This document shows, piece after piece, positions 1 through 64,000 of a stretch of DNA of 64,000 nucleotides. The stretch lies in the IMG/VR virus record IMGVR_UViG_3300033991_000293, positions 1-64,000 of that record. One strand, given 5' to 3'. The position numbers and the translations under genes are program-made. Positions within the stretch are counted from its first letter, which is position 1; each line of letters starts with the position of its first letter. Under the pieces are notes generated by a model. The model saw nothing but the letters and a program-made list of their open reading frames with translations. It was not told the origin of the DNA and searched no databases. This DNA comes from a virus.

Positions 1-1
1 C

Positions 2-232
2 ATCTTCGGCTGTTGGATCGACGACGATGGTCAAATCACTGAGTGTGTCGTTCCCCTGCCAGATATCCAGGCCCTGGAACTCCGCATCGCTACAGAGACC
101 CAACAGCCGAAGATGCCACTGGCTTGGGTATTTCTGAGAACGTGCAGCCTGGGCCTGGATGTCTTTCTCAAAGAGTATGGACGCCAACGCGCAAATTTGC
201 TGACACAGGAACTCAAGCGTATGCTGGATTGA
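2..232 (+). CDS. C-terminal end of an unrecognised protein
   Basis: The frame is open from base 2 and stops at TGA 230-232, giving the last 76 residues of a protein whose start lies outside the window. It reads as a normal soluble protein, acidic at first and ending in a helical, basic tail (KEYGRQRANLLTQELKRMLD). I recognise no family. The stop lies directly against the repeated promoter element at 233, so this gene ends one transcription unit and the next begins at once. Confidence 0.6.
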   Translation: MFGCWIDDDGQITECVVPLPDIQALELRIATETQQPKMPLAWVFLRTCSLGLDVFLKEYGRQRANLLTQELKRMLD

Positions 233-270
233 CCTGAAGTTTTCACGACGAACTTCGTTATATAGGTAGA
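233..270 (+). promoter_or_regulatory. Copy 1 of the repeated GAAGTT/AACTTC promoter-like element
   Basis: It reads CCTGAAGTTTT, a short spacer, then AACTTCGTTATATAGG. Inverted arms GAAGTT (236-241) and AACTTC (251-256) start 15 bp apart, followed by an A/T-rich TTATAT that could be a -10 box; TGAAGT lies 17 bp upstream of it in the -35 place. Seven more copies occur in the window, all before plus-strand genes. This one precedes the DUF1257-DUF2997 pair. Confidence 0.7.
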
Positions 271-295
271 TTGTACTGCTCAGGAGGATAGGCCA

Positions 296-712
296 GTGTC
301 CAAGTACAAAGAAATCCAGACCGAGATTGATGACCCGACGATTCTCGCGCAAACCCTGCAGGAAGTTGGGGACCGTCTCAACTTTCAGTTCGAGGATCAT
401 CATGCAGCCCCTGTGCGCTTGATGGGATATGAGGGGAGCCCGCGTCAACAGACTGCTGATTTCGTCATCCGCAAGCGGTATGTCGGCAACGTATCCAATG
501 ACCTGGGATGGAAACGGCAGCCGGATGGGGTATACAGCCTGCTGATCTCCGACTACGACGACAATCACCCGCGCTCCCTGGAGATTGCCCAGGAAGTCGC
601 GTACCACTACACTGTCGTGAAGGCCGAACGCGCCGCCCGCCTGGAGGGATACACCATCAAGCGTGAGTGTGCACCCAATGGGCAGGTAGTGAAACTCTAC
701 CTGGAAACATAG
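296..712 (+). CDS. DUF1257 (Ycf35-like) protein
   Basis: 138 residues starting at GTG 296, chosen because AGGAGGA lies at 281-287. The pattern is that of DUF1257/Ycf35: an N-terminal KEIQTEI strand, a GY-x-G segment followed by ADFVIRKRYVGNV, an SDYDD stretch, and a C-terminal YHYTVVKAERAARLEGY segment ending in beta strands. The family is known from cyanobacteria, plastids and many bacteria, usually beside DUF2997 and a Ycf46-type AAA ATPase. Its biochemical role is not established. DUF2997 follows here within 9 bases, and a Ycf46-like ATPase is encoded at 60216, so all three parts are present though split between two operons with the same promoter element. Confidence 0.8.
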   Translation: MSKYKEIQTEIDDPTILAQTLQEVGDRLNFQFEDHHAAPVRLMGYEGSPRQQTADFVIRKRYVGNVSNDLGWKRQPDGVYSLLISDYDDNHPRSLEIAQEVAYHYTVVKAERAARLEGYTIKRECAPNGQVVKLYLET

Positions 713-720
713 GAGGAATC

Positions 721-939
721 ATGCCGACGACACCGCAACTGCCGCACACAGTGGTCCTTACATTCTACCCTGGCCAGCCAGGTAGGATGACCGCCAAAGT
801 GGATGGTATCTCGGGCCCCGCCTGTGCTAATGCCAGTGCATGGTTGGATCGCCTGGGGGATGTCCGGCAAGACCTCAAAACAGGCGAGTATTATCAGGAT
901 GGTCAGGAAGTCCAGGCCAGGCAAACTGTGCAGACGTGA
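721..939 (+). CDS. DUF2997 protein
   Basis: 72 residues with a good Shine-Dalgarno site (AGGAGGA) overlapping the stop of the previous gene. The layout fits DUF2997: an N-terminal beta strand (VVLTFYPGQPGRMTAKVDGI), the G-x-x-C turn (SGPACANASAWLDRL), then D-V and an E-Y-Y motif (KTGEYYQDG). DUF2997 is the usual partner of DUF1257. The function is unknown; translational coupling suggests the two products act together. Confidence 0.75.
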   Translation: MPTTPQLPHTVVLTFYPGQPGRMTAKVDGISGPACANASAWLDRLGDVRQDLKTGEYYQDGQEVQARQTVQT

Positions 940-960
940 CCTGAGATTTCCTCCTGGGGG

Positions 961-1001
961 ATGGGCCACAGGTTGCAACCTGTGGCCCATCGATGTATAC
1001 T
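961..1001 (+). promoter_or_regulatory. Promoter with a 30-bp palindromic operator over the -35 box
   Basis: Bases 961-990 form a perfect palindrome (left arm ATGGGCCACAGGTTG, right arm its exact complement). Its centre, TTGCAA 973-978, matches a -35 box at 4 of 6 positions and stands exactly 17 bp before TATACT (996-1001). A dimeric repressor on the palindrome would cover the promoter. Transcription would start near 1008, only about 10 bases before the start codon at 1018. The target is the replication-initiator operon, so copy or lytic control is a natural inference. Confidence 0.6.
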
Positions 1002-1017
1002 GATAACAAGGAACCCA

Positions 1018-1359
1018 ATGGGAACAGTCTATATACCGGATACCGCAATCTTGATCAGGGAGTGGCAGGCCCAGGCCACCTTTAAGTCTTATAAGTGGTT
1101 GGGTACAGGCCAGATCGCACTTCTGCCGGAACCTGCCCTGGACTACGCCACCCATCGCCCCGATCAACCCCTGATGATCGGCCACCCAATCATGCTGCGC
1201 GATTTGACCATTCGTGTCATCGCCCGGCACCCAGGTCAGCCTGCCTATTTGGTAATGCGGGATGGGTGGAAGGCCCGCCTGCTGGCCTGGTTTCTCCGCA
1301 AATTGCTGGAGAACCACAGGCCCCCGCATCCGCCAGAACTTATGCCCATCAAGGAGTAG
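1018..1359 (+). CDS. Hypothetical protein, first gene of the replication operon
   Basis: 113 residues. ATG 1018 is preferred over ATG 961 because the latter lies in the operator palindrome and AAGGA stands just before 1018. The sequence has a basic amphipathic stretch (RDGWKARLLAWFLRKLLENH) near the C-terminus and a proline-rich end. No family recognised. It lies 8 bases before the replication initiator and is probably cotranscribed with it. Confidence 0.6.
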   Translation: MGTVYIPDTAILIREWQAQATFKSYKWLGTGQIALLPEPALDYATHRPDQPLMIGHPIMLRDLTIRVIARHPGQPAYLVMRDGWKARLLAWFLRKLLENHRPPHPPELMPIKE

Positions 1360-1367
1360 GGAACAGT

Positions 1368-2741
1368 ATGGCAGCCCATGACGACAAAGCAGTCCCTGGC
1401 CAGCAGTACTCGTTTATTGTCCGCTTTGGGACACCCGCAATCAGTGAGGGAGTCGTCCCCATCCCCAGGATCGTCCTCGACAACTACAGTGCCCTGGGCA
1501 TCGACGACCGTACCATGATGTGGGTAGTACATCTCCTGGCGTACAAGTGGTCTGCGGATTCACCTTTCCCAAAAAGGGCAAGTCTGCATTGCACGGCAGG
1601 GGAAGCAAGCCAGAAACGCTATGCCCGCCGTCTGCGCGAAAAGGGAGTGCTGTTTACCAGCCGCCGTTTCCAGAAGGGCAGAGTCGTCAGCCTGGTGTAT
1701 GATCTCGATAGCCTGTTGCATAATTGTGTCCGTCTCCATCAGGCCACCAATGCCAGGATCGACGAGTATCTCGCCGAGAACATGTCAACCCTGGACCCCC
1801 TGGATCGCTACCTGCGCGCCCACGTTCGTACCATCATCCAGGCCGATGTGCTGGCCATCTTCAAGGTGGAACTCCCACCCGAAGTGGAAACCCGTCTGAA
1901 AGCCGGAGAGTATGACGATGTCCCCCCGCCTTGGGACAAACTCACGCCGGCACCAAAAGAGGGGGAAGCCCTGCTGGACGAATACTTTGGCCCCCGCCAG
2001 GAGCCTATCCCATTGATAACTCAAGGGGATAGCAAGGGCAAGAATTGGGCCGACCCTGCCCAGGCAGGGGGAGCCAGCAGCAGCGCCGAGATAGTGGTTG
2101 ATGGCATCTGCCGATTCAACACCATCCCAGGCATCGAAAGCCTGCCACCTAAAGAACGGACCGCGCTCGTTCGCCACGTCCACGAGATAATCGAAAAGTG
2201 GGGCAGTGCCACGCCCGAACAGGCCAAACTCGCCTGGGAAGCCTGGACAATCCGGTATGGATGGCGTAACCAGTGCAACGCCTTCTATACTAACTTCGCC
2301 ACCGAGTATGGGATGCTGCTGATTGCCGTCAAGGAAGGAACCATCACCCTGGAAAGTCTGCAGGAGGAAGATCAGCAGCAGGAACTCAAAGCCAGGAAGG
2401 ATGATCCCCAGGCCCCGCAAAACCGCCAGCACTACCAGAACTGGGCCACGGCACCTGGTAAAGTGATACCGGCACCGCCGACCGTACCGGATTGGTGGAA
2501 GCGCATCCTGGATGATCTACGCCTGCAGATCACCGAAGCCTCATACAGCACCTGGTTGGCAAATACCAGCGCCACCCGTACTGATGGAGTGATCACCATC
2601 TTGGCAAAGAATGGCTATGGCAAGGATTGGTTGTCCCACCGGCTCCATGCTATCATCCTGCGAACTGCCAGACGTGTGCTGGATGAGGATACCCTGGAGA
2701 TAGAGTTTGCCGTAAAGGAACAGCAGGAGGAAACAGCATGA
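1368..2741 (+). CDS. Replication initiator-like protein with a DnaA N-domain-like C-terminus
   Basis: 457 residues from ATG 1368; the frame is open upstream, but that part overlaps the previous gene and only 1368 follows a purine-rich site (AGGAGTAGGG). Residues about 20-110 look like the winged-helix N-domain of plasmid and phage initiators: a sheet segment (VVPIPRIVLDNYSALGI), then a basic helix region (ASQKRYARRLREKGVLFTSR). Residues about 373-450 resemble DnaA domain I: WWKRILDDLRLQITEASYST, a W-L pair, then GYGKDWLSHRLHAII, as in the DnaA segment that binds helicase and DiaA-type partners. The middle is acidic and probably flexible. I infer origin recognition plus loading of the host replisome. 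Confidence 0.65.
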   Translation: MAAHDDKAVPGQQYSFIVRFGTPAISEGVVPIPRIVLDNYSALGIDDRTMMWVVHLLAYKWSADSPFPKRASLHCTAGEASQKRYARRLREKGVLFTSRRFQKGRVVSLVYDLDSLLHNCVRLHQATNARIDEYLAENMSTLDPLDRYLRAHVRTIIQADVLAIFKVELPPEVETRLKAGEYDDVPPPWDKLTPAPKEGEALLDEYFGPRQEPIPLITQGDSKGKNWADPAQAGGASSSAEIVVDGICRFNTIPGIESLPPKERTALVRHVHEIIEKWGSATPEQAKLAWEAWTIRYGWRNQCNAFYTNFATEYGMLLIAVKEGTITLESLQEEDQQQELKARKDDPQAPQNRQHYQNWATAPGKVIPAPPTVPDWWKRILDDLRLQITEASYSTWLANTSATRTDGVITILAKNGYGKDWLSHRLHAIILRTARRVLDEDTLEIEFAVKEQQEETA

Positions 2742-3235
2742 CCACGAAACCGAGACTGAAGCGTGATTGGATAGGACGACGTGACGTGATCCTCCTGCCG
2801 ATTGACTATAGACCAGAAGGGGAGGAAATCTTGCCTGAAGTGTGGATAGGGCAGCAGGAAGTCAGCCAGGAGTTTGATGACCACCTGAAGTCGATGTGTA
2901 AACTGTTAGGTTGCGCCAGCATCGAGGGAGCAGCCAATCCCCGCCTGGCCTTATCGTCCAGGATCGCCCTGGCAATTCTGACCCTACAGGAACGGGCAAA
3001 CATGCAGTCTGTGGGACAATGGATTCCTGTGGCCAGTCGTCTGCCGCAGTTTGGCAGCCTCGTCCTGATACGATTTGTTTACCCCGACAGAAGGCCCTAC
3101 GTCGGTCTTGGTATTTGCCAGGATGAGGAATATTGGCACAAAGGCGGAGACCCGACCTGGCTCCTTGTACCTCGCCGATTTGTGTCCCATTGGTGTCTCA
3201 TCCCTGATTACCTCAAGGTGGAGGGTATGGCATGA
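2738..3235 (+). CDS. DUF551-domain protein
   Basis: 165 residues, overlapping the initiator stop by ATGA, so translationally coupled. Residues about 90-160 fit DUF551, a small domain common in phage accessory proteins: opening W-I-P-V-x-x-R-L-P, internal strands, and a closing VSHWCLIPDYL motif. The first 85 residues are unassigned. Function unknown. Confidence 0.65.
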   Translation: MTTKPRLKRDWIGRRDVILLPIDYRPEGEEILPEVWIGQQEVSQEFDDHLKSMCKLLGCASIEGAANPRLALSSRIALAILTLQERANMQSVGQWIPVASRLPQFGSLVLIRFVYPDRRPYVGLGICQDEEYWHKGGDPTWLLVPRRFVSHWCLIPDYLKVEGMA

Positions 3236-3768
3236 CAGAGAATGGGAAGTGTGGATTTAAATGCCCAGGCGACCCGCCCTGTTCACAATGGACAGGGACA
3301 GGGTGTGCGCTCGATTCGATAGATTGGGAAGATGCCGAGTGGGATGACGACGAGGAAGATTACAGCAGGGATGACGAAGTATCCTGCCTGAACTGTGGCC
3401 CGGAATGCCCTGCATGGGTAGGGGATGGCCTCTGTGAGATTGCATTGGCCTGGGAGCAGACCATGCACGATCAGTACATGGATCTCCATTCAGGCCAGCA
3501 ACCTTGTCCTGTGTGTGGGGCGATGCTCATATCCTACGAAATTGCCACCGATCAACTCTGGATCTGGCCAGGAGGGGATTGGCCTTATTCGCCCATGGTC
3601 GGCCTGGAGATTTATGCTATCCTCGCCGCCCCGAAGGGTGAGATTCATCGGCAGGCCGACGTCGTCCACATCTTTGTGGGGGATGGGGAACTCCGGAGAG
3701 AATGTTTGATCATCCTCGACCCTGACTGCATCGAGAAGGATCGCGAGTTTGTCAGGGAGAGCCAATGA
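3232..3768 (+). CDS. Cysteine-rich acidic hypothetical protein
   Basis: 178 residues, coupled to the gene before it by an ATGA overlap. The N-terminal half is rich in Cys and Asp/Glu (CGFKCPGDPPC, CLNCGPECPAW) and carries a later C-x2-C (CPVCG, about residue 90), as in metal-binding folds. The C-terminal half is a plain alpha/beta region. No family recognised. Confidence 0.6.
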   Translation: MTENGKCGFKCPGDPPCSQWTGTGCALDSIDWEDAEWDDDEEDYSRDDEVSCLNCGPECPAWVGDGLCEIALAWEQTMHDQYMDLHSGQQPCPVCGAMLISYEIATDQLWIWPGGDWPYSPMVGLEIYAILAAPKGEIHRQADVVHIFVGDGELRRECLIILDPDCIEKDREFVRESQ

Positions 3769-3959
3769 TCATCTCTGCCATCAGGCAGGAAGAAAGATGC
3801 TGGCGTAAGGGACGGCATTCAAAGTACCGTCACCTCTATGTGAACAAAAGCGCATGCTGTGGGAGCAAGGTGAGTCCTCTTCCGGCATGGACGGAGCAGG
3901 AAGTTTATATTAGATGGGCCCCCCAGTGCCCAAAGTGTTTGAGGATTGCTAAGCAATGA
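3765..3959 (+). CDS. Small basic Cys-containing protein
   Basis: 64 residues, ATGA overlap with the gene before it. It has CC at residues 31-32 and C-P-K-C near the end (QCPKCLRIAKQ), consistent with a small zinc-ribbon-like fold. Function unknown. Confidence 0.55.
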   Translation: MIISAIRQEERCWRKGRHSKYRHLYVNKSACCGSKVSPLPAWTEQEVYIRWAPQCPKCLRIAKQ

Positions 3960-3989
3960 TCACTTTTGGAGTCCATAACCTCCAACATG

Positions 3990-4202
3990 CTCGACCTGCA
4001 GATGAAGATCGCCGACGATATGCAGGCAGAGGGATGGGCAGACAAGACGGATGGCGAACGCATCGAGGAAGCCTCGCGCCGCTTGACTGAAGCCATCCGC
4101 CAGATTTACCAGGAAAGCCTGGGAGCAGACATCACCCAGGATACTATCCCACCTGGCCAGCGCCAAACCTGCACCGGTCAACTGCTGCTGCCAGGGGTTT
4201 AA
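3990..4202 (+). CDS. Small helical hypothetical protein
   Basis: 70 residues from ATG 3990; TTG 3966 would add 8 residues, and neither has a strong ribosome site. Mostly helical (KIADDMQAEGWADKTDGERI, then RLTEAIRQIYQESL). It ends 23 bases before the convergent tail-fibre gene stops, with no obvious terminator between. Last gene of the left plus-strand operon. Confidence 0.45.
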   Translation, partial: LDLQMKIADDMQAEGWADKTDGERIEEASRRLTEAIRQIYQESLGADITQDTIPPGQRQTCTGQLLLPGV

Positions 4203-4225
4203 CCAAAGTCGCACAGACTGTACCG

Positions 4226-6577
4226 TCAGGCTGTTCTTGCCAAAGCCCCGCAGTTAAAGTGCTGATAGAGTGGCCCTGACGCCCCAGGGTTGCTTGTACC
4301 GAGTGCCGCCCCCGAATTCTGGAATACGAAAATCTCTATATACTCGCCAACCGCCATGTAGAACATTGCCGCCGTAGCCGTCAACACCGTTACACTGGCA
4401 GGGGATGCTCCGTGGTAAGACATTGCAAGGAACGTATTCCCATTTTTAACAACCGCCAGTGCTCTGTTGCCGGTAGCATTGGAGTCAAATTGCACGTTAC
4501 CCTGTGCCATATAGTACCCTGCGACTTGGGCAGTTAGTCTGGTTGGGGACCCGATAGCCCATCCCCCCATCGTGTCCCAAAGTTCTGTGTCCCAACTAAG
4601 AAAATTCCAGGCATTGTTAGAGATAGACTGCGCGTTAGATCGGTAAGCCCTGCATCCAAGTGCTATGCTGCCATAGACTGAACCCCCTACATTAATACTG
4701 CCAGGGAATACTCCAGTCTGTGTACCGTTGGGAATGTACAGCACCCAACTCCCTACATTATTCAGCAGGCCGAAGTTGTTGCCGTCAGAGTAGATGAATC
4801 CCAGGCTAACACCGGCAGCCGAAATGATATGGATGTTACCAGCCACGCACATGGCCTGATCAGGAGCAGCATCACGCCCCACCATGAGTGATGCCAAAGC
4901 GTAGACATTGTTGGTAAACTTTTGGGTTTGGCTTGCTGCGCCTGTCCGTGCACCTGACGCCAAGAGATATATTGTATGGTCATCATCGCCCAAGCCATTC
5001 AGCGCCAGACCGTGATCCAACTTGCCACAGGATGCAGCCGCTTGGTGGGTATGCTCAGGAGTTTCAGCCGCAGTGCCCCCGCTCGCTTTTTCCTTCAAGT
5101 ATTGGGCATGATCATCATCCGCCAAACCATCCAGTGCCAGACCGTGATCCAGTTTGCTGCCCTGGCCTGCAGCACCTGTGTGCACGTGTGACCCTACGTC
5201 TACACCATCCACCGTTTTGCTGGCTGCCACCGCCACATTCTCATCGAATGTCCATGCCCCTGTGACCGTTTCGGCCTTCGCCAGGCCCGCACGGTCACCG
5301 CCTAGATGAGTGATTGTTCCTGCCCCCGCTGTGCTGGTGTACTTCGTAGCATAAAGCGCCGCCACGGCATTAGTGTAGACATATAGGTCTGCTGTGGCCC
5401 CCGTTAACTGGCAGTGGTACAGGTAATTGGTTGCTGCGTAAATGTAGGCTCCATAACGTGATCCGAGAATCCCGCCAGCCTCGAATTGGCAGTGAAAGGT
5501 TGGAGTCGTAGATGCTGCGAATAAGCCTGTCACGTAGACACCCGACCCGCTCGTCAATTCTGCCCATCCGTAACAGAAATACAATGTGCCCGCTAGGGAC
5601 AGGATACCGATAGCATGGCAGTTTGATCCACTGGCGTGTGTGTAAGCAAAGCACTGGTAAACCTCTCCCCCTATGGCGTAGATCGCAGCCCCCTGCTGGC
5701 TCCCTGATGCTGCCGATACTGTCCAGTCCACGATCACATTCCGCGCTACGTTCCCTGTGTTGAGTACCAGCGCCGACATGGTCCCCAATTCAGCAGTTAG
5801 ACTGGCCACAATCTTGATACTCTGGATGACCCCAGTCCCTGACGACAGTTGGATGACGCTATTTCCAACGCCAGGGGCAGAGAGAATACAAGCCTCGGCA
5901 GGCCCGCCCACGCCTGCGATGGAGACACCAGCCGCAACAGTATGCCGGTCAGACAGAGTCCATGTCCCAGGAGGAACCAGGATCACGTCTCCCGATGTAT
6001 CAGCAGCAGTGAAGGCATCGTCAGGATCAGCGTATACGGTCACCACGCCACTACGCAGCCGTGCAACGCCAGTGAGATTCAGGTATTGCGTATGGTCATT
6101 GTCCAGCAGGCCATCCAGCGCCAGACCATGATCCAACTTGCCACAGGATGCTGCCGCCTGGTGAGCATGCTCAGGAGTCTCAGCCGCAGTGCCACCGGAC
6201 CCCTTTTCTTTCAAGTATTGGGTATGATCATCGTCTCCCAGGCCGGTCAGTATCCCGTGGTCTACGACACCGCCATCCCCAGGATCGCCCTCGTGGTCAT
6301 GATCCGGCAGGTCTGTAGAGAATTCAAGCCCCTCTTCAGCCGCATTGACCCTGACCCCTTTCAGTCCCTCATCCACATAGGAATCGGGAGTGTCGAGCAA
6401 ATCGAGGAAGGTGGAAGCACCGGCAGTACCGCTGATCCAGGCAGTGCCATCCCAAAAGTACTCAGCCGACAAGTCTGTGTCGAGGAAGTGTGCCCCTGCT
6501 GCATCCTCTGGCAGAACCAGCGCCACCCGCTCGGCAGTCGTCCCGATGTAGTATGACCTCGGATGGATCGTGATCAT
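4226..6577 (-). CDS. Tail fibre / receptor-binding protein
   Basis: 783 residues. The N-terminal 110 residues form an attachment region. A collar motif (GLGDDDHTQYL, GKLDHGLALDGL) and its linker occur at about residues 110-165 and again at about 475-540, flanking a beta-helix-like region (about 165-450) rich in Gly, Ser and aromatic residues, as in trimeric fibres. The C-terminus (about 645-770) resembles a C1q/TNF-like jelly roll: start NNAWNFLSWDTELWDT, strands GYYMAQGNVQFDSN and RALAVVKNGNTFLA. It is the last gene of the leftward late operon, the usual place for the host-range protein. The duplicated linker is conserved at DNA level (about 4978-5145 and 6088-6245), suggesting internal duplication. 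Confidence 0.8.
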   Translation of the reverse strand: MITIHPRSYYIGTTAERVALVLPEDAAGAHFLDTDLSAEYFWDGTAWISGTAGASTFLDLLDTPDSYVDEGLKGVRVNAAEEGLEFSTDLPDHDHEGDPGDGGVVDHGILTGLGDDDHTQYLKEKGSGGTAAETPEHAHQAAASCGKLDHGLALDGLLDNDHTQYLNLTGVARLRSGVVTVYADPDDAFTAADTSGDVILVPPGTWTLSDRHTVAAGVSIAGVGGPAEACILSAPGVGNSVIQLSSGTGVIQSIKIVASLTAELGTMSALVLNTGNVARNVIVDWTVSAASGSQQGAAIYAIGGEVYQCFAYTHASGSNCHAIGILSLAGTLYFCYGWAELTSGSGVYVTGLFAASTTPTFHCQFEAGGILGSRYGAYIYAATNYLYHCQLTGATADLYVYTNAVAALYATKYTSTAGAGTITHLGGDRAGLAKAETVTGAWTFDENVAVAASKTVDGVDVGSHVHTGAAGQGSKLDHGLALDGLADDDHAQYLKEKASGGTAAETPEHTHQAAASCGKLDHGLALNGLGDDDHTIYLLASGARTGAASQTQKFTNNVYALASLMVGRDAAPDQAMCVAGNIHIISAAGVSLGFIYSDGNNFGLLNNVGSWVLYIPNGTQTGVFPGSINVGGSVYGSIALGCRAYRSNAQSISNNAWNFLSWDTELWDTMGGWAIGSPTRLTAQVAGYYMAQGNVQFDSNATGNRALAVVKNGNTFLAMSYHGASPASVTVLTATAAMFYMAVGEYIEIFVFQNSGAALGTSNPGASGPLYQHFNCGALARTA

Positions 6578-6587
6578 ACCCCACCGC

Positions 6588-6965
6588 CTAGTCGTAGATG
6601 CCGGTCACGTAGATGGTGCCACCGCTGATGGTAACATCGATGTAGATGTCAGTCGCAAAGGTGATGGGATGGGGGAAATTCAGCGCCCCCGTCTCGTTGA
6701 CCGCCCCGAATACGTAGGTGATCTTGATCGTCCCACCTGCCCCGCCATCTTTGACATCGACAGTGTCGCCAGCGGTCATGCCCTTGCCCGCGATCACCAG
6801 GCCATAGAGAACCCCTGCCGATGCTTTGACCTGGCCATCGCCGGTCAACCGCACCGCCGTGTGACCACTGGCCTTAGCGACCCTGATCAGTGTGTTACCA
6901 TCAGCATCGCACAAGTCAGCGTAGTTGGTACCAGACCAGTCCTTTGCAGTATTTTGCCAACCCAT
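6588..6965 (-). CDS. Small beta-rich virion-associated protein
   Basis: 125 residues with a clear AGGAGG site. The sequence alternates short strands and Gly turns (GLVIAGKGMTAGDTVDVKDG, TFATDIYIDVTISGGTIYVT), as in phage decoration or fibre-attachment proteins. It sits between the fibre and a baseplate-region protein. No family assigned. Confidence 0.6.
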   Translation of the reverse strand: MGWQNTAKDWSGTNYADLCDADGNTLIRVAKASGHTAVRLTGDGQVKASAGVLYGLVIAGKGMTAGDTVDVKDGGAGGTIKITYVFGAVNETGALNFPHPITFATDIYIDVTISGGTIYVTGIYD

Positions 6966-6979
6966 CGAAATGCCTCCTT

Positions 6980-8065
6980 CTAACGATTCACTGTGATATG
7001 GCCACTAAGGCCCAAATCCAAAGCGGAGTCTACCGCCACGATAGCCGTCTCCAGCGCCGCAAGACGCCGGAAGATCAGCCCGAACGTAAGTCCAATGTCT
7101 GGATCATCCCCTGCAACGATAGCCAGTTGTAATGCTGTAAATCGCCCAAAGATCAGCCCCAGGGTAAGATCATCGTCGAGATTTTCACTTGCCGCTATGA
7201 TTGCCCGCCCCTGGCCCTCGCTCCGCCTTACCAGTTGAGTCTCGGCCAGGTCAAATTCATTCGCCAGTGCAGCCACAGCGTCAAGCATAGGTTGGGCATT
7301 CATGATAGTGACCTGTGGCCAGCGCAGATCTCTAATGTCATATTGCAGACTGGAGTCCCGAATTGTGGACTGGACACCGTAGATCGCAACAGCCGCCAGG
7401 GGCATTTCATTGAGACCGCAACCTGGGCAGGATGCTAATGTCAGGTTTTCAGGGGGAGTGACCACTTCCCCTGGGTATGCCTTTGCCACGCCATCCTGGT
7501 CAAGTACCACTAGGCAGTATCGTGCAAAGTATCCCACGGGTTTGTATGGCAGCAAATCCAATTCCTGCATTGCTACCCACACCCATCCACCTCGCCAGAT
7601 GATGCCTGGTTGAACGTTGATCTCCAGCCCAATCCCCGTAGCCCCGACCCGAAAAGGCATCCACTGCCGCAACTGGACGAATACCGGATCATCGCCCCCG
7701 TCTGGATCAGCCCATTGGTGAGTCGAAGCATGGGCCACGACTTCAGGGATAGGGGTTGCATCCGTACCCGCGTAGACCTCTCTCTGGCAGAGAACCTGGA
7801 ACAGTGCCGGTTGTTCAGGCCGGTAGCCAACAGTGATCGCCAGGCCATCGCGCAGCGAGACCTTTTGATTCCAGGCCATCGTGACCCCATCTTCGCCTTC
7901 AGCGCCAAGTCGAACCCAAACAAAGCCAGGTTTGTCGGAGACCTTCACAATGTCATTGCCCAGGCCCAACAGTGCAGGGAACCGTGGTTGTACTTGCTCA
8001 TACGCCTGCAAAGTCTGACGTAGGAGCCCTTGAAGCCTGGCGAGTCCTGGTGGAAACCCATTCAT
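6980..8065 (-). CDS. Tail-tip / baseplate-associated protein
   Basis: 361 residues, start ATG 8065 behind GAGGTGACCT. The middle is a beta-rich virion-type sequence (GLEINVQPGIIWRGGWVWVA, then C-P-G-C at about residue 215). The C-terminus holds an imperfect helical duplication: DDDLTLGLIFGRFTALQLAI, then DIGLTFGLIFRRLAALETAI, likely a trimerising region. Its position between the tail hub and the fibre suggests a connector. Confidence 0.55.
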   Translation of the reverse strand: MNGFPPGLARLQGLLRQTLQAYEQVQPRFPALLGLGNDIVKVSDKPGFVWVRLGAEGEDGVTMAWNQKVSLRDGLAITVGYRPEQPALFQVLCQREVYAGTDATPIPEVVAHASTHQWADPDGGDDPVFVQLRQWMPFRVGATGIGLEINVQPGIIWRGGWVWVAMQELDLLPYKPVGYFARYCLVVLDQDGVAKAYPGEVVTPPENLTLASCPGCGLNEMPLAAVAIYGVQSTIRDSSLQYDIRDLRWPQVTIMNAQPMLDAVAALANEFDLAETQLVRRSEGQGRAIIAASENLDDDLTLGLIFGRFTALQLAIVAGDDPDIGLTFGLIFRRLAALETAIVAVDSALDLGLSGHITVNR

Positions 8066-8074
8066 AGGTCACCT

Positions 8075-11000
8075 CTATGGCAAGTGGCAAACGAACACAG
8101 ACGCCCCGACATTGTCGCATCCTGCCGCCCACGGATCAGCCGCCGTGACTGTCCCTGACCCGTACCAGATAGGGATGACAGATAATAAGTTACCTGTCTT
8201 ATCGTGCGCCGACCCATCCCACCAGTAGATGGCTTGTTTGTTTGGATTGACCGCATGCGGTTTGTCTTTCCGTAGGATGATCAGCCCATCGCCCCCTTCC
8301 ATTGCAACAGCCCCGATGTATCCGATTCGCCCAGGTTGCGACCCGCCGCCGAAAAGATCATCGCTGTTAATACCAATGTCTGCCCCATCACGTAAGACGT
8401 GGTTGGTATTATCCCCCAGGTCACGTGCTGGACACCAGTACACGCCATCGTTCCCCGCCGTGAGATTCACGTAAGATGCCTCTCTGTGCACGTGGTCCTC
8501 GATCAACCCAAGTGGCCCCCACAGTGCCCCGTCAGCATCGATGCCATTTGCCGCATCCTCAGTGGAAACGTAAACCTCGCTACCAAACAGCGCCACATGG
8601 TGTACCCCATTTCTGTGTACATCCTCATAGCCAGGGAGCAGCCCCCCTGGTGACCAGGTTATTGTCCTATAGGCTGATGGGGATGGGCAGTCCAGAATTG
8701 GTGTCGGGCATTGGGGAATGCGCAGGAAACAGAAACTGGTGCCTGAAATCTCGAAGTACCAACCACAAGGAAATGGTATCCCCCCATATACCCCGAATTG
8801 CTTTGTACCCACTTTGAAGTGCTGTCCAATGTAGAAAGTTCCAGCACAGTATCCAATCCCCGCATGACAATATCGCTGAGAGTATGGTGGTTGTGGGCAT
8901 TGTTGTGAATAACACAGGCCACATGCACCGCCCCCGCCGGTCACCTCACCTCCGCCGTAAGCCGTGATCCGGTAGAACGTTGACCCGACCCGGGCCCCAG
9001 TTTCGGTATACCCCACGCTCGGCAGGATCGCCGCCCCCGTGCTGGCCTCACCTGGCCCCGACGATACCAGACTGCGCAACTGACCCCAGAAATCGTCATA
9101 GTGATACGTCCCACAGTCACCGGCAGGTACACGCGCAGCGTAGGCATCGGCCTGGCTATAGACCAGCCGCCAGATGGGAGAAACGTCGAAAATGTTGTCA
9201 CAACGCCAGACCCCAACGTTGGCAGCCGTATCTGTCACGGTTTGTCCCGATGTACCCGTGACCGCCCAGGCCCCCTTGCCATCGTACATGTCCAGTCGCG
9301 CAGTCCATAGCACGCCGTAGATGCTACCCCGTACATTCCGCCAGGTAGGGGAGTCTGATTGGAAGTTCTCTGTCAGCACCAGGTTGATCCGGTCATGGGC
9401 CAAAACCACGTCTGGAGCAGGGACTGCTGGCGGTAGTGGGGGAGGGGGAGGGGGAGGGGGAGGGGGGGGAAGGGCAGGGGATGGAGGGGAAGCAGGTATG
9501 TCACCATCGCATGCTGTCTCCTGCACAGTGTAGCCTTCGAAGTCCACGTCGACCAGCAACACGCCACCATCCTCGCCACCCTGGAGTGAATAGGAGACCC
9601 GCCTGGGGATGAGTTTGAAATCGGTCAGCGTCACGCCCCTGGGATTGTCCCCTGCTGCAATGCTGATAGTCGCATATTGCCAGGGGCAGATGTCCAGCAC
9701 CCGCAAATTCATGCCGAACCGTACCAGCATCGAGGGATAGGGATTGTTGGCATGCCCCATGATCAGGCCCGCCAGGAGATTGGCCTGGGCCTGGGATGTC
9801 AGTGCCAGGCGGTCTTCTGCCTGTACTCCGCCGTACTGCTTCATCACGTGTCCAGGGGCAAGCGAGAAATAGGGTGTGCCTTTCTGGGTCACGTTTGACC
9901 AGGCCACGCCCGCCAGGTCAATCCGCCCCACTGCTGCCAGCACCTGCCGCTCGATCTGGACATTATCGCGCCAATAGTCAGGTTGGATACTCAAGATGGT
10001 AATGCCCGACCTGCTGCCCACAGGGACGAACTGACTGTCGGTCTGGATATATAGCCGCCCAAGATGATCGCAACGGGCAGCCGCCTTAATCGTCCGGTCA
10101 GCGATCTCCTGCAACTGCTGCCAGAGAGTGGCCAGGCCGGAATTGATCATCCCGATGGGAACGTTTGTCCCAGGGGGAAAGATATCCATCATCCGCGTAC
10201 AGGTAGACCGCCAGTGGAGGAAGTGCCAAAGTGCATCCTCCACCTTCATGTTTTGCATCTCCAGCCAGGTAGCAGGAGTGGCAGGCCCGACGTCCTTGAC
10301 CCCTGATGGGAACCCCGTAACTTTGCTGATCAGGGACTGTGGTCCTTCGGCCAGAAATTCGACAGTTCCGTGCGCAGGATCGTAGATGATGGATTCCCCC
10401 ACAATCCAGCCGATGGCCAGGATGTTTTCGCGCTCTTTGACAATACCGACCGACCCCTCCGCCGGCCCGTAGGCATCCTCGGCGAACAGGATTACCAGCG
10501 CCCGATTTCGGATCTCCGCCAGCGTAGCATTGGCATGGGCAGTAACACGGAAACTCCAGCCGCCACGTCCGCTGTCCCCCTCACAGGAACCCATCTCGAC
10601 CGCCCATAGGGGGGGATGGGCATCGTCGTAGATGTATACATAGCGGTAGCCCGTGAAAGTCTTAGTATTGGCAGCCATCACCGTGCAGGAGACCCGATAC
10701 CAACCAGCCGCATTGTAAGTGATGGTGGGAGTCGCCGTGGTCATCCCCGATGTCGCCGATGCCCCAGGAGCAGCCCACGACCATCCCGTGATTGTGGACC
10801 CCCTTACCCAGGAGTCTGTCCCATCGAAGCCGGTCACCTGCACTGTAGCCCCCGTCAATTTCTTGACCACGTGTGGCCCCAAGACAGGGACTGGATCGCA
10901 GGTCAAGTGCTGTGTACCATAGGCCACGTCCCAATCCATGTACACCACGAATGGATCGCGCCCAACAATCCGCAAGTGCTTGGCCCAAATCCCAAAGTCC

Positions 11001-11359
11001 TCGATCACGGTCAGCCATTGGCCGACCGCCCAGACCACGTCGGAACATTCCGAAACGTAGAGAATTGAGGAAGTGGCAGCCTTCCGTATCCGTACAATCC
11101 CGATGTCGTAGCCCCCTGCGCCCCCACCCGCCGACCCGACCAGTAGAGTCATATCGGGCAAGATACTTCCCCAAGCAGGCCCGTCAGAGTAAGAGATCTG
11201 CACCACCCGATCATTGGATGAGGGGAGTGGAGCAGCAACCCTGCCGGAGAAAATCACCTTGACTGGTTGGATGGCCAGGCCCACCCGCGAGACCTGCCCA
11301 TCGGTCACCAGTTTCGTCAACTCGCCCCCATCTAGCGCCCGCAAAGCCCATCCCGCCAT
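8075..11359 (-). CDS. Large tail-tip (hub-like) protein with a polyproline linker
   Basis: 1,094 residues, joined to the gene before it by a TGATG overlap. Residues about 195-245 resemble a PKD/Ig-like fold (ITGWSWAAPGASATSG, then YNAAGWYRVSCTV). Residues about 270-620 have the alternating strands and helices of tail hub proteins. A run of eleven prolines (about residues 629-639, coded near 9440-9480) separates this from a Gly- and Cys-rich C-terminal region of about 450 residues likely exposed at the tail tip. The order tape measure, small protein, hub, fibre supports the assignment; the exact family is not recognised. Confidence 0.6.
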   Translation of the reverse strand: MAGWALRALDGGELTKLVTDGQVSRVGLAIQPVKVIFSGRVAAPLPSSNDRVVQISYSDGPAWGSILPDMTLLVGSAGGGAGGYDIGIVRIRKAATSSILYVSECSDVVWAVGQWLTVIEDFGIWAKHLRIVGRDPFVVYMDWDVAYGTQHLTCDPVPVLGPHVVKKLTGATVQVTGFDGTDSWVRGSTITGWSWAAPGASATSGMTTATPTITYNAAGWYRVSCTVMAANTKTFTGYRYVYIYDDAHPPLWAVEMGSCEGDSGRGGWSFRVTAHANATLAEIRNRALVILFAEDAYGPAEGSVGIVKERENILAIGWIVGESIIYDPAHGTVEFLAEGPQSLISKVTGFPSGVKDVGPATPATWLEMQNMKVEDALWHFLHWRSTCTRMMDIFPPGTNVPIGMINSGLATLWQQLQEIADRTIKAAARCDHLGRLYIQTDSQFVPVGSRSGITILSIQPDYWRDNVQIERQVLAAVGRIDLAGVAWSNVTQKGTPYFSLAPGHVMKQYGGVQAEDRLALTSQAQANLLAGLIMGHANNPYPSMLVRFGMNLRVLDICPWQYATISIAAGDNPRGVTLTDFKLIPRRVSYSLQGGEDGGVLLVDVDFEGYTVQETACDGDIPASPPSPALPPPPPPPPPPPLPPAVPAPDVVLAHDRINLVLTENFQSDSPTWRNVRGSIYGVLWTARLDMYDGKGAWAVTGTSGQTVTDTAANVGVWRCDNIFDVSPIWRLVYSQADAYAARVPAGDCGTYHYDDFWGQLRSLVSSGPGEASTGAAILPSVGYTETGARVGSTFYRITAYGGGEVTGGGGACGLCYSQQCPQPPYSQRYCHAGIGYCAGTFYIGQHFKVGTKQFGVYGGIPFPCGWYFEISGTSFCFLRIPQCPTPILDCPSPSAYRTITWSPGGLLPGYEDVHRNGVHHVALFGSEVYVSTEDAANGIDADGALWGPLGLIEDHVHREASYVNLTAGNDGVYWCPARDLGDNTNHVLRDGADIGINSDDLFGGGSQPGRIGYIGAVAMEGGDGLIILRKDKPHAVNPNKQAIYWWDGSAHDKTGNLLSVIPIWYGSGTVTAADPWAAGCDNVGASVFVCHLP

Positions 11360-11742
11360 CAGGTGACCTCCACCATATCACGGAACGTGACCACGAAGTC
11401 CAGCACCCGACCTGCCGTGACCTCCTCCTCTTCAGGCCAGATCATGACCGCCTCGAACACCGTATACTCCTCAGTGTCATCCCGCTGTTTGGTTTGGATA
11501 TAGACCCTGGCTGATGCATTGGGGCAGAATTCCTTCAACTGGTCACGTTGTGCTAAAGACAGGAAACCCCATCGCCAGGTAGCAGATGGACGCCCGAACC
11601 CGCGAACAGTAAGATCGCCCAGGTCAACCTCGACCTGGTAACGCTTATAGGTTGACTTGGGAGCGAATACTGGGACCGTCAACTCCTCCACGTTGACCAT
11701 GCCCACTTCCGTCTCGCCGATCTCAAACTCGTACACCGCCAT
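11359..11742 (-). CDS. Small tail protein between tape measure and hub
   Basis: 127 residues, coupled on both sides (TAATG with the tape measure stop, TGATG with the hub start). Beta-rich (KRYQVEVDLGDLTVRGFGRP) with an acidic turn EEEEV. The size and place fit a distal tail protein or hub-assembly factor; no family recognised. Confidence 0.6.
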   Translation of the reverse strand: MAVYEFEIGETEVGMVNVEELTVPVFAPKSTYKRYQVEVDLGDLTVRGFGRPSATWRWGFLSLAQRDQLKEFCPNASARVYIQTKQRDDTEEYTVFEAVMIWPEEEEVTAGRVLDFVVTFRDMVEVT

Positions 11743-14700
11743 TACTGCACCGCCCCACGCAAGACCTGCGTGAATTGATCCTGTGCCTCCTCAGCCGCCA
11801 CGCGCCGGAACCATTGCCGCTCGGCCTCGGAAAACCCCCCGTGAAACTCATACTGCTGCACCAGATGAAGAACGGCCGTTTTTTGTACAGGCCGACCGGC
11901 AGCCCCATCCACTAATCGCGCCTGAGTCAATGGCCCTAAACCGCGCTCGAGTGCACGTGCTGTGTTAGCAGCCAACACGAACTCCCCTCGATGCATCCGA
12001 TAGGCATCGGTGTCGTAGATGTAGCCACCTGCCTGCCGCCTACGAGGGGTAGGGACAACTGTAGTCGATGGAGTGGGCAGATTCCGCACATAGTCCAGCC
12101 ACAGTTGGCGTTTGCTGGCCAGCCACGTCTCTGCATCCTTCAGCATGGCCTGGTGGTACAGCGCCTGGCGTAACTGGCTTTGAGTATAGTACTTCAACTC
12201 GGCATTGATTTTGTCGAAGTACTCTTTATCGAGTCTGTCCATATTGGCCTGATGTTCAGCCGTAAGTTTCTCGACCTGCTCGGTATGCTGTGCAATCCGC
12301 TCAGCCTTTTGGGCCTCGTACTGCGCCCGCATATCATCCATCTCGGCCTGATGTTGTCTGGCCCGTTCGACTTGGGATTCTGCGAAGTCTGCATCGGCCT
12401 GGGATTGCCGACGAGCGAAATCTTCTTCTGTACGAGTCCGTTGGAGATTGTAGGATTCCTGCTCGCGTAGCATGCCCATCGCATCACGATCACGCGCCAG
12501 GTCATCCATGCGCAGAAGGTGATCCTCTTCCATGCGCCGCATCTGGATTAAATGATCCTGCAACTCCTTTTCACGCTGACGCCGGTATTGCGCCTCGGCC
12601 TGGGTCTGCTCCTGATTGAACTGTGCCTCGGCTTTTGCCCACCGTTCAGCGAATTCTCGCCCCATCTTGTCTAGTTCAGCATTGAGGGAGTCCAGTGCAG
12701 ACGTCACTGCATCGTTAAAGCGGTCAGTTTCCTCGGTCTGTTTGCGCAGCAACTCAATGTACAGATCAACTGCCTTAGACTGCTCGTCTGTAAGCGGAGT
12801 GACCTGGGTGAGTGCATCAGGCAGTTTATACAGGGAAGCCGCCAGGTCATTGGTGGACGCCGTAGCCGCATCAGCCGCAGTCGCCTCGGCATCCATCGCC
12901 ACCAGTGCCTGCTCCAGCGCCCCTTCCGTGGTTTGCAGTTCGGCCAATTTGTCTGAAACTGCCGTAGCCGACAGGAGCCTCATCCGCCCACCCATGATCT
13001 CGATCATCTTCTGGTAGTCGGACGGCTCTGTGAGAGTTTGTCCGAACAGTAACTCCAATTGCCGACCGTAGAAATCGACAGTGCTTGTGGTTTGGGAAGC
13101 ATAGCGGGAGACAACCTCGACGTCCTGGCGTATCTGCGCCAGCGCCGCCTCCATCTCCGCCCTGGCCTGTTGCGACAGTTCAGCCGCCCGCGCCTCGCCC
13201 GCAGCCTGGCCCTCAGCCGTAGTGAACCATCCAGCCAGGCCCTGGCCGGTCAAGCCCCGCGATAGCAACTCGCCGACCCCTGCAGCCAACAATGCACGTC
13301 CCAGGAAACCGGCAGCCGCACTAGCGAATGTAGCCGCCCCCGTCTTTTCGATAGCCGTCTCTTCGACGGCCCCCGCCTTTTCGATGCTCGTTTCTTCGAC
13401 GGCTCCCGCCTTTTCGATACCAGCCGCCTGTTCAGCAGCGCCGGTCACGATAGCCGCAAACCGCTCGCCCGCCGAGACCACCTGGCCCTGGAATTGTGTC
13501 CCTGCCGCCCCCTGCGCCGCCATTGTCCTCTGCAAAGCGGTCCCCATCGTCTGGACAGACGTGACCAGCCGCATGGTCGAAATGACTGTGCGCAGGATAG
13601 TCGCCGCGATCGTTCCGCCTGCCGCCACCGCCACCAGCGTCCCGATCTCAGGATGTGCAGAGACCAGGTCAGTGATCTCGCGCATGTATGCTGCGCCCTT
13701 TTCAATGTAGGGCAAGGCAAAGTCCAGCGCCGATTCCCCGATCTTCAGCCAGAAGCCCTTCCAACGCATCTCAGCCTGCTGGACGCGATAGACGTCCGAC
13801 TGCTCCCAATCCGACAACTGCTTGTTCCATAAGTCCATCGCGCCCATCATCGAGACCGAGACCCCCTCCGTCTCCAGCCGCAGTTGGGCATAAGCCTCGA
13901 CCTCGTCGTCTATGACGCCCGCCAGCAGTTTGGATTCCGCCCGCACGATGTTGATACCCTTTTTCCTGGCCTCGATCTGTTGGTTAACCAGCGCAGTAAC
14001 AGCAGGCATGGCGTTAGCCGTGAACATAGTCGCCAACAGTTCTTCCCTCTGTTGCTCGGTAGAATTCTCGGCAGCCGCAGCCAGCATGTCAATCACGTTA
14101 GCCAGGCCGATAAATGTACCCTCGGCAGTGTAGAATGGCTGATCCGTACCGAAAGCCGCCTCGAGTGCCTTCTTTGTCTTGTCCGTTGGCTCAATGAGGG
14201 ATAGCAGCATCTGGCGGTATGCCCGACCCGCCTGGGAGCCCCGAATATTCTCGTTAGCCATGATGCCCAACATGGCAGCCGTGTCCTCGATGGATTCCCC
14301 CATCGTATGGGCCTGGGGACCAACGAACTTGAAAGCCTCGGCCACATCCCCCACAGTCGCCAGGGTATCATCTGAGACCTTCATGAAGATAGAAGTAACT
14401 CGACTGGTGTCGTCGAGGGTAAGGGCATATTGCCGGAGTGCAGCCGCAGTCCCATCGGTCACGGATGTCGCCTGGGTTTGAGTAAGCGCCGCCAATTGCT
14501 GGATGGGGATGGTCTGTGTCAGAATGCGGTTTAGATCGCTTTCCTGCTCGACCTGTTGGCCGGTAGCCTGCGCCCATTTCGTGATTGCCTCTGCCGTCTC
14601 CTGCGGAGTGATCAGCCCCAACTCCGCCGACATAGCGATCACCTCATCCCGCATTTGATGGGTCATCTCCTGGCTGAGCAGCAGGGAACGTGAAGCGATG

Positions 14701-17700
14701 TCGGTTTGCCTGGCCAAGTCCAGGTAGGATTTAGCAGCCATCGTCAGGGAGCCCGCCAGCGCAGCCGACGTGTACTGGATCGTCCTGGTCACATTTGAGA
14801 TATCGCCCATGACCATGAAAAGGCCATGCGATTCCATTCTCGCCCGTGACAATTCACGCCCATATCGCCCCAAGACACCGAAAGCCCCCTTCGACGTAGC
14901 CGCATACTGCCCTGTACGCCGGTTAAGTTCGCTCTGCTCTTTGGAAATCCTCTGGAGAGTCCCGACGATAGTCTGGAGGGGAACACCCGCCTCGATAGCC
15001 TTCTGGATATAGTTGTCCCATTGGATACCCAATTGAGCAGCCATTTGCTTGGCCTGGCCTTCCAACGCCAGCGCCCGCTCTTTTTCTTTCGATAGCCGTT
15101 CTTGATCCTTGATTTGGGCCTTTGCACCGGCAGTGGTACGCCGCTCGGCCTCAATCATCACAGCAGCCGCAGCCTTCGCCTGCTGCACCTCGGCCTCGCG
15201 TAAAGCCTTCGCTTTGAGGGTAGCACGCTCGGCAGCCTCGGCCTTTTGGGCCTGCCGTGTTTTGGCCTGCGCCACCGTCTCCGCCGTCAGCCGTTTCTCC
15301 TCCTCGATCTGGGCCTGGGTAGTGGCCCTGGCCTGAGCGATGGTCTGCTCGGCCAGCGCCCGCGCAGCCTGCGCTCGCTCGGCAGCCTCGGCCTTCGATG
15401 CCGCCACCAGGCCCTGCCCCTCTGCGCCGGTCACGAATTTGCGCGCCTCGGCCTGGATGCGCTCGGTTTCACGTTGTGCCTCCAGTGTCACCATCTGGCC
15501 GACTTGGTCAGCCGCCTGTAGCAATTGCTGTTCGGAAACCGCAACTTGGTTGTAAGTATTCGCCACCTGATCGGCCAATACTGCCTGCTGGCCAGGATCA
15601 GTGGGGGGAGCCTGGGCCAGCATACGTTCGTAGACCTCGACATCCTGAAGCAGTTGGGCATGTTGCAACGCCGCCAATTGCGCCTGCTTTTGGACAATGG
15701 CATTGGCAATCCTGTCCATCTCAGTGGCATCCTGTCGGGCAACTTCCTCGATGCCGGTCTTCAGCGCCTGATACCACCGATCTCCCTCGCGCTCGAGTGC
15801 ACCATAACGCTCCCTGGCCTCGCCACCGCCCTTCTGCCATATACTCTCGCCGGCTCCAACCTTGAACCCGACAGGTAGCATCCCCTGGGCAAGTTTGGCC
15901 TGGACTTCTGCCGTCTCCCCTAGAACCCGCCTGACCTCGTTGGCAGCCTCTTCGAAGCCCAGACGATACCGCTCGCCCGCCTCCGACCCCCGAACTGAAG
16001 CCCGTTCGAACTCGGCCTCGAGTGCACGGATCTCCTGCTTCAGCATCATAGTCTGTGAAGCCACCTGCTCGGCAGGGAATGCAGCCGCGATCTCCGCGAA
16101 CGCTTTGACTAGCCGGTCAGCCGCCACCTCGCCCTGACTGGCCAGGGAAGCAAAAACAGGTTGCTGGCCAATGGATGCCAACCAGACCTCGATCTCCTGT
16201 ACCATCTCAGGGATGATAGACCGACCGACCAGCCGTTGACGTACCCATTCCCAAATCCCGACGATTCCCCGACCAGTCCGCTCGGCTGCCGCTCGCGCCT
16301 CTTCGCCCTCCATCGCCTGCAGGATACCAGCATGGAGTTTTTGCGCCTCGACGGTCAGCCTGGCCATGACCTCGGTGACCCCTGCTGCCGCCACCTCGAG
16401 TGGGATACCCGCCCGCGTTTCTGTCCGGATCTCGCGCCTGCCCACGGCCTCGATCTGTGCCAGTGCATACCGTTCGGTCTTACCCAGGCCACTGGCAGCC
16501 AGGGAAGCCTCGTCCATGACCCTGACCAGTCCACCAATAGCCGCCTGCTGATCTTTCAGGATCGCCGTGGTCTGGCCCGCCACCTGCTCCAGCGCACGCT
16601 CGGCAGTGATGAAGTCAACCATCGTACCCTGCGCCTCTTTGGGTAACTCAACCTCGCCGCCCTTGATCATCCCGCCGAAAGCACGTTTTAACTGAGTCTG
16701 TAGCCGTTTGCGCTCTTCGAAGATTGCCTGCATCTCCTGAAGCGCCTGGCCTGCCGCACTTTGCCCCGCAGCCCGCAGATCTGCGGAGATTTGCTCCACT
16801 GACCCCGTAGACCATTCACGCCAGAATGCGAACTCCTCACGCAAAGGTTGCTGGAGCAGGGTACGCCGTAGAGCCATCTGCTGCTTCAAATCCTCCGCAT
16901 CGCCGGTCATGGCCTGGGTACGAACAGTGTCGTATTCCTGCGTCAGCGCCATGTATTTCTGTTCCAATTCGGAGAAGCCTTGCTCCCAGGCTTTCTCCTC
17001 CTCTGTAATTGCCCCGTAGATACTGGTCAGGGTAGGTGGGCGTTTGGCAAGTTGGGCCTGCATCTGCTCCTGCATCTGGGCGATGGCCTCGGCGAGGGGA
17101 GCAGCCCTCTCCCGTGCAGCAGCAGCCGCAGCGTCCATCCGCTGACTGACCTGCTTTTCCAGGGGAGCCAATTCTGCATCGATACCCGCGATGGCTTTAC
17201 GAATTTTGTCTCGATGGTATGGCTCCTCTAGCCCTTTGAACATTTCAGACAGTGTGGCCAGTGGCCCGCCACCCAGGGGTTGCACCTTTACCCGACCCAA
17301 CTCAGCGAAAGCCTGGTTTAACTGCGTGATCCTGGCCTGCAATTCCTGCATGCGCAGGGATAGATCGAGAGTCCGTTTATCCTGGGCCGAAAGCGCCTGT
17401 TCCAGTTCAGGCATACCCTCAAGCAGGTCAGGGGCAAAGTGGGCAGCCTGCCCCACGTGCACCAAGCCCGTGATCTTGCTTTGCAAGTCGACGAGTTTCT
17501 CTTCCAGGTAGACCCACTGCCGCCCCAGGCCAGTGGCGATGGCCCGCCCCAGTGCACCAGCATCCTCACGCATCTCGTGCACCAGGTCATGCGCCCGTAG
17601 CAGGCCCTGGACATCTACCGTACCCTGGATGAGGATACGTTGGCCCGCCTCCTCTTTGAGCAGCCGGAGTGCAGCCTCGGCCTGGTCAAGCCCCGTGATC

Positions 17701-17891
17701 TGCACCATGCCCTGGATGGCCACCTGCTGGCCTTTGGCAGCCAGCAGTTTCTCCAGGCCGGAGATATCGAACTGAATGGCGCCTGCGCCCGCGATCTGCG
17801 CCTCGATAACCTGGCGGAGTCTCTTGGCCTCGGCCTCGGCCTCTCGCCCGTCTATGGTAATTTTGATCTCGTATCTGTCGGCCACCGGCAC
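11742..17891 (-). CDS. Tail tape measure protein
   Basis: 2,049 residues from GTG 17891 (GTG 17885 also possible). Long Ala/Gln/Glu-rich coiled-coil stretches cover about residues 1-1000 (for example AEAAERAQAARALAEQTIAQ). A TP901-type core occupies about 1060-1330 (AKSYLDLARQTDIASRSLLL, AEAITKWAQATGQQ, AAMLGIMANENIRGSQAG). Hydrophobic segments follow near 1410 and 1520, then more coiled coil and a short globular end. At about 0.15 nm per residue the predicted tail is near 300 nm, which points to a siphovirus. Confidence 0.95.
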   Translation of the reverse strand: MPVADRYEIKITIDGREAEAEAKRLRQVIEAQIAGAGAIQFDISGLEKLLAAKGQQVAIQGMVQITGLDQAEAALRLLKEEAGQRILIQGTVDVQGLLRAHDLVHEMREDAGALGRAIATGLGRQWVYLEEKLVDLQSKITGLVHVGQAAHFAPDLLEGMPELEQALSAQDKRTLDLSLRMQELQARITQLNQAFAELGRVKVQPLGGGPLATLSEMFKGLEEPYHRDKIRKAIAGIDAELAPLEKQVSQRMDAAAAAARERAAPLAEAIAQMQEQMQAQLAKRPPTLTSIYGAITEEEKAWEQGFSELEQKYMALTQEYDTVRTQAMTGDAEDLKQQMALRRTLLQQPLREEFAFWREWSTGSVEQISADLRAAGQSAAGQALQEMQAIFEERKRLQTQLKRAFGGMIKGGEVELPKEAQGTMVDFITAERALEQVAGQTTAILKDQQAAIGGLVRVMDEASLAASGLGKTERYALAQIEAVGRREIRTETRAGIPLEVAAAGVTEVMARLTVEAQKLHAGILQAMEGEEARAAAERTGRGIVGIWEWVRQRLVGRSIIPEMVQEIEVWLASIGQQPVFASLASQGEVAADRLVKAFAEIAAAFPAEQVASQTMMLKQEIRALEAEFERASVRGSEAGERYRLGFEEAANEVRRVLGETAEVQAKLAQGMLPVGFKVGAGESIWQKGGGEARERYGALEREGDRWYQALKTGIEEVARQDATEMDRIANAIVQKQAQLAALQHAQLLQDVEVYERMLAQAPPTDPGQQAVLADQVANTYNQVAVSEQQLLQAADQVGQMVTLEAQRETERIQAEARKFVTGAEGQGLVAASKAEAAERAQAARALAEQTIAQARATTQAQIEEEKRLTAETVAQAKTRQAQKAEAAERATLKAKALREAEVQQAKAAAAVMIEAERRTTAGAKAQIKDQERLSKEKERALALEGQAKQMAAQLGIQWDNYIQKAIEAGVPLQTIVGTLQRISKEQSELNRRTGQYAATSKGAFGVLGRYGRELSRARMESHGLFMVMGDISNVTRTIQYTSAALAGSLTMAAKSYLDLARQTDIASRSLLLSQEMTHQMRDEVIAMSAELGLITPQETAEAITKWAQATGQQVEQESDLNRILTQTIPIQQLAALTQTQATSVTDGTAAALRQYALTLDDTSRVTSIFMKVSDDTLATVGDVAEAFKFVGPQAHTMGESIEDTAAMLGIMANENIRGSQAGRAYRQMLLSLIEPTDKTKKALEAAFGTDQPFYTAEGTFIGLANVIDMLAAAAENSTEQQREELLATMFTANAMPAVTALVNQQIEARKKGINIVRAESKLLAGVIDDEVEAYAQLRLETEGVSVSMMGAMDLWNKQLSDWEQSDVYRVQQAEMRWKGFWLKIGESALDFALPYIEKGAAYMREITDLVSAHPEIGTLVAVAAGGTIAATILRTVISTMRLVTSVQTMGTALQRTMAAQGAAGTQFQGQVVSAGERFAAIVTGAAEQAAGIEKAGAVEETSIEKAGAVEETAIEKTGAATFASAAAGFLGRALLAAGVGELLSRGLTGQGLAGWFTTAEGQAAGEARAAELSQQARAEMEAALAQIRQDVEVVSRYASQTTSTVDFYGRQLELLFGQTLTEPSDYQKMIEIMGGRMRLLSATAVSDKLAELQTTEGALEQALVAMDAEATAADAATASTNDLAASLYKLPDALTQVTPLTDEQSKAVDLYIELLRKQTEETDRFNDAVTSALDSLNAELDKMGREFAERWAKAEAQFNQEQTQAEAQYRRQREKELQDHLIQMRRMEEDHLLRMDDLARDRDAMGMLREQESYNLQRTRTEEDFARRQSQADADFAESQVERARQHQAEMDDMRAQYEAQKAERIAQHTEQVEKLTAEHQANMDRLDKEYFDKINAELKYYTQSQLRQALYHQAMLKDAETWLASKRQLWLDYVRNLPTPSTTVVPTPRRRQAGGYIYDTDAYRMHRGEFVLAANTARALERGLGPLTQARLVDGAAGRPVQKTAVLHLVQQYEFHGGFSEAERQWFRRVAAEEAQDQFTQVLRGAVQ

Positions 17892-17894
17892 CGC

Positions 17895-18155
17895 CTACTG
17901 TCCTGTTGACAAGTCAACGCCATTACCTGCATCCTGGAAGATGGCCACGCAAGCCTCGATCTGTTCAGGAGTCAGAAAAGCCGCCATTTGCCCCATCAAC
18001 TGCTCGAGTTTGTCAATGATGATCATCAGCGCATGCCCAGGTAGACCAGCAGGGGCATTGCAAGCATACCCCTGGCAGTTGGCAATCAAAGCCAATTCCC
18101 GCTCGGTGAAGATAACCCCAGGAGTCCACAGTTTGTCGAAAGCCTCGCCCATCAT
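17895..18155 (-). CDS. Small hypothetical tail-region protein
   Basis: 86 residues, overlapping the previous stop by ATGA and ending 3 bases before the tape measure start. Central hydrophobic helix (ALMIIIDKLEQLMGQMAAFL). It sits where a second chaperone might be expected, but the frameshifting pair lies upstream. Function unknown. Confidence 0.55.
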   Translation of the reverse strand: MMGEAFDKLWTPGVIFTERELALIANCQGYACNAPAGLPGHALMIIIDKLEQLMGQMAAFLTPEQIEACVAIFQDAGNGVDLSTGQ

Positions 18156-18499
18156 ATCACCGCCCGCAGGATCACGGTAAAGACCCGCTCGGCCTCCTGC
18201 TCGATGTCCACGTCCCCCGCTGTGCGGCTCCAGAGTTTGATGAAGCCGGCACCGACGATACTGGCAGGGGCCACCTGGACCCCATCGACCTGGAGCGTGA
18301 TCCCGACCCGATCACCCGCTGTGTCGTAGGGGGGAACGAATGTCCCCGTGAGGGTGGGGGAGACCTTGAAGCCCAAGACCGCATCAGTCCATTCGGCAGG
18401 CATCACGAACCAGATGCCTGTCACCTTCCGCACGTCCAGGATGTTCGACAGACTTGCCTCCTCGGCGATGGTCATTGTTTGCGTCTCGTACCAGACCAT
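18152..18499 (-). CDS. Beta-rich virion protein, paralogue of its neighbour
   Basis: 115 residues from ATG 18499 behind GAGAGGTGG. It aligns along its length with the product of 18511-18855: both have T-M/V-T-I-A, V-x-x-I-W, W-T-x-A-V-L-G-F-K-V, V-G-A-G-F-x-K-L-W-S and a final F-T-V-I-L-R-A. It is thus a tandem duplicate, probably of a virion surface or tail protein. No named family recognised. Confidence 0.65.
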   Translation of the reverse strand: MVWYETQTMTIAEEASLSNILDVRKVTGIWFVMPAEWTDAVLGFKVSPTLTGTFVPPYDTAGDRVGITLQVDGVQVAPASIVGAGFIKLWSRTAGDVDIEQEAERVFTVILRAVI

Positions 18500-18510
18500 G
18501 ATACCACCTC

Positions 18511-18855
18511 TCAACCCGCCCGCAGGATCACGGTGAATGTCCGTGCAGCCGCCTGGTTGACGTTTGCGCCTGCACCATCATGGCTCCAGAGTTTGACGAA
18601 GCCGGCTCCAACTACTCCAGCAGGGACAGGTTGCTGGCCACCGGTCACCAGCGTCTCCCCGATCAATGCCCCCGCAGCATCCGAGAGTGGAGCGAATGTC
18701 CCACCGGCAGTGGGGCAGACCTTGAAACCCAACACTGCTGCAGTCCATGCAGCCGGAGTGACCAGCCAAATCTCGGTCACCTGCCGAGTGTCGAAAGCGC
18801 CCGATAATGCCGTATCTTTGGCGATGGTGACTGTCAGCGTATCATATCCGCTCAT
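18511..18855 (-). CDS. Beta-rich virion protein, paralogue of its neighbour
   Basis: 114 residues from ATG 18855 behind CAGGAGGTAG. It shares the framework of the next gene downstream (AWTAAVLGFKV, GVVGAGFVKLW, RTFTVILRAG). The duplicates have diverged to roughly half identity by eye, so the duplication is not recent. Function unknown. Confidence 0.65.
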   Translation of the reverse strand: MSGYDTLTVTIAKDTALSGAFDTRQVTEIWLVTPAAWTAAVLGFKVCPTAGGTFAPLSDAAGALIGETLVTGGQQPVPAGVVGAGFVKLWSHDGAGANVNQAAARTFTVILRAG

Positions 18856-19064
18856 CCTGCTACCTCCTGGAGGGGAGCAGACCAGTGGGCAAGATTGCCC
18901 TGCACCTCCATCTCGCCATAGCAGTCCATACCCCAACCCTCAGTCTTGACCGCACCTGACTCGATTTGCCGCAGGATGTCGGCCAATATCTCGACGGCAG
19001 CCGCCTGGCCACGTATCTTCAAGGTGATGGTCACCGTGAATAGTTCTTCACCATCTGTGCCCAC
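18852..19064 (-). CDS. Small hypothetical protein
   Basis: 70 residues from GTG 19064, preceded by a strong AGGAGG; overlaps the next start by 4 bases. An alternating strand (LFTVTITLKIRGQ) is followed by an amphipathic helix (AAVEILADILRQIE). Function unknown. Confidence 0.55.
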   Translation of the reverse strand: MGTDGEELFTVTITLKIRGQAAAVEILADILRQIESGAVKTEGWGMDCYGEMEVQGNLAHWSAPLQEVAG

Positions 19065-19073
19065 TGTAGCCTC

Positions 19074-19682
19074 CTATAACCTCTCTAACCTCTGGTGCAG
19101 GATTCTGACCACCTGCTCGTCCAATTGTGTAAGTGCCCCCGCCGAAAGCCCCACGAACGGACGAGGGGGAACGGGAGCCCCCTGGGTGGGTATCCTCAGA
19201 TTTGCCCACCCAGGCCCTGTGACCTTTGCCCAGGATACCTGGCGCACGAACCCGCCCGCATGCAGGGTTGCGATTCGGTCTGGAGTCCTCGGATCATCCT
19301 CTGCGCTCAGGGTAATGAAAGTCGCCCCCATCTCCCGCTCAATCTCGGTGATGTTCCTGGGATGTCTAGGATCGGTGAAGGACAACTTCAAATCCTGAGT
19401 CCGAACCAGAATGGGATGGGCAGCACCCACCCGAAATGGTATGCCACGTTCGTCGATGCCCTTTTTCCTCTGTTTCTGTGTCCGCTCGGCCAGGGGTACC
19501 CAGGGAACACCCTCGGGTGACCGTTCGCGCTCGAAGTTCTGCGCGATTCCCCGCCGACCGGTATCCGCCACGATCTCAGCCTCCCGCTTGCCCAATTCAC
19601 CCAGGGAGCCCAGGCCCTCCCAAAGTGCATCCCAATCGGCCTGGGAACTCTCCGAAAGCCCAAAGGAAAATGGTATGCCCAT
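19074..19682 (-). CDS. Virion morphogenesis (tail completion) protein, Phage_tail_S-like
   Basis: 202 residues from ATG 19682, which overlaps the previous stop as TGATG; the longer frame upstream reads like an out-of-frame shadow. The family pattern is visible: a helix ending QNFERERSPEG, then V-P-W-V-P-L-A-E-R-T, a basic stretch (QKQRKKG), then I-L-V-R-T-Q-D-L-K-L-S-F. Members act in tail completion or head-tail joining (the P2 gpS/Mu gpG group). Confidence 0.75.
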   Translation of the reverse strand: MGIPFSFGLSESSQADWDALWEGLGSLGELGKREAEIVADTGRRGIAQNFERERSPEGVPWVPLAERTQKQRKKGIDERGIPFRVGAAHPILVRTQDLKLSFTDPRHPRNITEIEREMGATFITLSAEDDPRTPDRIATLHAGGFVRQVSWAKVTGPGWANLRIPTQGAPVPPRPFVGLSAGALTQLDEQVVRILHQRLERL

Positions 19683-20155
19683 CACCAAACCCCTGCAAGT
19701 TTCAGAACAGCCGCAATGACGGCCAACGCCTCGCCGATCTTGAACACCTTCTGAGTGATGTCCCATAGCCGGCTCCAGAGTGCAGCCTGGCCCGCTTTCA
19801 TTTCCGCCTCCACGTGATTGGCCTTTGCCAGTGCCCGTTGTTCCCCCTTTTCCAATTCCTGCTGGAGCCTGGCACGTTCGGCCTGATACCATTGCTCGCG
19901 TACCTGGTTGATGGCCTCCAGTTCGGCCAACTTTGCCACGTGTGCCCCAACAACGCCCCGCAAGTCGTCCAGGTCTTTCGAGTGGGAGTCTGACCGATCT
20001 TCAACGTGTCGCACCCGACCATTGATCTGCCCGACCTGCAATGCCAGTGCATTGATTGCCGCTTGCAGATTCGCAAAGCCCGTCTCAATGCTGGTACGGA
20101 TTTGCTCGACGCAAGTCCGCAAACTGTCCAGGCCCATTTCCCATGTATCCACCAT
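19682..20155 (-). CDS. Coiled-coil protein with a C-terminal hydrophobic segment (XhlA-like layout)
   Basis: 157 residues from ATG 20155 behind AGGAGAG. Long coiled coil from about residue 15 to 120, then a hydrophobic end (EALAVIAAVLKLAGVW). This is the layout of XhlA-type membrane-associated lysis accessory proteins, but also of tail chaperones or needle proteins. It lies in the tail module, far from the endolysin, so the lysis reading is weak. Confidence 0.55.
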   Translation of the reverse strand: MVDTWEMGLDSLRTCVEQIRTSIETGFANLQAAINALALQVGQINGRVRHVEDRSDSHSKDLDDLRGVVGAHVAKLAELEAINQVREQWYQAERARLQQELEKGEQRALAKANHVEAEMKAGQAALWSRLWDITQKVFKIGEALAVIAAVLKLAGVW

Positions 20156-20173
20156 AATGTTCTCTCCTGCAGC

Positions 20174-20206
20174 AAAACGGCGAGAAAGGAAAGCCCCCTC
20201 TCGCCG
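20174..20206 (-). terminator. Intrinsic terminator inside the late operon
   Basis: On the minus strand CGGCGAGA pairs with TCTCGCCG (arms 20199-20206 and 20178-20185) and is followed by TTTT. A second hairpin (TGCCCC/GGGGCA with a 3-nt loop, 20218-20232) lies just upstream. Together they separate the upper late genes from those below and could set expression levels. Confidence 0.6.
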
Positions 20207-20251
20207 CCACAATCAAGTGCCCCGTAGGGGCATCGGCCAAAGCCTGCCTTC

Positions 20252-20494
20252 CTACGTAGCCGCTATGGTGTGCCAGTCCGTGGTGTATACCGCCAGGTAA
20301 TACTTCGAGTCCCCGCTGTTGTAGTAAGTGACGTGATCACCCAGGCCGACTGACCGCCCTGACGCCGCCAACCATGCAGCCGTTAGAGCAGCAGAATCCG
20401 GATTCGCCAGCGTCCCCAGGTAGATGGGACCGTGATATTCTGGATGAGCCAACAACACGCCAGGCCGAATTTCTGGAACCATATCCACCGGCAT
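20252..20494 (-). CDS. Small hypothetical tail-region protein
   Basis: 80 residues, start behind AGGGGG. Short strands and Ser/Tyr-rich turns (GDHVTYYNSGDSKYYLAVYT). It lies after the tail chaperone pair and before a double hairpin. No family recognised. Confidence 0.5.
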   Translation of the reverse strand: MPVDMVPEIRPGVLLAHPEYHGPIYLGTLANPDSAALTAAWLAASGRSVGLGDHVTYYNSGDSKYYLAVYTTDWHTIAAT

Positions 20495-20504
20495 CGCGTA
20501 CCCC

Positions 20505-21274
20505 CTATGATTTGTCCAGGCCCATGTCCCGCCTGATCATCCGATTCAACCATTCGAGAATAGCCAAATCGTGCAGGAACCAGTCAGGCCAGTCCACCAG
20601 TCCGCCCCCGAACAGGGGCAATTGCCAATCGAACCGTTTGCCGAGTTTCCACAAGGAAAAAGATAACTCAGGTTTGACTAATTCCCAACCAGCGTCCTCC
20701 TCCAGCATCCCTGGATCACTGGAACGTTCCAGTTGGCGATTGTAGTCGATCAGCCAGACCCGCACCTGCTGCTGGTGACCATCTAGGCTTTTTTTTGGGC
20801 CCCTTCATCCTCGGCAGGCCCGGGCCCCGCCAGCCAGTGGGGATTCAAATCGTAGACGGCAGTCTCCCATGCGCCGACCAGCCGCTCGTCCAGTGCAATG
20901 AAGTCGTCGATGCTGAGAGTCCCCACGTTCAGCCCACTGGCCTCGATTGTCGCCGAGATAAGGTCAGGGTAGACCACCTGGGCCAGAATCGCGACTGCCG
21001 ACATCGTCACTGGATCGGTTGGCCTCTCCTCCGTCTTTTGTCCCGCAACTTCCGTGCTTTCCTCCGCCTGTGGCTCCCCTTCTTCCTGGTCACCTGCACC
21101 TCCGGCAGTAGAAACAGGGACAAGACCTGTCTGCGCCTGGCGGTATCTTTCTACGAAAACCATACCTGTACCGCGCAGGAGAGTCCTCTTCATGGCCACC
21201 AGCGCAGTCGCCTCAGTGATGACCAGGCGATAGGTCTTGTCCCCGTCTTGGTATTCGACTATCTTCGTCAGCAT
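20505..21274 (-). CDS. Tail assembly chaperone, frameshifted long form (gpGT-like)
   Basis: A -1 slip on the A8 run near the end of the short chaperone frame (20783-21274) joins it to the second frame. The reading becomes QKK-SLDGHQQQ-VRVWLIDYN and ends at 20505, 256 residues in all. The second frame has no convincing start of its own (only GTG 20765 without a ribosome site). Position between major tail protein and tape measure is the standard one for this pair. The long form recruits the tape measure during tail assembly in lambda-like phages. Confidence 0.85.
20783..21274 (-). CDS. Tail assembly chaperone, short form (gpG-like)
   Basis: 163 residues ending GAQKKA just after the slippery run. 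Alternating helices and an acidic linker (GDQEEGEPQAEESTE). It directly follows the major tail protein. The abundant short product coats the tape measure in known systems. The conserved layout and frameshift signal support the call more than sequence similarity. Confidence 0.8.
   Translation of the reverse strand: MLTKIVEYQDGDKTYRLVITEATALVAMKRTLLRGTGMVFVERYRQAQTGLVPVSTAGGAGDQEEGEPQAEESTEVAGQKTEERPTDPVTMSAVAILAQVVYPDLISATIEASGLNVGTLSIDDFIALDERLVGAWETAVYDLNPHWLAGPGPAEDEGAQKKA
20789..20797 (-). promoter_or_regulatory. Programmed -1 ribosomal frameshift site (A8)
   Basis: Minus-strand sequence C-AAAAAAAA-GCC, zero-frame codons CAA AAA AAA GCC then TAG. The run contains the heptamer A AAA AAA. 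The -1 frame is open across the stop and continues for 85 codons. Confidence 0.85.
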
Positions 21275-21279
21275 TGCGC

Positions 21280-22134
21280 CTACTGGATATCCGCGATCTC
21301 GTAGAAGGCAATGACGATATCCCCGTCTGCTGGCGCAACGGTGAAGGTGATGCTGTCCACGGTGATGGTGACTGTTGCGGTCACGTCGGTCACCACGCCA
21401 GTCGCAGCCACCCAGTGGTACACCTTCACACGATCAGCAGCCGCAGCCTTGAAGCCAGTGGAGAAAAGAAACGCTGTCTCAGCGCCCTCGCCTTCCCAAT
21501 AGGCCAGATGCGGACGGTACCGCGAGATACCACGGATGATCTGCGCCTCGAGACATCCATCGTTGGCCAGCGTGAAAGGCAGGCCCCAGGGGTATTTGTT
21601 AAATACCCTGGGTTGCAGCGTATATGTGTTCTCGTCTGCCCCGCCCTCCTCGAAGGGCCCCCATTTGGGGAAGATCAGCGCCTTCGTGAGCAGCACCCAA
21701 AGCCAGTTACGCTGTCCCTTGTTGGTCGATACCTCGTCAGCATCCACGCTCTGGCGATAGCCCAGGATAGCAATGTCTGGCTCCATGCCCTGCTGGTCAG
21801 TGCCCATGACGCCCGCCTGCATTTCCTCCAGCGCCCTGACTTTCGTGTTAGTCAGAAGGGCATCGAGCGTCAGGTCTGTGCGCCCTGTGCGAATCTCGCC
21901 GGTCACTGCCTCCGTTGGGGGGAGTAGGTCAACTGCTCCGACCCGATCATCGCCGGTATGGGAGATAATGGTTGGATCTGGGACCGTGAGAGTCAGTGCC
22001 TTTGCCAGTGCCACGCGAAACCCATCGTATCCATCCTCCCCAGGGGTAGGGACCACGCCGAATCCATCGGAATTCAGCGCATATACTCGCAGGTTGCGAA
22101 AACCTGCACCCGAAACCTTAGTTGTTGCTACCAT
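21280..22134 (-). CDS. Major tail (tube) protein
   Basis: 284 residues, strong AGGAGG start. It has the features of siphovirus tube proteins: N-terminal V-A-T-T-K-V start, a central mixed region with YTLQPRVFNKYPWGLPFTL, and a C-terminal beta domain (VTDVTATVTITVDSITFTV). Position before the frameshifting chaperones and after the tail terminator candidate supports the assignment. Confidence 0.8.
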   Translation of the reverse strand: MVATTKVSGAGFRNLRVYALNSDGFGVVPTPGEDGYDGFRVALAKALTLTVPDPTIISHTGDDRVGAVDLLPPTEAVTGEIRTGRTDLTLDALLTNTKVRALEEMQAGVMGTDQQGMEPDIAILGYRQSVDADEVSTNKGQRNWLWVLLTKALIFPKWGPFEEGGADENTYTLQPRVFNKYPWGLPFTLANDGCLEAQIIRGISRYRPHLAYWEGEGAETAFLFSTGFKAAAADRVKVYHWVAATGVVTDVTATVTITVDSITFTVAPADGDIVIAFYEIADIQ

Positions 22135-22146
22135 AGGAAAGCCTCC

Positions 22147-22626
22147 TTACATGTATTCGTCGTGTTCTGCCGTGAGCAGCCCCCCGAAGTCCAGCCGCTC
22201 TGCATCCACGTCAAACTCTTCGAGAATCCAATGACCACTGCGCCCGATGTGGCGAATGTGGTTGACCATCGCCCCGCGAACCAGTAACACGCATTGCCCG
22301 ACCAGTGCAGTGATCACCGCCTCGCGCATAACCCTGATGTTCGAATATCCCTTACCCCTGTCGTAGATCAAGACAGAGACGTAAGCAGTTCGTGTTCTCT
22401 CGCGCTCGCCCTCCCCTTTTTCCCAAACTACGATGGCCAGCACCTGGCCCGCGTTATCCTCATCCTCCCGCCGTGTAGCCTGCGCCGCCTGCAGTGCCTG
22501 CGCGCTCAGTTGGCCGGTTTCCAGGATACCATCCGCGCCCCCGACCACCAGATCACAGACCTCGTCGGAATCCTTCAGTACCGCAAGCGCCCAGGTAGCA
22601 AGGTCATTGTACTCTGTCTCTGCCAC
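22147..22626 (-). CDS. Probable tail terminator protein
   Basis: 159 residues from GTG 22626 with AGGGG upstream. The alpha/beta pattern (helix TWALAVLKDSDEVCDLV, strand LAIVVWEKGE, strand TAYVSVLIYDRG, helix VMREAVITALVG) fits small tail terminators, which cap the tube at the head end. It lies next to the tube gene. Family inferred from position and size. Confidence 0.55.
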   Translation of the reverse strand: MAETEYNDLATWALAVLKDSDEVCDLVVGGADGILETGQLSAQALQAAQATRREDEDNAGQVLAIVVWEKGEGERERTRTAYVSVLIYDRGKGYSNIRVMREAVITALVGQCVLLVRGAMVNHIRHIGRSGHWILEEFDVDAERLDFGGLLTAEHDEYM

Positions 22627-22637
22627 AGGCCAGTCCC

Positions 22638-22859
22638 CTAACCGAATTTGTCCAGACTAACGTCCTTTGCTGGCGTACCGGCACCCACCTGTTGCAGGCA
22701 GGCCCCGACCAACCGTAGCAGTTCTATGACTGCCTCCTCCGGCATGTTGATGGACAAGGTGGGCGATTCGCATGCCCCCTGGAGTTTTCCTCCTGCGTCC
22801 AGGGAGATAAAGACGACGATTCTCAGTTCGTTTGCCCTCTGGTCAGTCGCCGACGGCAT
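22638..22859 (-). CDS. Small hypothetical protein
   Basis: 73 residues, overlapping the end of the gene before it by 17 bases. Strand LRIVVFISLDAGG, then a helix PEEAVIELLRLVGACLQQV. The pattern is like the 70-residue product of 18852-19064 (a strand then a helix), perhaps a distant paralogue. Function unknown. Confidence 0.5.
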   Translation of the reverse strand: MPSATDQRANELRIVVFISLDAGGKLQGACESPTLSINMPEEAVIELLRLVGACLQQVGAGTPAKDVSLDKFG

Positions 22860-23262
22860 CAGGAACCCCTGTCTCGATCTCGCGCAGGGTTACACTGGCC
22901 TGCGCGATCGCAGCCTCAGCCTCGACAGGCCCAATCTCTGTCGTAGCAGGAGGGGAAGCGATCTTTTTGCGTCTGCGCCGACGAGTGGCCGGCACCGCCT
23001 CGGCCTGGGCCGGCACCTGCTCGGCCATCTCCGCAACCATCTCGTAGTGGATGTCCCACCGGTCATCCAGCGCCGATGGGTGAATGGCCACGATCTGACC
23101 GATTTCTGCATCGCCGATCACAACTCGGGCCCCGACCGTGAAGGGCAACGTTCCCATGATCCTATTGGTCACGAACATGCCCTGGCCGAAGTGTGTCTCC
23201 GGAATCCCACAATCCAGCCGCACTTCGTCCCCTACTGAAATGACCACGTGTCTGTTTGCCAT
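22843..23262 (-). CDS. Head-tail region protein with a beta-barrel start and basic patch
   Basis: 139 residues, start behind GGGAGG. The N-terminal half alternates strands (HVVISVGDEVRLDCG, GARVVIGDAEIGQIVAI). A basic cluster (TRRRRRKK) near residue 95 separates it from an Ala/Glu-rich tail. Probably a virion accessory protein; no family recognised. Confidence 0.55.
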   Translation of the reverse strand: MANRHVVISVGDEVRLDCGIPETHFGQGMFVTNRIMGTLPFTVGARVVIGDAEIGQIVAIHPSALDDRWDIHYEMVAEMAEQVPAQAEAVPATRRRRRKKIASPPATTEIGPVEAEAAIAQASVTLREIETGVPDAVGD

Positions 23263-23271
23263 AGCGCCTCC

Positions 23272-23610
23272 CTACTGGAGCATAAAAAGTGTAGCCTGTG
23301 CCTCGTGAGGAAAGATGTCGATGCTAACCACCCGATACCGCACACCCCCTGTCCAGATTTCATCTCCCACCTGCAGGTTAGTCCCACAGGCAAAGGCCAT
23401 CGTATAGTACTGGGGCGATACTGCCCCCTGTACCGACCCATCGTCACGTCCCTGGACTGCCCTGGTGGTTTGGGCGATTCGCACCTGGAGAGTGCCCACT
23501 GCCGTCTCGGTCCCATCGACCATACGCCAGACTGTGGCACCGACGAAATTGTCGCCTGCGATGGTGCCCATTGTAGCCGCCATCAGGCCAGCATTTAGGA
23601 CACCTGGCAT
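23272..23610 (-). CDS. Probable head closure / connector protein
   Basis: 112 residues, TAATG overlap with the gene before it. Beta-rich with DEIWTGGVRYRVVSIDIFP near the end, the typical last strands of head-closure barrels. Follows the first connector candidate as expected in the order portal, capsid, connector, stopper, tail terminator. Confidence 0.6.
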   Translation of the reverse strand: MPGVLNAGLMAATMGTIAGDNFVGATVWRMVDGTETAVGTLQVRIAQTTRAVQGRDDGSVQGAVSPQYYTMAFACGTNLQVGDEIWTGGVRYRVVSIDIFPHEAQATLFMLQ

Positions 23611-24161
23611 TAGAGTGCCTCCGCCGAAGTGATGAATGGAGCCATCAAAGCCTCGCGCTCTACTGTGTCCGCTTTGACCAGCCCCACGGGAGCCCCGCTG
23701 ATTGTCTGTAGACGGCCCTGGAGGAATTGCAGCGCATCACGAGAACTGGAACGGTCAACCGATTCCTGGCCGAATGTGTACTTCAGGAAGCGGTCAGCGT
23801 CGGCCAGCAGCCAGGTAATTATCTCCAGCGCCGCAGCGTCGAGGGATGGGAAACGGTCAAGGGCATCCTGCAGTTCATCGTCGGAGAAAGCCACCCAGGA
23901 GTAACCCGCAACGATGGCAGCACCGGCAGTGGGAGCAGTGGCGAACGTAAGCACGCCCAGGCCAGGGACAATGGTATAATCCTCGTCCCTCTCTTGCACT
24001 ACCCCACCGACCAGTACCACGTCGGAATCTTCCACGACAGGGGCAATCCGAATGCGAAACTGCACCGATTCCCCATCCCCTACTCCAACAGGATCATTGA
24101 GTAGGAGCCTGGGCCGGTCAGCGATCTTGAGTCTGAGCCTTTCCAGGTCTGTCAGCGCCAT
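23610..24161 (-). CDS. Probable head-tail adaptor
   Basis: 183 residues. It has the Ig-like beta stretch found in some adaptors (RIRIAPVVEDSDVVLVGGVV, with YTIVPGLGVLTFATAPTAG) followed by a helical bundle (DDELQDALDRFPSLDAAALE, ITWLLADADRFLKYTFG), the pattern of gp6/gp15-like adaptors. Located directly after the capsid block. Confidence 0.65.
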   Translation of the reverse strand: MALTDLERLRLKIADRPRLLLNDPVGVGDGESVQFRIRIAPVVEDSDVVLVGGVVQERDEDYTIVPGLGVLTFATAPTAGAAIVAGYSWVAFSDDELQDALDRFPSLDAAALEIITWLLADADRFLKYTFGQESVDRSSSRDALQFLQGRLQTISGAPVGLVKADTVEREALMAPFITSAEAL

Positions 24162-24205
24162 TGCACCACCTATCAGGTTGACAAGTCAGGCCAACAGTAT
24201 CAGGA

Positions 24206-24922
24206 TCAGTCGTTGATCAGCCTGACGTATAGGGTAGGGGTATACCATAGGCCACCGCTCGATTGCATCTTGAAGCGCATGCACTGCCCCATGATGGGGA
24301 AATCACGCGCCACCGCTGATGGCGCAATACCCTCCAGCCGGAACAGCATCGAGACTGAGGATAGCGTCAACTCAGTGGTTTGCCCTGCTGTGTCCACCGT
24401 GGTGGTTGATGTCACCGTGTCGCCCGTACCTGCCGACCCGACCGTCACGACCGTTGACGTGATCGTCTCTGTTTCACCCGCTGATGCATCGAGGGTGACC
24501 GTAGACGTGATGGTCTGAGTCGTCGTCCCTGACCGAACCACTGTAGCCGTGGATGTAGACGTATATGTGTCGAGGGGAGCCAACTCCAGCACTGCACCAT
24601 CGAACCAGGCGGTGATTGCCCCGCAACTGTTGGCTTGATTCGAGAACTGCGGAGTAACAGACAACACGTGAGTGACAGTGGGTGATGTGGTGGAAGCCTG
24701 CAGTTGAAAGTGGCTATAGTAACCCGCGATCATCGGACTGGAGTACTCTGTGGCGGTCAGCGCCTCCGTACCATCGTAGACAGTCACCTGCGCAGACGCT
24801 TGCACGGTTTGGGCCTCGGCATCTTTGGGTTGATTGAATTTCAGCACTGTCCCGACCATCAGGCCCAATAGACAGGCAACCAGCATCGACAGGCCAACTT
24901 GAACGTACCTGTTTCTCAACAT
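24206..24922 (-). CDS. Secreted or membrane-anchored Ser/Thr-rich protein
   Basis: 238 residues from ATG 24922 behind GGGAGG; the frame upstream of this ATG overlaps another gene and is not used. The N-terminus is a signal anchor: basic LRNRYVQ then LSMLVACLLGLMVGTVL. The rest is Thr/Ser/Val-rich with repeats of T-x-T-S-T-V spacing (TSTATVVRSGTTTQTITSTV) and a C-terminal beta domain. No lipobox. Odd for a gene between capsid and connectors; it may be displayed on the host envelope or act in superinfection control. Both are inference. Confidence 0.6.
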   Translation of the reverse strand: MLRNRYVQVGLSMLVACLLGLMVGTVLKFNQPKDAEAQTVQASAQVTVYDGTEALTATEYSSPMIAGYYSHFQLQASTTSPTVTHVLSVTPQFSNQANSCGAITAWFDGAVLELAPLDTYTSTSTATVVRSGTTTQTITSTVTLDASAGETETITSTVVTVGSAGTGDTVTSTTTVDTAGQTTELTLSSVSMLFRLEGIAPSAVARDFPIMGQCMRFKMQSSGGLWYTPTLYVRLIND

Positions 24923-24945
24923 AGGAAACCTCCCTCGAAACTTTG

Positions 24946-25323
24946 CTATGCGCCGACCTGGATCACCCTGGGACCGAGTGCATCTTGAACCCGCTGACGG
25001 GCAGTGACCCGTCTCTGCGCGATTGCTTCCTCTGCGGTCATCTCGTGAGATTCCCCGCATTTGTCCCTTTGCCATTCCTCCAGGAAGCACCGCCCGCACG
25101 TACCGCAGACCGGCAGCGCCTCTAGCGCCGCTTTCTTGGGTTGCGGCTCCAGCAGGGATACCAGATTATGCTTGACGAGTAGGGCATCATTGGGATGCCC
25201 CTGCAGTTGGAATATCTGACCGAGTTTGACGTCCCCGATTTTCCCATCGTCATAACTGAAGTCACGTCCCGCCATGACGTAGGAGCCTGGCCCGACGTTA
25301 GCCATAGTGGTAGGGTTGCCCAT
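24946..25323 (-). CDS. Capsid-module protein with a CxxC pair
   Basis: 125 residues. N-terminal small beta domain (GSYVMAGRDFSYDDGK), then C-G-T-C at about residue 73 and a second Cys pair further on, then a basic helix (RRVTARQRVQDAL). It follows the major capsid gene with 8 bases between. Could be a decoration protein or a metal-binding head protein. Confidence 0.5.
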   Translation of the reverse strand: MGNPTTMANVGPGSYVMAGRDFSYDDGKIGDVKLGQIFQLQGHPNDALLVKHNLVSLLEPQPKKAALEALPVCGTCGRCFLEEWQRDKCGESHEMTAEEAIAQRRVTARQRVQDALGPRVIQVGA

Positions 25324-25331
25324 CGTCCCCC

Positions 25332-26312
25332 CTAATCCACTGCATCTGACAGGAACAGGCCAGCGTCAGCAGCAATGACTTTTGGATCCATGTATTGGTA
25401 GCATTCTACCAAGTCGCCCTTATCAGAGACAGGATCGCGCCGCCTCTTGATGTAGCGCGGACCCCCAAAAGCGGTCTTCCAGACGAAGTTATATCCCGCG
25501 CTCGGCACGAACAGCCCAGGGTTAGGGGCGACGTATGCCAACCACGCATCGTCATCCCAGTTAGGAGCGTATGATACCGACCCCTCTGATGTGCCCTCTG
25601 GACTGGCAGTGTACATGGATAGGCCGACCGGTACACGCGCCAGGCCAAGCAGTTGGGCGATCAGGTTGGGAGTCACCATCGCCGGCTCCGTAGACGAAGC
25701 CCCATACTTGATCCTGTCGAGCAGGATGGGATGATCGGCCAACACGTCGAACGTCAGGTCACCCAACACCAGTGTATTGGCATTCAGCCCACCCAGTGCA
25801 CGCCGGATCGTCCGCATGTCGCCCCGCAACTCCAACAGTGGGTTGCTGGTTGCATAGAGCGACCACTTGATGAAGTCCACCGTACCCTGCCGGTCAGTGC
25901 CCCAAACCCCTGTCTTCCAGAAGTTGTTGACCCACAGGCGCTCTTCCTTCATGAGCATTTTGTCGGTCACCCACCGCGTACCATCACGGTCTGCATCGAA
26001 AGGTTGATCCGTATTTGCCCTGCGCGCATCGCCGATAAAGTGGCCCACGCCATATTCCCTACAGAAATATGTGTGGGAAGTATCTACGCCGTAGCCGGAG
26101 ATAGGCGCAGCCTCGCGCTCGCTCAACTCCTGCGCCTCGTCCCTGAACCACGCCGACTTCGTATACCACGGGATGATGTCCGACCGCTTGACCACCATCA
26201 CTGTCGGGAACAACGCTCCCGCGATATACAGCGTATTGATGTATCCGACTGACATGTTCGTCATGAGCATGTTGACGTGTACATCACCTGAACCTGGCAT
26301 GTCCATTGCCAT
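25332..26312 (-). CDS. Major capsid protein
   Basis: 326 residues with AGGAGGA before the start. It follows the gpE/HK97-fold pattern: N-terminal arm, central G-Y-G-V-D with REYGVGHFIGDARRAN, the region NTLVLGDLTFDVLADHPILL followed by LLGLARVPVGLSMYTAS, and a closing KVIAADAGLFLSDAVD segment. It lies after the protease and decoration protein, the standard order. Confidence 0.85.
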   Translation of the reverse strand: MAMDMPGSGDVHVNMLMTNMSVGYINTLYIAGALFPTVMVVKRSDIIPWYTKSAWFRDEAQELSEREAAPISGYGVDTSHTYFCREYGVGHFIGDARRANTDQPFDADRDGTRWVTDKMLMKEERLWVNNFWKTGVWGTDRQGTVDFIKWSLYATSNPLLELRGDMRTIRRALGGLNANTLVLGDLTFDVLADHPILLDRIKYGASSTEPAMVTPNLIAQLLGLARVPVGLSMYTASPEGTSEGSVSYAPNWDDDAWLAYVAPNPGLFVPSAGYNFVWKTAFGGPRYIKRRRDPVSDKGDLVECYQYMDPKVIAADAGLFLSDAVD

Positions 26313-26339
26313 GTTTGCATTCCTCCTGACTGTGAAGCC

Positions 26340-26735
26340 CTATGAAGCCCTATGGGGAGCCACGCACTCCACAACTGCTTCGATCAGCAAGTCCCCGGCA
26401 CCGGCAGCCGACCAGACAGTCCCTGCTACATACTCCGTAGTATCAGTCCCTGGAGTCTTGCCGTCTGCCCGACCATTGGCCGATGGGCCGATCAGGTCAC
26501 CCACCGACAGGGAACCAGCCGATTTGATCTTCGTAGGCCCGCTGACGACGATCTCCGCCCTGCGTCCTGAAACCACGGCCTCCTGAAGGACGCCCGCCGG
26601 AACGTCAGTGGCAGCCGCTATGTGTACCAGTTTGCCCGCATTGAACTTCACGAAGTGCCACTGGTAAAGCAGCAGGTCTTCACCTGCCTCGAAAGAACGA
26701 CGAATTTCTGCACCCTGAGAAATGGCAGCCATCAT
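26340..26735 (-). CDS. Head decoration protein (DUF2190-like)
   Basis: 131 residues from ATG 26735 (or 26732) behind GGGGGTG. The pattern fits DUF2190-type decoration proteins: F-E-A-G-E-D-L, H-I-A-A-A-T-D-V-P-A-G-V, G-D-L-I-G-P, and a last strand GDLLIEAVVECV. These stabilise the expanded capsid. Lies between protease and major capsid gene. Confidence 0.7.
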   Translation of the reverse strand: MMAAISQGAEIRRSFEAGEDLLLYQWHFVKFNAGKLVHIAAATDVPAGVLQEAVVSGRRAEIVVSGPTKIKSAGSLSVGDLIGPSANGRADGKTPGTDTTEYVAGTVWSAAGAGDLLIEAVVECVAPHRAS

Positions 26736-26742
26736 ACACCCC

Positions 26743-28353
26743 CTAGCCGACCATCTCGCATTCCTGGTTGTAGAGTTGATACAACTCAGGATGCGCATGG
26801 AACACTTCCGACAAGGCAGTGGTATAGTCCACGCCCGTGTGTTCCTTCTGGTACGCGGTCACCAGTACCTCAATACGCTCCAGCGCCGACCCGCCCAGGG
26901 TTTGGGAGTGCCCGCGCTCAGTGAAAGCCCTGGCGAACTGCGTATCCGCCTGCCGCAACAGGCCAGCGAAGTAACCCGCATGGGGTTGATCTTTCTCGGT
27001 GTCGGCCTTATAGAGCCAGGCCAGTTGACTGGCCAGGTCAGCCGCAGTGCCAGGTAGATGGCTGAATTGCTCGCCCGCCATCTGCGTAAACCTTTCCAGG
27101 GTACGCGCCGCCTGCTCGATGGCCAATGCTTGCTCCAGGGATTGCACCCGCACAGCGAACGTGTCGCGCTCGGTCTGCAGAGTCCCGACCTGGGTGGTCA
27201 GGGTATCCACCTGAGTCAACCTGGCACGAGTGGCCTCATCCAATATGACATCAACTGCTCCAGTGCCCGCGCCAGCAGGAGTGCCAACGCCTGCACCTGG
27301 AGCAGCCTGTGGCGGAGTCCCGCCACTACGCGAGAAAAAGTCTGCCAGCGCCTGAAGCCAGGCAGGAGTCTCGCCCGCTTGTCCGGTCATACCGTCACCT
27401 CCGTTGTCTTGAGTAAAGTCAAGGCCCTCGCTCTCATACAATGCCTTGAGTTTCTTGATAGCCACCTGCTTTTCGGGCCCTGCGTATGGGCGACCACGAT
27501 GGCCACCTTCAGAAGTCAATGCGGCTTTCGCGCCGCCCATCAAGCCGTGATCTAAGACCAACTTGCCTGACTTGAACGAGTAAACCCGTAGATGCCACGT
27601 GGTAGGTTTCTCTGGATCTTCGACGACCAGGTAAGCCCGTGCAGGATACTCTACGCCTCCCTCGCTTTTGGTGATCGCGTACCAGATAGCGCCCCCACCT
27701 GGTAGAGCAGAAGCCTGCATGTTGTATAGCGCAGTCGCCTCGCCAAAGAAGGGATAGTTGGTCAGTGCCCCACCACCGACCTGATTCTCGACCGTTTGAC
27801 CCTGGGCATCTTCCTGCCACCAGTACACAGTGGGGGAAAAGTATGCATACTCCCCCTCCTGGAGCATTTCACGCCCTCGTTTGTTCCAACGGAATTTAGC
27901 ACCGACCCCATCGAGGGGCAGAACTTCCGTGAACCAGCCGACTGCCCGACCATCATGATCGACGTCGACGGCCAACTGCCTGCGCCGAATACCGCGATCC
28001 AGGCGATGCGCCCAGTTGTCCACAAACTGCCCGATCACGTCGTCAGTGATATCCCGTGTAACGCCACCGCGCACAAAAGGCCCTTTAGGGATAATCGTAA
28101 TTGGCTCCCCCGCCAGTACCCTCTGCGTGATTGCTGCATCGGTCAGCAGGTCAAGGAAGAAGCCCTGGTCAATGAAGCGCCCGCCATCCCCACTAAAGAG
28201 TCCTGCATCCATAGCCGCATCCTCCACGTGAACGTATAACGCCCGTAGGTGAGCCAGTGCCTGGCCATAGGTGGGATGGCATTTCACCACCGTACCGGAG
28301 TCTGATTTGAGTACACAGAACTCATCGCCACGCTTGCCGATCTTATATGGCAT
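26743..28353 (-). CDS. Capsid maturation protease with scaffold region (Mu gpI-like)
   Basis: 536 residues from ATG 28353 behind GTGAGG. Residues 1-40 carry the short module common in prohead proteases (KCHPTYGQALAHLRALY). Residues about 90-215 are the Mu gpI-like protease (LAVDVDHDGRAVGWFTEV, EGEYAYFSPTVYWW, LTNYPFFGEATALYNM). An inserted module (about 220-300: YPARAYLVVEDPEKPTTWHL) resembles one found in other prohead proteases. From about 370 a coiled coil (TQVGTLQTERDTFAVRVQSL) should act as internal scaffold. Confidence 0.8.
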   Translation of the reverse strand: MPYKIGKRGDEFCVLKSDSGTVVKCHPTYGQALAHLRALYVHVEDAAMDAGLFSGDGGRFIDQGFFLDLLTDAAITQRVLAGEPITIIPKGPFVRGGVTRDITDDVIGQFVDNWAHRLDRGIRRRQLAVDVDHDGRAVGWFTEVLPLDGVGAKFRWNKRGREMLQEGEYAYFSPTVYWWQEDAQGQTVENQVGGGALTNYPFFGEATALYNMQASALPGGGAIWYAITKSEGGVEYPARAYLVVEDPEKPTTWHLRVYSFKSGKLVLDHGLMGGAKAALTSEGGHRGRPYAGPEKQVAIKKLKALYESEGLDFTQDNGGDGMTGQAGETPAWLQALADFFSRSGGTPPQAAPGAGVGTPAGAGTGAVDVILDEATRARLTQVDTLTTQVGTLQTERDTFAVRVQSLEQALAIEQAARTLERFTQMAGEQFSHLPGTAADLASQLAWLYKADTEKDQPHAGYFAGLLRQADTQFARAFTERGHSQTLGGSALERIEVLVTAYQKEHTGVDYTTALSEVFHAHPELYQLYNQECEMVG

Positions 28354-28386
28354 GGGCAACCTCACGGGTTACACAGGTCAGCCGCA

Positions 28387-28863
28387 TCACCCGCCAGGCC
28401 GGTCTGTCTGCATACGTTTGATGAAATCGCCCATCGCTTTGGTGCCTGCCCTGGATGCCAGGTCACGGGAAAAGTCGACGATCCCGCTCGCGAGTACCCC
28501 ATAGAGCAGTCTCACGACCAGCACAACCCATCCTGCCACATCTGATGGGAAGCCCTGGGTGGATTGCCAGAGAACCGCGAACAGGATGCCCAGACCCAGG
28601 GAGATATAGCGTAGTGTGTTGCCCTGTACCCCGAACCAGGTCTTGGCGATCTGTACCAAAATGATGATCAACACCATGACGTTGACCCCGCCAATGAACA
28701 TGTCCTTCAAGGTTGGCGGCTCCTCCTGCTGGAGCAGGCCGGCACCGGTAGGGGCAGCCCCAGGTAGAGCAGGCCGACTGGCAAGGACCGGGTTGACCAC
28801 GAACAGCACCAGAATCAGCAGGCCGACCAGCACCAGGTAGATTTGAAACTTGCGATCCTTCAT
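28387..28863 (-). CDS. Holin-like membrane protein
   Basis: 158 residues from ATG 28863 behind GGAGGTG. A positively charged start is followed by a hydrophobic segment (FQIYLVLVGLLILVLFVVNP) ending A-S-R, which may be cleaved or serve as an anchor; further segments lie at about 58-72, 85-100 and 108-126. Charged C-terminus (DRPGG). It directly follows the endolysin gene, so a holin is the likely role, although it is longer than typical holins. Confidence 0.6.
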   Translation of the reverse strand: MKDRKFQIYLVLVGLLILVLFVVNPVLASRPALPGAAPTGAGLLQQEEPPTLKDMFIGGVNVMVLIIILVQIAKTWFGVQGNTLRYISLGLGILFAVLWQSTQGFPSDVAGWVVLVVRLLYGVLASGIVDFSRDLASRAGTKAMGDFIKRMQTDRPGG

Positions 28864-28953
28864 CGAACACCTCCGTTCAGACTGATGAGAAACCGTTACC
28901 GATTGGGAAAGCCCCTTGCCTGGGGGGAGAGTAAACTGCTCGATAGCCACCTC

Positions 28954-29643
28954 CTACAACGCCAATAACTCCTGAATGCGCGCATACAGCGCCGGTTTCC
29001 ACTTGCCGCTCTGAGCCACCAACCAACCTGGGCAATCTGTGCCATAGGTTTGTCCAGGTTGACTTTTGGGATAATCCTGGTGCCCGAGTATCTGAGCAGG
29101 GGATTTGACGAGGGGGAGCAGGGGGGATTTGATGGCCCAAACTGCCATCCGCGCAGCAGCATCTAACTGCAGTGCTGAAGGCGGATAGATTGCGCGATTG
29201 CCTGCCAATCCAACTGACAAGTCAAGATTCTCGTGACCCTGGTAATTGTGCCAAACCCCATCTTCCAGGTCACCGCACAGGAGAATCTCGCCCGTCTCGC
29301 TGATCCATACGGTATAGCACGTCGAGGGACGGCCACCTTCTTTCGTGATATACCATTTTGCGAAGTCTGCAGGGGATTGGGAAAGAGTGTGGTGAAAACA
29401 TAAGGTCTTGATGTCCTCGACCTGTCTGCGCCACCAGCCGTTTTTCAGCAGCCCTGGGCAGCCGGTTTTCTTGGGCATCAACGCACGGATATCCCGTGTC
29501 CAGGGGAAGGCAACCTCTTCTGGCTTGAAGCAATCTAGCCGCCTTTGTAATTCAGCCGCCATCACCTGGCTTGATATAACCGCTTGTTCGACGGTAACGA
29601 TCAGTGCTTGCACCTGGATTGGATCATACCCTGGATCGGTCAT
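28954..29643 (-). CDS. Endolysin: N-acetylmuramoyl-L-alanine amidase (PGRP/T7 lysozyme fold)
   Basis: 229 residues from ATG 29643; upstream the frame runs into a terminator hairpin. Zinc ligands are visible: H84/H85 (CFHHTLSQS), H188 (ILGHQDYP) and C204 (YGTDCPGW); Y110 (TCYTVWI) matches the catalytic region. The first 75 residues lack a recognised domain and may bind the wall. No signal peptide, so export would need the holin. It is the first gene of the leftward late block and follows a promoter, structured leader and terminator. Confidence 0.85.
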   Translation of the reverse strand: MTDPGYDPIQVQALIVTVEQAVISSQVMAAELQRRLDCFKPEEVAFPWTRDIRALMPKKTGCPGLLKNGWWRRQVEDIKTLCFHHTLSQSPADFAKWYITKEGGRPSTCYTVWISETGEILLCGDLEDGVWHNYQGHENLDLSVGLAGNRAIYPPSALQLDAAARMAVWAIKSPLLPLVKSPAQILGHQDYPKSQPGQTYGTDCPGWLVAQSGKWKPALYARIQELLAL

Positions 29644-29655
29644 TGTCTCCCTACA

Positions 29656-29695
29656 AATAAAAACACGGGCAACCGCTCGACGGTAGCCCGTGTTT
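29656..29695 (-). terminator. Intrinsic terminator between late leader and endolysin
   Basis: Minus strand: AAACACGGGC pairs with GCCCGTGTTT (10 bp), with inner ACCG/CGGT, then TTTTTATTTG. It ends about 12 bases before the endolysin start. Transcription from the promoter at 30114-30142 must pass it to reach lysis, capsid and tail genes. It is nearly symmetric and could also stop plus-strand readthrough. Confidence 0.8.
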
Positions 29696-30107
29696 CTCTG
29701 GTCCTGGGCCAGTCCCTGCACGTCGGCCAGTGGCCCGTGCAGGGACAGGTATAGATTTCTCTGGAGGGGCAGGAGTCAAACCCTGCAGTGGCCCTGATTC
29801 GACGTCGGCAGGATACTGACACCCTGCCCCTCCCACCTGGGCAGGTCAACCCCCCACCCGCTGTGGGTAGAAGACCCGCCAAAAAATGATAGCGTGTCTC
29901 GGCTATGGGCAGGGGAAGGAATCCGGCAGCCAACTGGAGTCCGGAAGGGAAATCGGCAGGCCGACTGGCGAGATTCCCCTCCCCTGCCACACCGCAGCAT
30001 CGGAACAAGAAGGAAAAGTGCTGGCCGGAGTCTGGGCCCGCACCCCTCCTCCGGCATGCGCCATTTTCCACGTAAACAGAGACCCAGGAGGGTTAATGGC
30101 ACATCTG
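29656..30107 (-). ncRNA. Structured late leader RNA (candidate antitermination or regulatory RNA)
   Basis: No coding frame holds here. The transcript from about 30107 would fold into several helices. GCCGGAG/CTCCGGC forms one near its 5' end. A long helix (GGCAGGGGA... with ...TCCCCTGCC, about 16 bp) closes a junction holding TCGGC/GCCGA-type and CCGG/CCGG hairpins. GGAGGGGCAGG/CCTGCCCCTCC (29763-29773 with 29823-29833) closes a 71-nt tRNA-sized domain. GTCCCTGCACG/CGTGCAGGGAC and the terminator follow. The layout is that of leaders through which phages control late transcription. It is not recognised as a known RNA family. Confidence 0.55.
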
Positions 30108-30113
30108 CCCATC

Positions 30114-30142
30114 ATTATACACCGAAAGTACAATCGTGTCAA
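30114..30142 (-). promoter_or_regulatory. Consensus sigma70-type promoter of the late leader
   Basis: On the minus strand TTGACA (30137-30142), exactly 17 bp, then TATAAT (30114-30119): perfect matches to both boxes. Start expected near 30107. It is the only strong leftward promoter seen before the endolysin, so it is the best candidate for driving the whole 25-kb late block. Confidence 0.85.
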
Positions 30143-30525
30143 TTAGGACAAGAGTACCATCTGTGCAGGGGAGATTCGAGTCTGGCCAGTGGCCAGCGAA
30201 AAGGTCATACACCCGCAAGGGTGTATAAACTCGGGTAGCACTTTGGCTTTACAGCCATTCAGCGCGATGGTGGGTAGAGTCGAGCAGCCCAGGATGGGGT
30301 AAAGCCGTCAGGTAATGACTACACGAAACTACTGCCTTGACAAGTCAATTCGATAGGGTAACAGGGAATACAGGAAGTGGAGTGGGGTGGGGGAGCCTGC
30401 CATCCAAAGGGGGGAACTCTCCAGGCCGGCATCTGCAATCGCAATGCTCACCATAGCCCAATGTAGGGCATAATCATTTTCCAGGGAATTTTTAGGAGTT
30501 TCTTTACCAGTTATTAACCTTCGCA
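30143..30525. other. Gene-free stretch with small hairpins
   Basis: No convincing reading frame. It holds TACACCC-GCAA-GGGTGTA (about 30207-30225), a TGGCCA direct repeat, GGCT/AGCC and GCCC/GGGC hairpins, and TTGACAAGTCAA (30337-30348). It lies between the two divergent promoters, so it is probably the control region for both. Confidence 0.5.
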
Positions 30526-30534
30526 TGGTATACT
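30526..30534 (+). promoter_or_regulatory. Extended -10 promoter of the small-gene array
   Basis: TGGTATACT is an extended -10 (TG-n-TATACT). No good -35 box stands at the usual distance; TTTACC is 20 bp upstream. Transcription would start near 30541 and run right into the long leader. Confidence 0.5.
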
Positions 30535-30540
30535 TATAGA

Positions 30541-31033
30541 TAGTAGGATGGTACGCACGAAGGGGAAGCAGCCCCACCGGTAGCCTGGCAAAATAGAGGG
30601 AGCCCCCGCCCGCAGGGGGGAAACCTGACCAGAGTAGCACCAGAACAAACTAGCCGAGTAGAGCGAAGTAAGCCAAGACTAGGGACAAGCACCACGGGAA
30701 AAGGGGCAGGATGAACGGAGAAACCTGAACCCAGGGTGAGACTAACCGACGAGTAAGCCGAAAAGCGAAACTCAAAGCCAAAGCCCGACAGTGAAAATCT
30801 GGCATAGGGAGCGAGTCGAAACCTGGGAAGGTGAGACTGGCCGACGAAACGCAAGGTTGGTGAGAAACTCCTGGATCACAGCGAAAGCGAAAAGACCTGG
30901 CGGAGAAAAACAAGAGGGTTAAAAGGCAAAGGGTACTACCCCACCAGCAGCAGGCCAACAAGAGATTGACAGGTTGCTGGTGCAGCAGTACCGCACTGAA
31001 TGGATTCACATAACTCCACAGGAGGATTTGACG
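30541..31033 (+). ncRNA. Long purine-rich leader or ncRNA with ~100-nt repeats
   Basis: About 490 nt without a credible frame on either strand. Hairpins include GGGG-AAGCAG-CCCC and CCCCC-GCCCGCA-GGGGG. GAAACCTG recurs at 30620, 30720 and 30818, close to 100 nt apart, each time followed by a C-x-A/G-A-C-T..CCGA block; GGTGAGACT..CCGACGA is shared by the second and third units (30735 and 30830). Near its end CACCAGCA pairs with TGCTGGTG. The small-gene array starts directly after it. The length and ornate repeats recall large phage RNAs, but no named family is recognised. Confidence 0.5.
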
Positions 31034-31237
31034 ATGGACGAGCAGCAGAGAATCAAGGAACTGGAAGCCGCCCTGAGTGAACTGGAAAGCGCCTCGGTAA
31101 ACTTCGGTTTGGCAGTGATCGAAACGCTGAAGTTTGACCTTGCTGGCCAGGCTTACCTGCAGAAGGGTTACTTGCCCAACTTGACCCGCGCAGTTCGCAA
31201 GGCCCGCCTGACCCTGGGCCTGGATCATTCCGAATAG
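31034..31237 (+). CDS. Small helical protein, first of the hairpin-separated array
   Basis: 67 residues from ATG 31034 behind AGGAGG; the upstream ATG at 30974 lacks a ribosome site. Almost entirely helical: KELEAALSELESASVNFGLA then LTRAVRKARLTLGLD. Function unknown. It follows the long leader RNA. Confidence 0.6.
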   Translation: MDEQQRIKELEAALSELESASVNFGLAVIETLKFDLAGQAYLQKGYLPNLTRAVRKARLTLGLDHSE

Positions 31238-31243
31238 AATAAG

Positions 31244-31304
31244 GTAGGGGGAGAGTGAACTCCCCCCTTACCACTAGCCCAGGCCACCGCCTGGGTTAGT
31301 GGTA
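31244..31304 (+). repeat. Two-hairpin intergenic element 1
   Basis: First hairpin GGGGGAG/CTCCCCC around 31248-31267. Second hairpin with 16-bp arms 31269-31284 (TACCACTAGCCCAGGC) and 31289-31304, 4-nt loop. The arms touch at the TTACC junction, so both cannot form fully at once. A further GCCTGGCCAGGC/GCCTGGTCAGGC structure lies near 31450-31490, before the next gene. Confidence 0.65.
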
Positions 31305-31517
31305 GGGAGACACAGAATCCCTGGTGCAGGAGTAAGCCACGATAGCCCTGCACTGGATACCCTGAGCAAAGCACGAACCGACGTGCAAGGGTTTGCCTCA
31401 ACCCTGGACGGGCAAGGGGAGTGGGATTGGAGTCCACGAGATTGTGAGGGAGCCTGGCCAGGCCGAGTGGCCGAAAGCCTGGTCAGGCGATAGCAACCAA
31501 AACCCCAGGAGGATAAA

Positions 31518-31928
31518 ATGTACCCCGCAATTGACCTGAACAAAGTGATTGGCTTGACCGACGAGGAACGCGCTCTGGCAGCAGGTATCATCAACAAACA
31601 GACAGGTTGCCTGCGCGCAAGCAAGCCGAAGGTCACCTTCCGCCGTACAGGGAAGTATGACCAGTTTGGGAACGCAGAAGTCGATGCCGACCTCATAACG
31701 GAAGGCGGAGACACCGCCTACATTTGGCGCATGGTAGCCTTTTTCACGAGTAGCAACCGGCAGCACCAGTGCATGCCCTGCACTGCAGATTTTGACCTGA
31801 ACGGTAACACTGCCGAACGGATGGCACGCGCCAAGTACCTCGACACCATTGTCGACAGGATTGTGGACAGTATCCCAAAGAACGAGTGGCACGGTGTACG
31901 CCGTTGGGCCCATGCCTTTGGGTACTAG
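31518..31928 (+). CDS. Hypothetical protein of the small-gene array
   Basis: 136 residues, AGGAGG site. Mixed alpha/beta, opening with an ATG-TAC start and LTDEERALAAGIINKQTG, two Cys (QCMPC) near residue 92, and a basic helix near the end. No family recognised. Confidence 0.6.
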   Translation: MYPAIDLNKVIGLTDEERALAAGIINKQTGCLRASKPKVTFRRTGKYDQFGNAEVDADLITEGGDTAYIWRMVAFFTSSNRQHQCMPCTADFDLNGNTAERMARAKYLDTIVDRIVDSIPKNEWHGVRRWAHAFGY

Positions 31929-31939
31929 CAGAGACAGGA

Positions 31940-32032
31940 GGGGATGGTACCCATCCAGGAGGGTGGGACCAGCCATTACCATCCCCCCCTGCTGTAACCC
32001 CAAACCCACCCAGGGATTGGGGTTACAGCAGG
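31940..32032 (+). repeat. Two-hairpin intergenic element 2
   Basis: GGGGATGGT (31940-31948) pairs with ACCATCCCC (31978-31986); then CCTGCTGTAACCCCAA (31988-32003) pairs perfectly with its complement at 32017-32032. The tail reads CAGGGAACTG and a CCCTGC, as in other copies. Confidence 0.7.
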
Positions 32033-32081
32033 GAACTGCAAGCGAGTAAAGCCCTGCTAACATACCCCAGGAGGAAGTACA

Positions 32082-32570
32082 ATGAAAACCGTGATGATTC
32101 TCTTCCGGCATTTTGGCGAAGTTTGCTACACGCCCAAGTCCCCCACCCGCGAGTGGTTGGGTGATGCCGACGACGTAGACCTGACTGAGCAGAAGGATTG
32201 CATCCTCTCGAGTGATGATTTCAGGCCGGTCAAGGTGAACAAGTGGGATGTCCAGCCCGTGGAAGTCCCTGACTGGATGGAGGGTGACGACTACGCCGCT
32301 AACGCCTTCAAGTGGGAAAGCCTCTGGACAACCTCTGGAGCCAAGACCTTCCCCGAAGATTGGCAGGTTTACCTGGCGCTCTACGTCGACGAACCGAAAG
32401 AACGTCATGCCCTGGCCAAACTGCTCGCGGTCAAGAACTTCCGCTCGGAATTCCGCCAGAGTCTGCGTGACCAGGTAGTCGCCTTCATCGAGACCCCGCC
32501 CGACCAGCGCAAGTATGACAAGCCGTTATCCTGGAAGCAGATGAGTGCCCTTCTGCGATGGGAACGGTAG
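32082..32570 (+). CDS. Hypothetical protein of the small-gene array
   Basis: 162 residues, AGGAGG site. N-terminal strand (MKTVMILFRHFGEVCY), acidic middle, then a basic helical half (RHALAKLLAVKNFRSEFRQS) ending in a W-K-Q-M-S-A-L-L-R-W motif. No family recognised. Confidence 0.6.
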   Translation: MKTVMILFRHFGEVCYTPKSPTREWLGDADDVDLTEQKDCILSSDDFRPVKVNKWDVQPVEVPDWMEGDDYAANAFKWESLWTTSGAKTFPEDWQVYLALYVDEPKERHALAKLLAVKNFRSEFRQSLRDQVVAFIETPPDQRKYDKPLSWKQMSALLRWER

Positions 32571-32584
32571 CAACCGCCGACAGT

Positions 32585-32692
32585 GGAGGGGGGATGGCCA
32601 TACCATCCTCCCCTGCTGTATCTCCAGAACCTGCACGGTCACCCAGGAATTGCCCTGGCTGACCACCCCAGGCCCTGGAGATACAGCAGGGG
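32585..32692 (+). repeat. Two-hairpin intergenic element 3
   Basis: GGGGATGG/CCATCC(T)CCCC at 32590-32613, then a perfect 18-bp stem: CCCCTGCTGTATCTCCAG (32610-32627) with its complement at 32675-32692, loop of 47 nt. The two stems overlap at CCCC, so they compete. Confidence 0.7.
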
Positions 32693-32739
32693 AACAACTG
32701 AGCAGACCCTGCTAGATTCTACCCCAGGAGGAAAGTACA

Positions 32740-33453
32740 ATGAAAGCCCATTATTTCTACAATGTCACCGTTGACAACCCCGACAAGTATGCCAAGTATG
32801 CCCATCTGACGCTCGAGATTCGCAGCAGCACGAACAGCGGTCAGCCCCTGGCAACCTTAGCCTGGCAGTGCAACCGGATGGACGACACCAGCACCGCCCA
32901 GGAAGGGACCTGGTTGAAGGGATGGTCAGATTGGTATGGTTGCGACATTCGTGTCGAGGGACGGTCATTGAGTGACATCCAGGAGTCCGCAGCCGCCGTT
33001 CGTAGTGCATTGGGAAGCCAGGAGCCCTGGCAGATGCCCGATGTCGCTACAATTCTGCTGCGCTTGGCACGGAAGAAGGCCACCTTCACCGAAGTTCTGT
33101 ATGATGCCCGCCTGCATCAGTATGTGCCAATCGACGAACTCCAGCCGGAAGGGTATGAAGCCTGGCTGGATGACGCCAAAGCGATGGGCAGGTCATACCC
33201 GACTACATCGGTACTCGCTCGCCATCAGGATGAAGCGCAACGCAAGATGGTCATCGCCCTGGCTGAAGGCGGATATGATGCAGTCTTGGAGGAATTCGTG
33301 AAGGCAGGGAAACCCGTATACCGTAGTTACGAGAAAGCCCCTGCCGATCCTCGCCATGCCATCGCCCGCCTGGGCATCACCAAGTCGCCGCAGATGGATA
33401 TGGATCAGGCCATGCACATGCTCGACACCATCGCCGAGTCCATAGAGGAGTAG
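32740..33453 (+). CDS. Hypothetical protein of the small-gene array
   Basis: 237 residues, AGGAGG site; largest product of the array. N-terminal beta-rich half (HYFYNVTVDNPDKYAKYAHL, SDWYGCDIRVEGRSLSDIQE), C-terminal helical half with an acidic end. The opening resembles a sensor or binding domain, but no family is recognised. Confidence 0.6.
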   Translation: MKAHYFYNVTVDNPDKYAKYAHLTLEIRSSTNSGQPLATLAWQCNRMDDTSTAQEGTWLKGWSDWYGCDIRVEGRSLSDIQESAAAVRSALGSQEPWQMPDVATILLRLARKKATFTEVLYDARLHQYVPIDELQPEGYEAWLDDAKAMGRSYPTTSVLARHQDEAQRKMVIALAEGGYDAVLEEFVKAGKPVYRSYEKAPADPRHAIARLGITKSPQMDMDQAMHMLDTIAESIEE

Positions 33454-33474
33454 ATGCTCCTCCCACAGGTTGAG

Positions 33475-33542
33475 CAGGAGGGAACAGGAGCCCTCCTGCC
33501 CAACCAAAACCCCAGGTAACACAACCTGGGGTTTTGGTTGGG
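33475..33542 (+). repeat. Two-hairpin intergenic element 4
   Basis: CAGGAGGG/CCCTCCTG (33475-33482 with 33491-33498), then a perfect 19-bp stem with a 6-nt loop: CCCAACCAAAACCCCAGGT (33499-33517) and its complement (33524-33542). The second stem would be very stable in RNA; no T-run follows, so it is not a standard terminator. Confidence 0.7.
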
Positions 33543-33591
33543 ATATACCCAATCCGATTGATAAGTCAAGTCAGTAGCCCAGGAGGAAAGT

Positions 33592-33882
33592 ATGACCAGA
33601 CAGGAACTGATCCAGCGCATCAATGCAAGCGCAAGCGCCTTCCTCGGATTCCAAACTCAGATGGCCGGTCTGTCCAGCAAGAACAAAGCCCACCTCGAAG
33701 TGATGGCAACCGCCTACGAGAGAATGGTGGAACTCCGACAGAAAGCCGAAACAGTGCTCGGCCAGTATAGTAACATCGACAGGTTGGGATGGGATTTCTA
33801 TCCGGAGCAGAAACCGGAAGAAGTCACAATCGCTGAACAATTGGCCAAGCAAGCCCTCACGATATGGGACACCAGATTCTAA
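33592..33882 (+). CDS. Small helical protein of the array
   Basis: 96 residues, AGGAGG site. Helical throughout (QELIQRINASASAFLGFQTQ, EVMATAYERMVELRQKAETV). No family recognised. Only 17 bases separate it from the next gene, with no hairpin, so these two are directly coupled. Confidence 0.6.
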   Translation: MTRQELIQRINASASAFLGFQTQMAGLSSKNKAHLEVMATAYERMVELRQKAETVLGQYSNIDRLGWDFYPEQKPEEVTIAEQLAKQALTIWDTRF

Positions 33883-33899
33883 TCCAGGAGGATTACACA

Positions 33900-34331
33900 A
33901 TGAAAGATCATACGTTCATCTGGCCAGCAGGGACATTGGCCCGCTGTAACAGGGGATGCCCGAACGCGCAGCCCCTGCTCCGCGAAGTCGAAGCCCTGGT
34001 GACCAACAAGCGCCATGCTCGCATCGCCGAACCCATCATGCTGGACTGCGGTCATCTGGATTGGCATGACATCTATCGCGCCGACAACGTCGAGCAGACC
34101 TGGCCTGTGGACCCCGCCCCTAACATTCTCATCGCCGATGGGTACGCCGCCTTCCAGACTGACTACTGGAAGGTCACCAACGACAGTGGGGAATTTTGGG
34201 GCGAAGTGATGGCCATCAACCTGGCTGATGCCCGATACCAGTTTGAGGAACGCCTCAAGCAGCAGCAGAATTATGATGGCCTCGACCTGCTCCGCCAGGG
34301 GGGATTCACCTTCAAGATTCACCAATATTGA
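33900..34331 (+). CDS. Hypothetical protein of the array
   Basis: 143 residues from ATG 33900 behind AGGAGG. It has C-N-R-G-C near the N-terminus, L-D-C-G-H-L-D-W in the middle, and a helix (INLADARYQFEERLKQQQNY). The segment from VTNDSGEFWGEV to that helix loosely resembles VDTDDNVLATIE..NVKRAETRLSEWL in the product of 34836. Function unknown. Confidence 0.6.
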   Translation: MKDHTFIWPAGTLARCNRGCPNAQPLLREVEALVTNKRHARIAEPIMLDCGHLDWHDIYRADNVEQTWPVDPAPNILIADGYAAFQTDYWKVTNDSGEFWGEVMAINLADARYQFEERLKQQQNYDGLDLLRQGGFTFKIHQY

Positions 34332-34343
34332 CCGCCCAGGGTA

Positions 34344-34418
34344 GGGGGGATGGCCACCGCACCATCTCCCCTGCTGTATCTCCAGAACCTGCGCCCAGGC
34401 CCTGGAGATACAGCAGGG
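34344..34418 (+). repeat. Two-hairpin intergenic element 5
   Basis: GGGGGGATGG (34344-34353) with CCATCTCCCC (34362-34371), then CCCTGCTGTATCTCCAG (34369-34385) with its exact complement (34402-34418). The second stem has the same sequence as in element 3. Confidence 0.7.
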
Positions 34419-34457
34419 AACTGACCCTGCGCAAACTATAGACAGGAGGAAAAGCCA

Positions 34458-34688
34458 ATGGTCACCTATCAGGAACGCCAAGTGTTTATAGTCCACGTCA
34501 TCCAGCGCAAAACACGGTACTCGCCTGCGGTAGAACCACCAGCCGAAGTCGAAGTGCAGTTTGTGAATGACGACGGCTCCCTCATCCAGGGGGAACGGCC
34601 TCGCTTGGTACTCGTCACCGAACTGGATGAGACTATCGAGGGTGAGATTCAACTCAACGTTGACACCGCCGATGTCGTGCAAGGATGA
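34458..34688 (+). CDS. Small hypothetical protein of the array
   Basis: 76 residues, AGGAGG site. Beta-rich and acidic (QVFIVHVIQRKTRYSPAVEP, TIEGEIQLNVDTADVV). No family recognised. Confidence 0.6.
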   Translation: MVTYQERQVFIVHVIQRKTRYSPAVEPPAEVEVQFVNDDGSLIQGERPRLVLVTELDETIEGEIQLNVDTADVVQG

Positions 34689-34696
34689 AGGACAGG

Positions 34697-34761
34697 CAGG
34701 GGGGATGGCCAGCATCCCCCCTGCGGTAGACCCAGGTCAACCGACCTGGGTCTACCGCAGG
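34697..34761 (+). repeat. Two-hairpin intergenic element 6
   Basis: CAGGGGGGATG/CATCCCCCCTG (34697-34707 with 34713-34723) and a perfect 19-bp stem with a tetraloop: CCTGCGGTAGACCCAGGTC (34720-34738) with 34743-34761. The stems share CCTG, so they exclude each other. Element copy 2 of the GAAGTT promoter family follows immediately. Confidence 0.75.
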
Positions 34762-34768
34762 GAAAATA

Positions 34769-34800
34769 CCTGAAGTTTTGCCTGCGAGTTTCGTTATACT
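34769..34800 (+). promoter_or_regulatory. Copy 2 of the repeated GAAGTT/AACTTC promoter-like element
   Basis: CCTGAAGTTTT, then AGTTTCGTTATACT: the right arm differs from AACTTC, but spacing and TTATACT are kept. It restarts transcription inside the small-gene array, before the gene at 34836. Confidence 0.6.
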
Positions 34801-34835
34801 GGTACGCAGCATCTTATAGACAGGAGGAACAAAAA

Positions 34836-35327
34836 GTGGATGAGATACAGATTGGTGCATGGTTTCTGTTCGTAGGCGAGAATCCCGCTTACCTCAAGGA
34901 TCAGCCGGTTTTGCTCTGCGGAGTCCGCAAGGCATGGGCCAACGAGGATTCTGACGAAGCAGACATCCGCCACGACGTCAACCTCGCCAAAGTGGGGGGG
35001 ATGGAAGTGGGCGACCGCGCATTTATCAAGATGTGGCTCCAGGCGAAACAGCGCCCTTCTTGGATCGAAGATGAATGTGCAGCCAGTGACCTGCAGCCCC
35101 TGCCGCAGGAACAGTGGCCCGACCGGAACCCGCAACCACTGATCACCTACCACGCTGTGGATACCGACGACAACGTCTTGGCAACCATCGAAGCCTACAA
35201 CGTCAAGCGCGCCGAGACCCGCCTGTCGGAGTGGTTGCTCATGCCCGACAAGCGTCCGCAGTATGCAGCCTGGGCAAAGGCAAACTATAAGATTCAGCCC
35301 ATGCCTGCATGCGACTGCGCAGTCTAG
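34836..35327 (+). CDS. Hypothetical protein of the array
   Basis: 163 residues starting at GTG 34836 behind AGGAGGA. Beta-rich N-terminal half (IGAWFLFVGENPAYLKDQPV), then a helix region ending AWAKANYKIQPM and C-D-C at the end. The middle shows weak likeness to the product of 33900. Function unknown. Confidence 0.6.
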   Translation: MDEIQIGAWFLFVGENPAYLKDQPVLLCGVRKAWANEDSDEADIRHDVNLAKVGGMEVGDRAFIKMWLQAKQRPSWIEDECAASDLQPLPQEQWPDRNPQPLITYHAVDTDDNVLATIEAYNVKRAETRLSEWLLMPDKRPQYAAWAKANYKIQPMPACDCAV

Positions 35328-35334
35328 CAGCCCA

Positions 35335-35406
35335 GGGGGAGAATGCCCCGCGCAGTATTCTCCCCCTGCGGTAGACCCAGGTCAGCCGACCTGAGTCTAC
35401 CGCAGG
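35335..35406 (+). repeat. Two-hairpin intergenic element 7
   Basis: GGGGGAGAAT/ATTCTCCCCC (35335-35344 with 35357-35366), then CCTGCGGTAGACCCAGGTC (35365-35383) with 35388-35406; one base change in the right arm relative to element 6 gives an A-C mismatch. Confidence 0.7.
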
Positions 35407-35449
35407 GAACCTGAACCCTGCACGATACCATATCCCAGGAGGAATAAGC

Positions 35450-36082
35450 ATGTGTAATCAAACTGTCCACATTGGCCCCGTGATCTATTTCACGGGCAAC
35501 TTCGCCCGCGCTCGCATCGTCCGCCAGGATGTCAAGGGCAGGCCAATCTGCATCGAATTGGTGACCGCCAGTGGTCAGGCGATGGTCACTGAGTATGATG
35601 AGGAAGCCATGACCCTGTGGGATTTCCTGTGCAGGGATAGCATCGATGGCTCTGCCATCCTGCTGCATCATCAGGCAGAGACACAGGCCGAATTCGACGA
35701 GATAGTCCGCGACGAAGCAGCGCAGGAACATCCGCCCCTCGGCCAGCGCGATCACTATACCGCCGACGACGTCATTACCTACTTCCAGGTCAGCCGTGCG
35801 CTTGATAAGGTTAACCGTGAAGTCGATACGCTGATCAGTGAGGAATGGGTTACACCCACCGAACTGAAGGTCTGGAGTGTAGTCGCCCACGCCCTGGGTG
35901 ATGCCAGCGATCGCATCAAGATTGTCGACTGGGACCGCGACCGTGTCGAAGTTCATCGTTTCGCAGGGGAAACTCCACATGGTCATTGGCAGGAGTGGAT
36001 GCCTGATCAGGAAGCAGCCGACCTGGTTGCCACCGCTCTCAATGACGCCGCATACCAGAAGGCTTACTGGGCCGACGATTGA
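35450..36082 (+). CDS. Hypothetical protein of the array
   Basis: 210 residues, AGGAGG site. N-terminal beta part (VIYFTGNFARARIVRQDV), acidic middle, then TADDVITYFQVSRALDKVNR and a C-terminal strand-helix region. No family recognised. Confidence 0.6.
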   Translation: MCNQTVHIGPVIYFTGNFARARIVRQDVKGRPICIELVTASGQAMVTEYDEEAMTLWDFLCRDSIDGSAILLHHQAETQAEFDEIVRDEAAQEHPPLGQRDHYTADDVITYFQVSRALDKVNREVDTLISEEWVTPTELKVWSVVAHALGDASDRIKIVDWDRDRVEVHRFAGETPHGHWQEWMPDQEAADLVATALNDAAYQKAYWADD

Positions 36083-36093
36083 GCCAGCACAGG

Positions 36094-36158
36094 CAGGGGG
36101 GATGGCCAGCATCCCCCCTGCGGTAGACCCAGGTCAGCCGACCTGAGTCTACCGCAGG
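36094..36158 (+). repeat. Two-hairpin intergenic element 8
   Basis: CAGGGGGGATG/CATCCCCCCTG (36094-36104 with 36110-36120) and CCTGCGGTAGACCCAGGTC (36117-36135) with 36140-36158. Nearly identical to elements 6 and 7, including the following GGGAACTGACCCTGC. Confidence 0.7.
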
Positions 36159-36198
36159 GAACTGACCCTGCACGATATCAGTCCAGGAGGAAAATACC

Positions 36199-36543
36199 AT
36201 GAAACCGATTGAAGTCGAAGCCTTACTCGCCCCCTACTTCAAGAAGAAGATAGGGCAGAAGGTCTGCCGGAGAGTCCGCACGGCCAATGATCTGGCCTTC
36301 CAGGTTTGGGCCCGTGACTATCAGGCCGAAGTCCTGGCGGTAGATGGTAATACCGCCTACGTGCAACTGACGTCGATTGACCTGGCACCATCGGAGAGCC
36401 ATCGCGCAGGAAGTGACCGTGTGCTTGGGGATTACCAGATTGACTTGACCGGCATGGCCGGTCTAGACCCATTCTGGCGGAAACTCCTGGGGTTTGCCGA
36501 CCCGCAGTGGGCGAAACTCATCACCCCGTCAGGCAACATCTAG
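36199..36543 (+). CDS. Hypothetical protein of the array
   Basis: 114 residues, AGGAGG site. Begins with a helix (IEVEALLAPYFKKKIGQKVC) then strands (AEVLAVDGNTAYVQLTSIDL). No family recognised. Only 10 bases separate it from the next gene. Confidence 0.6.
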   Translation: MKPIEVEALLAPYFKKKIGQKVCRRVRTANDLAFQVWARDYQAEVLAVDGNTAYVQLTSIDLAPSESHRAGSDRVLGDYQIDLTGMAGLDPFWRKLLGFADPQWAKLITPSGNI

Positions 36544-36553
36544 GAGGAAACCC

Positions 36554-37075
36554 ATGATTACCATTGCCGATCTACTGGATGCGCTCAAGGACATTGAGTG
36601 CACGGCCACCCACTTTGCCCTGGCAGTGGCGACACAAGGAAGCAGGCCCGCCAATGCAGGAACAAGTCAGCCGGTCATTGATGAACAGCGCAAGCGCCTC
36701 GACGACCTGTTGGTCAGCCTGAATACCAAAGTCCGCCCCTGCCTGGATGAAGCGCAGCAGCAGCCGCCTTTCGATGTCATCGCCGCCCTGGAGTGGGCGA
36801 CTAACCGCCTCGCCGCTGTGATCACCACCATGCCCGATGCCACCGAGTATTATGATCGTACCTGCCTGGCCAAAGCCCTGGAAGTACTCACGCATGCCAA
36901 GCATACCAGGGACACCAACTTGCTGGCAGCCGCCCGCGCAGCCCTGGCCCTGTGGGATAAGTATGGCCTGGGGGATGAGGATAGTGAGTCAGAACCTGTC
37001 TATCATATCCTCAAGGACGCTGTGGAGGGTTATGACTATTCGCGCTCGAAGCACGACAGGCCCTGCCCCTTCTAG
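36554..37075 (+). CDS. Helical hypothetical protein of the array
   Basis: 173 residues from ATG 36554, whose AGGAGG overlaps the previous stop. Mostly helical (LLDALKDIECTATHFALAVA, ALEWATNRLAAVITTM). The first part recalls the product of 31034 (both read as short ALKDIE/ELESA helices followed by FGLAV or FALAV), possibly a distant relation. Function unknown. Confidence 0.6.
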   Translation: MITIADLLDALKDIECTATHFALAVATQGSRPANAGTSQPVIDEQRKRLDDLLVSLNTKVRPCLDEAQQQPPFDVIAALEWATNRLAAVITTMPDATEYYDRTCLAKALEVLTHAKHTRDTNLLAAARAALALWDKYGLGDEDSESEPVYHILKDAVEGYDYSRSKHDRPCPF

Positions 37076-37340
37076 CGCCCAGGCCGGCACCACCATACCT
37101 GGGGGAAATGAGGAATCCCCCAGGTATGGCCTGGGGAATATCATTACCTTCCGTCTGCACGACGGCAGACTGGTCACCGGAGAAATCAGTACCATGAATC
37201 AGGATGCCAGTGAACCTCAGTATCACGTCAGGATCGAACACGATTCAATGTACTCCAGTGGCTATTGGGTATGGGAACAGGAAGTGGTCAGCCAGGGAGT
37301 GCAACTTTCCCTCTTTCCGCCAGATGCAGATGTGCTATAA
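37032..37340 (+). CDS. Last small protein of the array, start uncertain
   Basis: 102 residues if ATG 37032 (GGAGGG just before it) is used; this overlaps the gene before it by 44 bases and puts a strong hairpin (37093-37129) inside the frame. The credible part begins near NIITFRLHDGRLVTGEI, a small beta barrel-like pattern, and ends LSLFPPDADVL. The true start may be a non-ATG codon after the hairpin. Confidence 0.45.
   Translation: MTIRARSTTGPAPSSAQAGTTIPGGNEESPRYGLGNIITFRLHDGRLVTGEISTMNQDASEPQYHVRIEHDSMYSSGYWVWEQEVVSQGVQLSLFPPDADVL
37093..37129 (+). repeat. Hairpin element 9 (single stem)
   Basis: CCATACCTGGGGGA (37093-37106) pairs perfectly with TCCCCCAGGTATGG (37116-37129). It stands where the other array genes have their hairpin elements, before the last gene. 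Confidence 0.6.
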
Positions 37341-37377
37341 ACAATCCCCCCACCCAAGATGGGTGGGGGGATTGTTT
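37339..37377. terminator. Two-way terminator between array and packaging genes
   Basis: Perfect 18-bp stem with a 3-nt loop: AAACAATCCCCCCACCCA (37339-37356) and its complement (37360-37377), with A-run and T-run edges on both strands. It stops the rightward array and, from the other side, the leftward packaging operon. A second stem (CTCCCCCAC/GTGGGGGAG, 37396-37417) backs it up. Confidence 0.8.
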
Positions 37378-37438
37378 GCGTCCCTGCGACCCGATCTCCC
37401 CCACCGATGTGGGGGAGCCAATGTGGTACAATGGAGGG

Positions 37439-37657
37439 TTACTCAGCCGGCACCGCCTCCGCCCCCTGTTCTTCACGAACCAGCAACACGCCCCTCGGCT
37501 CCAGCGCCGCCTGGATCACCGCCCAGGTCAGGATACCATCGCCACCGGTCTTACCTTTGATGACCACGACGATGTGCAGCCCGGGCCCCAGGCCCGCCAG
37601 GCGATTCAGTATGTCGTTCAGGGGGGAGCCAGGTTTGCCCTGCCGGTCATTGTTCAT
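37439..37657 (-). CDS. Small hypothetical protein after the portal
   Basis: 72 residues from ATG 37657, which overlaps the portal stop as ATGA. Alternating strands (GLHIVVVIKGKTGG, RGVLLVREEQ). Last gene of the packaging operon. Function unknown. Confidence 0.5.
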   Translation of the reverse strand: MNNDRQGKPGSPLNDILNRLAGLGPGLHIVVVIKGKTGGDGILTWAVIQAALEPRGVLLVREEQGAEAVPAE

Positions 37658-39882
37658 AGCCAAACCCAGGCCCCATTTGTCAATCGTTCAAGGTGACATC
37701 GGCATCGACCGTTACATTCGGTCCCCTGGCCAGGTAGGATACCGCCAGTGAAGGCGATCAGCGCATCGATAGATGTGTATTCGCGCCCAGGGGGATTTGC
37801 CCCAAAGATGGGACACATTCGGCAGTGTTTGGCAATGACGTCCAGTACCCATCGCACGGGCGATGGGTATCCTTGTTCCAAATCATCCAGCCGCCCGCGC
37901 TCAATGGCGCCTGACCAAATCGAGTGCCAGACCTCGCCCGCGTATAACTCCGCCCGTGCAAACCCCTGCGTAGCCGCCTCGACCGCCTGGTGCACCAGAA
38001 TCCATGCCTCGTCCTCGCGCCCCGCTTTGAGCAATAGCAGGATCGCCGCGATCTGTCCTTCCAATTCCCCTTTGATGTCCCCGAATAGACTTGACTTACC
38101 AGCCGGATTGGTTACAGCCAGGCGACCATCGCCCCCGTACCCAATCCAGGCATCTGCCCTCGCGATCTCCGACCGCAACGCCTGCTGGATTCTGGCATCC
38201 CCTGTTGGGGGACCGAACCCCAACCAGAATGCAGCAGCCAAATCTAAGGCAGACTTTTCACGAAACAGCAGGAGCCCCACCAGGAGCAAATCGTCCAACT
38301 TGCTGCGCAGAGTCACCTCGTCCACGCCAGTCCCCAGGCCCGCCACTTCAGTGGACAGTTGATCAGCCCAGGCCGAGAGATTCTGCCTCTGTGCCTCGGC
38401 ATTGGCATCGACGAAAGCCACGTACCGCGCAGGCCGATCTTCAGGGGCAGCAGGCCCAAAATGCTCAGCGCCTCGCGCCAGGAATTGCTCGCGCCGCCTG
38501 ACCGGCACCCGTATCCTCGAGTATCCCTCGCTCTCCGTACCTGGCTCTCCCTCGCCGCTTTCAGGTTTGGGTTGCTCTTCCTCAGCGCCACCCGCCCGCC
38601 GACCTTCATCATTGCCTTCATCACCGACCGGCTCCTCCTCTTCCTCTGGCGCCTCGGGCATCCCCGGCACCTGCGCCCGCAGGAAATTCTCAGTGGGCAT
38701 GTCCATCGAGAAAGCCCCGGCACCAGATAGTGCAGTGATATACTGCCCAAGTCTCTGTAAATCCAGTGCCCTGGGTGATGTATGTGTCAGAGTGGGGTAG
38801 CCGGTCAGCCCTGGCCAGGGATTGAAACTGAACAGGTAGGGGATGGCATAGCGATTCAACTCGTCAGTGATGATCTGCAGGTATGCCTCGACCGCCAGCG
38901 CGAAAGATTCCTGGAGGGTTTGCGCCAGGGAACGAGTCCCTACCTCGCGCAGGCCCAGAAGGAGCCATTGGGCCAGAATCGACCTGGCCATTTCTGAATC
39001 CTTGCGTATAATCGTGTCCGACATCGTCCGATCAATCGTTCCCTCCGGACCCCCTAATTCCAAGTCCCAGGAGTGGGGGATGTATGACCCCATCATCCTG
39101 TCCTCGTAGATGGCCTGGACTAATTCCTGCGCCCGCTGTTCGTCTGATACCTCACCCTCTGCTACCTCAGCCCTCGCAGTCGCCCCATCTGGCAGTTTGA
39201 GCAGGGGGAAGCCTGCCCATCGCCGGTACAGGCCGATACCCTCGATCTGTTCCAGTCGCCGCTTGTATTTGTATGGCCGAACGGCAGGCCGGAAGATCGA
39301 CAGGCCCTCCGGATTGTCTCCCTCCCTCGACGTCCGAAACAGCAGAGATTCATTCAGGGGGATAAAGATGACATTGCCCGTTTTGATCTGGTACTGCCAC
39401 AAACCCAGGATGTCGCCCGATTCCTCGTCAAACTCCCAGTGATCCAGGGTAAGTGGAGACCGGAAGGCAATCTTCCGAAAGCCGATTAAATCGTCGTCGA
39501 ACTGGCTCTTGTTTTTGCCCTTCTGGCCTCTGCGTCTCTTCATGACCATGTGGAAGTAAGTCCACCCATAGACAAACATCAGGCAGGCATCGGCGATCAG
39601 GTCATTGAATGAGTGGGATGTGTCGCTGAAGGCCGACCATGCAAAAGTGGCAGCCTCTTCATCCCGCGCAGAAGGCCCGCCAGGCAGACAACTCCACTGC
39701 ACGCGCCGGATTGGGAGCGTTAGGACGAGATACATCGCAATCCCTGTCGGATCTTGCGTCCGGATCTCGTCGAAAACCCGATAGCCCAATTGCCCGCGCA
39801 GAGTAACGTCCGGCTCCACCATGACGACCCCGCCCCACTGCTGCAAGCCAGTGGAGCCCAACTCTTTAAATGGTGATGACAT
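37654..39882 (-). CDS. Portal protein fused to a MuF-like C-terminal domain
   Basis: 742 residues. Residues about 1-400 are a portal: GYRVFDEIRTQDPTGIAMYL, clip and stem regions, FIPLNESLLFRTSREGDNPE, and IRKDSEMARSILAQWLLLGL. An acidic Glu/Gly-rich linker (about 415-470: PEAPEEEEEPVGDEGNDEGR) follows. Residues about 480-742 are helical and end in a MuF-type Cys cluster: HCRMCPIFGAN, then TECNGRCRCHLERL. Portals and MuF head proteins are normally separate, adjacent genes; here they are one chain. Confidence 0.8.
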   Translation of the reverse strand: MSSPFKELGSTGLQQWGGVVMVEPDVTLRGQLGYRVFDEIRTQDPTGIAMYLVLTLPIRRVQWSCLPGGPSARDEEAATFAWSAFSDTSHSFNDLIADACLMFVYGWTYFHMVMKRRRGQKGKNKSQFDDDLIGFRKIAFRSPLTLDHWEFDEESGDILGLWQYQIKTGNVIFIPLNESLLFRTSREGDNPEGLSIFRPAVRPYKYKRRLEQIEGIGLYRRWAGFPLLKLPDGATARAEVAEGEVSDEQRAQELVQAIYEDRMMGSYIPHSWDLELGGPEGTIDRTMSDTIIRKDSEMARSILAQWLLLGLREVGTRSLAQTLQESFALAVEAYLQIITDELNRYAIPYLFSFNPWPGLTGYPTLTHTSPRALDLQRLGQYITALSGAGAFSMDMPTENFLRAQVPGMPEAPEEEEEPVGDEGNDEGRRAGGAEEEQPKPESGEGEPGTESEGYSRIRVPVRRREQFLARGAEHFGPAAPEDRPARYVAFVDANAEAQRQNLSAWADQLSTEVAGLGTGVDEVTLRSKLDDLLLVGLLLFREKSALDLAAAFWLGFGPPTGDARIQQALRSEIARADAWIGYGGDGRLAVTNPAGKSSLFGDIKGELEGQIAAILLLLKAGREDEAWILVHQAVEAATQGFARAELYAGEVWHSIWSGAIERGRLDDLEQGYPSPVRWVLDVIAKHCRMCPIFGANPPGREYTSIDALIAFTGGILPGQGTECNGRCRCHLERLTNGAWVWL

Positions 39883-39891
39883 AGCAACCTC

Positions 39892-41643
39892 CTAATTCCA
39901 GACTGAAGATTCTAATTTGAGTTTGGACTGATCTGGTAGGGGCGATGGATGAGGAAGTGTCCAGGCAACGCAACAATAGTTCTCAGCATGGGCAAAGTGA
40001 TCTGCCCCCGCCGAGATATACACTGCAACTGTCCTGCCGACGTGGTCCTCCAGGATGCGTATCATACTCTTTAGGTGAGCATAATAGTCAGGGATGCCAC
40101 GCGCATGGCAGGGGAGTGAGAAAGTTGTCTGCGCCGGCTCCAGCCCACCAGTGGCAGCCGCCAACAACCGCGCATACATTTCATCGATTGTCCGTGTCCG
40201 ATCTAAATCGAGGAAGCCTTCCTCTAAATTTAGTCTGACAGGCTCTTCGATCTTCAGGCCGGTCTTTTGCGTCACGTAATAGGCCCGCCAGATTCGCCCA
40301 GGGGGAAATGAATCCTGAAAGCGCCTGGCCTCCCGCGTTTCTGGCAATGCATCGACCACACAAACTTCGCAGTTGTACAGCCGCATCAGTTGGGCCACGT
40401 CCGCAAACTCCGCGACTGCACCTGCGTACCGCTGTGGGTAATCCCCCGTCTCGGATTGTGCAGGCCCACGGATGATCACGTGCAGCAAGTCGCCGACGTC
40501 TACGCCCATCCGGCACCGCTCGCCCACCACAGGCCCATGCGAGTATGCCCGTGTCGCCGCATCGAGGATATCGTCGGTCAATTGCCCGCCCCTGGGGATG
40601 TATGGCTCTCCCCAGTCCTGATTGGTAGCCTCCCGCCTGGCCGTCTCGTCCACCGCCTGGAGCCCTTGCAGCATCGCCCCGACGTCAGCCAGGGGCGAGA
40701 ATAACTTCGAAAGATGATAGCCGACCGGCAGCCGCCCAGGATAGGCCGGCACCCATTCTCCCTGCGCAAGCCGCTTTAGTCTGCCACCGCATTTCCGACA
40801 GGCAGGCCAGGCCGCCCCCGTCTCCATGCCGTACCAGCCAACAGGCCGACCCAGGGAGTCCTCCTCCAGGATGACCGACGATCTGTCCATGTACTGCCGC
40901 TCGCCACAGTGTGGGCAGGCCACGAACCATTCACGCTGATCCGACCTCTCCCATAGGGCATGGATGCCAATCCCTCGATAGGTGGGAGTGCTCACTGTAC
41001 GCTCCTCGGCCAGCATCGAGTGGCCGAGTCGTTTACGAGCGATCTCAGGAGCCCGCGAATCCATCTCATCCAACTCATCCAGCAGCAGGATGTCAGCCGC
41101 GATCGCTTTCAGTTGGGGAGCCAGGCCATCGGGCGATACCTTGGCCCCCCGAAAGTACAGGAAGCGGTCACGGATTCTCTTTAACCGAACACGATCAGCC
41201 CCCCGTGATCGCCCACCAGCATCGACCACGATTGAAGTCAGATATGGACTGGCCTCGATTGCAGGCCCGACCCGACCGGAAGAAAAGTCAGAAAGGTGTA
41301 CATCAGTGGGAAAGACGTATAGCACGGTAGCCGCCCGTTGATCAGCCCCGTGCAGTGCATAGGAGACCAGATATTCTGAAGCGCCCATTTGTGAACTTTT
41401 GTAGATGATCATCCAGGGGGAAGTTTCTTGGTAGATTGGAATCAGATAGTGATGGGACACAAAGTCGAGGGGTTGACCTGGCACGAGGAACGGGCGATGT
41501 TTGATTGTCCACGATAGCAAGTCCTCCGGTAGGGATACCCTGCGCAGTGCCGCCAACACCGCCACTTTGCGATCTACTGACCACAACGTGAAATGACCGC
41601 TCAGCAGGTCATCCAGGATGCCAGGCCCGACCCCGATTGTCAT
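39892..41643 (-). CDS. Terminase large subunit (GpA-like)
   Basis: 583 residues, ATGA overlap with the gene before it. The ATPase half has a deviant Walker A (IIYKSSQMGASEYLV, about 79-93) as in lambda gpA relatives, and Walker B with catalytic acid ILLLDELDEM (about 186-195). A zinc ribbon follows (CPHCGERQ near 243, CRKCGG near 283). The nuclease half opens with MGVDVGDLLHVII (about 378) and has CVVDALPET later. It packages DNA through the portal encoded next. Confidence 0.85.
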   Translation of the reverse strand: MTIGVGPGILDDLLSGHFTLWSVDRKVAVLAALRRVSLPEDLLSWTIKHRPFLVPGQPLDFVSHHYLIPIYQETSPWMIIYKSSQMGASEYLVSYALHGADQRAATVLYVFPTDVHLSDFSSGRVGPAIEASPYLTSIVVDAGGRSRGADRVRLKRIRDRFLYFRGAKVSPDGLAPQLKAIAADILLLDELDEMDSRAPEIARKRLGHSMLAEERTVSTPTYRGIGIHALWERSDQREWFVACPHCGERQYMDRSSVILEEDSLGRPVGWYGMETGAAWPACRKCGGRLKRLAQGEWVPAYPGRLPVGYHLSKLFSPLADVGAMLQGLQAVDETARREATNQDWGEPYIPRGGQLTDDILDAATRAYSHGPVVGERCRMGVDVGDLLHVIIRGPAQSETGDYPQRYAGAVAEFADVAQLMRLYNCEVCVVDALPETREARRFQDSFPPGRIWRAYYVTQKTGLKIEEPVRLNLEEGFLDLDRTRTIDEMYARLLAAATGGLEPAQTTFSLPCHARGIPDYYAHLKSMIRILEDHVGRTVAVYISAGADHFAHAENYCCVAWTLPHPSPLPDQSKLKLESSVWN

Positions 41644-42368
41644 GCGCTTTCTGGACCCCCATCAGCAGGAGACTGGCCATCGGGAGCAGGAGATTGCTCG
41701 GCAGGGGGAGTTAATCTCAACCGCGCTAACTCTGCCCGTAACTCCTGGTCAATTGCATCCAACCCCTGTACCTCAACCAACGTCCGCGAAGTGGGAGAAA
41801 CTGCAGTTGACGGCTCCGCCAGACGATACAGAGTGACTGCTGCCTCGATGCGGTCACCTGCACGCTCGGCAGGATTTGCCATGACACTGGCCAGTGCCAC
41901 CGGCACCTGCGATGTGAAACGCGCCAGGTTGCGCCGCCTCAAGCGCAGGAAATGTTCCTCGATGGTTGCGGTTTCCGTGTCCAAGTACTCCAGGCATGCT
42001 CTGAGACAAGCCAGGTAAGCCGCCCAGACCTGGGGGATATACTGCCATTTTGCATACCAGATTCTGGCACTACAAAGCCCCTGTTCTGCTGCCTTCCTGA
42101 ACAATGCCCGCCAGGATTCCTGATTAGCCCTGGCGAAAGCCAGAACAACGACGGTCTGGCGTTTTTTACGCTGATGTGGCCCTGGGATGGCATTCAGCAG
42201 CCCCAGGATTTCAGGGGTTAGCCAGTGATAGGTATCCTGGGGATATTCCACGTCAGTCGTGTCCCAGGCATCCATAAAGTCTGCCCCCTCTGGAATGGGA
42301 AGCCCAGGGGGAGCCCCAGGGAATCCCCCGACCGGATCGCCGAATTCATTAACTCGTCTCTGAATCAT
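41640..42368 (-). CDS. Probable small terminase subunit
   Basis: 242 residues from ATG 42368 behind GGTGGAGG. N-terminal Gly/Pro region, then helices (RQTVVVLAFARANQESWRAL, RACLEYLDTETATIEEHFLR) and a Pro/Glu-rich end. Assigned mostly from its place directly before the large subunit. A promoter-like pair on the minus strand (TTTACT, 16 bp, TATAAC; 42404-42431) overlaps element copy 3, so the leader would form a GAAGTT/AACTTC hairpin next to the ribosome site. Confidence 0.6.
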   Translation of the reverse strand: MIQRRVNEFGDPVGGFPGAPPGLPIPEGADFMDAWDTTDVEYPQDTYHWLTPEILGLLNAIPGPHQRKKRQTVVVLAFARANQESWRALFRKAAEQGLCSARIWYAKWQYIPQVWAAYLACLRACLEYLDTETATIEEHFLRLRRRNLARFTSQVPVALASVMANPAERAGDRIEAAVTLYRLAEPSTAVSPTSRTLVEVQGLDAIDQELRAELARLRLTPPAEQSPAPDGQSPADGGPESA

Positions 42369-42379
42369 AGTGCCCTCCA

Positions 42380-42411
42380 CCTGAAGTTTTCAAGCCGAAC
42401 TTCGTTATACT
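42380..42411 (+). promoter_or_regulatory. Copy 3 of the repeated GAAGTT/AACTTC promoter-like element
   Basis: CCTGAAGTTTT, then AACTTCGTTATACT; arms 42383-42388 and 42398-42403. It sits between divergent genes: terminase to the left and the radical SAM operon to the right. GTTATAC reads GTATAAC on the other strand, so both directions may start here. Confidence 0.7.
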
Positions 42412-42430
42412 ACCCAGGAGGATAGAGTAA

Positions 42431-42631
42431 ATGGATATAAGGTTAATCGTTGAAGCCCCACCTGAATGCGAGACAACGCTCGCCGATATCGTCCGCTGTG
42501 AAGATCGAGACACCCTGGAGCCCGCGATGGATCTGGGCCTCGCAATTGGGCAGATCATTACCACTTTCCTGATCACGGTCATGCACCTGCCCGAAGCCCC
42601 GCCAGTCCAGGTTGTCTTGACCCCAATGTAA
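42431..42631 (+). CDS. Small hypothetical protein
   Basis: 66 residues, AGGAGGA site. Acidic start (LIVEAPPECETTLADIVRCE), then a hydrophobic helix (LGLAIGQIITTFLITVMHL). Function unknown; first gene of this operon. Confidence 0.55.
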   Translation: MDIRLIVEAPPECETTLADIVRCEDRDTLEPAMDLGLAIGQIITTFLITVMHLPEAPPVQVVLTPM

Positions 42632-42645
42632 CAGGAGGAAAACCC

Positions 42646-43386
42646 ATGAGTGTGATTTATGTGCCCAGTGGTAGGGCAGGCGAGTATTCCGCCCTCGCCG
42701 CCAACCTCTACAGGGGATGTGCGCATGGATGTCGGTATTGCTATGGCCCGCGCATCCTGCACATGCCCAGGCAGGAATTTGTCAATGATGCCCGATCTCG
42801 TACCGACATCGTGACCCGCCTGAAGGCCAGCGCCACCGACCGTCAGCGCAAGGGCAAGGCAGGCGATGTCCTCCTCTGCTTTGTTTGTGACCCGTACCAG
42901 CCCCTGGAGAGCATGCATGGCATCACCCGCGCAGCCATCCAGATTCTGCACGACACCGGTCATACCGTCACGATCTTGACCAAAGCAGGTCAACTGCCCC
43001 GCCGAGACTTCGATCTCTTGGGCAAGGGGGATTCCTTCGCTGTGACCCTGACCTGCTGGACACCCCAGGATCAGACCTATTGGGAAGCCAATGCCGGCTC
43101 CACGCCGGAACGGATCGACCTGCTCAAGGAAGCCCACGACAGGGGCATCTATACCTGGGCATCCTTCGAACCGGTCATCTATCCTTACCAGACCCTGATG
43201 CTGATCGAGACAGTCTGGCCCTGGATCAGGGAAGCCAAGATTGGCAAACTGAACTACCATCTGTATGCGAAACAAGTCGATTGGGCCAGGTTTGTGGAAG
43301 ATGCCACCCGCCTGCTCCAGAAATTGGGCATCCCATACCTGATCGAGAGGGATACCCTGGATGCCGCAAGGGAAAGGGGGAAGTAA
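42646..43386 (+). CDS. Radical SAM protein, SplB-like
   Basis: 246 residues. N-terminal iron-sulfur motif C25-x3-C29-x2-C32 (YRGCAHGCRYCYGPR) with the Tyr-rich surround typical of the spore photoproduct lyase-like group (COG1533). Barrel strands follow (GDVLLCFVCDPYQPLE, HTVTILTKAGQLPRRD, FAVTLTCW, ERIDLLKEAHDRGIYTWASF). The family includes DNA photoproduct lyases and uncharacterised enzymes; the substrate here is unknown. Confidence 0.8.
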   Translation: MSVIYVPSGRAGEYSALAANLYRGCAHGCRYCYGPRILHMPRQEFVNDARSRTDIVTRLKASATDRQRKGKAGDVLLCFVCDPYQPLESMHGITRAAIQILHDTGHTVTILTKAGQLPRRDFDLLGKGDSFAVTLTCWTPQDQTYWEANAGSTPERIDLLKEAHDRGIYTWASFEPVIYPYQTLMLIETVWPWIREAKIGKLNYHLYAKQVDWARFVEDATRLLQKLGIPYLIERDTLDAARERGK

Positions 43387-43387
43387 G

Positions 43388-43585
43388 ATGATCATCACCG
43401 TCAAGATAGCCATTGATCCATACAACACCGAACTGCGTGTGGAGCATGATGCCATCGAAAAGGCAGGGGCAGAACAGGCCAACTTGGTGACCAAGTTAGA
43501 GGAAGGCATCCGGCAGTTTATCGCCGACGAGTATGGCGAGAAAGTCGCAAAAGACCTGGTCAATGTCTTTGTGACCATCCAGTAA
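43388..43585 (+). CDS. Small hypothetical protein
   Basis: 65 residues from ATG 43388, directly after the radical SAM stop. Strand (MIITVKIAIDPYNTELRVE), then helix (KLEEGIRQFIADEYGEKVAK). Function unknown. Confidence 0.55.
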   Translation: MIITVKIAIDPYNTELRVEHDAIEKAGAEQANLVTKLEEGIRQFIADEYGEKVAKDLVNVFVTIQ

Positions 43586-43598
43586 CACAGGAGGGACG

Positions 43599-43910
43599 AT
43601 GTCCAAGAGAGCGAGCGTGACCAGAAAAACAAGTGGGAATTGGGTAATGGCACGTACCCTGCATGCGAATACCATCGTGCAACTTGAAGATGGGAGAGTG
43701 GGTATCCTCGTGAGAAACACAGGGGACCCGAAAACGTATTGGGTGAGAGTATCCTATGAACAGGCAGTCGGCATAACGCCCACCACGTCGATCTTGTTGG
43801 TTGCCAGTCACATCTATCTCGCCCAGGAGTGGTTGGGCAAGTATCTGAAATCTGGCCCCGAAGAACAAGACCTGATGGTGCAGCATGGGAAAGCCTACAG
43901 CCGATCATGA
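43599..43910 (+). CDS. Small basic hypothetical protein
   Basis: 103 residues, AGGAGGG site. Basic N-terminus (SKRASVTRKTSGNW) and a beta barrel-like middle (TIVQLEDGRVGILVRNTGD, TYWVRVSYEQAVG). Overlaps the next gene by 26 bases. Function unknown. Confidence 0.55.
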   Translation: MSKRASVTRKTSGNWVMARTLHANTIVQLEDGRVGILVRNTGDPKTYWVRVSYEQAVGITPTTSILLVASHIYLAQEWLGKYLKSGPEEQDLMVQHGKAYSRS

Positions 43911-44370
43911 GTGTATCCTGTGTGGCCAGCCGGCACCGGATTACACCACCAGTGTGCTGATCAATAAGGGACGGCAGTACTTTGGCCACACAGTGGTCAA
44001 TGTCCATATAGAATGCCTGCTCACCATCACGCATGGTACATTCTGCCAACTGGATGATCTGCCCAAATTGAAATACAACTCTGCCTTCCTGGAGGGTATC
44101 CGGCAGTGGGATGATGGCATTTGCCTCGAACACTTCATCAACGACGAGCAGAGATTTCGCAAGCACTTTCCTCACCTCGTGAATGAAATCTGGCAATTGC
44201 ATGACCTGCTCAAGAAAGCAGGGGCAGATGTCCTTATCAGTCGCAGTTGTTGGTTAGGGACATATAGGCCGGTAGACCGCCTGGCTAAACTCCGCCAGCA
44301 ATGGCAGGAACTCATAGCCAGGAAACCTCACCTCGCCTATGTCCAGGCCACCTTCGACCTATCGAGTTGA
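43885..44370 (+). CDS. Zinc-finger-like hypothetical protein
   Basis: 161 residues. N-terminal C-x2-C (HECILCGQPAPDY), then H-x-E-C (VHIECLLTITHG), a likely treble-clef zinc site. Helical C-terminus (NEIWQLHDLLKKAGADVLIS). Last gene of the operon. Function unknown. Confidence 0.6.
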   Translation: MGKPTADHECILCGQPAPDYTTSVLINKGRQYFGHTVVNVHIECLLTITHGTFCQLDDLPKLKYNSAFLEGIRQWDDGICLEHFINDEQRFRKHFPHLVNEIWQLHDLLKKAGADVLISRSCWLGTYRPVDRLAKLRQQWQELIARKPHLAYVQATFDLSS

Positions 44371-44676
44371 CAACTCAGGTTGACAGGGTACTGCTGGCGG
44401 CTCCACCGCATCTGCACATAATTTGTGACCCACCGGAACCCGCAGGCCATACTCCCAATCGGCCATTAGCCCTCTCCCTCCCTGCTGGCCAGGGGGAGAA
44501 AAGAATCTAGTCCAAGAACCATAATGCCAGCAGAGAATCACGAACGGAGTCCAGCGCCCACGCCAGTAAATCCGCCTGGCCACAAACCAGCGCCCGCCAG
44601 CTTTGCTACCCCTTCCAACTTCCGACAAGAGTCATTATGTCAAATTACCCCTTCCAACTCGACATAATCTGTAGCA
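44371..44676. other. Intergenic stretch without a confident gene
   Basis: A minus-strand frame from ATG 44466 (behind GGGAGGGAGAGGG) would give 35 residues (MADWEYGLRVPVGHKL...). Just upstream another frame (DLLAWALDSVRDSLLALWFL) is coding-like but lacks a start. TACCCCTTCCAACT occurs twice (about 44607 and 44648). This looks like a decayed gene or short leader; TTGACAACTCAG stands at 44367. Confidence 0.4.
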
Positions 44677-44946
44677 CTACACGCAATGATGTCGTTTCTT
44701 GCCCACGCGCCTGCGCCGACCCCGCGAACTCTTCACAGGGGGAAGATCGACCAAGCGCGCCATTTGCACGGAATCAGGCTCTAACGCGATTGCAGGCTTT
44801 AGGACAATTGTCGTCCGATTGATGCGAATGACGACGAATGTAAAGCCTTTGATCTCCACCGATTCCCCGACCCTGAGTATAGGCCATCCTGCTGGAGCAG
44901 CCTCCCCAGGAGCCAACTCAGAAAATCGACCAGTATTTGGATTCAT
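44677..44946 (-). CDS. Small basic-tailed hypothetical protein
   Basis: 89 residues, overlapping the end of the membrane protein gene by 29 bases. Beta-rich centre (GESVEIKGFTFVVIRINRTT) and a very basic end (SSRGRRRRVGKKRHH) that could bind nucleic acid. Function unknown. Confidence 0.55.
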   Translation of the reverse strand: MNPNTGRFSELAPGEAAPAGWPILRVGESVEIKGFTFVVIRINRTTIVLKPAIALEPDSVQMARLVDLPPVKSSRGRRRRVGKKRHHCV

Positions 44947-45766
44947 AGAAACCCCCTTTTACCATTGCCAGGCCGACCAGCCACGTGATCACAGTCAGCC
45001 CAATCAGTACCCAGGCCCGCTCGCGCCGATAGATGAAAGCCAATACCGGCACCAAGTGGTAAATCAGGAGATACGGCGATGTGAGCAGGCCAAGCGCCAA
45101 CCATTCAGCCTGGCCCATTGGGCCAGCACCCACCAGCAGGATCGCCCCGACAATCCCGACCTGGCTGATGCTGTGGGAAGTTTGCCAGTTTACCGCTTGG
45201 GTAGAGACCGGCACCCTGGCAGGCCAAAAACCCCAAACCAGAAAAGAACACAGTGTCACCGCCACCACCGGCAGGAACATCCGGACCCCGCCCCGCCAGG
45301 CCCTGGCCAATGCCCACCAGCACAGGATGTGTGGTTTGCAGGCCACCAATAGCAATGACCACTGTGGAGGAAGCAGGAAGGCCAGGGGCAGGAACACATC
45401 GATCTGGCCATAGTGCAGCGCCGCCAGCACCGGCATGGACAGTGCCAGCAGCAACACGCGCCACCAATCACGGCAGTAGACCGCAAGGACTGCAAAGCCC
45501 AGGGAGATAAAAACCCCGTAGCCTACAAGGGGGGGAAGAATTGCGATGGGATGAAGCAGCACAAATAGCCAGGGGGGATAACACGCCCAGGCAAAGCGAT
45601 ATGGATCGTCGAGGGGATGGAGTGCAGCAGGCCGGAAGTACCGCATCCAATCTGAATCTGCGATGTCTCCAGGAGCCAGTGATGCCCCGAAGATGGCCAC
45701 CAGCAGGAAGGCCACCAGAACAGCCGCCATACCGACTGCACGACTGGCCTGGATTTTAGGCATCAT
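44918..45766 (-). CDS. Polytopic membrane protein, DUF2029/GT-C glycosyltransferase-like
   Basis: 282 residues from ATG 45766, which overlaps the previous stop; ATG 45778 or 45763 are also possible. About eight hydrophobic segments. The first loop has D-W-M-R-Y-F-R-P-A-A and the second region F-A-W-A-C-Y-P-P-W-L-F-V-L-L-H-P, as in DUF2029/GT87 mannosyltransferases that use lipid-linked sugars. It is shorter than typical members (near 400). In a phage it might alter the host surface and block superinfection; this is inference. Confidence 0.6.
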   Translation of the reverse strand: MMPKIQASRAVGMAAVLVAFLLVAIFGASLAPGDIADSDWMRYFRPAALHPLDDPYRFAWACYPPWLFVLLHPIAILPPLVGYGVFISLGFAVLAVYCRDWWRVLLLALSMPVLAALHYGQIDVFLPLAFLLPPQWSLLLVACKPHILCWWALARAWRGGVRMFLPVVAVTLCSFLVWGFWPARVPVSTQAVNWQTSHSISQVGIVGAILLVGAGPMGQAEWLALGLLTSPYLLIYHLVPVLAFIYRRERAWVLIGLTVITWLVGLAMVKGGFYESKYWSIF

Positions 45767-47204
45767 GCACCTCGCCATTTGCAGTCTGCACCAGCCTGGG
45801 TTGCAGGCCCATCAACGCCAGACGCTCGAGTGTAGCCGCGCAGTATTTAGGCTCAATGTCCTGCCCAAAAACAACGCGCCCCATGCGCTCGCCTGCTACG
45901 ATAGTCGCCCCCAGGCCCACAAACGGATCAAGCCCTAGTGATCCAGGTAGTGATGAGTTTTTGATGTGCGCCGCCACCAGTTCCGGCGGTTTGGCGGTAG
46001 GATGATAAATCGACCGTTTTGGCCGACTGACGACGATCACCGATGTCTGATTCCTACCACCATACCATGACCGCCTGTGCCCCTGTGTCCAGCCGTAGAG
46101 GATAGCCCCATGTTCTTCTGCATAATGCAGGCCGGCATCGATATCGGGAGCAGCCTCGCCTTCTTCTTCCATGCCACCGTACCACGGAACTTCACCGCCC
46201 TGAGTCCAGCCATAGAGGATTGGCTCATGGCGGTAGTGATAGTCTGAGTGGCCAAGCACCATGCTATCCTTGACCCAAACCAGGTCTTGGTGCAGGAGCC
46301 ACCCCGCCTCACGAAAACAGCGCATAAAGATCTCGGTCAGTGGTCCCCCTGGGTGACACACATAGATGGGACATCCCTTCACGAGAAATGGGGATATCGC
46401 CGCGAACGATTCTGAAAGAAGCGTCTCGATCTCCTCCGGAGAGTCCCCCTGAAGCACCAGCGCATCCTTTGTGCGCCCCGCATAGTCTGCCCCATAAGGC
46501 GGATCTGTCCATACCCATGCTGCCAGGTTGTCAGCCATGAGATTAGCCAAGTCGTACCGACTTCGGGAGTTTCCACAACGCAGGCAGTGCCATCCACCTC
46601 GTACAGTCCTGGAGGGGATAGCCCATAACTGGCCAATCTCAACTTGCCAGATATCCAGCAGCCGTTCAGGGGCATCGCCGCCCTGTGGTCCTGGATCGTC
46701 CCCCACCTCAGCCCCAGGCAGTTGATCAAGATTCAGACTGGCAAACATCTCGGCCAACCGCTCTTCAGTACCAGCCGCCAGCGCCGCCAATTCCTGGCCC
46801 GCCTGCTGGTGGATATCCACCAGCAGGAGTCCCAATTGTTCCTGGTCTGGATCTGAGAGTCTAGCCATTTCATTGTCGACCGCCAGGTAAGCCATGACCT
46901 CGACCTGGCTCCAGGTAACAGGCAGGATATCGGCCTTCAGAGTTTGCCAACGTTCTAGCACCATCGCCCGCCAGACCCCCTCGCCTGCCACGATCAGGAA
47001 TGCCCCATCGCCCCGATCTTGTAGCACGAGGGATTTGACCTGGCCAAAGCGCCGCAGGGAATAGCGCAGCCTGGCAATCTGAGTGGGACCGTGTTTGTTG
47101 TAATTTTGGGGATGTGGTACACAAGCGGAGATAGGGACATCGTCCCGATGGATGACCTCGCCCACCGGTAGATTATCTGCCGATGGAGCAGCCTTCTTTT
47201 TCAT
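45756..47204 (-). CDS. ParB-domain / DNA methyltransferase fusion
   Basis: 482 residues. Residues about 15-120 are a ParB/Srx-type domain (DVPISACVPHPQNYNKHGPT, LRRFGQVKSLVLQDRG, IVAGEGVWRAMVLERW). A beta-class methyltransferase follows: WTDPPYGADY near 235, KPPELVAAHIKNSS, and motif I LDPFVGLGATIVAGERMGR near 430. Between about 322 and 382 a stretch is doubled: HEPILYGWTQGGEVPWYGG then HGAILYGWTQGHRRSWYGG. Predicted to modify adenine (N6) or cytosine (N4); no partner nuclease is seen. Confidence 0.85.
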   Translation of the reverse strand: MKKKAAPSADNLPVGEVIHRDDVPISACVPHPQNYNKHGPTQIARLRYSLRRFGQVKSLVLQDRGDGAFLIVAGEGVWRAMVLERWQTLKADILPVTWSQVEVMAYLAVDNEMARLSDPDQEQLGLLLVDIHQQAGQELAALAAGTEERLAEMFASLNLDQLPGAEVGDDPGPQGGDAPERLLDIWQVEIGQLWAIPSRTVRGGWHCLRCGNSRSRYDLANLMADNLAAWVWTDPPYGADYAGRTKDALVLQGDSPEEIETLLSESFAAISPFLVKGCPIYVCHPGGPLTEIFMRCFREAGWLLHQDLVWVKDSMVLGHSDYHYRHEPILYGWTQGGEVPWYGGMEEEGEAAPDIDAGLHYAEEHGAILYGWTQGHRRSWYGGRNQTSVIVVSRPKRSIYHPTAKPPELVAAHIKNSSLPGSLGLDPFVGLGATIVAGERMGRVVFGQDIEPKYCAATLERLALMGLQPRLVQTANGEVHDA

Positions 47205-47263
47205 TCAGCCTCCAATCCGATTGACAACTCAGCCGCACAATTGCTCGCCCTGCCCTGCCGTAC

Positions 47264-47292
47264 AGTATAGCAGAGAAATCGAGAAAAGTCTA
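47264..47292 (-). promoter_or_regulatory. Leftward promoter of the methyltransferase operon
   Basis: Minus strand TAGACT (47287-47292), 17 bp, TATACT (47264-47269), with TG one base before the -10 (extended -10). Divergent from the partition promoter 35 bp away. Confidence 0.55.
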
Positions 47293-47326
47293 GCCCCATT
47301 GGGTACTATGTTCACCGATTTACTAC

Positions 47327-47355
47327 TTGACACCAATTCACAGAAGGTGTATAAT
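47327..47355 (+). promoter_or_regulatory. Consensus promoter of the partition operon
   Basis: TTGACA (47327-47332), 17 bp, TATAAT (47350-47355), a perfect match. Inverted ACACC and GGTGT flank the spacer (47330-47334 and 47346-47350) and could be an operator for autoregulation by the downstream proteins. Confidence 0.85.
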
Positions 47356-47390
47356 ACCTGTACATTTGTCTTATAGAAGAAAGGAGTCCG

Positions 47391-47654
47391 ATGGACACAC
47401 CAGAACCGACAACAGTACAGGCAGATTTCACGTCCAGTGCTAAGGCCGACCCCGACCCCATCCTCGTCTCGGTCACCGATCTGCGCCGAGATATGGCGAA
47501 GTATTTCGGCCTGGCCTCCAGGGGTGAGATTGTGGTGATCACGAAAGAGGGAGTGCCCTACCTTCAACTTGTCCCTGTCCGCTATAGGTATTACATCCCC
47601 GATGTGCTGGAACAGTCTGTCCCTCGCGCCACGCCCGCTGTGGCCAGCGAGTAA
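47391..47654 (+). CDS. Phd/YefM antitoxin-like protein
   Basis: 87 residues, AAGGAG site. The middle matches the Phd fold: ILVSVTDLRRDMAKYFGLAS then GEIVVITKEGVPYLQLVPV. Long N-terminal and C-terminal extensions are unusual. No Doc or RelE-type toxin follows; ParA is next. It may be an orphan antitoxin against host toxins, or the operon regulator. Confidence 0.7.
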   Translation: MDTPEPTTVQADFTSSAKADPDPILVSVTDLRRDMAKYFGLASRGEIVVITKEGVPYLQLVPVRYRYYIPDVLEQSVPRATPAVASE

Positions 47655-47684
47655 GTCCTCAAGAAATCCCAGGAGGGTTGACCC

Positions 47685-48449
47685 ATGATCACATTTTGTG
47701 TAGTGAATCAAAAGGGTGGGACAGCGAAAACCACGACCGCCGTCACGATGGCCCATGCCCTGGCGCTCGAGGGACGACGAACCCTTATCGTCGACACCGA
47801 CCCCCAGGGGCATGTGGCTGTGGCCCTGGGAAAGGATAAGGCCCCAGGTATCCGCGCATTGATTGAGCAGCCCCATAACCTGCCGCTCGTGCAGGCCCGC
47901 CCCAACCTGTGGATGCTGCCGAGTGACAAATCCACCGAACAGGCCAAGTGTATCCTGACCGGTATGCCATTTAGGGAGACTATCCTGCGTAGAGCCCTGG
48001 CCAACCTAGACTTTGATGTCACCGTGATTGACTGTGCCCCAAGTCTAGATGTCCTGCACCTTGCCGCTATGATCGCCGCCAACTGGATGATCATCCCGAC
48101 CCGTCTGGATTTCCTGGCAGTGGACGGAGTGAATGAAGTCCTCCGTACACTGACCACAGTCCGCCAGGCCGGCACCGCCCCGCGAGTCTTGGGTATCTTG
48201 CCGACCTTTCTCGACCGGCAGACCTCCGAGACAGTTGTCCAACTCCGTACTTTGGCCAGCGCCTTTGTCAGTCTGGTCCTCCCACCCATCCCTGTGGATA
48301 CCAAACTGCGTGAAGCGCCAGCACATGGCTTGACGATCTGGGAGTATGCTCCCACGTCTCGCAGTGTTGTGGGTACACAAACCGGAAATGGACGCAAGGT
48401 TGGAGGATATCTGGAATTCATGGCACGAGTGAGGAGAGTCCTGAAATGA
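47685..48449 (+). CDS. parA: ParA-type partition ATPase
   Basis: 254 residues, AGGAGG site. Deviant Walker A KGGTAKTTTAV (from about residue 10), Walker A' VDTDPQGHVAVALG, and Walker B VTVIDCAPSLDVL. The C-terminal part has the usual GILPTFLDRQTSETVVQL helix region. The short N-terminus places it with the small ParA group that pairs with ribbon-helix-helix partners. It moves plasmid copies to daughter cells. Confidence 0.9.
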   Translation: MITFCVVNQKGGTAKTTTAVTMAHALALEGRRTLIVDTDPQGHVAVALGKDKAPGIRALIEQPHNLPLVQARPNLWMLPSDKSTEQAKCILTGMPFRETILRRALANLDFDVTVIDCAPSLDVLHLAAMIAANWMIIPTRLDFLAVDGVNEVLRTLTTVRQAGTAPRVLGILPTFLDRQTSETVVQLRTLASAFVSLVLPPIPVDTKLREAPAHGLTIWEYAPTSRSVVGTQTGNGRKVGGYLEFMARVRRVLK

Positions 48450-48880
48450 GTAAGCACCTGGGCCCCAATGTTGTGGATGCCGCTCAGGTCATCCCTGAAC
48501 CTGAACTATCTCGTGTGCGCCGACCATCAGTTGATCCGGCAGTCGCCGCTCTCCTCGGCCAGGATGATCAGCGTCAGGCCATGCAGATTATGACACCGGC
48601 AGGCCGCAGGAAGTGGAAGCGGGAGCAGGCCCGAACTCGCGCAACGTATGACCTGCCGCAGGCCCTGCTCGATGCTGTCCGGCAGGTAGGAGAGCAGGAA
48701 GCCCTGCCCAATAGTGCAGTCGTAGCCGCCCTCGTAGCCCAGGGGTTACATCATCTCCAGGCCGGCACCTGGAGCCTGGAGGGAGCAAAGTCAATGGCCC
48801 GCTCGCCGCTTTTCGAGTACCTGGTGGATGAAGAAACAGTGCTGGCCATTTTGACCGGAAAACTGAGTTTACAGATTTGA
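48446..48880 (+). CDS. Ribbon-helix-helix centromere-binding protein (ParB-like)
   Basis: 144 residues, ATGA overlap with ParA. Residues about 65-105 fit an RHH fold: ATYDLPQALLDAVRQVGEQE followed by ALPNSAVVAALVAQGL. The disordered N-terminal part is basic and could touch ParA. The direct-repeat array downstream is the expected binding site. Confidence 0.7.
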   Translation: MSKHLGPNVVDAAQVIPEPELSRVRRPSVDPAVAALLGQDDQRQAMQIMTPAGRRKWKREQARTRATYDLPQALLDAVRQVGEQEALPNSAVVAALVAQGLHHLQAGTWSLEGAKSMARSPLFEYLVDEETVLAILTGKLSLQI

Positions 48881-48914
48881 GGGAAATCCTGCCGACAGGC
48901 CAGAATGTGGCCGA

Positions 48915-48998
48915 ACGGCACCGTTATACGGCACCCACTATGGTGCCCCTGATGGCACCCTGGACGGCACCCTGGATGGCACCGTTATACGGCACCGC
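48915..48998 (+). repeat. GGCACC iteron array, probable centromere (parS)
   Basis: GGCACC occurs at 48917, 48930, 48954, 48966, 48978 and 48991, with its inverse GGTGCC at 48942. The seven units are 12-13 bp apart throughout, and ACGGCACCGTTATACGGCACC-like blocks open and close the array. It lies 34 bases after the RHH gene. RHH proteins bind such short repeats cooperatively. Confidence 0.75.
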
Positions 48999-49045
48999 CT
49001 GATGCCCTACGATGGCAGGAGAGTCCTGAAAAGTCCTATGCTGGA

Positions 49046-49086
49046 CAACTCTACGTGTAGGCGATTTCTGACCCTAGAATCGCCTC
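49046..49086 (+). other. Hairpin before the translocase gene
   Basis: GTAGGCGATT pairs with AATCGCC and the following CTAC (one bulged base) around a 10-nt loop. It follows the iterons and precedes the AGGAGG of the FtsK-like gene; no T-run. Perhaps an operator or attenuator. Confidence 0.4.
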
Positions 49087-49110
49087 CTACGGAATTGAGC
49101 AGGAGGAAAT

Positions 49111-51213
49111 GTGAGAAAGAAAATCGAATTCATGGCAGACCGGATCGAAGCCCTTTTGTCTCTGCATAAAGTGCCCGCCAGGGTTGCAGGGGGAACACTA
49201 ACCCCGCGATGGATACGCTTTCAGGTCTTGCCGCAACCTGGCTATAAGATCAGCCGCATCAAGGGATTGACAGAGGAACTCGCAGCCGCTTTGGATGTAC
49301 CCAACGTCCGAGTGGCACGCATGGGAGCAGCGATCACCATCGAAGTGCCACGGGATGACCAGCAGCCGGTCAGGTTTGTCCCGCTCATGGCATATCTGGC
49401 TGAGGAGGGGGGATTTGTCCATAGCAATGCCCTAATTGGCCTATGTGAAGATGGAGCCCCCCTCCTGGTCCGGATTGCTTCCCCCGATGTCGCCCATATT
49501 CTGATTGCGGGAAACACAGGATCAGGCAAGACCATGCTGATGACGTCCATGATCATGAGTCTGGCCATGACCCATAGGCCCCCCACCCCATCGGAACTGC
49601 TTCAAAGCAGGTATGCGAAACAGGCAAAACCGGAATCTGGTGGGCAGCAGACCCTGGGACTGATTCTGGTTGACCCAAAGGGGCATGCCTTTGCCCCGTT
49701 TGTCGATCTGCCGCATTTGATCAGACCCATCATCCATGATCACGCTGAAACTACAGAATGCCTGGCCAGTCTTGTCCGCCTGATGGAGAAAAGAAGCGCC
49801 TCGCCCAACTTCACCGACCCCACGATCATCCTCTTTATCGACGAACTCGCCGACTACCTGATGGTGGAAGGCAAACAGGCAAACTTTCTCTTGACCCGCC
49901 TGACACAAAGGGGAAGGGAAGCAGGTATCCACATTGTTGCTGCGACCCAAAAGCCAACAGCCGCCGTGCTCGGGCCCCTGGTGAAAGCCAACTTCCCTGT
50001 GCGTCTCGTTGGGCGAGTGGCATCCATCGAAGATGCCCGCACAGGGACAGGATGGGCAGGGACAGGAGCAGAAAGATTACAGGGGAGTGGGGATTTCCTG
50101 GCGATTGGGGAAGGCCGATCTCTGCATTTCCAGTCGCCCCATGTCTCTGTCGAGGAACTAGAACGCATAGTCACCTGGATCTGCAAGACAGGGGGATGGA
50201 CAAAGCAGCCCCCCGAACATCAGCAGGGGAAAGATACTCTTGGCAGCAAGGTGATGAGCAGCCTGGACAAGATTGTTGCACTATTCGTGCAGCCGGCTCC
50301 AGCACCGCAGGAACCACCGCCCCAGGTCAAAGCCCAGGCGACACCTGCCCCCCCATCCTCCGCACTGCTGACCCGCCCCCAGGAAGATATACTGCCGCCT
50401 GCGCCCCCGCCCGCCCCAGATGACGTGGAAGTGCTGGTGCAACGTCTGCAGGCCCTGGATTGGGACCCGAACCGCTCTATCCGCGAAGCCTGTCGCGCCC
50501 TGGGCAAAAGTGAAGGGGGAGCCCCCTACCGTTTGGTTTCACAGGCAGTCGAACGTCTAAGGGCAGCCGCATTGACAAGCCAAGACGACAGTCAAGATGC
50601 GCAGCAGCAGGAGGAACAAGCCACCAGCGCCATCGAATGGCAGGTATATGAATGTCGCCTGCCGGTCAGTGACATCAGCCTGGCACAAGTCCTCATGGGG
50701 GATGATCAGCCAGGGGATGATCAGCAGGGAAGGGGGGAACAAGTCCAGGAGGGGATGCTGCCTCCCATAGAACTGCCAGCGACTGCGACTGCGACTGCGA
50801 ACGCTACCACCGAGAAAGACCCCGACGCCACGCCAGCGCCGGATCTGCCGCCTTCTTTCGATAGTCGCAGTCGCACAGTCGCAGGGGAAGCAATCGACCC
50901 TGCCCGCATCCCCCCATCCATCTGGCTGGATCGGGAGTGCCTGCACCGCCTCGACCCACTGGCCAGGCTTTGGTTGCAGATACTCCAGCGCCAGGCCGAT
51001 GCTACAATACAACTGGCCCAAATCAGCGCCGACCTGCTGAGACTGACCACTGCTGGCAAGATGCATGGGGATGGTGATCACCTGGAGTTTCTATCCAATG
51101 CCCTGCAGGCCCTGCGCCTCAATATGGAAGCCAGGGACCGTGACCGCACAATCGATGCCTTTGCTGATGTACTCGACGCCGTGTTGATCGGGATAGGGGG
51201 AAAGTCAGAGTGA
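49111..51213 (+). CDS. FtsK/HerA-type DNA translocase
   Basis: 700 residues from GTG 49111 (AGGAGG before it; the ATG at 49109 is followed at once by TGA). Walker A IAGNTGSGKTMLMTS (about 131-145), Walker B TIILFIDELADYL (about 238-250), then HIVAATQKPTAAVLGPLVKA, the FtsK RecA-fold signature. The N-terminal 130 residues resemble the FtsK beta domain. The C-terminal half is a Pro/Gln-rich linker, a winged helix-like patch (RSIREACRALGKSEGGAPYR) and a helical end. It may act in plasmid segregation, conjugative-type transfer or DNA clearance. Confidence 0.85.
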   Translation: MRKKIEFMADRIEALLSLHKVPARVAGGTLTPRWIRFQVLPQPGYKISRIKGLTEELAAALDVPNVRVARMGAAITIEVPRDDQQPVRFVPLMAYLAEEGGFVHSNALIGLCEDGAPLLVRIASPDVAHILIAGNTGSGKTMLMTSMIMSLAMTHRPPTPSELLQSRYAKQAKPESGGQQTLGLILVDPKGHAFAPFVDLPHLIRPIIHDHAETTECLASLVRLMEKRSASPNFTDPTIILFIDELADYLMVEGKQANFLLTRLTQRGREAGIHIVAATQKPTAAVLGPLVKANFPVRLVGRVASIEDARTGTGWAGTGAERLQGSGDFLAIGEGRSLHFQSPHVSVEELERIVTWICKTGGWTKQPPEHQQGKDTLGSKVMSSLDKIVALFVQPAPAPQEPPPQVKAQATPAPPSSALLTRPQEDILPPAPPPAPDDVEVLVQRLQALDWDPNRSIREACRALGKSEGGAPYRLVSQAVERLRAAALTSQDDSQDAQQQEEQATSAIEWQVYECRLPVSDISLAQVLMGDDQPGDDQQGRGEQVQEGMLPPIELPATATATANATTEKDPDATPAPDLPPSFDSRSRTVAGEAIDPARIPPSIWLDRECLHRLDPLARLWLQILQRQADATIQLAQISADLLRLTTAGKMHGDGDHLEFLSNALQALRLNMEARDRDRTIDAFADVLDAVLIGIGGKSE
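50776..50797 (+). repeat. Short GCGACT tandem repeat in the translocase gene
   Basis: GCGACT repeats about 3.5 times, coding Ala-Thr pairs in the flexible linker (ATATATANATT). In-frame, so copy changes would alter linker length only. Confidence 0.6.
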
Positions 51214-51764
51214 ATTGGACAGAACTGCTCGCCGCCTTCGGGAGCCTATGGGAAGTGCCCCGCCGAGTCCAGGCCATGTTGACTAGGCCCCTGGTAGATA
51301 TCCCGATCTATCGCCTGGCCAATTGGAGTGGATGGGAAGGTGAACGGCTCCTGGCGTATTATGGAGTCCGTACCTACAGCCGTGGTTTTGACCCAATCTT
51401 GGGTGAGTACCGCCAGGATGACCCACACTGCCTCCATCTCTATGTTTCGATCAAGCAGGCAAGATGGGCCGAACATCTGCTGCTCGCCGCCCGGGCCCCA
51501 TTGGCCCTCATTCGATGGCATACCTATTATCCGCCCTTCATGCCTGTACCCTGGCATGCACCATTGAAGCCTGCCGGAGTGACCGGTTGGCTCCTGACTG
51601 CGCTCGACGCCCTGACGGGCGACACAGTAACCCGGCACCTGGAGACTTTGCTTCAGGCCGGAGAAAGGACACCACGATGTTTGTACCGCAAATTGTATCC
51701 CAGGCCCCGCAAGCACCGGAAAAGAAACCGAAAGCCCGCCGATGGCCATACGTTTTATTGGTAG
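51210..51764 (+). CDS. Hypothetical protein after the translocase
   Basis: 184 residues from GTG 51210, overlapping the translocase stop. Opens with a helix (WTELLAAFGSLWEVPRRVQA), a W-S-G-W-E-G-E-R-L-L motif, strands, and a very basic end (RKLYPRPRKHRKRNRKPADG). The last 88 bases overlap the next gene in another frame. It resembles small replication-relaxation or DNA-binding accessory proteins only in general form; no family recognised. Confidence 0.55.
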   Translation: MNWTELLAAFGSLWEVPRRVQAMLTRPLVDIPIYRLANWSGWEGERLLAYYGVRTYSRGFDPILGEYRQDDPHCLHLYVSIKQARWAEHLLLAARAPLALIRWHTYYPPFMPVPWHAPLKPAGVTGWLLTALDALTGDTVTRHLETLLQAGERTPRCLYRKLYPRPRKHRKRNRKPADGHTFYW

Positions 51765-52153
51765 TGCCCCTGGCAGTCTTCGGCATTACCCTCGCAGTGA
51801 TAGTGGCCAGGCATCTGACGCCTGAAGCCCAGGCAGTGCTGGCAGGAGCAGCCTGTGGCTTAGTGGCCGCTGTCCCTGTCAGCCTGGCCATTGTCGCGGT
51901 CACTGGCAGGATGCGATCTCGGAAAGAAGATAAAGAGCAGCCTGCTGCTCTCCCAGGATATCCCATGCCATACGGCCAACCATACGGCCAACCGCCCATC
52001 GTCATCCAGACCACGGCAGCCCCATCACCACAACCGCCCTGGACCCCCCCACCTGCAGAGTGGGGAACACAAACCCAACGCAAATTTACCGAGATAGGGG
52101 CAGGCCACGGTTTGGGAGTGGGTGATTTGCTCGATCTGGAACCGGATGGCTGA
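51677..52153 (+). CDS. Two-span membrane protein with proline-rich tail
   Basis: 158 residues from ATG 51677. Two hydrophobic segments at about 24-45 (YVLLVVPLAVFGITLAVIVA) and 51-75 (AVLAGAACGLVAAVPVSLAI), then charged residues and a Pro/Gln/Tyr-rich cytoplasmic tail (GYPMPYGQPYGQPP). Overlaps the gene before it by 88 bases. It may anchor the translocase at the membrane; that is inference from position. Confidence 0.6.
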   Translation: MFVPQIVSQAPQAPEKKPKARRWPYVLLVVPLAVFGITLAVIVARHLTPEAQAVLAGAACGLVAAVPVSLAIVAVTGRMRSRKEDKEQPAALPGYPMPYGQPYGQPPIVIQTTAAPSPQPPWTPPPAEWGTQTQRKFTEIGAGHGLGVGDLLDLEPDG

Positions 52154-52163
52154 AAATTGGGAC

Positions 52164-52192
52164 TTGACAAGTCTGAAACTCTGATGTATAAT
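52164..52192 (+). promoter_or_regulatory. Consensus promoter of the sigma-like gene
   Basis: TTGACA (52164-52169), 17 bp, TATAAT (52187-52192), a perfect match; start near 52199, 41 bases before the coding start. Its -35 is part of TTGACAAGTC, an incomplete version of the TTGACAAGTCAA sequence seen elsewhere. Confidence 0.85.
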
Positions 52193-52239
52193 TAGTGTAC
52201 CGACTGAGACCGACCGAGAGAAACCCAGGAGGAAACAGG

Positions 52240-52806
52240 ATGGACAATCAGAGTATACCCGCAGAATTGACAGACCTGGCCACGGGCATCCGCCGCATCG
52301 CAGGGAGCCTGACCGCTCATTACCAGGGAAGCCTCGAGTTTGATGATCTGGAGCAGCAGATGTGGTTGGTATACTGTGAGCAGGCCGACACCGACTTTAT
52401 CAACCGCCCACTTCCATATCAACTAAACCGCCTGGCCTGGCGTACCCGTGATTGGGCCCGTCATGAACTGGCTAAAATGAACCACATCGCCATCGAAGTT
52501 GAACTCGATGGCCTGGATGAGTGGGAATATCTGGCCTTACCAGTTTACATCACCGACACCGACGACGACCCGCTCGCTAAGATGATCGCCCAGGAGACTG
52601 ACCGAGACCTGGTGCAGATGATCACCCAGGCCCTGGCGATTTTGGAATCCCACAACCCACGCACGGTCACCGTAGCCCAGGAACTGATGACCGGAAAAGA
52701 AAAGTGCCAGATCGCCCGTGACCTGGGCATCGGCCAAAGTGCTGTCTCCGGTCATGTGCAACTTCTACGAACGACCCTTACCACTGTGCTTTCGCAGGTT
52801 GCATGA
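52240..52806 (+). CDS. Sigma70-family (ECF-like) transcription factor
   Basis: 188 residues from ATG 52240 with AGGAGG. A region 2-like stretch (LEFDDLEQQMWLVYCEQADT, then NRLAWRTRDWARHELA) and a region 4-like helix-turn-helix near the end (about 155-178: KCQIARDLGIGQSAVSGHVQ). Size and order fit small alternative sigma factors. It sits alone behind a consensus host-type promoter. The eight GAAGTT elements, which lack a normal -35, are its natural candidate targets. Confidence 0.65.
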   Translation: MDNQSIPAELTDLATGIRRIAGSLTAHYQGSLEFDDLEQQMWLVYCEQADTDFINRPLPYQLNRLAWRTRDWARHELAKMNHIAIEVELDGLDEWEYLALPVYITDTDDDPLAKMIAQETDRDLVQMITQALAILESHNPRTVTVAQELMTGKEKCQIARDLGIGQSAVSGHVQLLRTTLTTVLSQVA

Positions 52807-52884
52807 TTGGCCTGCTGGCAGGGGCAAGGGGGGAGAGAAACCTGCCCACTTCCCCCGCCCCTGCCTCCCTCCCCCCACTGAAAA

Positions 52885-52970
52885 TATAACCGGATCAAAA
52901 TGACCGGTTATAATAACCGGTCAAATTTGACCGGTAGAGTCATAATATAACCGGTACAATTTGCACCGGT
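52885..52970 (+). promoter_or_regulatory. Array of three ACCGGT palindromes
   Basis: Site 1 (52885-52912) has arms TATAACCGG and CCGGTTATA around TCA/TGA. Site 2 (52916-52935) is a perfect 20-bp palindrome, ACCGGTCAAATTTGACCGGT. Site 3 (52950-52970) is ACCGGT, then CAATTTG, then ACCGGT, near-perfect. All share the half site ACCGGTCAAA-like. Together they look like tandem operators for a dimeric repressor, or an origin region. A T- and A-rich stretch follows, then promoter element copy 4. Confidence 0.65.
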
Positions 52971-53022
52971 CATGAAGAAGAATCATGTTCTTGAAGAAGA
53001 AGAAAAGAGAATCAGATTCTAA

Positions 53023-53052
53023 CTGAAGTTTTGGCCTCGAACTTCGTTATAT
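53023..53052 (+). promoter_or_regulatory. Copy 4 of the repeated GAAGTT/AACTTC promoter-like element
   Basis: CTGAAGTTTT, then AACTTCGTTATATACG; arms 53025-53030 and 53040-53045. It drives the gene at 53068. The palindrome array above lies 50-130 bp upstream, so both may act on this promoter. Confidence 0.7.
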
Positions 53053-53067
53053 ACGTAGGAAGAAAAG

Positions 53068-53322
53068 ATGGACGAGAACAGGTTAAAACGATACTTCTGG
53101 CTGGATATGAACCGTTGTCTAGCCAATTGCAAGGATGGCACCCGCTGTGGCAACTATCGCCTCCTCCCATACGAACGACGGCCAGGTGATCTCGTGTTCC
53201 CTGAATTTTGCTGGGCCCACCGCAACCAGGAGCAGCCGACCGAGAAGTTAGCCAAACATAATCTGCAACTCGATACGAGATATCGGCCAATACCCATCCA
53301 CAAGCCAACAGCAGGCAAATAG
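53068..53322 (+). CDS. Small Cys-rich protein (DUF5763-like)
   Basis: 84 residues, AGGAAG site. Cys pattern C-L-A-N-C-K-D-G-T-R-C-G-N followed by F-C-W-A-H-R, close to the zinc motif of DUF5763-type proteins (C-x-x-x-T-x-x-G-x-x-C...C-x-x-H). Function unknown. Confidence 0.6.
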   Translation: MDENRLKRYFWLDMNRCLANCKDGTRCGNYRLLPYERRPGDLVFPEFCWAHRNQEQPTEKLAKHNLQLDTRYRPIPIHKPTAGK

Positions 53323-53351
53323 TTGACCAAGAGACAAGACTGATGTACAAT
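53323..53351 (+). promoter_or_regulatory. Promoter of the NrdG-like gene
   Basis: TTGACC (53323-53328), 17 bp, TACAAT (53346-53351). Transcription would start near 53358, only a few bases before ATG 53361, so the message would be almost leaderless and the AGGAG at 53352 would lie outside it. Confidence 0.6.
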
Positions 53352-53360
53352 AGGAGCAGC

Positions 53361-54041
53361 ATGCCGAACGATGGGTTGATTCACTACAACAGAATCGTCG
53401 AGGGGAGCCTGACCGATGGGCCTGGTATCCGCACAGTGCTCTTTATGCAGGGATGTACTATCCACTGCCCAGGATGCCAGAACCAACACCTGTGGGAACA
53501 GGATGGAGCCCTGGTGGAAGCACCATTCCAAGTGGCCGAGAAACTTCTGGCCACAGGCCAGGCGATTACCCTCACAGGGGGGGAACCGACTGACCAGCCG
53601 CTCGCACTTTACACGTTGATCATCACGCTCAAGCGCCACCAGCCGGCACCGCATATCATCGTCTACACAGGCCGAACCCTCGACGATGTGGCAGGCGATA
53701 AAAGTGAAGCAGGCCGACAGGCCCTGGCAGCATTGATCTCCACCGACGTCGTGGTGGATGGCCCATTTATCGCCGCCCAGGATGATGACATGCTGCAGTG
53801 GAAAGGATCGGGCAATCAGCGCCCGATCGACATGCAGGCAACACTGTGGGCGATGTTCCAGGCCGAAGATAACAGGTTGGATCAGATTGCTCACTACATT
53901 GTGCCTGCTGAATGTTGGGACACCATGACCCTGATTATCACGCCCAGGGGAGTGGTTGGCCCTGCCGGATTGATCGAAAAGATAGCCCAGGAGGGAGATT
54001 GTGTTGTCGACCATCGACCATGTGGCAGCACCCGCACCTGA
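53361..54041 (+). CDS. nrdG: Anaerobic ribonucleotide reductase activating protein
   Basis: 226 residues from ATG 53361 (the ATG at 53343 lies inside the promoter). Radical SAM motif C32-x3-C36-x2-C39 (QGCTIHCPGCQNQHLW) after GPGIRTVLF, then TLTGGEPTDQPLALY, VDGPFIAAQ and GSGNQRPID, all typical of NrdG. It makes the glycyl radical on NrdD. No NrdD is in the window, so it must lie elsewhere or in the host. Phages use such enzymes to supply dNTPs without oxygen. Confidence 0.85.
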   Translation: MPNDGLIHYNRIVEGSLTDGPGIRTVLFMQGCTIHCPGCQNQHLWEQDGALVEAPFQVAEKLLATGQAITLTGGEPTDQPLALYTLIITLKRHQPAPHIIVYTGRTLDDVAGDKSEAGRQALAALISTDVVVDGPFIAAQDDDMLQWKGSGNQRPIDMQATLWAMFQAEDNRLDQIAHYIVPAECWDTMTLIITPRGVVGPAGLIEKIAQEGDCVVDHRPCGSTRT

Positions 54042-54354
54042 CCTGAAAACAGTACTGGAGGAAGAAATGTCCGCCCTGGCTGTTCTCCTCGACGAACTCG
54101 TCGGACGAGGGGGAGAAGTGCAGATCAAGCGAACTCGCGCCCGCTTTGGGTTTGGGTTTGGCTCTACATGGGAACTCACCCTGTGGAGCCCGACACCAGG
54201 GAGCGATTACCCGCATATCGATGCGCGCATCCATGCGACGACATCGCTCGATCTGCTCCGCCAGTTAGAAACCTACTTGGAACTGAAGCAGGAACGGGAG
54301 CAGGCCCTTGTCGCACTTGGTCGTCGGCCAGCGGTACAAAGCACAACTGCCTAA
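54001..54354 (+). CDS. Small hypothetical protein
   Basis: 117 residues from GTG 54001 behind AGGAGGG, overlapping nrdG by 41 bases. Acidic helix (DLKTVLEEEMSALAVLLDEL), a Gly/Phe turn (RARFGFGFGSTWELTLWS) and a helical end. No family recognised. Confidence 0.55.
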   Translation: MLSTIDHVAAPAPDLKTVLEEEMSALAVLLDELVGRGGEVQIKRTRARFGFGFGSTWELTLWSPTPGSDYPHIDARIHATTSLDLLRQLETYLELKQEREQALVALGRRPAVQSTTA

Positions 54355-54583
54355 TCGAATCATCGTCAGCGGTATAATGGCCGGAACGACCGCAGGCGAT
54401 GGAGTGATTCTCGAAGTGGACTGCCGTACCCTGCCTCAGAGCAGTTGGCAAGCGGGAGCAGGCCAGGGAGTGCAGCCTGTAGAACCACCGTACCGGATGT
54501 GTGTCCAGCCAGAGTGGATATTAGACATAGAGCAGACCCAGGAGGAATCCCATGTCCAAGATAGTGTCACCCGCACAGATTGA
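54308..54583 (+). CDS. Small hypothetical protein, start uncertain
   Basis: 91 residues if TTG 54308 is used (GGGAG upstream), overlapping the gene before it by 47 bases. Beta-rich (VVGQRYKAQLPNRIIVSGIM, DGVILEVDCRTLP), as in small SH3-like proteins. Function unknown. Confidence 0.45.
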   Translation: MSHLVVGQRYKAQLPNRIIVSGIMAGTTAGDGVILEVDCRTLPQSSWQAGAGQGVQPVEPPYRMCVQPEWILDIEQTQEESHVQDSVTRTD

Positions 54584-54893
54584 CACCGAGACAACGGAAC
54601 CAACCGTGGTCTTTGATGTCACTGCCCGCATCGAAAAGTGCTGGCGGATTAGTATCCCTACAGCGGTCATCCGCCGTCTATGTGATGAATACCGCCAGGC
54701 AAATAATATCTCTCCATATCGTCCTCTCTACGCCGAGACCATACTCAATCTGGTCAGAGAGCAGGGGGGAGAATGGTCAGAATATATCCCCGACCGTGAA
54801 CCCTGGAACGAATTCGCCGTCATCCCGTTTCAGGTCTTTGGCAGTGCCCTCCTCGCTGTCGAGGAAGAGTGGCACGCGAAGAATGATGACTGA
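54552..54893 (+). CDS. Small hypothetical protein
   Basis: 113 residues, AGGAGGA site, overlapping the gene before it by 32 bases. Central strand-helix part (RISIPTAVIRRLCDEYRQAN). Function unknown. Confidence 0.55.
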   Translation: MSKIVSPAQIDTETTEPTVVFDVTARIEKCWRISIPTAVIRRLCDEYRQANNISPYRPLYAETILNLVREQGGEWSEYIPDREPWNEFAVIPFQVFGSALLAVEEEWHAKNDD

Positions 54894-54906
54894 TCGGAGA
54901 AATCCC

Positions 54907-55329
54907 ATGCGAGACCCCGCCGATCGCTTTCTCGAAGAAGATGGTGATCACCCAAGCCCCGAACCCGCCTGGCTCCAGGAAATGGCTAACCTGCCGGTCT
55001 TTGTGGTTGTAGCACAGGATGATGCCGTGCTTGGATTCCCTGCCCCTGGGCCTGATAGGCTCCCAGGTATTTTAGCCTTCGACAACTTTGCAATGGCCAG
55101 CGCCCTGGCCCTGGCCCTGGAAGGTAAGATTTTAAGTATGCGATTGGCCGATGCCGCCGCCAGTGCAATCAGCAAGGGAGCGAGTCTGTGTGTCATGGAT
55201 GTGGTAAACGGCATCTATTGGGAACTCAAGCCCGATGCCCCCGTTACTTTATCTCTGCGGGACCAGCCAATCACGGCAGAACAACAGGCCATCATGCAGG
55301 CCATCACCAGGCCATGCGGTGTAGGATAA
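54907..55329 (+). CDS. Hypothetical protein, first of a paralogous pair
   Basis: 140 residues from ATG 54907. After an acidic start comes VFVVVAQDDAVLGFPAPG, then an A-F-D/F-M turn, a helix (MASALALALEGKILSMRLAD), a second helix and C-terminal TLSLRDQPITAEQQ. The next gene repeats this order. Function unknown. Confidence 0.6.
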   Translation: MRDPADRFLEEDGDHPSPEPAWLQEMANLPVFVVVAQDDAVLGFPAPGPDRLPGILAFDNFAMASALALALEGKILSMRLADAAASAISKGASLCVMDVVNGIYWELKPDAPVTLSLRDQPITAEQQAIMQAITRPCGVG

Positions 55330-55330
55330 C

Positions 55331-55711
55331 ATGGACATTCCTGACGATATGGCCGAGTGCTACGTGTACATCGTCTTGATGTCTCTGGATGATGGAACCG
55401 TTCTCTCAATGCCTGCTACACCACCCACCCGACCCGCAGGAGTCCTCGCCTTCATGACCCCTGAAATCGCCCTGGGTTTGGCAAGTGCCCTGGGAGTCGC
55501 CGGAGTGGTACGGGCAAAAGTGAAGGAAGCCATCCGCCTGGCCCATGATCATGGCCTCGCCTTATATCTGCTCGATCATACTGAAGGCAAGTACCACGAA
55601 CTCACAGGCCGCACAGACTGTATGGGGCAGCCTGAACCCCTCGCCCTCATCACGGGCAAGCCCGCGATGGAAATCGGGATAGCCCTCAGCAGGCCCACTG
55701 GCTATGGATAA
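55331..55711 (+). CDS. Hypothetical protein, second of a paralogous pair
   Basis: 126 residues, starting 1 base after the previous stop. It shares with its neighbour V-x-x-S/Q-D-D-G/A, the P-A-G-V/P-G-I-L-A-F step, the helix with A-x-A-L-x-x-A/E-G, G-x-x-L-x-L/V-x-D and a final R-P-C/T-G. A tandem duplication with strong divergence. Function unknown. Confidence 0.6.
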   Translation: MDIPDDMAECYVYIVLMSLDDGTVLSMPATPPTRPAGVLAFMTPEIALGLASALGVAGVVRAKVKEAIRLAHDHGLALYLLDHTEGKYHELTGRTDCMGQPEPLALITGKPAMEIGIALSRPTGYG

Positions 55712-56447
55712 CTGGTTGGGACCATATCACCTGGGCCCTGATGATAGGGAGACCTTTGGCATCTACCACGGTGATTGCCGAGATTTGACCACGGCCATCC
55801 CCGACCATAGTATCCAGTGCATCTTTACTGACCCACCATATCAAAAAGTCTTTTTACCGCTCTATGCATGGTTGGCCCAGGAAACGCCCCGCCTCCTCAC
55901 GCCAGACGGGTTTCTACTCGTCTACTCAGGAGGGTATTGGAAGGACGTGATCATGGCCATGATGCGGGAGACCCTCGAATACTGGTGGGATTACCAGACG
56001 AAATCGACCGAGTCGCCCGTGATCTGGCAGCGCATGACTGTGGCCAAAGTCAAAAGTATCCTCGTCTATCGCCCCCCAGGGGGAATCGGTCAACCGCAAT
56101 TCGGGATGGTCCTCGGTCTGTGGGAAGGTGGAACCCAGGATAAAGCATACCATACCTGGTCCCAACCGGAATCTACTCAACGCTATTTCACCCAGGCTTT
56201 TGCAGCCCCCACCGGCATCGTTTTGGATCCATTTTGTGGAGGGGGAACTTGCCCTGCGATCTGCGCGGTCACTGGCCACCGATGGTTGGCCTTCGATAAT
56301 GATACCGATGCTGTGGAGCGAAGCCGTCTCCGTGTAAGCCGCCAACTCGATGCCCCACCACCCGCTTGTAATAATAGCCCTGTGGTACAGATTCGCCTCC
56401 CCTTTGCTGTACCAACCCCTGCCGACCTGACTAATCAAGCCAACTGA
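55704..56447 (+). CDS. DNA methyltransferase, beta class
   Basis: 247 residues, overlapping the gene before it by 8 bases. TDPPYQKV motif at about 42-49, then the FxGxG-type motif LDPFCGGGTCPAICAVTG near 175, order typical of N6-adenine or N4-cytosine enzymes. CRDLTTAIPDHSIQCIFTDP is the usual lead-in. No restriction partner, so probably protection of phage DNA against host restriction, as for the fusion enzyme at 45756. Confidence 0.85.
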   Translation: MDNWLGPYHLGPDDRETFGIYHGDCRDLTTAIPDHSIQCIFTDPPYQKVFLPLYAWLAQETPRLLTPDGFLLVYSGGYWKDVIMAMMRETLEYWWDYQTKSTESPVIWQRMTVAKVKSILVYRPPGGIGQPQFGMVLGLWEGGTQDKAYHTWSQPESTQRYFTQAFAAPTGIVLDPFCGGGTCPAICAVTGHRWLAFDNDTDAVERSRLRVSRQLDAPPPACNNSPVVQIRLPFAVPTPADLTNQAN

Positions 56448-56480
56448 AGTTCTGACAACGAATTGCGTTATATAGGTAGA
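56443..56480 (+). promoter_or_regulatory. Copy 5 of the repeated GAAGTT/AACTTC promoter-like element
   Basis: ACTGAAGTTCTG, then AATTGCGTTATATAGGTAGA; right arm changed from AACTTC to AATTGC while the 15-bp step and TTATATAGG are kept. It starts inside the end of the methyltransferase gene and precedes 56503. Confidence 0.65.
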
Positions 56481-56502
56481 TGGATCAACCCAGGAGGAAG
56501 AT

Positions 56503-57822
56503 ATGATGAATCCACTACCTGACGAAACAGAAACTCTTACCCTGCCAGGGATGCCAGGGGAACTGACCCTGGAAACCAAGACATCCCTGCTGGAGCAAGC
56601 CCAACAGGAGACTGATAGTGACCACGTCTCCACCGTTGTGTTTCAGTTACGGAAACTGCGCGAAAGAGGAATCCTGGTGGATGTGGATATCCACGGAGTC
56701 ACGCTTTTCTCGCGCAGGATTGGCCTGGCTGAATTGGGAATCCCTATGGGTAGCATGAGGGGGAAAACCATCACCCCAGGGATAAAATATATGGCCCCCC
56801 GCGATTTCTGCCGCAAGTTGGCGACCGTCAGCCAGCGCCTGCGGGATGTCCTCGACAAGGCATCGGACGACGTCACAGGATTCCGCCCCTTCCGGTATAT
56901 GTTCTATAAAGGTTGGCCGAAGTTCATCGAGAAGTGGAACGACGTCCATGATGAATTCGAGACCCTCAAGCAGCAGGCCCTGGATAGCAGGGATTTGTGG
57001 GAGCGTGAATACCTGGATGAATGCGCTCACCGTGCTGCAGAAGCCTGGGAAGCGATCATGGCCACCAATGGTCAGGATCGTGTGCTGATCCTCGAACTCC
57101 CTAATAGCACTAAGGTCTTCGGAACTGTCGAGGAATTCATGAACTGGATCGTCGAGATTGGCAGGGGGAACTTCCCATCCAGCGATAACATCTCCCGCAA
57201 CCTGCGCGCCGATTTCTATACCGCTGTGCTGATCTCGACCGCCGACATCCAGGCCGAAACGACCCGTGAGCAGGAGCAGCAGGCCCTCGAACTCCTGGCG
57301 CATACAAGAAAAGAAGAAGCCCATGCCAGGAGAGCAAAGGCAGAGCAGCAGCAGCGAGTCGCCGAGAGTGAAGCAGACCTGGCAATGAAAGCCATCTATG
57401 ATGCGCAGTTGGAACATGCCCGCCATCAACTGCGCACGACAGTATCCCCATTCGAGGAACTGTTCCAGAACCTGCGCTCTCAGATTTACCATGACGCCAG
57501 GGAAATGGCCGACAGTATCCGCCGGAATGGGTTTCTCAATCCCCAGGTAGGGAAGCGCATCCACAACCTGATCGATCTCTTCAAGATGAAGGATGCTGTG
57601 GGAGATATGGAACTCGACCGCCTACTTCATACAGTGGAGGAATGGGCGAACCAGACCCCCAAGCAAACAGGCAAGGCAGGCGAAGTGATGCCCGCCGACC
57701 GAGTCGCCCTGGCCCAACTCGGTACTGCATTGGATGACGTGGTCACCGCCACCCACGAAGCCGCCCGCGCAGTGGCCGAACGCCTCGAAAGGGGAGCAGA
57801 TATCGCCGCAGTGGAAATCTAG
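56503..57822 (+). CDS. Large coiled-coil protein of unknown function
   Basis: 439 residues from ATG 56503 with AGGAGG (ATG 56506 also possible). Residues 1-90 include LRKLRERGILVDVDIHGVTL; about 100-230 are mixed helices with FRPFRYMFYKGWPKFIEKWN; about 240-300 a strong coiled coil (QEQQALELLAHTRKEEAHAR); about 305-439 a helical domain (LRSQIYHDAREMADSIRRNG). No family recognised with confidence. It heads the operon whose neighbours include the Ycf46-like ATPase, and could be its substrate or adaptor. Confidence 0.65.
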   Translation: MMNPLPDETETLTLPGMPGELTLETKTSLLEQAQQETDSDHVSTVVFQLRKLRERGILVDVDIHGVTLFSRRIGLAELGIPMGSMRGKTITPGIKYMAPRDFCRKLATVSQRLRDVLDKASDDVTGFRPFRYMFYKGWPKFIEKWNDVHDEFETLKQQALDSRDLWEREYLDECAHRAAEAWEAIMATNGQDRVLILELPNSTKVFGTVEEFMNWIVEIGRGNFPSSDNISRNLRADFYTAVLISTADIQAETTREQEQQALELLAHTRKEEAHARRAKAEQQQRVAESEADLAMKAIYDAQLEHARHQLRTTVSPFEELFQNLRSQIYHDAREMADSIRRNGFLNPQVGKRIHNLIDLFKMKDAVGDMELDRLLHTVEEWANQTPKQTGKAGEVMPADRVALAQLGTALDDVVTATHEAARAVAERLERGADIAAVEI

Positions 57823-57831
57823 GAGAGTAAG

Positions 57832-58503
57832 ATGACAACGAAACGCTACAGAAAATCCATTCAGGTTGATACCGTGACCTATAAGCCTGCAGGGATAACG
57901 GCCAGCATCTATCTCGACCGGAACACCCTGACCTTCTACGCTGACTTCATGGATCAGCACTTCAGCAGTACCACCGCTGAAGAAGTCAAGACCCAGGTAT
58001 ATCAGGTTATGGTCAGGGTTGCAGACCTGGTGTGGCAGCCTGTGATCGAAGTCGAGAAACTCTCGCCGTTCCACGGAGGAAACGCTCCCTTTGTGGGGTT
58101 TGTCGTAGATCGTTTCTATGTGGCCAGACGGCATGATGGGACTTATGCCAAAGTCCAGTGGCATAGGCCAATACCCATGACGGGAATTTCATCTGCTGAC
58201 GACGACGATGGGCAGGGTAATTGGTTACAATGGTCTGAAACCTTCTACTGGACAAAAGACCAGGGGGAATTCAATCCCCCAACTTTCTTTGATCGCGCAG
58301 GGGATAGGGGCAGGTATTATCTGCCCTACACCGACCCGCTGTGGGAAGGACTGCAGCATCTCCAGCAGGCCATTGGGGAATTGGATGACCGCCTGGATGG
58401 TCTGTTGGGAACACCGGAAGGATTGAAAGCCCTGGCCACCATTGGTCGACACCTACTGCTGGCCCTGCCTGAACCAGGCGAACCAGCCCAGGAGGGGGAA
58501 TAA
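57832..58503 (+). CDS. Hypothetical protein
   Basis: 223 residues, 9 bases after the coiled-coil gene. N-terminal beta part (ITASIYLDRNTLTFYADFMD), a long middle with aromatic motifs (GNWLQWSETFYWTK), and a helical C-terminus (EGLQHLQQAIGELDDRLDGL). No family recognised. Probably works with the gene before it. Confidence 0.6.
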   Translation: MTTKRYRKSIQVDTVTYKPAGITASIYLDRNTLTFYADFMDQHFSSTTAEEVKTQVYQVMVRVADLVWQPVIEVEKLSPFHGGNAPFVGFVVDRFYVARRHDGTYAKVQWHRPIPMTGISSADDDDGQGNWLQWSETFYWTKDQGEFNPPTFFDRAGDRGRYYLPYTDPLWEGLQHLQQAIGELDDRLDGLLGTPEGLKALATIGRHLLLALPEPGEPAQEGE

Positions 58504-58505
58504 CC

Positions 58506-58748
58506 ATGCTCACAATGACCGATTTTCTACTGCTGATCATAGGTGGTTTGCTCGGTCTGCTGGTGATCAATACCTATGTGCTATACAAGATTTGGCAGTC
58601 CCGCGTCAAAGAAGTCCGTGAGATTCCACGCATCCCCCGTGAGGGTTTGTCTGCCATGTTGACCAACATGGTACAAATGGGGATGAAAGTTGTCCACATG
58701 CAGGAGACCGTCACCGGTATATGGAGCATTTGGGTACAGAAGGGATGA
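58506..58748 (+). CDS. Small membrane-anchored protein
   Basis: 80 residues. N-terminal membrane segment (DFLLLIIGGLLGLLVINTYV), then a basic linker and a helix (AMLTNMVQMGMKVVHMQETV). Last gene before promoter element copy 6. Confidence 0.6.
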   Translation: MLTMTDFLLLIIGGLLGLLVINTYVLYKIWQSRVKEVREIPRIPREGLSAMLTNMVQMGMKVVHMQETVTGIWSIWVQKG

Positions 58749-58751
58749 TCA

Positions 58752-58785
58752 CCTGAAGTCTTTGGCACCAATTCCGTATATAGTC
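58752..58785 (+). promoter_or_regulatory. Copy 6 of the repeated GAAGTT/AACTTC promoter-like element
   Basis: CCTGAAGTCTTT, then AATTCCGTATATAG; the most divergent copy, with arms GAAGTC (58755-58760) and AATTCC (58770-58775). A leader with an inverted repeat (CAGGAGATTG/CAATCTCCTG, about 58788-58834) lies between it and the gene at 58870. Confidence 0.55.
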
Positions 58786-58869
58786 CAGCAGGAGATTGAC
58801 ATCCGCCTCTGTTCTAGGATTTACCAACCAATCTCCTGTCTCTCTCTAAACTGAAACAAGGAGCAAACC

Positions 58870-59124
58870 ATGCCGAACATCGACAGATTCTGGATCATCG
58901 CCGCATCCAGCGGGAACTTTGAAGTTGTGGTCTTGCTGGATGCTGAGACTGCTGAGGATATGGGCATCGATGTCAATCACATTGAGGAACCCGAAGTCCG
59001 GCAGCAGGTTAGTGAAGCCTTCCTGCCTCCAGGGTATACCGTCTCAGCCATCGTCACTGTCGATATCGTAGCAGGAGAGTCCTGGCTTTTGCCTTTTGGG
59101 ACCGCATTGAAACCGGAGTTGTGA
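58870..59124 (+). CDS. Small hypothetical protein
   Basis: 84 residues, AAGGAG site. Alternating strands and helices (FWIIAASSGNFEVVVLLDAE, TVSAIVTVDIVAGESW). Function unknown. Confidence 0.55.
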   Translation: MPNIDRFWIIAASSGNFEVVVLLDAETAEDMGIDVNHIEEPEVRQQVSEAFLPPGYTVSAIVTVDIVAGESWLLPFGTALKPEL

Positions 59125-59402
59125 TGATCGCCATCTTGGTATCCACAGAGAACTTTATCCTGGCAGTTCGCCATCGGGCAACCGGTAGGGATTTCTGGCT
59201 CCCGATGTGGACAAATCCCGCCCAGGCGGAGAAAATCCGCCAACACCTTGGGCCCGAGTGGGTGATGATCATCTGTCAGAATCCCAACCCCACCATGCTC
59301 TGTCAACTCCTGGCCAGCATGGTGCAGCAGGCCATTCGAGGGTATGTCTTCGACCCTGGCCCGCGAGAGAGTCGTGTCCCGATCAGCCAATGCATCCAGT
59401 GA
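59124..59402 (+). CDS. Small hypothetical protein
   Basis: 92 residues from ATG 59124, touching the previous stop. Strand (MIAILVSTENFILAVRH), W-x-P turns, then a helix (PTMLCQLLASMVQQAI). Function unknown. Confidence 0.55.
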   Translation: MIAILVSTENFILAVRHRATGRDFWLPMWTNPAQAEKIRQHLGPEWVMIICQNPNPTMLCQLLASMVQQAIRGYVFDPGPRESRVPISQCIQ

Positions 59403-59411
59403 GGAATCAAA

Positions 59412-59765
59412 ATGCGCCACCCCATCCTTGACCAAGACCCGACCAGTGTAACACTAGCCTATGCCCACCATGCCGATAGTGCCAAAGTTACAGTGTACCA
59501 CCACGGAACCCTGGCCCTCAAGGGGCAGACCCTGGAGAGTCTGGCCCTGGCCATAATCGAAGTGGCCAGGGAGACCTGGCAGGAACTGGCCTGTGTCCCG
59601 ATCATCACCAGGCCCCAGGAGGGGGAATTGCACATAGCCGTCTATGGCCTGGCCGACACAGAACAACAGGAATTCGAGACCTGGTTGTGGCGATTGAATG
59701 CCGCACAGGTTTTGACCAGTCTTGGCCTCGAGTGCCCACCCAATACCCTGGATGTTGTACAATGA
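59412..59765 (+). CDS. Small hypothetical protein
   Basis: 117 residues, start behind GAGGA. Beta-rich with a central helix (SLALAIIEVARETWQELACV). Function unknown. ATGA overlap with the next gene. Confidence 0.55.
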   Translation: MRHPILDQDPTSVTLAYAHHADSAKVTVYHHGTLALKGQTLESLALAIIEVARETWQELACVPIITRPQEGELHIAVYGLADTEQQEFETWLWRLNAAQVLTSLGLECPPNTLDVVQ

Positions 59766-60148
59766 GTCACGATACCTTCATGCAGGAGTGGGAAGCCTCT
59801 GTTACTGCCTATATGCGAGAGTGGGAAGCCTATGTCACCAGCGCCAAGCAGGAGTGGGAAGCCGAAGTGATCTCTGCTCTAGCAGAGTGGGAAGCCGCTA
59901 TGTCTGCCCTGCCCGATGGAGCCCCCCACCTGATCCATACCCCACCAACAGTCACGGCAGAAACAGTCTTTAACCACCATACTCCACCTGCCCTGCCCGA
60001 CCTGGACCCCCTCGATCTGGAACCGCCACCGATCGGTACTTCCTGGAAGCCCAAGAAAGTCGTAATCAAACTGAAAAGTCAAGCCGATAGCACGCCAGCG
60101 CCACCGGAGTCCCCCGACCGAGATCCCCTGGATATGATCGAAAAGTGA
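59762..60148 (+). CDS. Hendecad-repeat (11-residue) coiled-coil protein
   Basis: 128 residues from ATG 59762. E-W-E-A recurs at residues 9, 20, 31 and 42, exactly 11 apart, coded by 33-bp units from 59786. Hendecads form right-handed coiled coils, so this is probably an oligomerising rod of four units. The rest is Pro/Asp-rich with a basic patch (KPKKVVIKLKSQ). It precedes the Ycf46-like ATPase. Confidence 0.65.
   Translation: MSHDTFMQEWEASVTAYMREWEAYVTSAKQEWEAEVISALAEWEAAMSALPDGAPHLIHTPPTVTAETVFNHHTPPALPDLDPLDLEPPPIGTSWKPKKVVIKLKSQADSTPAPPESPDRDPLDMIEK
59786..59896 (+). repeat. 33-bp tandem repeat, four units
   Basis: Each unit starts GAGTGGGAAGCC, at 59786, 59819, 59852 and 59885. The first 12 bases are identical in all four; the remaining 21 diverge, so selection keeps the E-W-E-A step. 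Confidence 0.8.
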
Positions 60149-60151
60149 CCA

Positions 60152-60190
60152 CCTGAAGTTTTTGCGATCAACTTCGTTATATAGGTAGAC
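60152..60190 (+). promoter_or_regulatory. Copy 7 of the repeated GAAGTT/AACTTC promoter-like element
   Basis: CCTGAAGTTTTT, then AACTTCGTTATATAGGTAGA; arms 60155-60160 and 60170-60175 perfect. It precedes the Ycf46-like ATPase gene and is nearly the same as copy 1 before DUF1257. Confidence 0.75.
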
Positions 60191-60215
60191 CATGATCATA
60201 CCCAGGAGGAAACAG

Positions 60216-61808
60216 ATGACAGATTTAGCCGACCGCAGCATAAGTACCGCCCTTCGTGCACGTGTCCCTGTTGTCGCAGTGGAAACGCACGAGGAAGATC
60301 GTATCCTCAGCATGCTCAGGGAACTGAGTGTCAACCCGCGATTCCCTGACCCGCGCAAGCCTGACGATGCGACCCGACCGATCTATGGGTGGAGCCTGGC
60401 ACGTGGTATTGCCGAGATAGCCTCGACCGGCAGCCAGGTCATGATCCCGCCCGACCTGACTGACCCCATTGCCGCCCTGCAGTGGTTTCTCGATTGGGGC
60501 AAGACCAACATTGATACCCCCGCGATCTTGGCGATGTTTGACCCCTGCCCCGCATTTGCCAAAGCCATCTTTACTCGCCTGGTACGCGAAGCCGCCATCG
60601 CCCTGCGCTCGCGTAAGCAGAACCTCTTCCTGGTAGCACCCAGCATTGACTTGCCTGCCGACTTGCGCCACGACGTGACCCTCATCACGTACCCCCTACC
60701 GACCTTCGAGGAATTGGTGCATCTCGTCAGCGTCAAGGTGGACACGATGCGAGATAAGGATGTGGCCACGGATCTGAAACAGGTTGACATCGAGACTGCC
60801 GCTCGCGCCCTGACGGGCATGACCATGATGAAGGCAGAAGAAGCCATGCGCCTGGCCATTGCCTCGACCGGCAGGTTTTATCTGGAGCAGGCCCTGCCCA
60901 TTTTGCTCCAGCAGAAAGCGCAGATGTGCAAGGCCAGCGGAGCCCTCGAATATTTCCATACCCAGGCATCCTGGAGCGACATTGGTGGATTGGATCTCCT
61001 GAAGCAATATGCCGCCAAGTGCCTGCGCACATTCGAACCGGCAGCCGCCAGATTCGGAGTCCATCGCCGCAGGGGGATTCTCCTGGTTGGTTTGCCTGGG
61101 TGTGGTAAGAGTCTATCGGCCAAAGCCATCGCAGGCAACCGTCTGCCTCTGTTGCGCCTCAACGTTGGGGCATTGTTTGGGGAATTGGTGGGGCAGAGTG
61201 AACGGCAGACCCGCCAGGCCCTATCCATCGTAGATGCTATTGATCAATGCGTCCTACATGTGGATGAGATTGACAAGGGATTGGGTGAGTCTGCCGGGGA
61301 CCGCGATGGAAATACCAGCCAAAGAGTCTTTGGAACGTTCCTCACATGGATGGAGGAAACTTCCTCCCATGCCTTCGTGGTTGCTACGGCCAACCGCATC
61401 AGCGTCCTGCGTCCCGAACTCGTCCGGCGATTCGATACAGTCTTTTTCATAGATTTGCCCGACCCCATCTCCCGCAAGCAGATTCTCGAAATTCACCTGC
61501 GCAAGCGCAAGCAAGACCCGACCTGCTTTGATCTGGCGCATCTGGTGTCCCTGACGGAATGGTTTGTGGGAAGCGAGATTGAGCAGATCGTCGAGGATGC
61601 GGTCATGGAAGCCTACTGCAGCGATCAGCAGGTCACCACCGATATCCTCATCGCCCAGGCCGAACAGAAGCAGGGGAATAAACTGACCACGATCATGGGT
61701 GAGGAACTTGATGAAATGCGCCAGTGGGCAAGTCGCGCCCGCGCAGCCTCCAGCGCCCAGGCGACCGGTATCCGCACGGTCAGCGCCGAAGATGCGATGG
61801 AACTGTAA
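60216..61808 (+). CDS. Ycf46-like AAA ATPase
   Basis: 530 residues from ATG 60216 with AGGAGG. The N-terminal domain starts RVPVVAVETHEEDRILSML, as in Ycf46 proteins. The AAA module follows: Walker A ILLVGLPGCGKSLSAKAIAG (about 287-306), Walker B CVLHVDEIDKGLG (about 345), sensor ATANRISVLRPELVRRFDTV with the Arg finger, then the helical lid. This is the usual partner of DUF1257 and DUF2997, here carried by the same phage and under the same promoter type. The joint function is unknown; remodelling of a protein or RNA complex is likely. Confidence 0.85.
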   Translation: MTDLADRSISTALRARVPVVAVETHEEDRILSMLRELSVNPRFPDPRKPDDATRPIYGWSLARGIAEIASTGSQVMIPPDLTDPIAALQWFLDWGKTNIDTPAILAMFDPCPAFAKAIFTRLVREAAIALRSRKQNLFLVAPSIDLPADLRHDVTLITYPLPTFEELVHLVSVKVDTMRDKDVATDLKQVDIETAARALTGMTMMKAEEAMRLAIASTGRFYLEQALPILLQQKAQMCKASGALEYFHTQASWSDIGGLDLLKQYAAKCLRTFEPAAARFGVHRRRGILLVGLPGCGKSLSAKAIAGNRLPLLRLNVGALFGELVGQSERQTRQALSIVDAIDQCVLHVDEIDKGLGESAGDRDGNTSQRVFGTFLTWMEETSSHAFVVATANRISVLRPELVRRFDTVFFIDLPDPISRKQILEIHLRKRKQDPTCFDLAHLVSLTEWFVGSEIEQIVEDAVMEAYCSDQQVTTDILIAQAEQKQGNKLTTIMGEELDEMRQWASRARAASSAQATGIRTVSAEDAMEL

Positions 61809-61811
61809 AGA

Positions 61812-61845
61812 AGGATGGGCCCGGGCCCCTGCCCAGGCCCATCCT
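61812..61845 (+). terminator. Hairpin after the AAA ATPase gene
   Basis: AGGATGGGCC pairs with GGCCCATCCT (10 bp) around a GC-rich loop; no strong T-run, so a weak terminator or processing site. Confidence 0.5.
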
Positions 61846-61873
61846 ATGATCATCATAGACTGGAGGAAGTGGC

Positions 61874-62032
61874 ATGGAGAATTACGAACTTATCGCCGGA
61901 ACGCTCATAATCACGGTAGATCGTTTTTTCACTATCGGTCTTCTACCGCGTATCCTGAGTGAGATTCTGTTGGAACTGCTGCTCGTCGATGCCGAAAGCA
62001 TCGAGAGCATCGAACTGGTCAAGGTAAAGTGA
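61874..62032 (+). CDS. Very small hydrophobic protein
   Basis: 52 residues, AGGAAG site. M-E-N-Y-E-L-I-A-G start, a hydrophobic helix (RILSEILLELLLVDAES), end E-L-V-K-V-K. Its TGA overlaps the GTG start of the next gene. Function unknown. Confidence 0.5.
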   Translation: MENYELIAGTLIITVDRFFTIGLLPRILSEILLELLLVDAESIESIELVKVK

Positions 62033-62268
62033 CGTCCATTAACAGGGAAGTTCTCTATGATATAGCAGATGATCTGCAAGGAACCTGCCAGACCCTGGAA
62101 AGGATGATTGAGAAATACGATCTGCACATATCGCCTGTTCAACTCAGGGATGCCCTGCTCGATACAAATACCGAACAGTGCTCCAAGTGCAAGTATTGGT
62201 TTGAAAGTTGTGAATTGGTAGACGACGAGGGAAACTTGGTGGGATGCGATCAATGCCGAAAGCATTGA
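62029..62268 (+). CDS. Small zinc-ribbon-like protein
   Basis: 79 residues from GTG 62029. Helical N-terminus (YDIADDLQGTCQTLERMIEK), then C-S-K-C and C-D-Q-C with 18 residues between, a typical zinc ribbon. Function unknown. Confidence 0.6.
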   Translation: MTSINREVLYDIADDLQGTCQTLERMIEKYDLHISPVQLRDALLDTNTEQCSKCKYWFESCELVDDEGNLVGCDQCRKH

Positions 62269-62290
62269 CACAATCGAAATGGAGCCACGC

Positions 62291-62500
62291 ATGGCCAATA
62301 AGGTGACCAAAGCCGAACGCATGAGAATACAGAACCGTGCAAGCCAACTCGTCCATCTGGATGCCGATACCCAGGTAATCGACCGTGTGGGAGTGATCCA
62401 GCAACTGGTGGATGAATTTGACATCAGCCGTGACCGCGCACAAACCGCGATCTCCCGTGTCGCCATGCGCGAACGCGCCAGGAAAGGGGCAGGATCGTGA
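62291..62500 (+). CDS. Small helical (HTH-like) protein
   Basis: 69 residues from ATG 62291 (GGAG upstream). Basic helices; VIQQLVDEFDISRDRAQTAI resembles a helix-turn-helix. Candidate DNA-binding regulator. Confidence 0.5.
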   Translation: MANKVTKAERMRIQNRASQLVHLDADTQVIDRVGVIQQLVDEFDISRDRAQTAISRVAMRERARKGAGS

Positions 62501-62736
62501 TCAAGGCCCACTTTTTTGCATCTCATAAAAGGAAAAGATACAGTCATCGTCGTGTTAGTATCTACGCATTTAACGATGGCGGTCACATGGTACTCATCAA
62601 GGCATCCTCAATGAAGCAAGCCGCCAGTGGCATGGGAGTTTCGCTATCTACCTTCAGCAGATGGGGCAGTAAGACCAACAAGCCCGATACTGTGCAAGTA
62701 GACCATGATTTTACAGCCAGGAGGAACCATGAGTGA
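62497..62736 (+). CDS. Small basic (HTH-like) protein
   Basis: 79 residues from GTG 62497, overlapping the stop of the gene before it. Basic N-terminus (SHKRKRYSHRR) and a helix-turn-helix-like part (MKQAASGMGVSLSTFSRWGS). Candidate DNA-binding protein. Confidence 0.5.
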   Translation: MIKAHFFASHKRKRYSHRRVSIYAFNDGGHMVLIKASSMKQAASGMGVSLSTFSRWGSKTNKPDTVQVDHDFTARRNHE

Positions 62737-63010
62737 AGCAATCCGCAGCATCAAGCACGTCCGCCTCTACATTCGAGAGCAGCCCGCCGGTCACCTGCGA
62801 TTGATCACCTTCGCCTGCCGTGAATTGATCGCAGTGCTGATCACTGCCTTGTTGACTGGCCTGTATGAAGCCGCCAGCACATTTGTCACCGCGATGGATC
62901 TCGAGTGTTATCTGCAAGTTTGGGCCGAGACAGTCCGGCACACTGCTCAGGGGGGGGAAGTTTGGATTGATCACCGGATTATCCTTTGGCCGGTCAAGAA
63001 GGAGTCTTGA
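62729..63010 (+). CDS. Small hypothetical protein
   Basis: 93 residues from ATG 62729 with AGGAGG. Contains a moderately hydrophobic helix (CRELIAVLITALLTGLYEAA). Function unknown. Confidence 0.55.
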   Translation: MSEAIRSIKHVRLYIREQPAGHLRLITFACRELIAVLITALLTGLYEAASTFVTAMDLECYLQVWAETVRHTAQGGEVWIDHRIILWPVKKES

Positions 63011-63430
63011 ATGGATGATATCGTACCACGCACGAGATTTGTCTACATGATGCGCAACCGCCCGCCAGGTATAGGGTGTCAGCCGGATGGTTTTCTGTGG
63101 GATGAGACCGAAACCTGGATACCCATGCGGGAGCATCCCTATCCGCCCCGCCACCTGGTGGGTTTGCGATTCCTGGGTAAAGCCGTCTACCCGCAGGCCC
63201 TGACCTTCGAGCAAATCTGGCAATATGAACTGTGGCCGGAAGACCCCCTCGAGTGGGCAGAGTACACGTTCTGGAGGGAAGGGGAAGATGGTGCCTGGTT
63301 GCGCAAAGACTACCTGGAGCAGTCTGTGGAATTCCTGCAGGAGCAGGCCAAGCGTGACCATAAGGCAGTCGCCGCCCTGATCATCAAGGAGTGGGAAGGT
63401 ATCCATCCGTTGGAGGATAGGGATGAATGA
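63011..63430 (+). CDS. Hypothetical protein
   Basis: 139 residues, following the previous stop directly. Aromatic and acidic (WQYELWPEDPLEWAEYTFWR), helical end. Function unknown. Confidence 0.55.
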   Translation: MDDIVPRTRFVYMMRNRPPGIGCQPDGFLWDETETWIPMREHPYPPRHLVGLRFLGKAVYPQALTFEQIWQYELWPEDPLEWAEYTFWREGEDGAWLRKDYLEQSVEFLQEQAKRDHKAVAALIIKEWEGIHPLEDRDE

Positions 63431-63635
63431 TGGATGGTTTGCAGGAGCAGACTACCCCTGGACTTTGCATTATTTCCGCAATGGCCAGGCCATCTGTGGG
63501 AGTCAGGATACTGCCTTTGCCGTCATAGGCCGGAGAATCTGTGCCGAGTGCACGGTCATAGTCCAGGCCGGAGTCAGGCAACAGGAGCAGCAATATAGGA
63601 AACTGCAAACTACATCATCAATAAGGACAAGATGA
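63423..63635 (+). CDS. Small hypothetical protein
   Basis: 70 residues, overlapping the gene before it by 8 bases. Aromatic opening (DGWFAGADYPWTLHYFRNG), R-R-I-C-A-E-C-T, basic Gln-rich end. Function unknown. Confidence 0.55.
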   Translation: MNDGWFAGADYPWTLHYFRNGQAICGSQDTAFAVIGRRICAECTVIVQAGVRQQEQQYRKLQTTSSIRTR

Positions 63636-63649
63636 ATCACAAACAGCCT

Positions 63650-63679
63650 CCTGAAGTTTTCACGATGTACTTCGTTAAT
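63650..63679 (+). promoter_or_regulatory. Copy 8 of the repeated GAAGTT/AACTTC promoter-like element
   Basis: CCTGAAGTTTTCAC, then TACTTCGTTAATG; arms 63653-63658 and 63668-63673. The -10-like part is TTAATG instead of TTATAT. It precedes the RecT-like gene. Confidence 0.6.
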
Positions 63680-63732
63680 GTGGTGGGCAGCCTCCCAGGA
63701 GGGGGAGCCCTAGACTACAGGAGGAACAGATT

Positions 63733-64000
63733 ATGACAGACAAGACATTAGTTAACCGGAACATGCAACCCTGGGGAAGCAGCGCAGTCCTCGATGCCCT
63801 GGCTGACCGATGGAAGCGCCTCGTCCCAGGAGGGGATGAACTGTCCCATGATCAGGCCCTGGCAGCCGCCCAGGCCGCCCTGTTGTGGGGAGCGAATCCC
63901 TTTAGTGGCCAGATTCGCGCCTGGATCACGAAAGAGGGGAAACTGATCATTATGCCAGGATATACCCTCATCGTGAATTGGGCGAACACAAAAAGTCCAT
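63733..64000 (+). CDS. RecT/Bet-like single-strand annealing protein, N-terminal part
   Basis: 89 residues before the window ends; ATG 63733 with AGGAGG. After a short lead comes a helix (SHDQALAAAQAALLWG), then A-N-P-F-S-G-Q-I-R-A-W and KLIIMPGYTLIVNWAN, matching the order of RecT/Red-beta proteins (helix, G/A-N/L-P-x-x-x-x-I, strand pair). Such proteins anneal phage DNA in recombination. The family call rests on this N-terminal part only. Confidence 0.55.
   Translation, partial: MTDKTLVNRNMQPWGSSAVLDALADRWKRLVPGGDELSHDQALAAAQAALLWGANPFSGQIRAWITKEGKLIIMPGYTLIVNWANTKSP

Follow-up and report, generated by a model that had tools for sequence, protein, structure and literature searches.

Organization of the operon

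The DNA analysed here (the window) comprises 64,000 nucleotides of the IMG/VR virus record IMGVR_UViG_3300033991_000293, and at 31.0-37.3 kb it carries an array of small ORFan genes that forms one rightward operon (coordinates refer to the plus strand). Upstream of the array, TATACT (30529..30534) probably serves the operon as the -10 element of an extended -10 promoter (TGG-TATACT), which could be aligned with TGGTATGAT and GCAGTATAAT in the related, likewise uncultured phages L005 and L095, respectively; a -35/-10 scan of the region did not pick it up. A non-coding, U-poor leader (30545..31030; 10.5% T) follows, with good conservation in L005 and weak conservation in L095. The array starts with the small ORFan g0 (31034..31237; 64-66% in L005, where it is present in duplicate) and continues with g1 (31518..31928), g2 (32082..32570), g3 (32740..33453), g4 (33592..33882), g5 (33900..34331), g6 (34458..34688), g7 (34836..35327), g8 (35450..36082), g9 (36199..36543) and g10 (36554..37075), with CCAGGAGGA or ACAGGAGGA as Shine-Dalgarno regions. 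Comparison of the array proteins with Pfam, PHROGs and PADLOC gave nothing beyond a weak PHROG of unknown function for g2, and structure prediction of g2 led to a confident model for which structure comparison returned no named match. A lone hairpin lies 3' of g10 (37093..37129), and the operon is closed by a hairpin with a U tract (37339..37377), a probable bidirectional terminator that has counterparts at the end of the array in L005 and L095.

Architecture of the intercistronic element

A hairpin A directly followed by a hairpin B had been noted in eight gaps of the array, and this design was confirmed after g0, g1, g2, g3, g5, g6, g7 and g8; no element is present between g4 and g5 (17 nt) or between g9 and g10 (10-11 nt), and the lone hairpin after g10 does not follow the A-B design. 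Each element is located downstream of a stop codon and upstream of the ribosome-binding site of the following gene. B has arms of 17-25 nt, begins 23-58 nt past the stop codon and typically ends 17-38 nt ahead of the Shine-Dalgarno sequence. Four segments can be distinguished in the layout 1-Acore-2-Bcore-3-loop-4, in which 1:2 pairing lengthens A, 2:3 pairing provides the base of B and 3:4 pairing gives a small hairpin C; the order A-B-C is fixed with respect to the reading direction.

In gap g0, A (31243..31272) has its base CTTACC in common with B (31266..31307; CCTTACC...GGTAGGG), which shows three two-sided compensatory changes compared to L005. Gap g1 holds A at 31935..31991, B at 31987..32033 and C at 32027..32058 (AGCAGGG:CCCTGCT), and in gap g2 a B hairpin with a long and branched loop (32609..32693) is found between A (32588..32612) and C (32686..32713). 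Gap g3 comprises A (33468..33505; GGTTGAGCAGGAGGG/CCCTCCTGCCCAACC), B (33499..33542; CCCAACC...GGTTGGG, a family also present in L005 and L095) and C (33538..33552; TTGGG:CCCAA). The C stem GCAGGG:CCCTGC occurs in gap g5 (34413..34430, following A at 34341..34374 and B at 34369..34418), gap g7 (35402..35421, following A at 35333..35368 and B at 35364..35407, which have CCCTG in common) and gap g8 (36154..36171, following A at 36093..36121 and B at 36116..36159, with CCCTGC in common). CCCTGC is also common to A (34696..34724) and B (34719..34762; 20 perfect bp) of gap g6, where C (34756..34786) is formed by CGCAGG:CCTGCG. A minus-strand 'tRNA' call at 35355-35445 was rejected, as it is really the B hairpin of gap g7.

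From the shared bases it had been concluded that only one of the two hairpins can form. This holds for 4-7 bp at their bases, which compete, but the upper parts of A and B form together; the overlap was also seen with stem sequences as unrelated as CTTACC (gap g0) and CCCAACC (gap g3). The trailing CCCTGC, proposed to pair with either hairpin, is the fourth segment of the element; its partner is the 3' arm of B, with which it makes hairpin C, and in some copies also segment 1. Several copies (Rg2, Rg6, Qg6) have a weak hairpin C, and some lack the segment 1 pairing.

When the best stem of each gap was scored (match +1, mismatch -3), the element gaps of the window reached 12-20, compared to a maximum of 11 among 480 dinucleotide-shuffled window gaps and of 12 among 1500 shuffles from all three genomes. 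Other window gaps longer than 60 nt, taken from a rough gene call, gave no stem of at least 11 except at 61812-61845 between convergent genes. Outside the array, comparable stems are nearly absent from the window, apart from the operon-end hairpin and one at 960-991. The elements are thus confined to the gaps of one operon, in place of the REP/BIME-type scatter of copies outside one operon, which does not support a mobile palindrome family scattered without position preference. No window match above the gathering threshold was obtained with Rfam; the sub-threshold matches were mostly eukaryotic microRNA precursors, reflecting generic hairpins.

Energy predictions led to two global folds, with A-long, B-short and C in fold I and B-long plus 1:4 pairing in fold II, which differed by at most 3.1 kcal/mol (about 3) in 20 of 25 copies. 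When the native 35-nt downstream sequence was included, 80% of the copies were at or below +3 kcal/mol, compared to 27% with shuffled and 41% with foreign downstream sequences. In most copies, simulated cuts in B let the upstream part refold into A-long and the downstream part into C. The likeness of segments 1 and 3 accounts partly for the similar fold energies.

Related phages

The same array was found in L005 and L095, whose portal proteins are 80% and 62% identical to that of the window phage, respectively. A search of viral_contigs with the portal alignment led to L095 and the more distant L096, and alignments of g2 and g10 matched L005 alone in the same collection, where the single proteins g8 and g3 detected no relatives. 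The g2 and portal alignments gave no match in genome_contigs, hence no host was obtained from there, and a DNA-level search of phages and plasmids was likewise without match. A DNA pattern for B matched L005 as well as four phages that are unrelated and show single hairpins of the kind expected by chance (L086 was not read individually), and none of the stems occurs within the examined part of L007 (terminase 52%). Nothing similar was found in the examined sequence collections outside the relatives, which likewise gives no support to a mobile family.

Array proteins are just 30-73% identical across the relatives, yet the stems are kept, and the noted conservation of geometry with differing stem families, as well as the competing pairing, is supported by both L005 and L095. 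One genome contains several unrelated stem sequences, and copies inside one genome are homogenised, as in concerted evolution. Gene-plus-hairpin units have been gained and lost, with two order changes among the three genomes: relative to L005, g0 and g1 have changed places in the window, each along with its downstream hairpin, and in L095 the order of g6 and g7 is reversed. The same hairpin family trails g3 in three genomes though the next gene differs. In L096, five small-gene gaps carry a hairpin of different sequence without a U tract.

Compensatory changes

Compensatory changes in related phages had been named as a check of the pairing, and they were found. An alignment of 23 B stems with 17 pairs was compared with shuffles: 11 of the 17 pairs showed two-sided change, 96.5% of the cells were paired (78.1% in shuffles) and two-sided changes amounted to 64 cells (16.2 in shuffles). 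Orthologous gaps of the window and L005 showed 16 double compensatory changes, 3 single changes with pairing kept and 6 broken pairs. The 3:4 helices of the gaps' own sequences total 132 bp, as opposed to 85 +/- 4 with shuffled downstream sequences, and the match is gap-specific, since swapping the downstream sequences among gaps gave 112 +/- 4.4 and none of 20,000 exchanges reached 132. Pairing of segment 1 similarly amounted to 126 bp versus 113 +/- 4 on exchange among gaps (34 of 20,000). Compensatory changes have preserved the 1:2, 2:3 and 3:4 pairings in the three phages and in several sequence families.

Read on the sense strand, the stems contain more A-C mismatches (34 cells) than G-U pairs (12 cells), and one-sided changes of the G-U type were rare (4 cells versus 64 two-sided). 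An RNA helix evolving via G-U would not be expected to give this pattern. Template-switch repair of palindromes (PMC8794818) could mimic covariation, and action of the element on DNA or on the other strand could also explain the scarcity of G-U.

Comparison with known elements

In phage T7, RNase III sites in early and late polycistronic mRNA yield mono- and dicistronic messages (PMC4858673). As in T7, double-stranded RNA elements would be placed between small phage genes, and an intercistronic helix of about two turns (B of 17-25 bp stacked on A) is found in eight gaps with the backing of covariation. The window element differs in having two tandem hairpins, a fourth segment and two near-equal folds, and it occurs in nearly every gap; there is no sequence relation, and T7 sites are cleaved, whereas cleavage of the window element is our deduction. 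The rpsO-pnp hairpin of E. coli and Streptomyces also lies between cistrons and is cut by RNase III (PMC10126417), but it is a single cellular autoregulatory site with an internal loop and defined cut sites instead of an array.

Two palindromic elements of mycobacteriophages were considered as well. The extended start-associated sequences (ESAS) of cluster K phages are 17-bp inverted repeats ahead of small non-structural gene starts with a consensus that varies by subcluster; the way their arms differ gives no support to pairing in RNA, and DNA-binding sites were favoured by the authors (PMC3203893). In the window the pairing is backed by compensatory change, several stem families occur in one genome, and inspection of the Shine-Dalgarno regions revealed no SAS consensus (GGGATAGGAGCCC beside an inverted repeat). 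The cluster O phage Corndog has many 17-bp palindromes per genome, partly intergenic (PMC4351075), which differ from the window element by invariant 7-bp arms, occurrence also within genes and no fixed orientation, and which suit a DNA-binding protein.

Possible function

Both a processing site and a switch are possible, and processing is preferred. The element may well be an RNA processing or protection site after each gene, a reading we favour tentatively, with sense RNA as the putative acting strand and B probably cut by host RNase III to leave A and C as caps. It would act in cis as part of the 3' untranslated region of the preceding gene, where an RNase III-type double-strand RNase of the host would recognise the long helix B in the polycistronic mRNA; a search at PF14622 sensitivity detected no phage-encoded RNase III. 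The cut would free segments 2 and 3: segment 2 would complete A, which would cap the upstream message at its new 3' end, and segment 3 would pair with segment 4, so that C would cap the downstream message at its new 5' end. In this way, a single promoter would supply each small gene with a separate, stable message. Without cutting, the same hairpins could act as exonuclease barriers that insulate each cistron.

In trp-type attenuators the 1:2, 2:3 and 3:4 pairings are mutually exclusive. The window element likewise has mutually exclusive alternative helices, but it lacks a leader peptide and a U-tract terminator as one of the alternatives and is repeated in eight gaps. We regard it as rather unlikely that it is a bistable attenuator-like switch, in which upstream translation or a bound factor picks fold I or fold II and tunes the next gene. 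The four-segment logic, the near-isoenergetic folds and the co-variation of the segments with each other are in line with such a switch, and segment 1 or A begins just past the stop codon, so that a ribosome terminating there could cover it. However, the similar energies are in part due to the mentioned likeness of segments 1 and 3, and near-identical copies follow different genes, which makes gene-specific sensing unlikely. Moreover, none of A, B and C continues into a U tract on the transcribed strand, as GC-rich terminator hairpins do, so there is no intrinsic terminator arm. Pairing of segment 4 with the Shine-Dalgarno sequence (CCTG:CAGG) fails for the CCCTAC copies of L095, and a general sequestering by CCCTG was rejected for this reason.

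Doubtful to a similar degree is a role as plain stabilisers of mRNA 3' ends or cistron insulators, REP-like in effect, that require neither an endonuclease cut nor functional switching. It would agree with the presence of a hairpin after most genes or gene pairs, including the simple single ones of L096, and with the constant hairpin family behind g3, but leaves the conserved fourth segment and the bases shared by A and B unexplained. Less probable still are DNA palindromes as cassette boundaries, where recombination would add, remove and rearrange small genes (attC-like in effect, as in integron cassette arrays). The apparent joint movement of genes and hairpins, the homogenised copies and the few G-U pairs would fit; on the other hand, a tyrosine recombinase (PF00589), such as the IntI of integrons, is absent from the 64.7-kb record (though one could act in trans), A, B and C always follow in the same order along the transcript, unrelated stem sequences occur side by side, some gene pairs have no element, and the reordering could be ordinary homologous recombination, as a consequence rather than a function. 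Terminators that grade expression along the operon, either partial ones, as first suggested, or unconventional U-less ones, are very improbable despite very stable GC-rich hairpins after genes, as no sense-strand terminator-like site was found in the array (scanned from 30300 to 37600) and in each of the three genomes the operon closes with a separate, proper U-tract hairpin.

Arrays of tiny genes of unknown function are common in phages, and how expression of each gene is set from one transcript is poorly understood. The 25 copies in three genomes provide a natural series in which covariation supports a four-segment, two-fold element, and a reporter would allow a direct test of both the preferred cutting and the switching hypothesis. 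The elements are also a test case for the upkeep of long perfect stems, as two-sided changes far outnumber one-sided ones, which is what template-switch repair predicts. In a more speculative reading, to which we would give little weight at present, they are distributed bistable intercistronic devices, in which partner exchange between 1:2 plus 3:4 and 2:3 plus 1:4, steered by upstream translation or cutting, gives each small gene its own post-transcriptional setting from one promoter. If true, this would represent a new kind of phage operon architecture.

The small-gene operon

The 64,705-base IMG/VR record, most of which is covered by the window, is on annotated gene content that of a tailed phage, with genes for tape measure (11742-17891), portal (37654-39882) and terminase large subunit (39892-41643), all on the minus strand. 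A single 482-aa protein (45756-47204) has matches to both ParB-like partition and DNA methyltransferase PHROGs, as in a fusion. Flanked by the leftward portal gene and a leftward endolysin-like gene (28954-29721), about eleven small genes (g0-g10; 31034-37075) form a rightward operon. None of these matched Pfam or PADLOC, and only g2 had a PHROG match, weak and to a PHROG of unknown function. The probable extended -10 promoter is TGGTATACT (30529-30534). The non-coding, U-poor leader (30545-31030; about 490 nt, 10.5% T) shares long identical stretches with that of the related phage L005 and weaker similarity with that of a second relative, L095; its 3' end forms a conserved hairpin (CACCAGCAGCAG...CTGCTGGTG), and it is a candidate structured or protein-binding RNA of unknown family.

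Upstream of the promoter lies TTGACAAGTCAA (30338-30349), also found in the L005 g3-g4 gap, while the same gap in the window carries TTGATAAGTCAA (33560-33571); both are possibly an operator or a mini-hairpin. Because the gap before g7 contains a promoter-like stretch (window 34762-34835, CTGAAGTTTT...TTATACT; L005 15957-16023, GTATAAG; L095 11762-11860, TTTATATAGTAG), g7 may have its own promoter. Downstream of g10, a frame (GNIITFRLHDG..., 37076-37341) without evident start codon or Shine-Dalgarno overlaps g10 in a different frame and stays open across a hairpin (37093-37129); L005 seemingly shows this arrangement too, and a frameshift, bypass or non-standard start may be involved.

A two-hairpin element in the gaps

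The original prediction of eight gaps in which hairpin A is directly followed by hairpin B was confirmed in the window and extended to three genomes. The top stem of each window gap scored 12-20 (match +1, mismatch -3); when 480 dinucleotide-shuffled window gaps were scored, the mean was about 1 and the highest value 11. Gaps of at most 17 nt (g4-g5, g9-g10) lack the element, and the post-g10 gap holds one hairpin of a different kind. Elsewhere in the window, perfect-like stems scoring at least 14 were limited to the operon-end hairpin with its U tract (37339-37377), the single post-g10 hairpin and one at 960-991; other window gaps above 60 nt (rough gene call) had no stems of 11 or more, except for a convergent pair near 61.8 kb. 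Within the window, the palindromes are thus nearly confined to this operon and not scattered without position preference.

Terminase and portal scans of IMG/VR located the same array in L005 (contig IMGVR_UViG_3300032046_005782; terminase 77%, portal 80%) and L095 (IMGVR_UViG_3300035134_000090; portal 62%), with A-B elements in nine and eight gaps, respectively (one L095 copy, Qg6, is irregular). Both keep the stems despite array protein identities to the window of 30-73% (L005 39-73%, L095 30-46%). The more distant L096 (IMGVR_UViG_3300022666_000342; portal 52%) has a small-gene operon at the equivalent position, with one simple hairpin per gap and no U tract (12500-17400; four gaps carry GGGCCGGC...GCCGGCCC and a fifth carries a related hairpin). 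Among 82 loci above 5 kb, only pieces of the L005 contig and L095 had a dense long-stem array, and no relatives were found in bacterial genomes, annotated phages or plasmids. In L095 (12696-12720), an 85-aa gene seemingly stops within the hairpin A loop, its TGA lying between GGAGGGAG and CTCCCTCC, which would make coding sequence and element overlap. A hairpin CCCTGCGGTAGAGAG...CTACCGCAGGG beside homologous genes, common to two unrelated phages (L089 1458-1502, L091 2350-2390), is probably a coincidental terminator.

Covariation and alternative folds

Alignment of 23 B stems (ungapped, 17 pairs) gave 96.5% paired cells, dropping to 32-51% in slid controls, with two-sided change in 11 of the 17 pairs and in 64 cells (16.2 in shuffles). 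Orthologous window and L005 gaps also showed compensatory change: 16 changes were double, 3 were single with pairing retained, and 6 broke the pairing. The comparison rests on three array genomes, and copies within a genome are homogenised (g6-g8 gaps nearly identical in the window, four alike in L005) and therefore not independent. As first proposed, sequence families differ while the geometry is kept. A single genome holds unrelated stems that pair in the same way. Grouped by the base of B, the families are CCCTGC (n=14), CCTTACC or CCCTACC (n=8) and CCCAACC (n=3); as the last occurs behind g3 in each of the three genomes, whether g4, g5 or g7 comes next, the element is associated with the preceding gene.

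The element can be written 1-A-2-B-3-4, where 1:2 lengthens A, 2:3 is the base of B and 3:4 forms a third hairpin, C. The trailing CCCTGC, proposed as able to pair with either hairpin, is more precisely segment 4, which matches the segment 3 found in the same gap and reads CCCTGC or CCCAA in the window and CCCTAC, CCCAAC or CCTGC in L095. The best 3:4 helices sum to 132 bp, compared with 85 +/- 4 for shuffled downstreams and 112 +/- 4.4 when downstreams are swapped between gaps (none of 20,000 permutations reach 132 bp; p = 0.017, 0.062 and 0.036 when confined to each genome). The 1:2 match is weaker (126 vs 113 +/- 4; 34 of 20,000). Fold I (A-long, B-short, C) and fold II (B-long, 1:4 often closing a three-way junction) have predicted energies at most 3.1 kcal/mol apart in 20 of 25 copies, and a predicted difference of at most +3 kcal/mol was obtained for 80% of native, 27% of shuffled and 41% of foreign-family downstreams.

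Possible function of the element

G-U wobble on the sense strand is not favoured (A stems, 7 G-U vs 11 A-C cells; B stems, 5 vs 23; by a rough count, about 10 vs 16 independent events, fewer than the cells); these counts lend the sense strand no support but do not speak decisively against it. Since template-switch repair of palindromes also yields two-sided changes without one-sided intermediates (PMC8794818), the covariation reflects maintained pairing and not by itself selection on RNA. What points to RNA is that the parts keep one order with respect to transcription and that the element is confined to one operon. A role in gene gain or reordering by cassette exchange is conceivable, as gene order differs at g0/g1 between the window and L005 and at g6/g7 in L095. 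The partial terminators of the original prediction are disfavoured as intrinsic terminators, because no sense-strand terminator-like sites were found in the array and its end is marked by separate U-tract hairpins in all three genomes. The unrelated stems within one genome make sequence-specific DNA binding unlikely.

We prefer an RNA processing and protection element, a reading in which cutting, nuclease and benefit are all inferred. Hairpin B spans about two helical turns, as is usual for an RNase III substrate. A cut in B would release the shared segments, whereupon A-long would cap the upstream 3' end and C the downstream 5' end; in simulated B cuts most copies refolded to A-long upstream and C downstream. 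T7 (PMC4858673) and rpsO-pnp (PMC10126417) are precedents for intercistronic RNA processing elements. The element matched no Rfam family and no description of this four-segment array was found in the literature searched; we rate it as a new variety among the intercistronic RNA elements of phages, with a specific but proposed mechanism.
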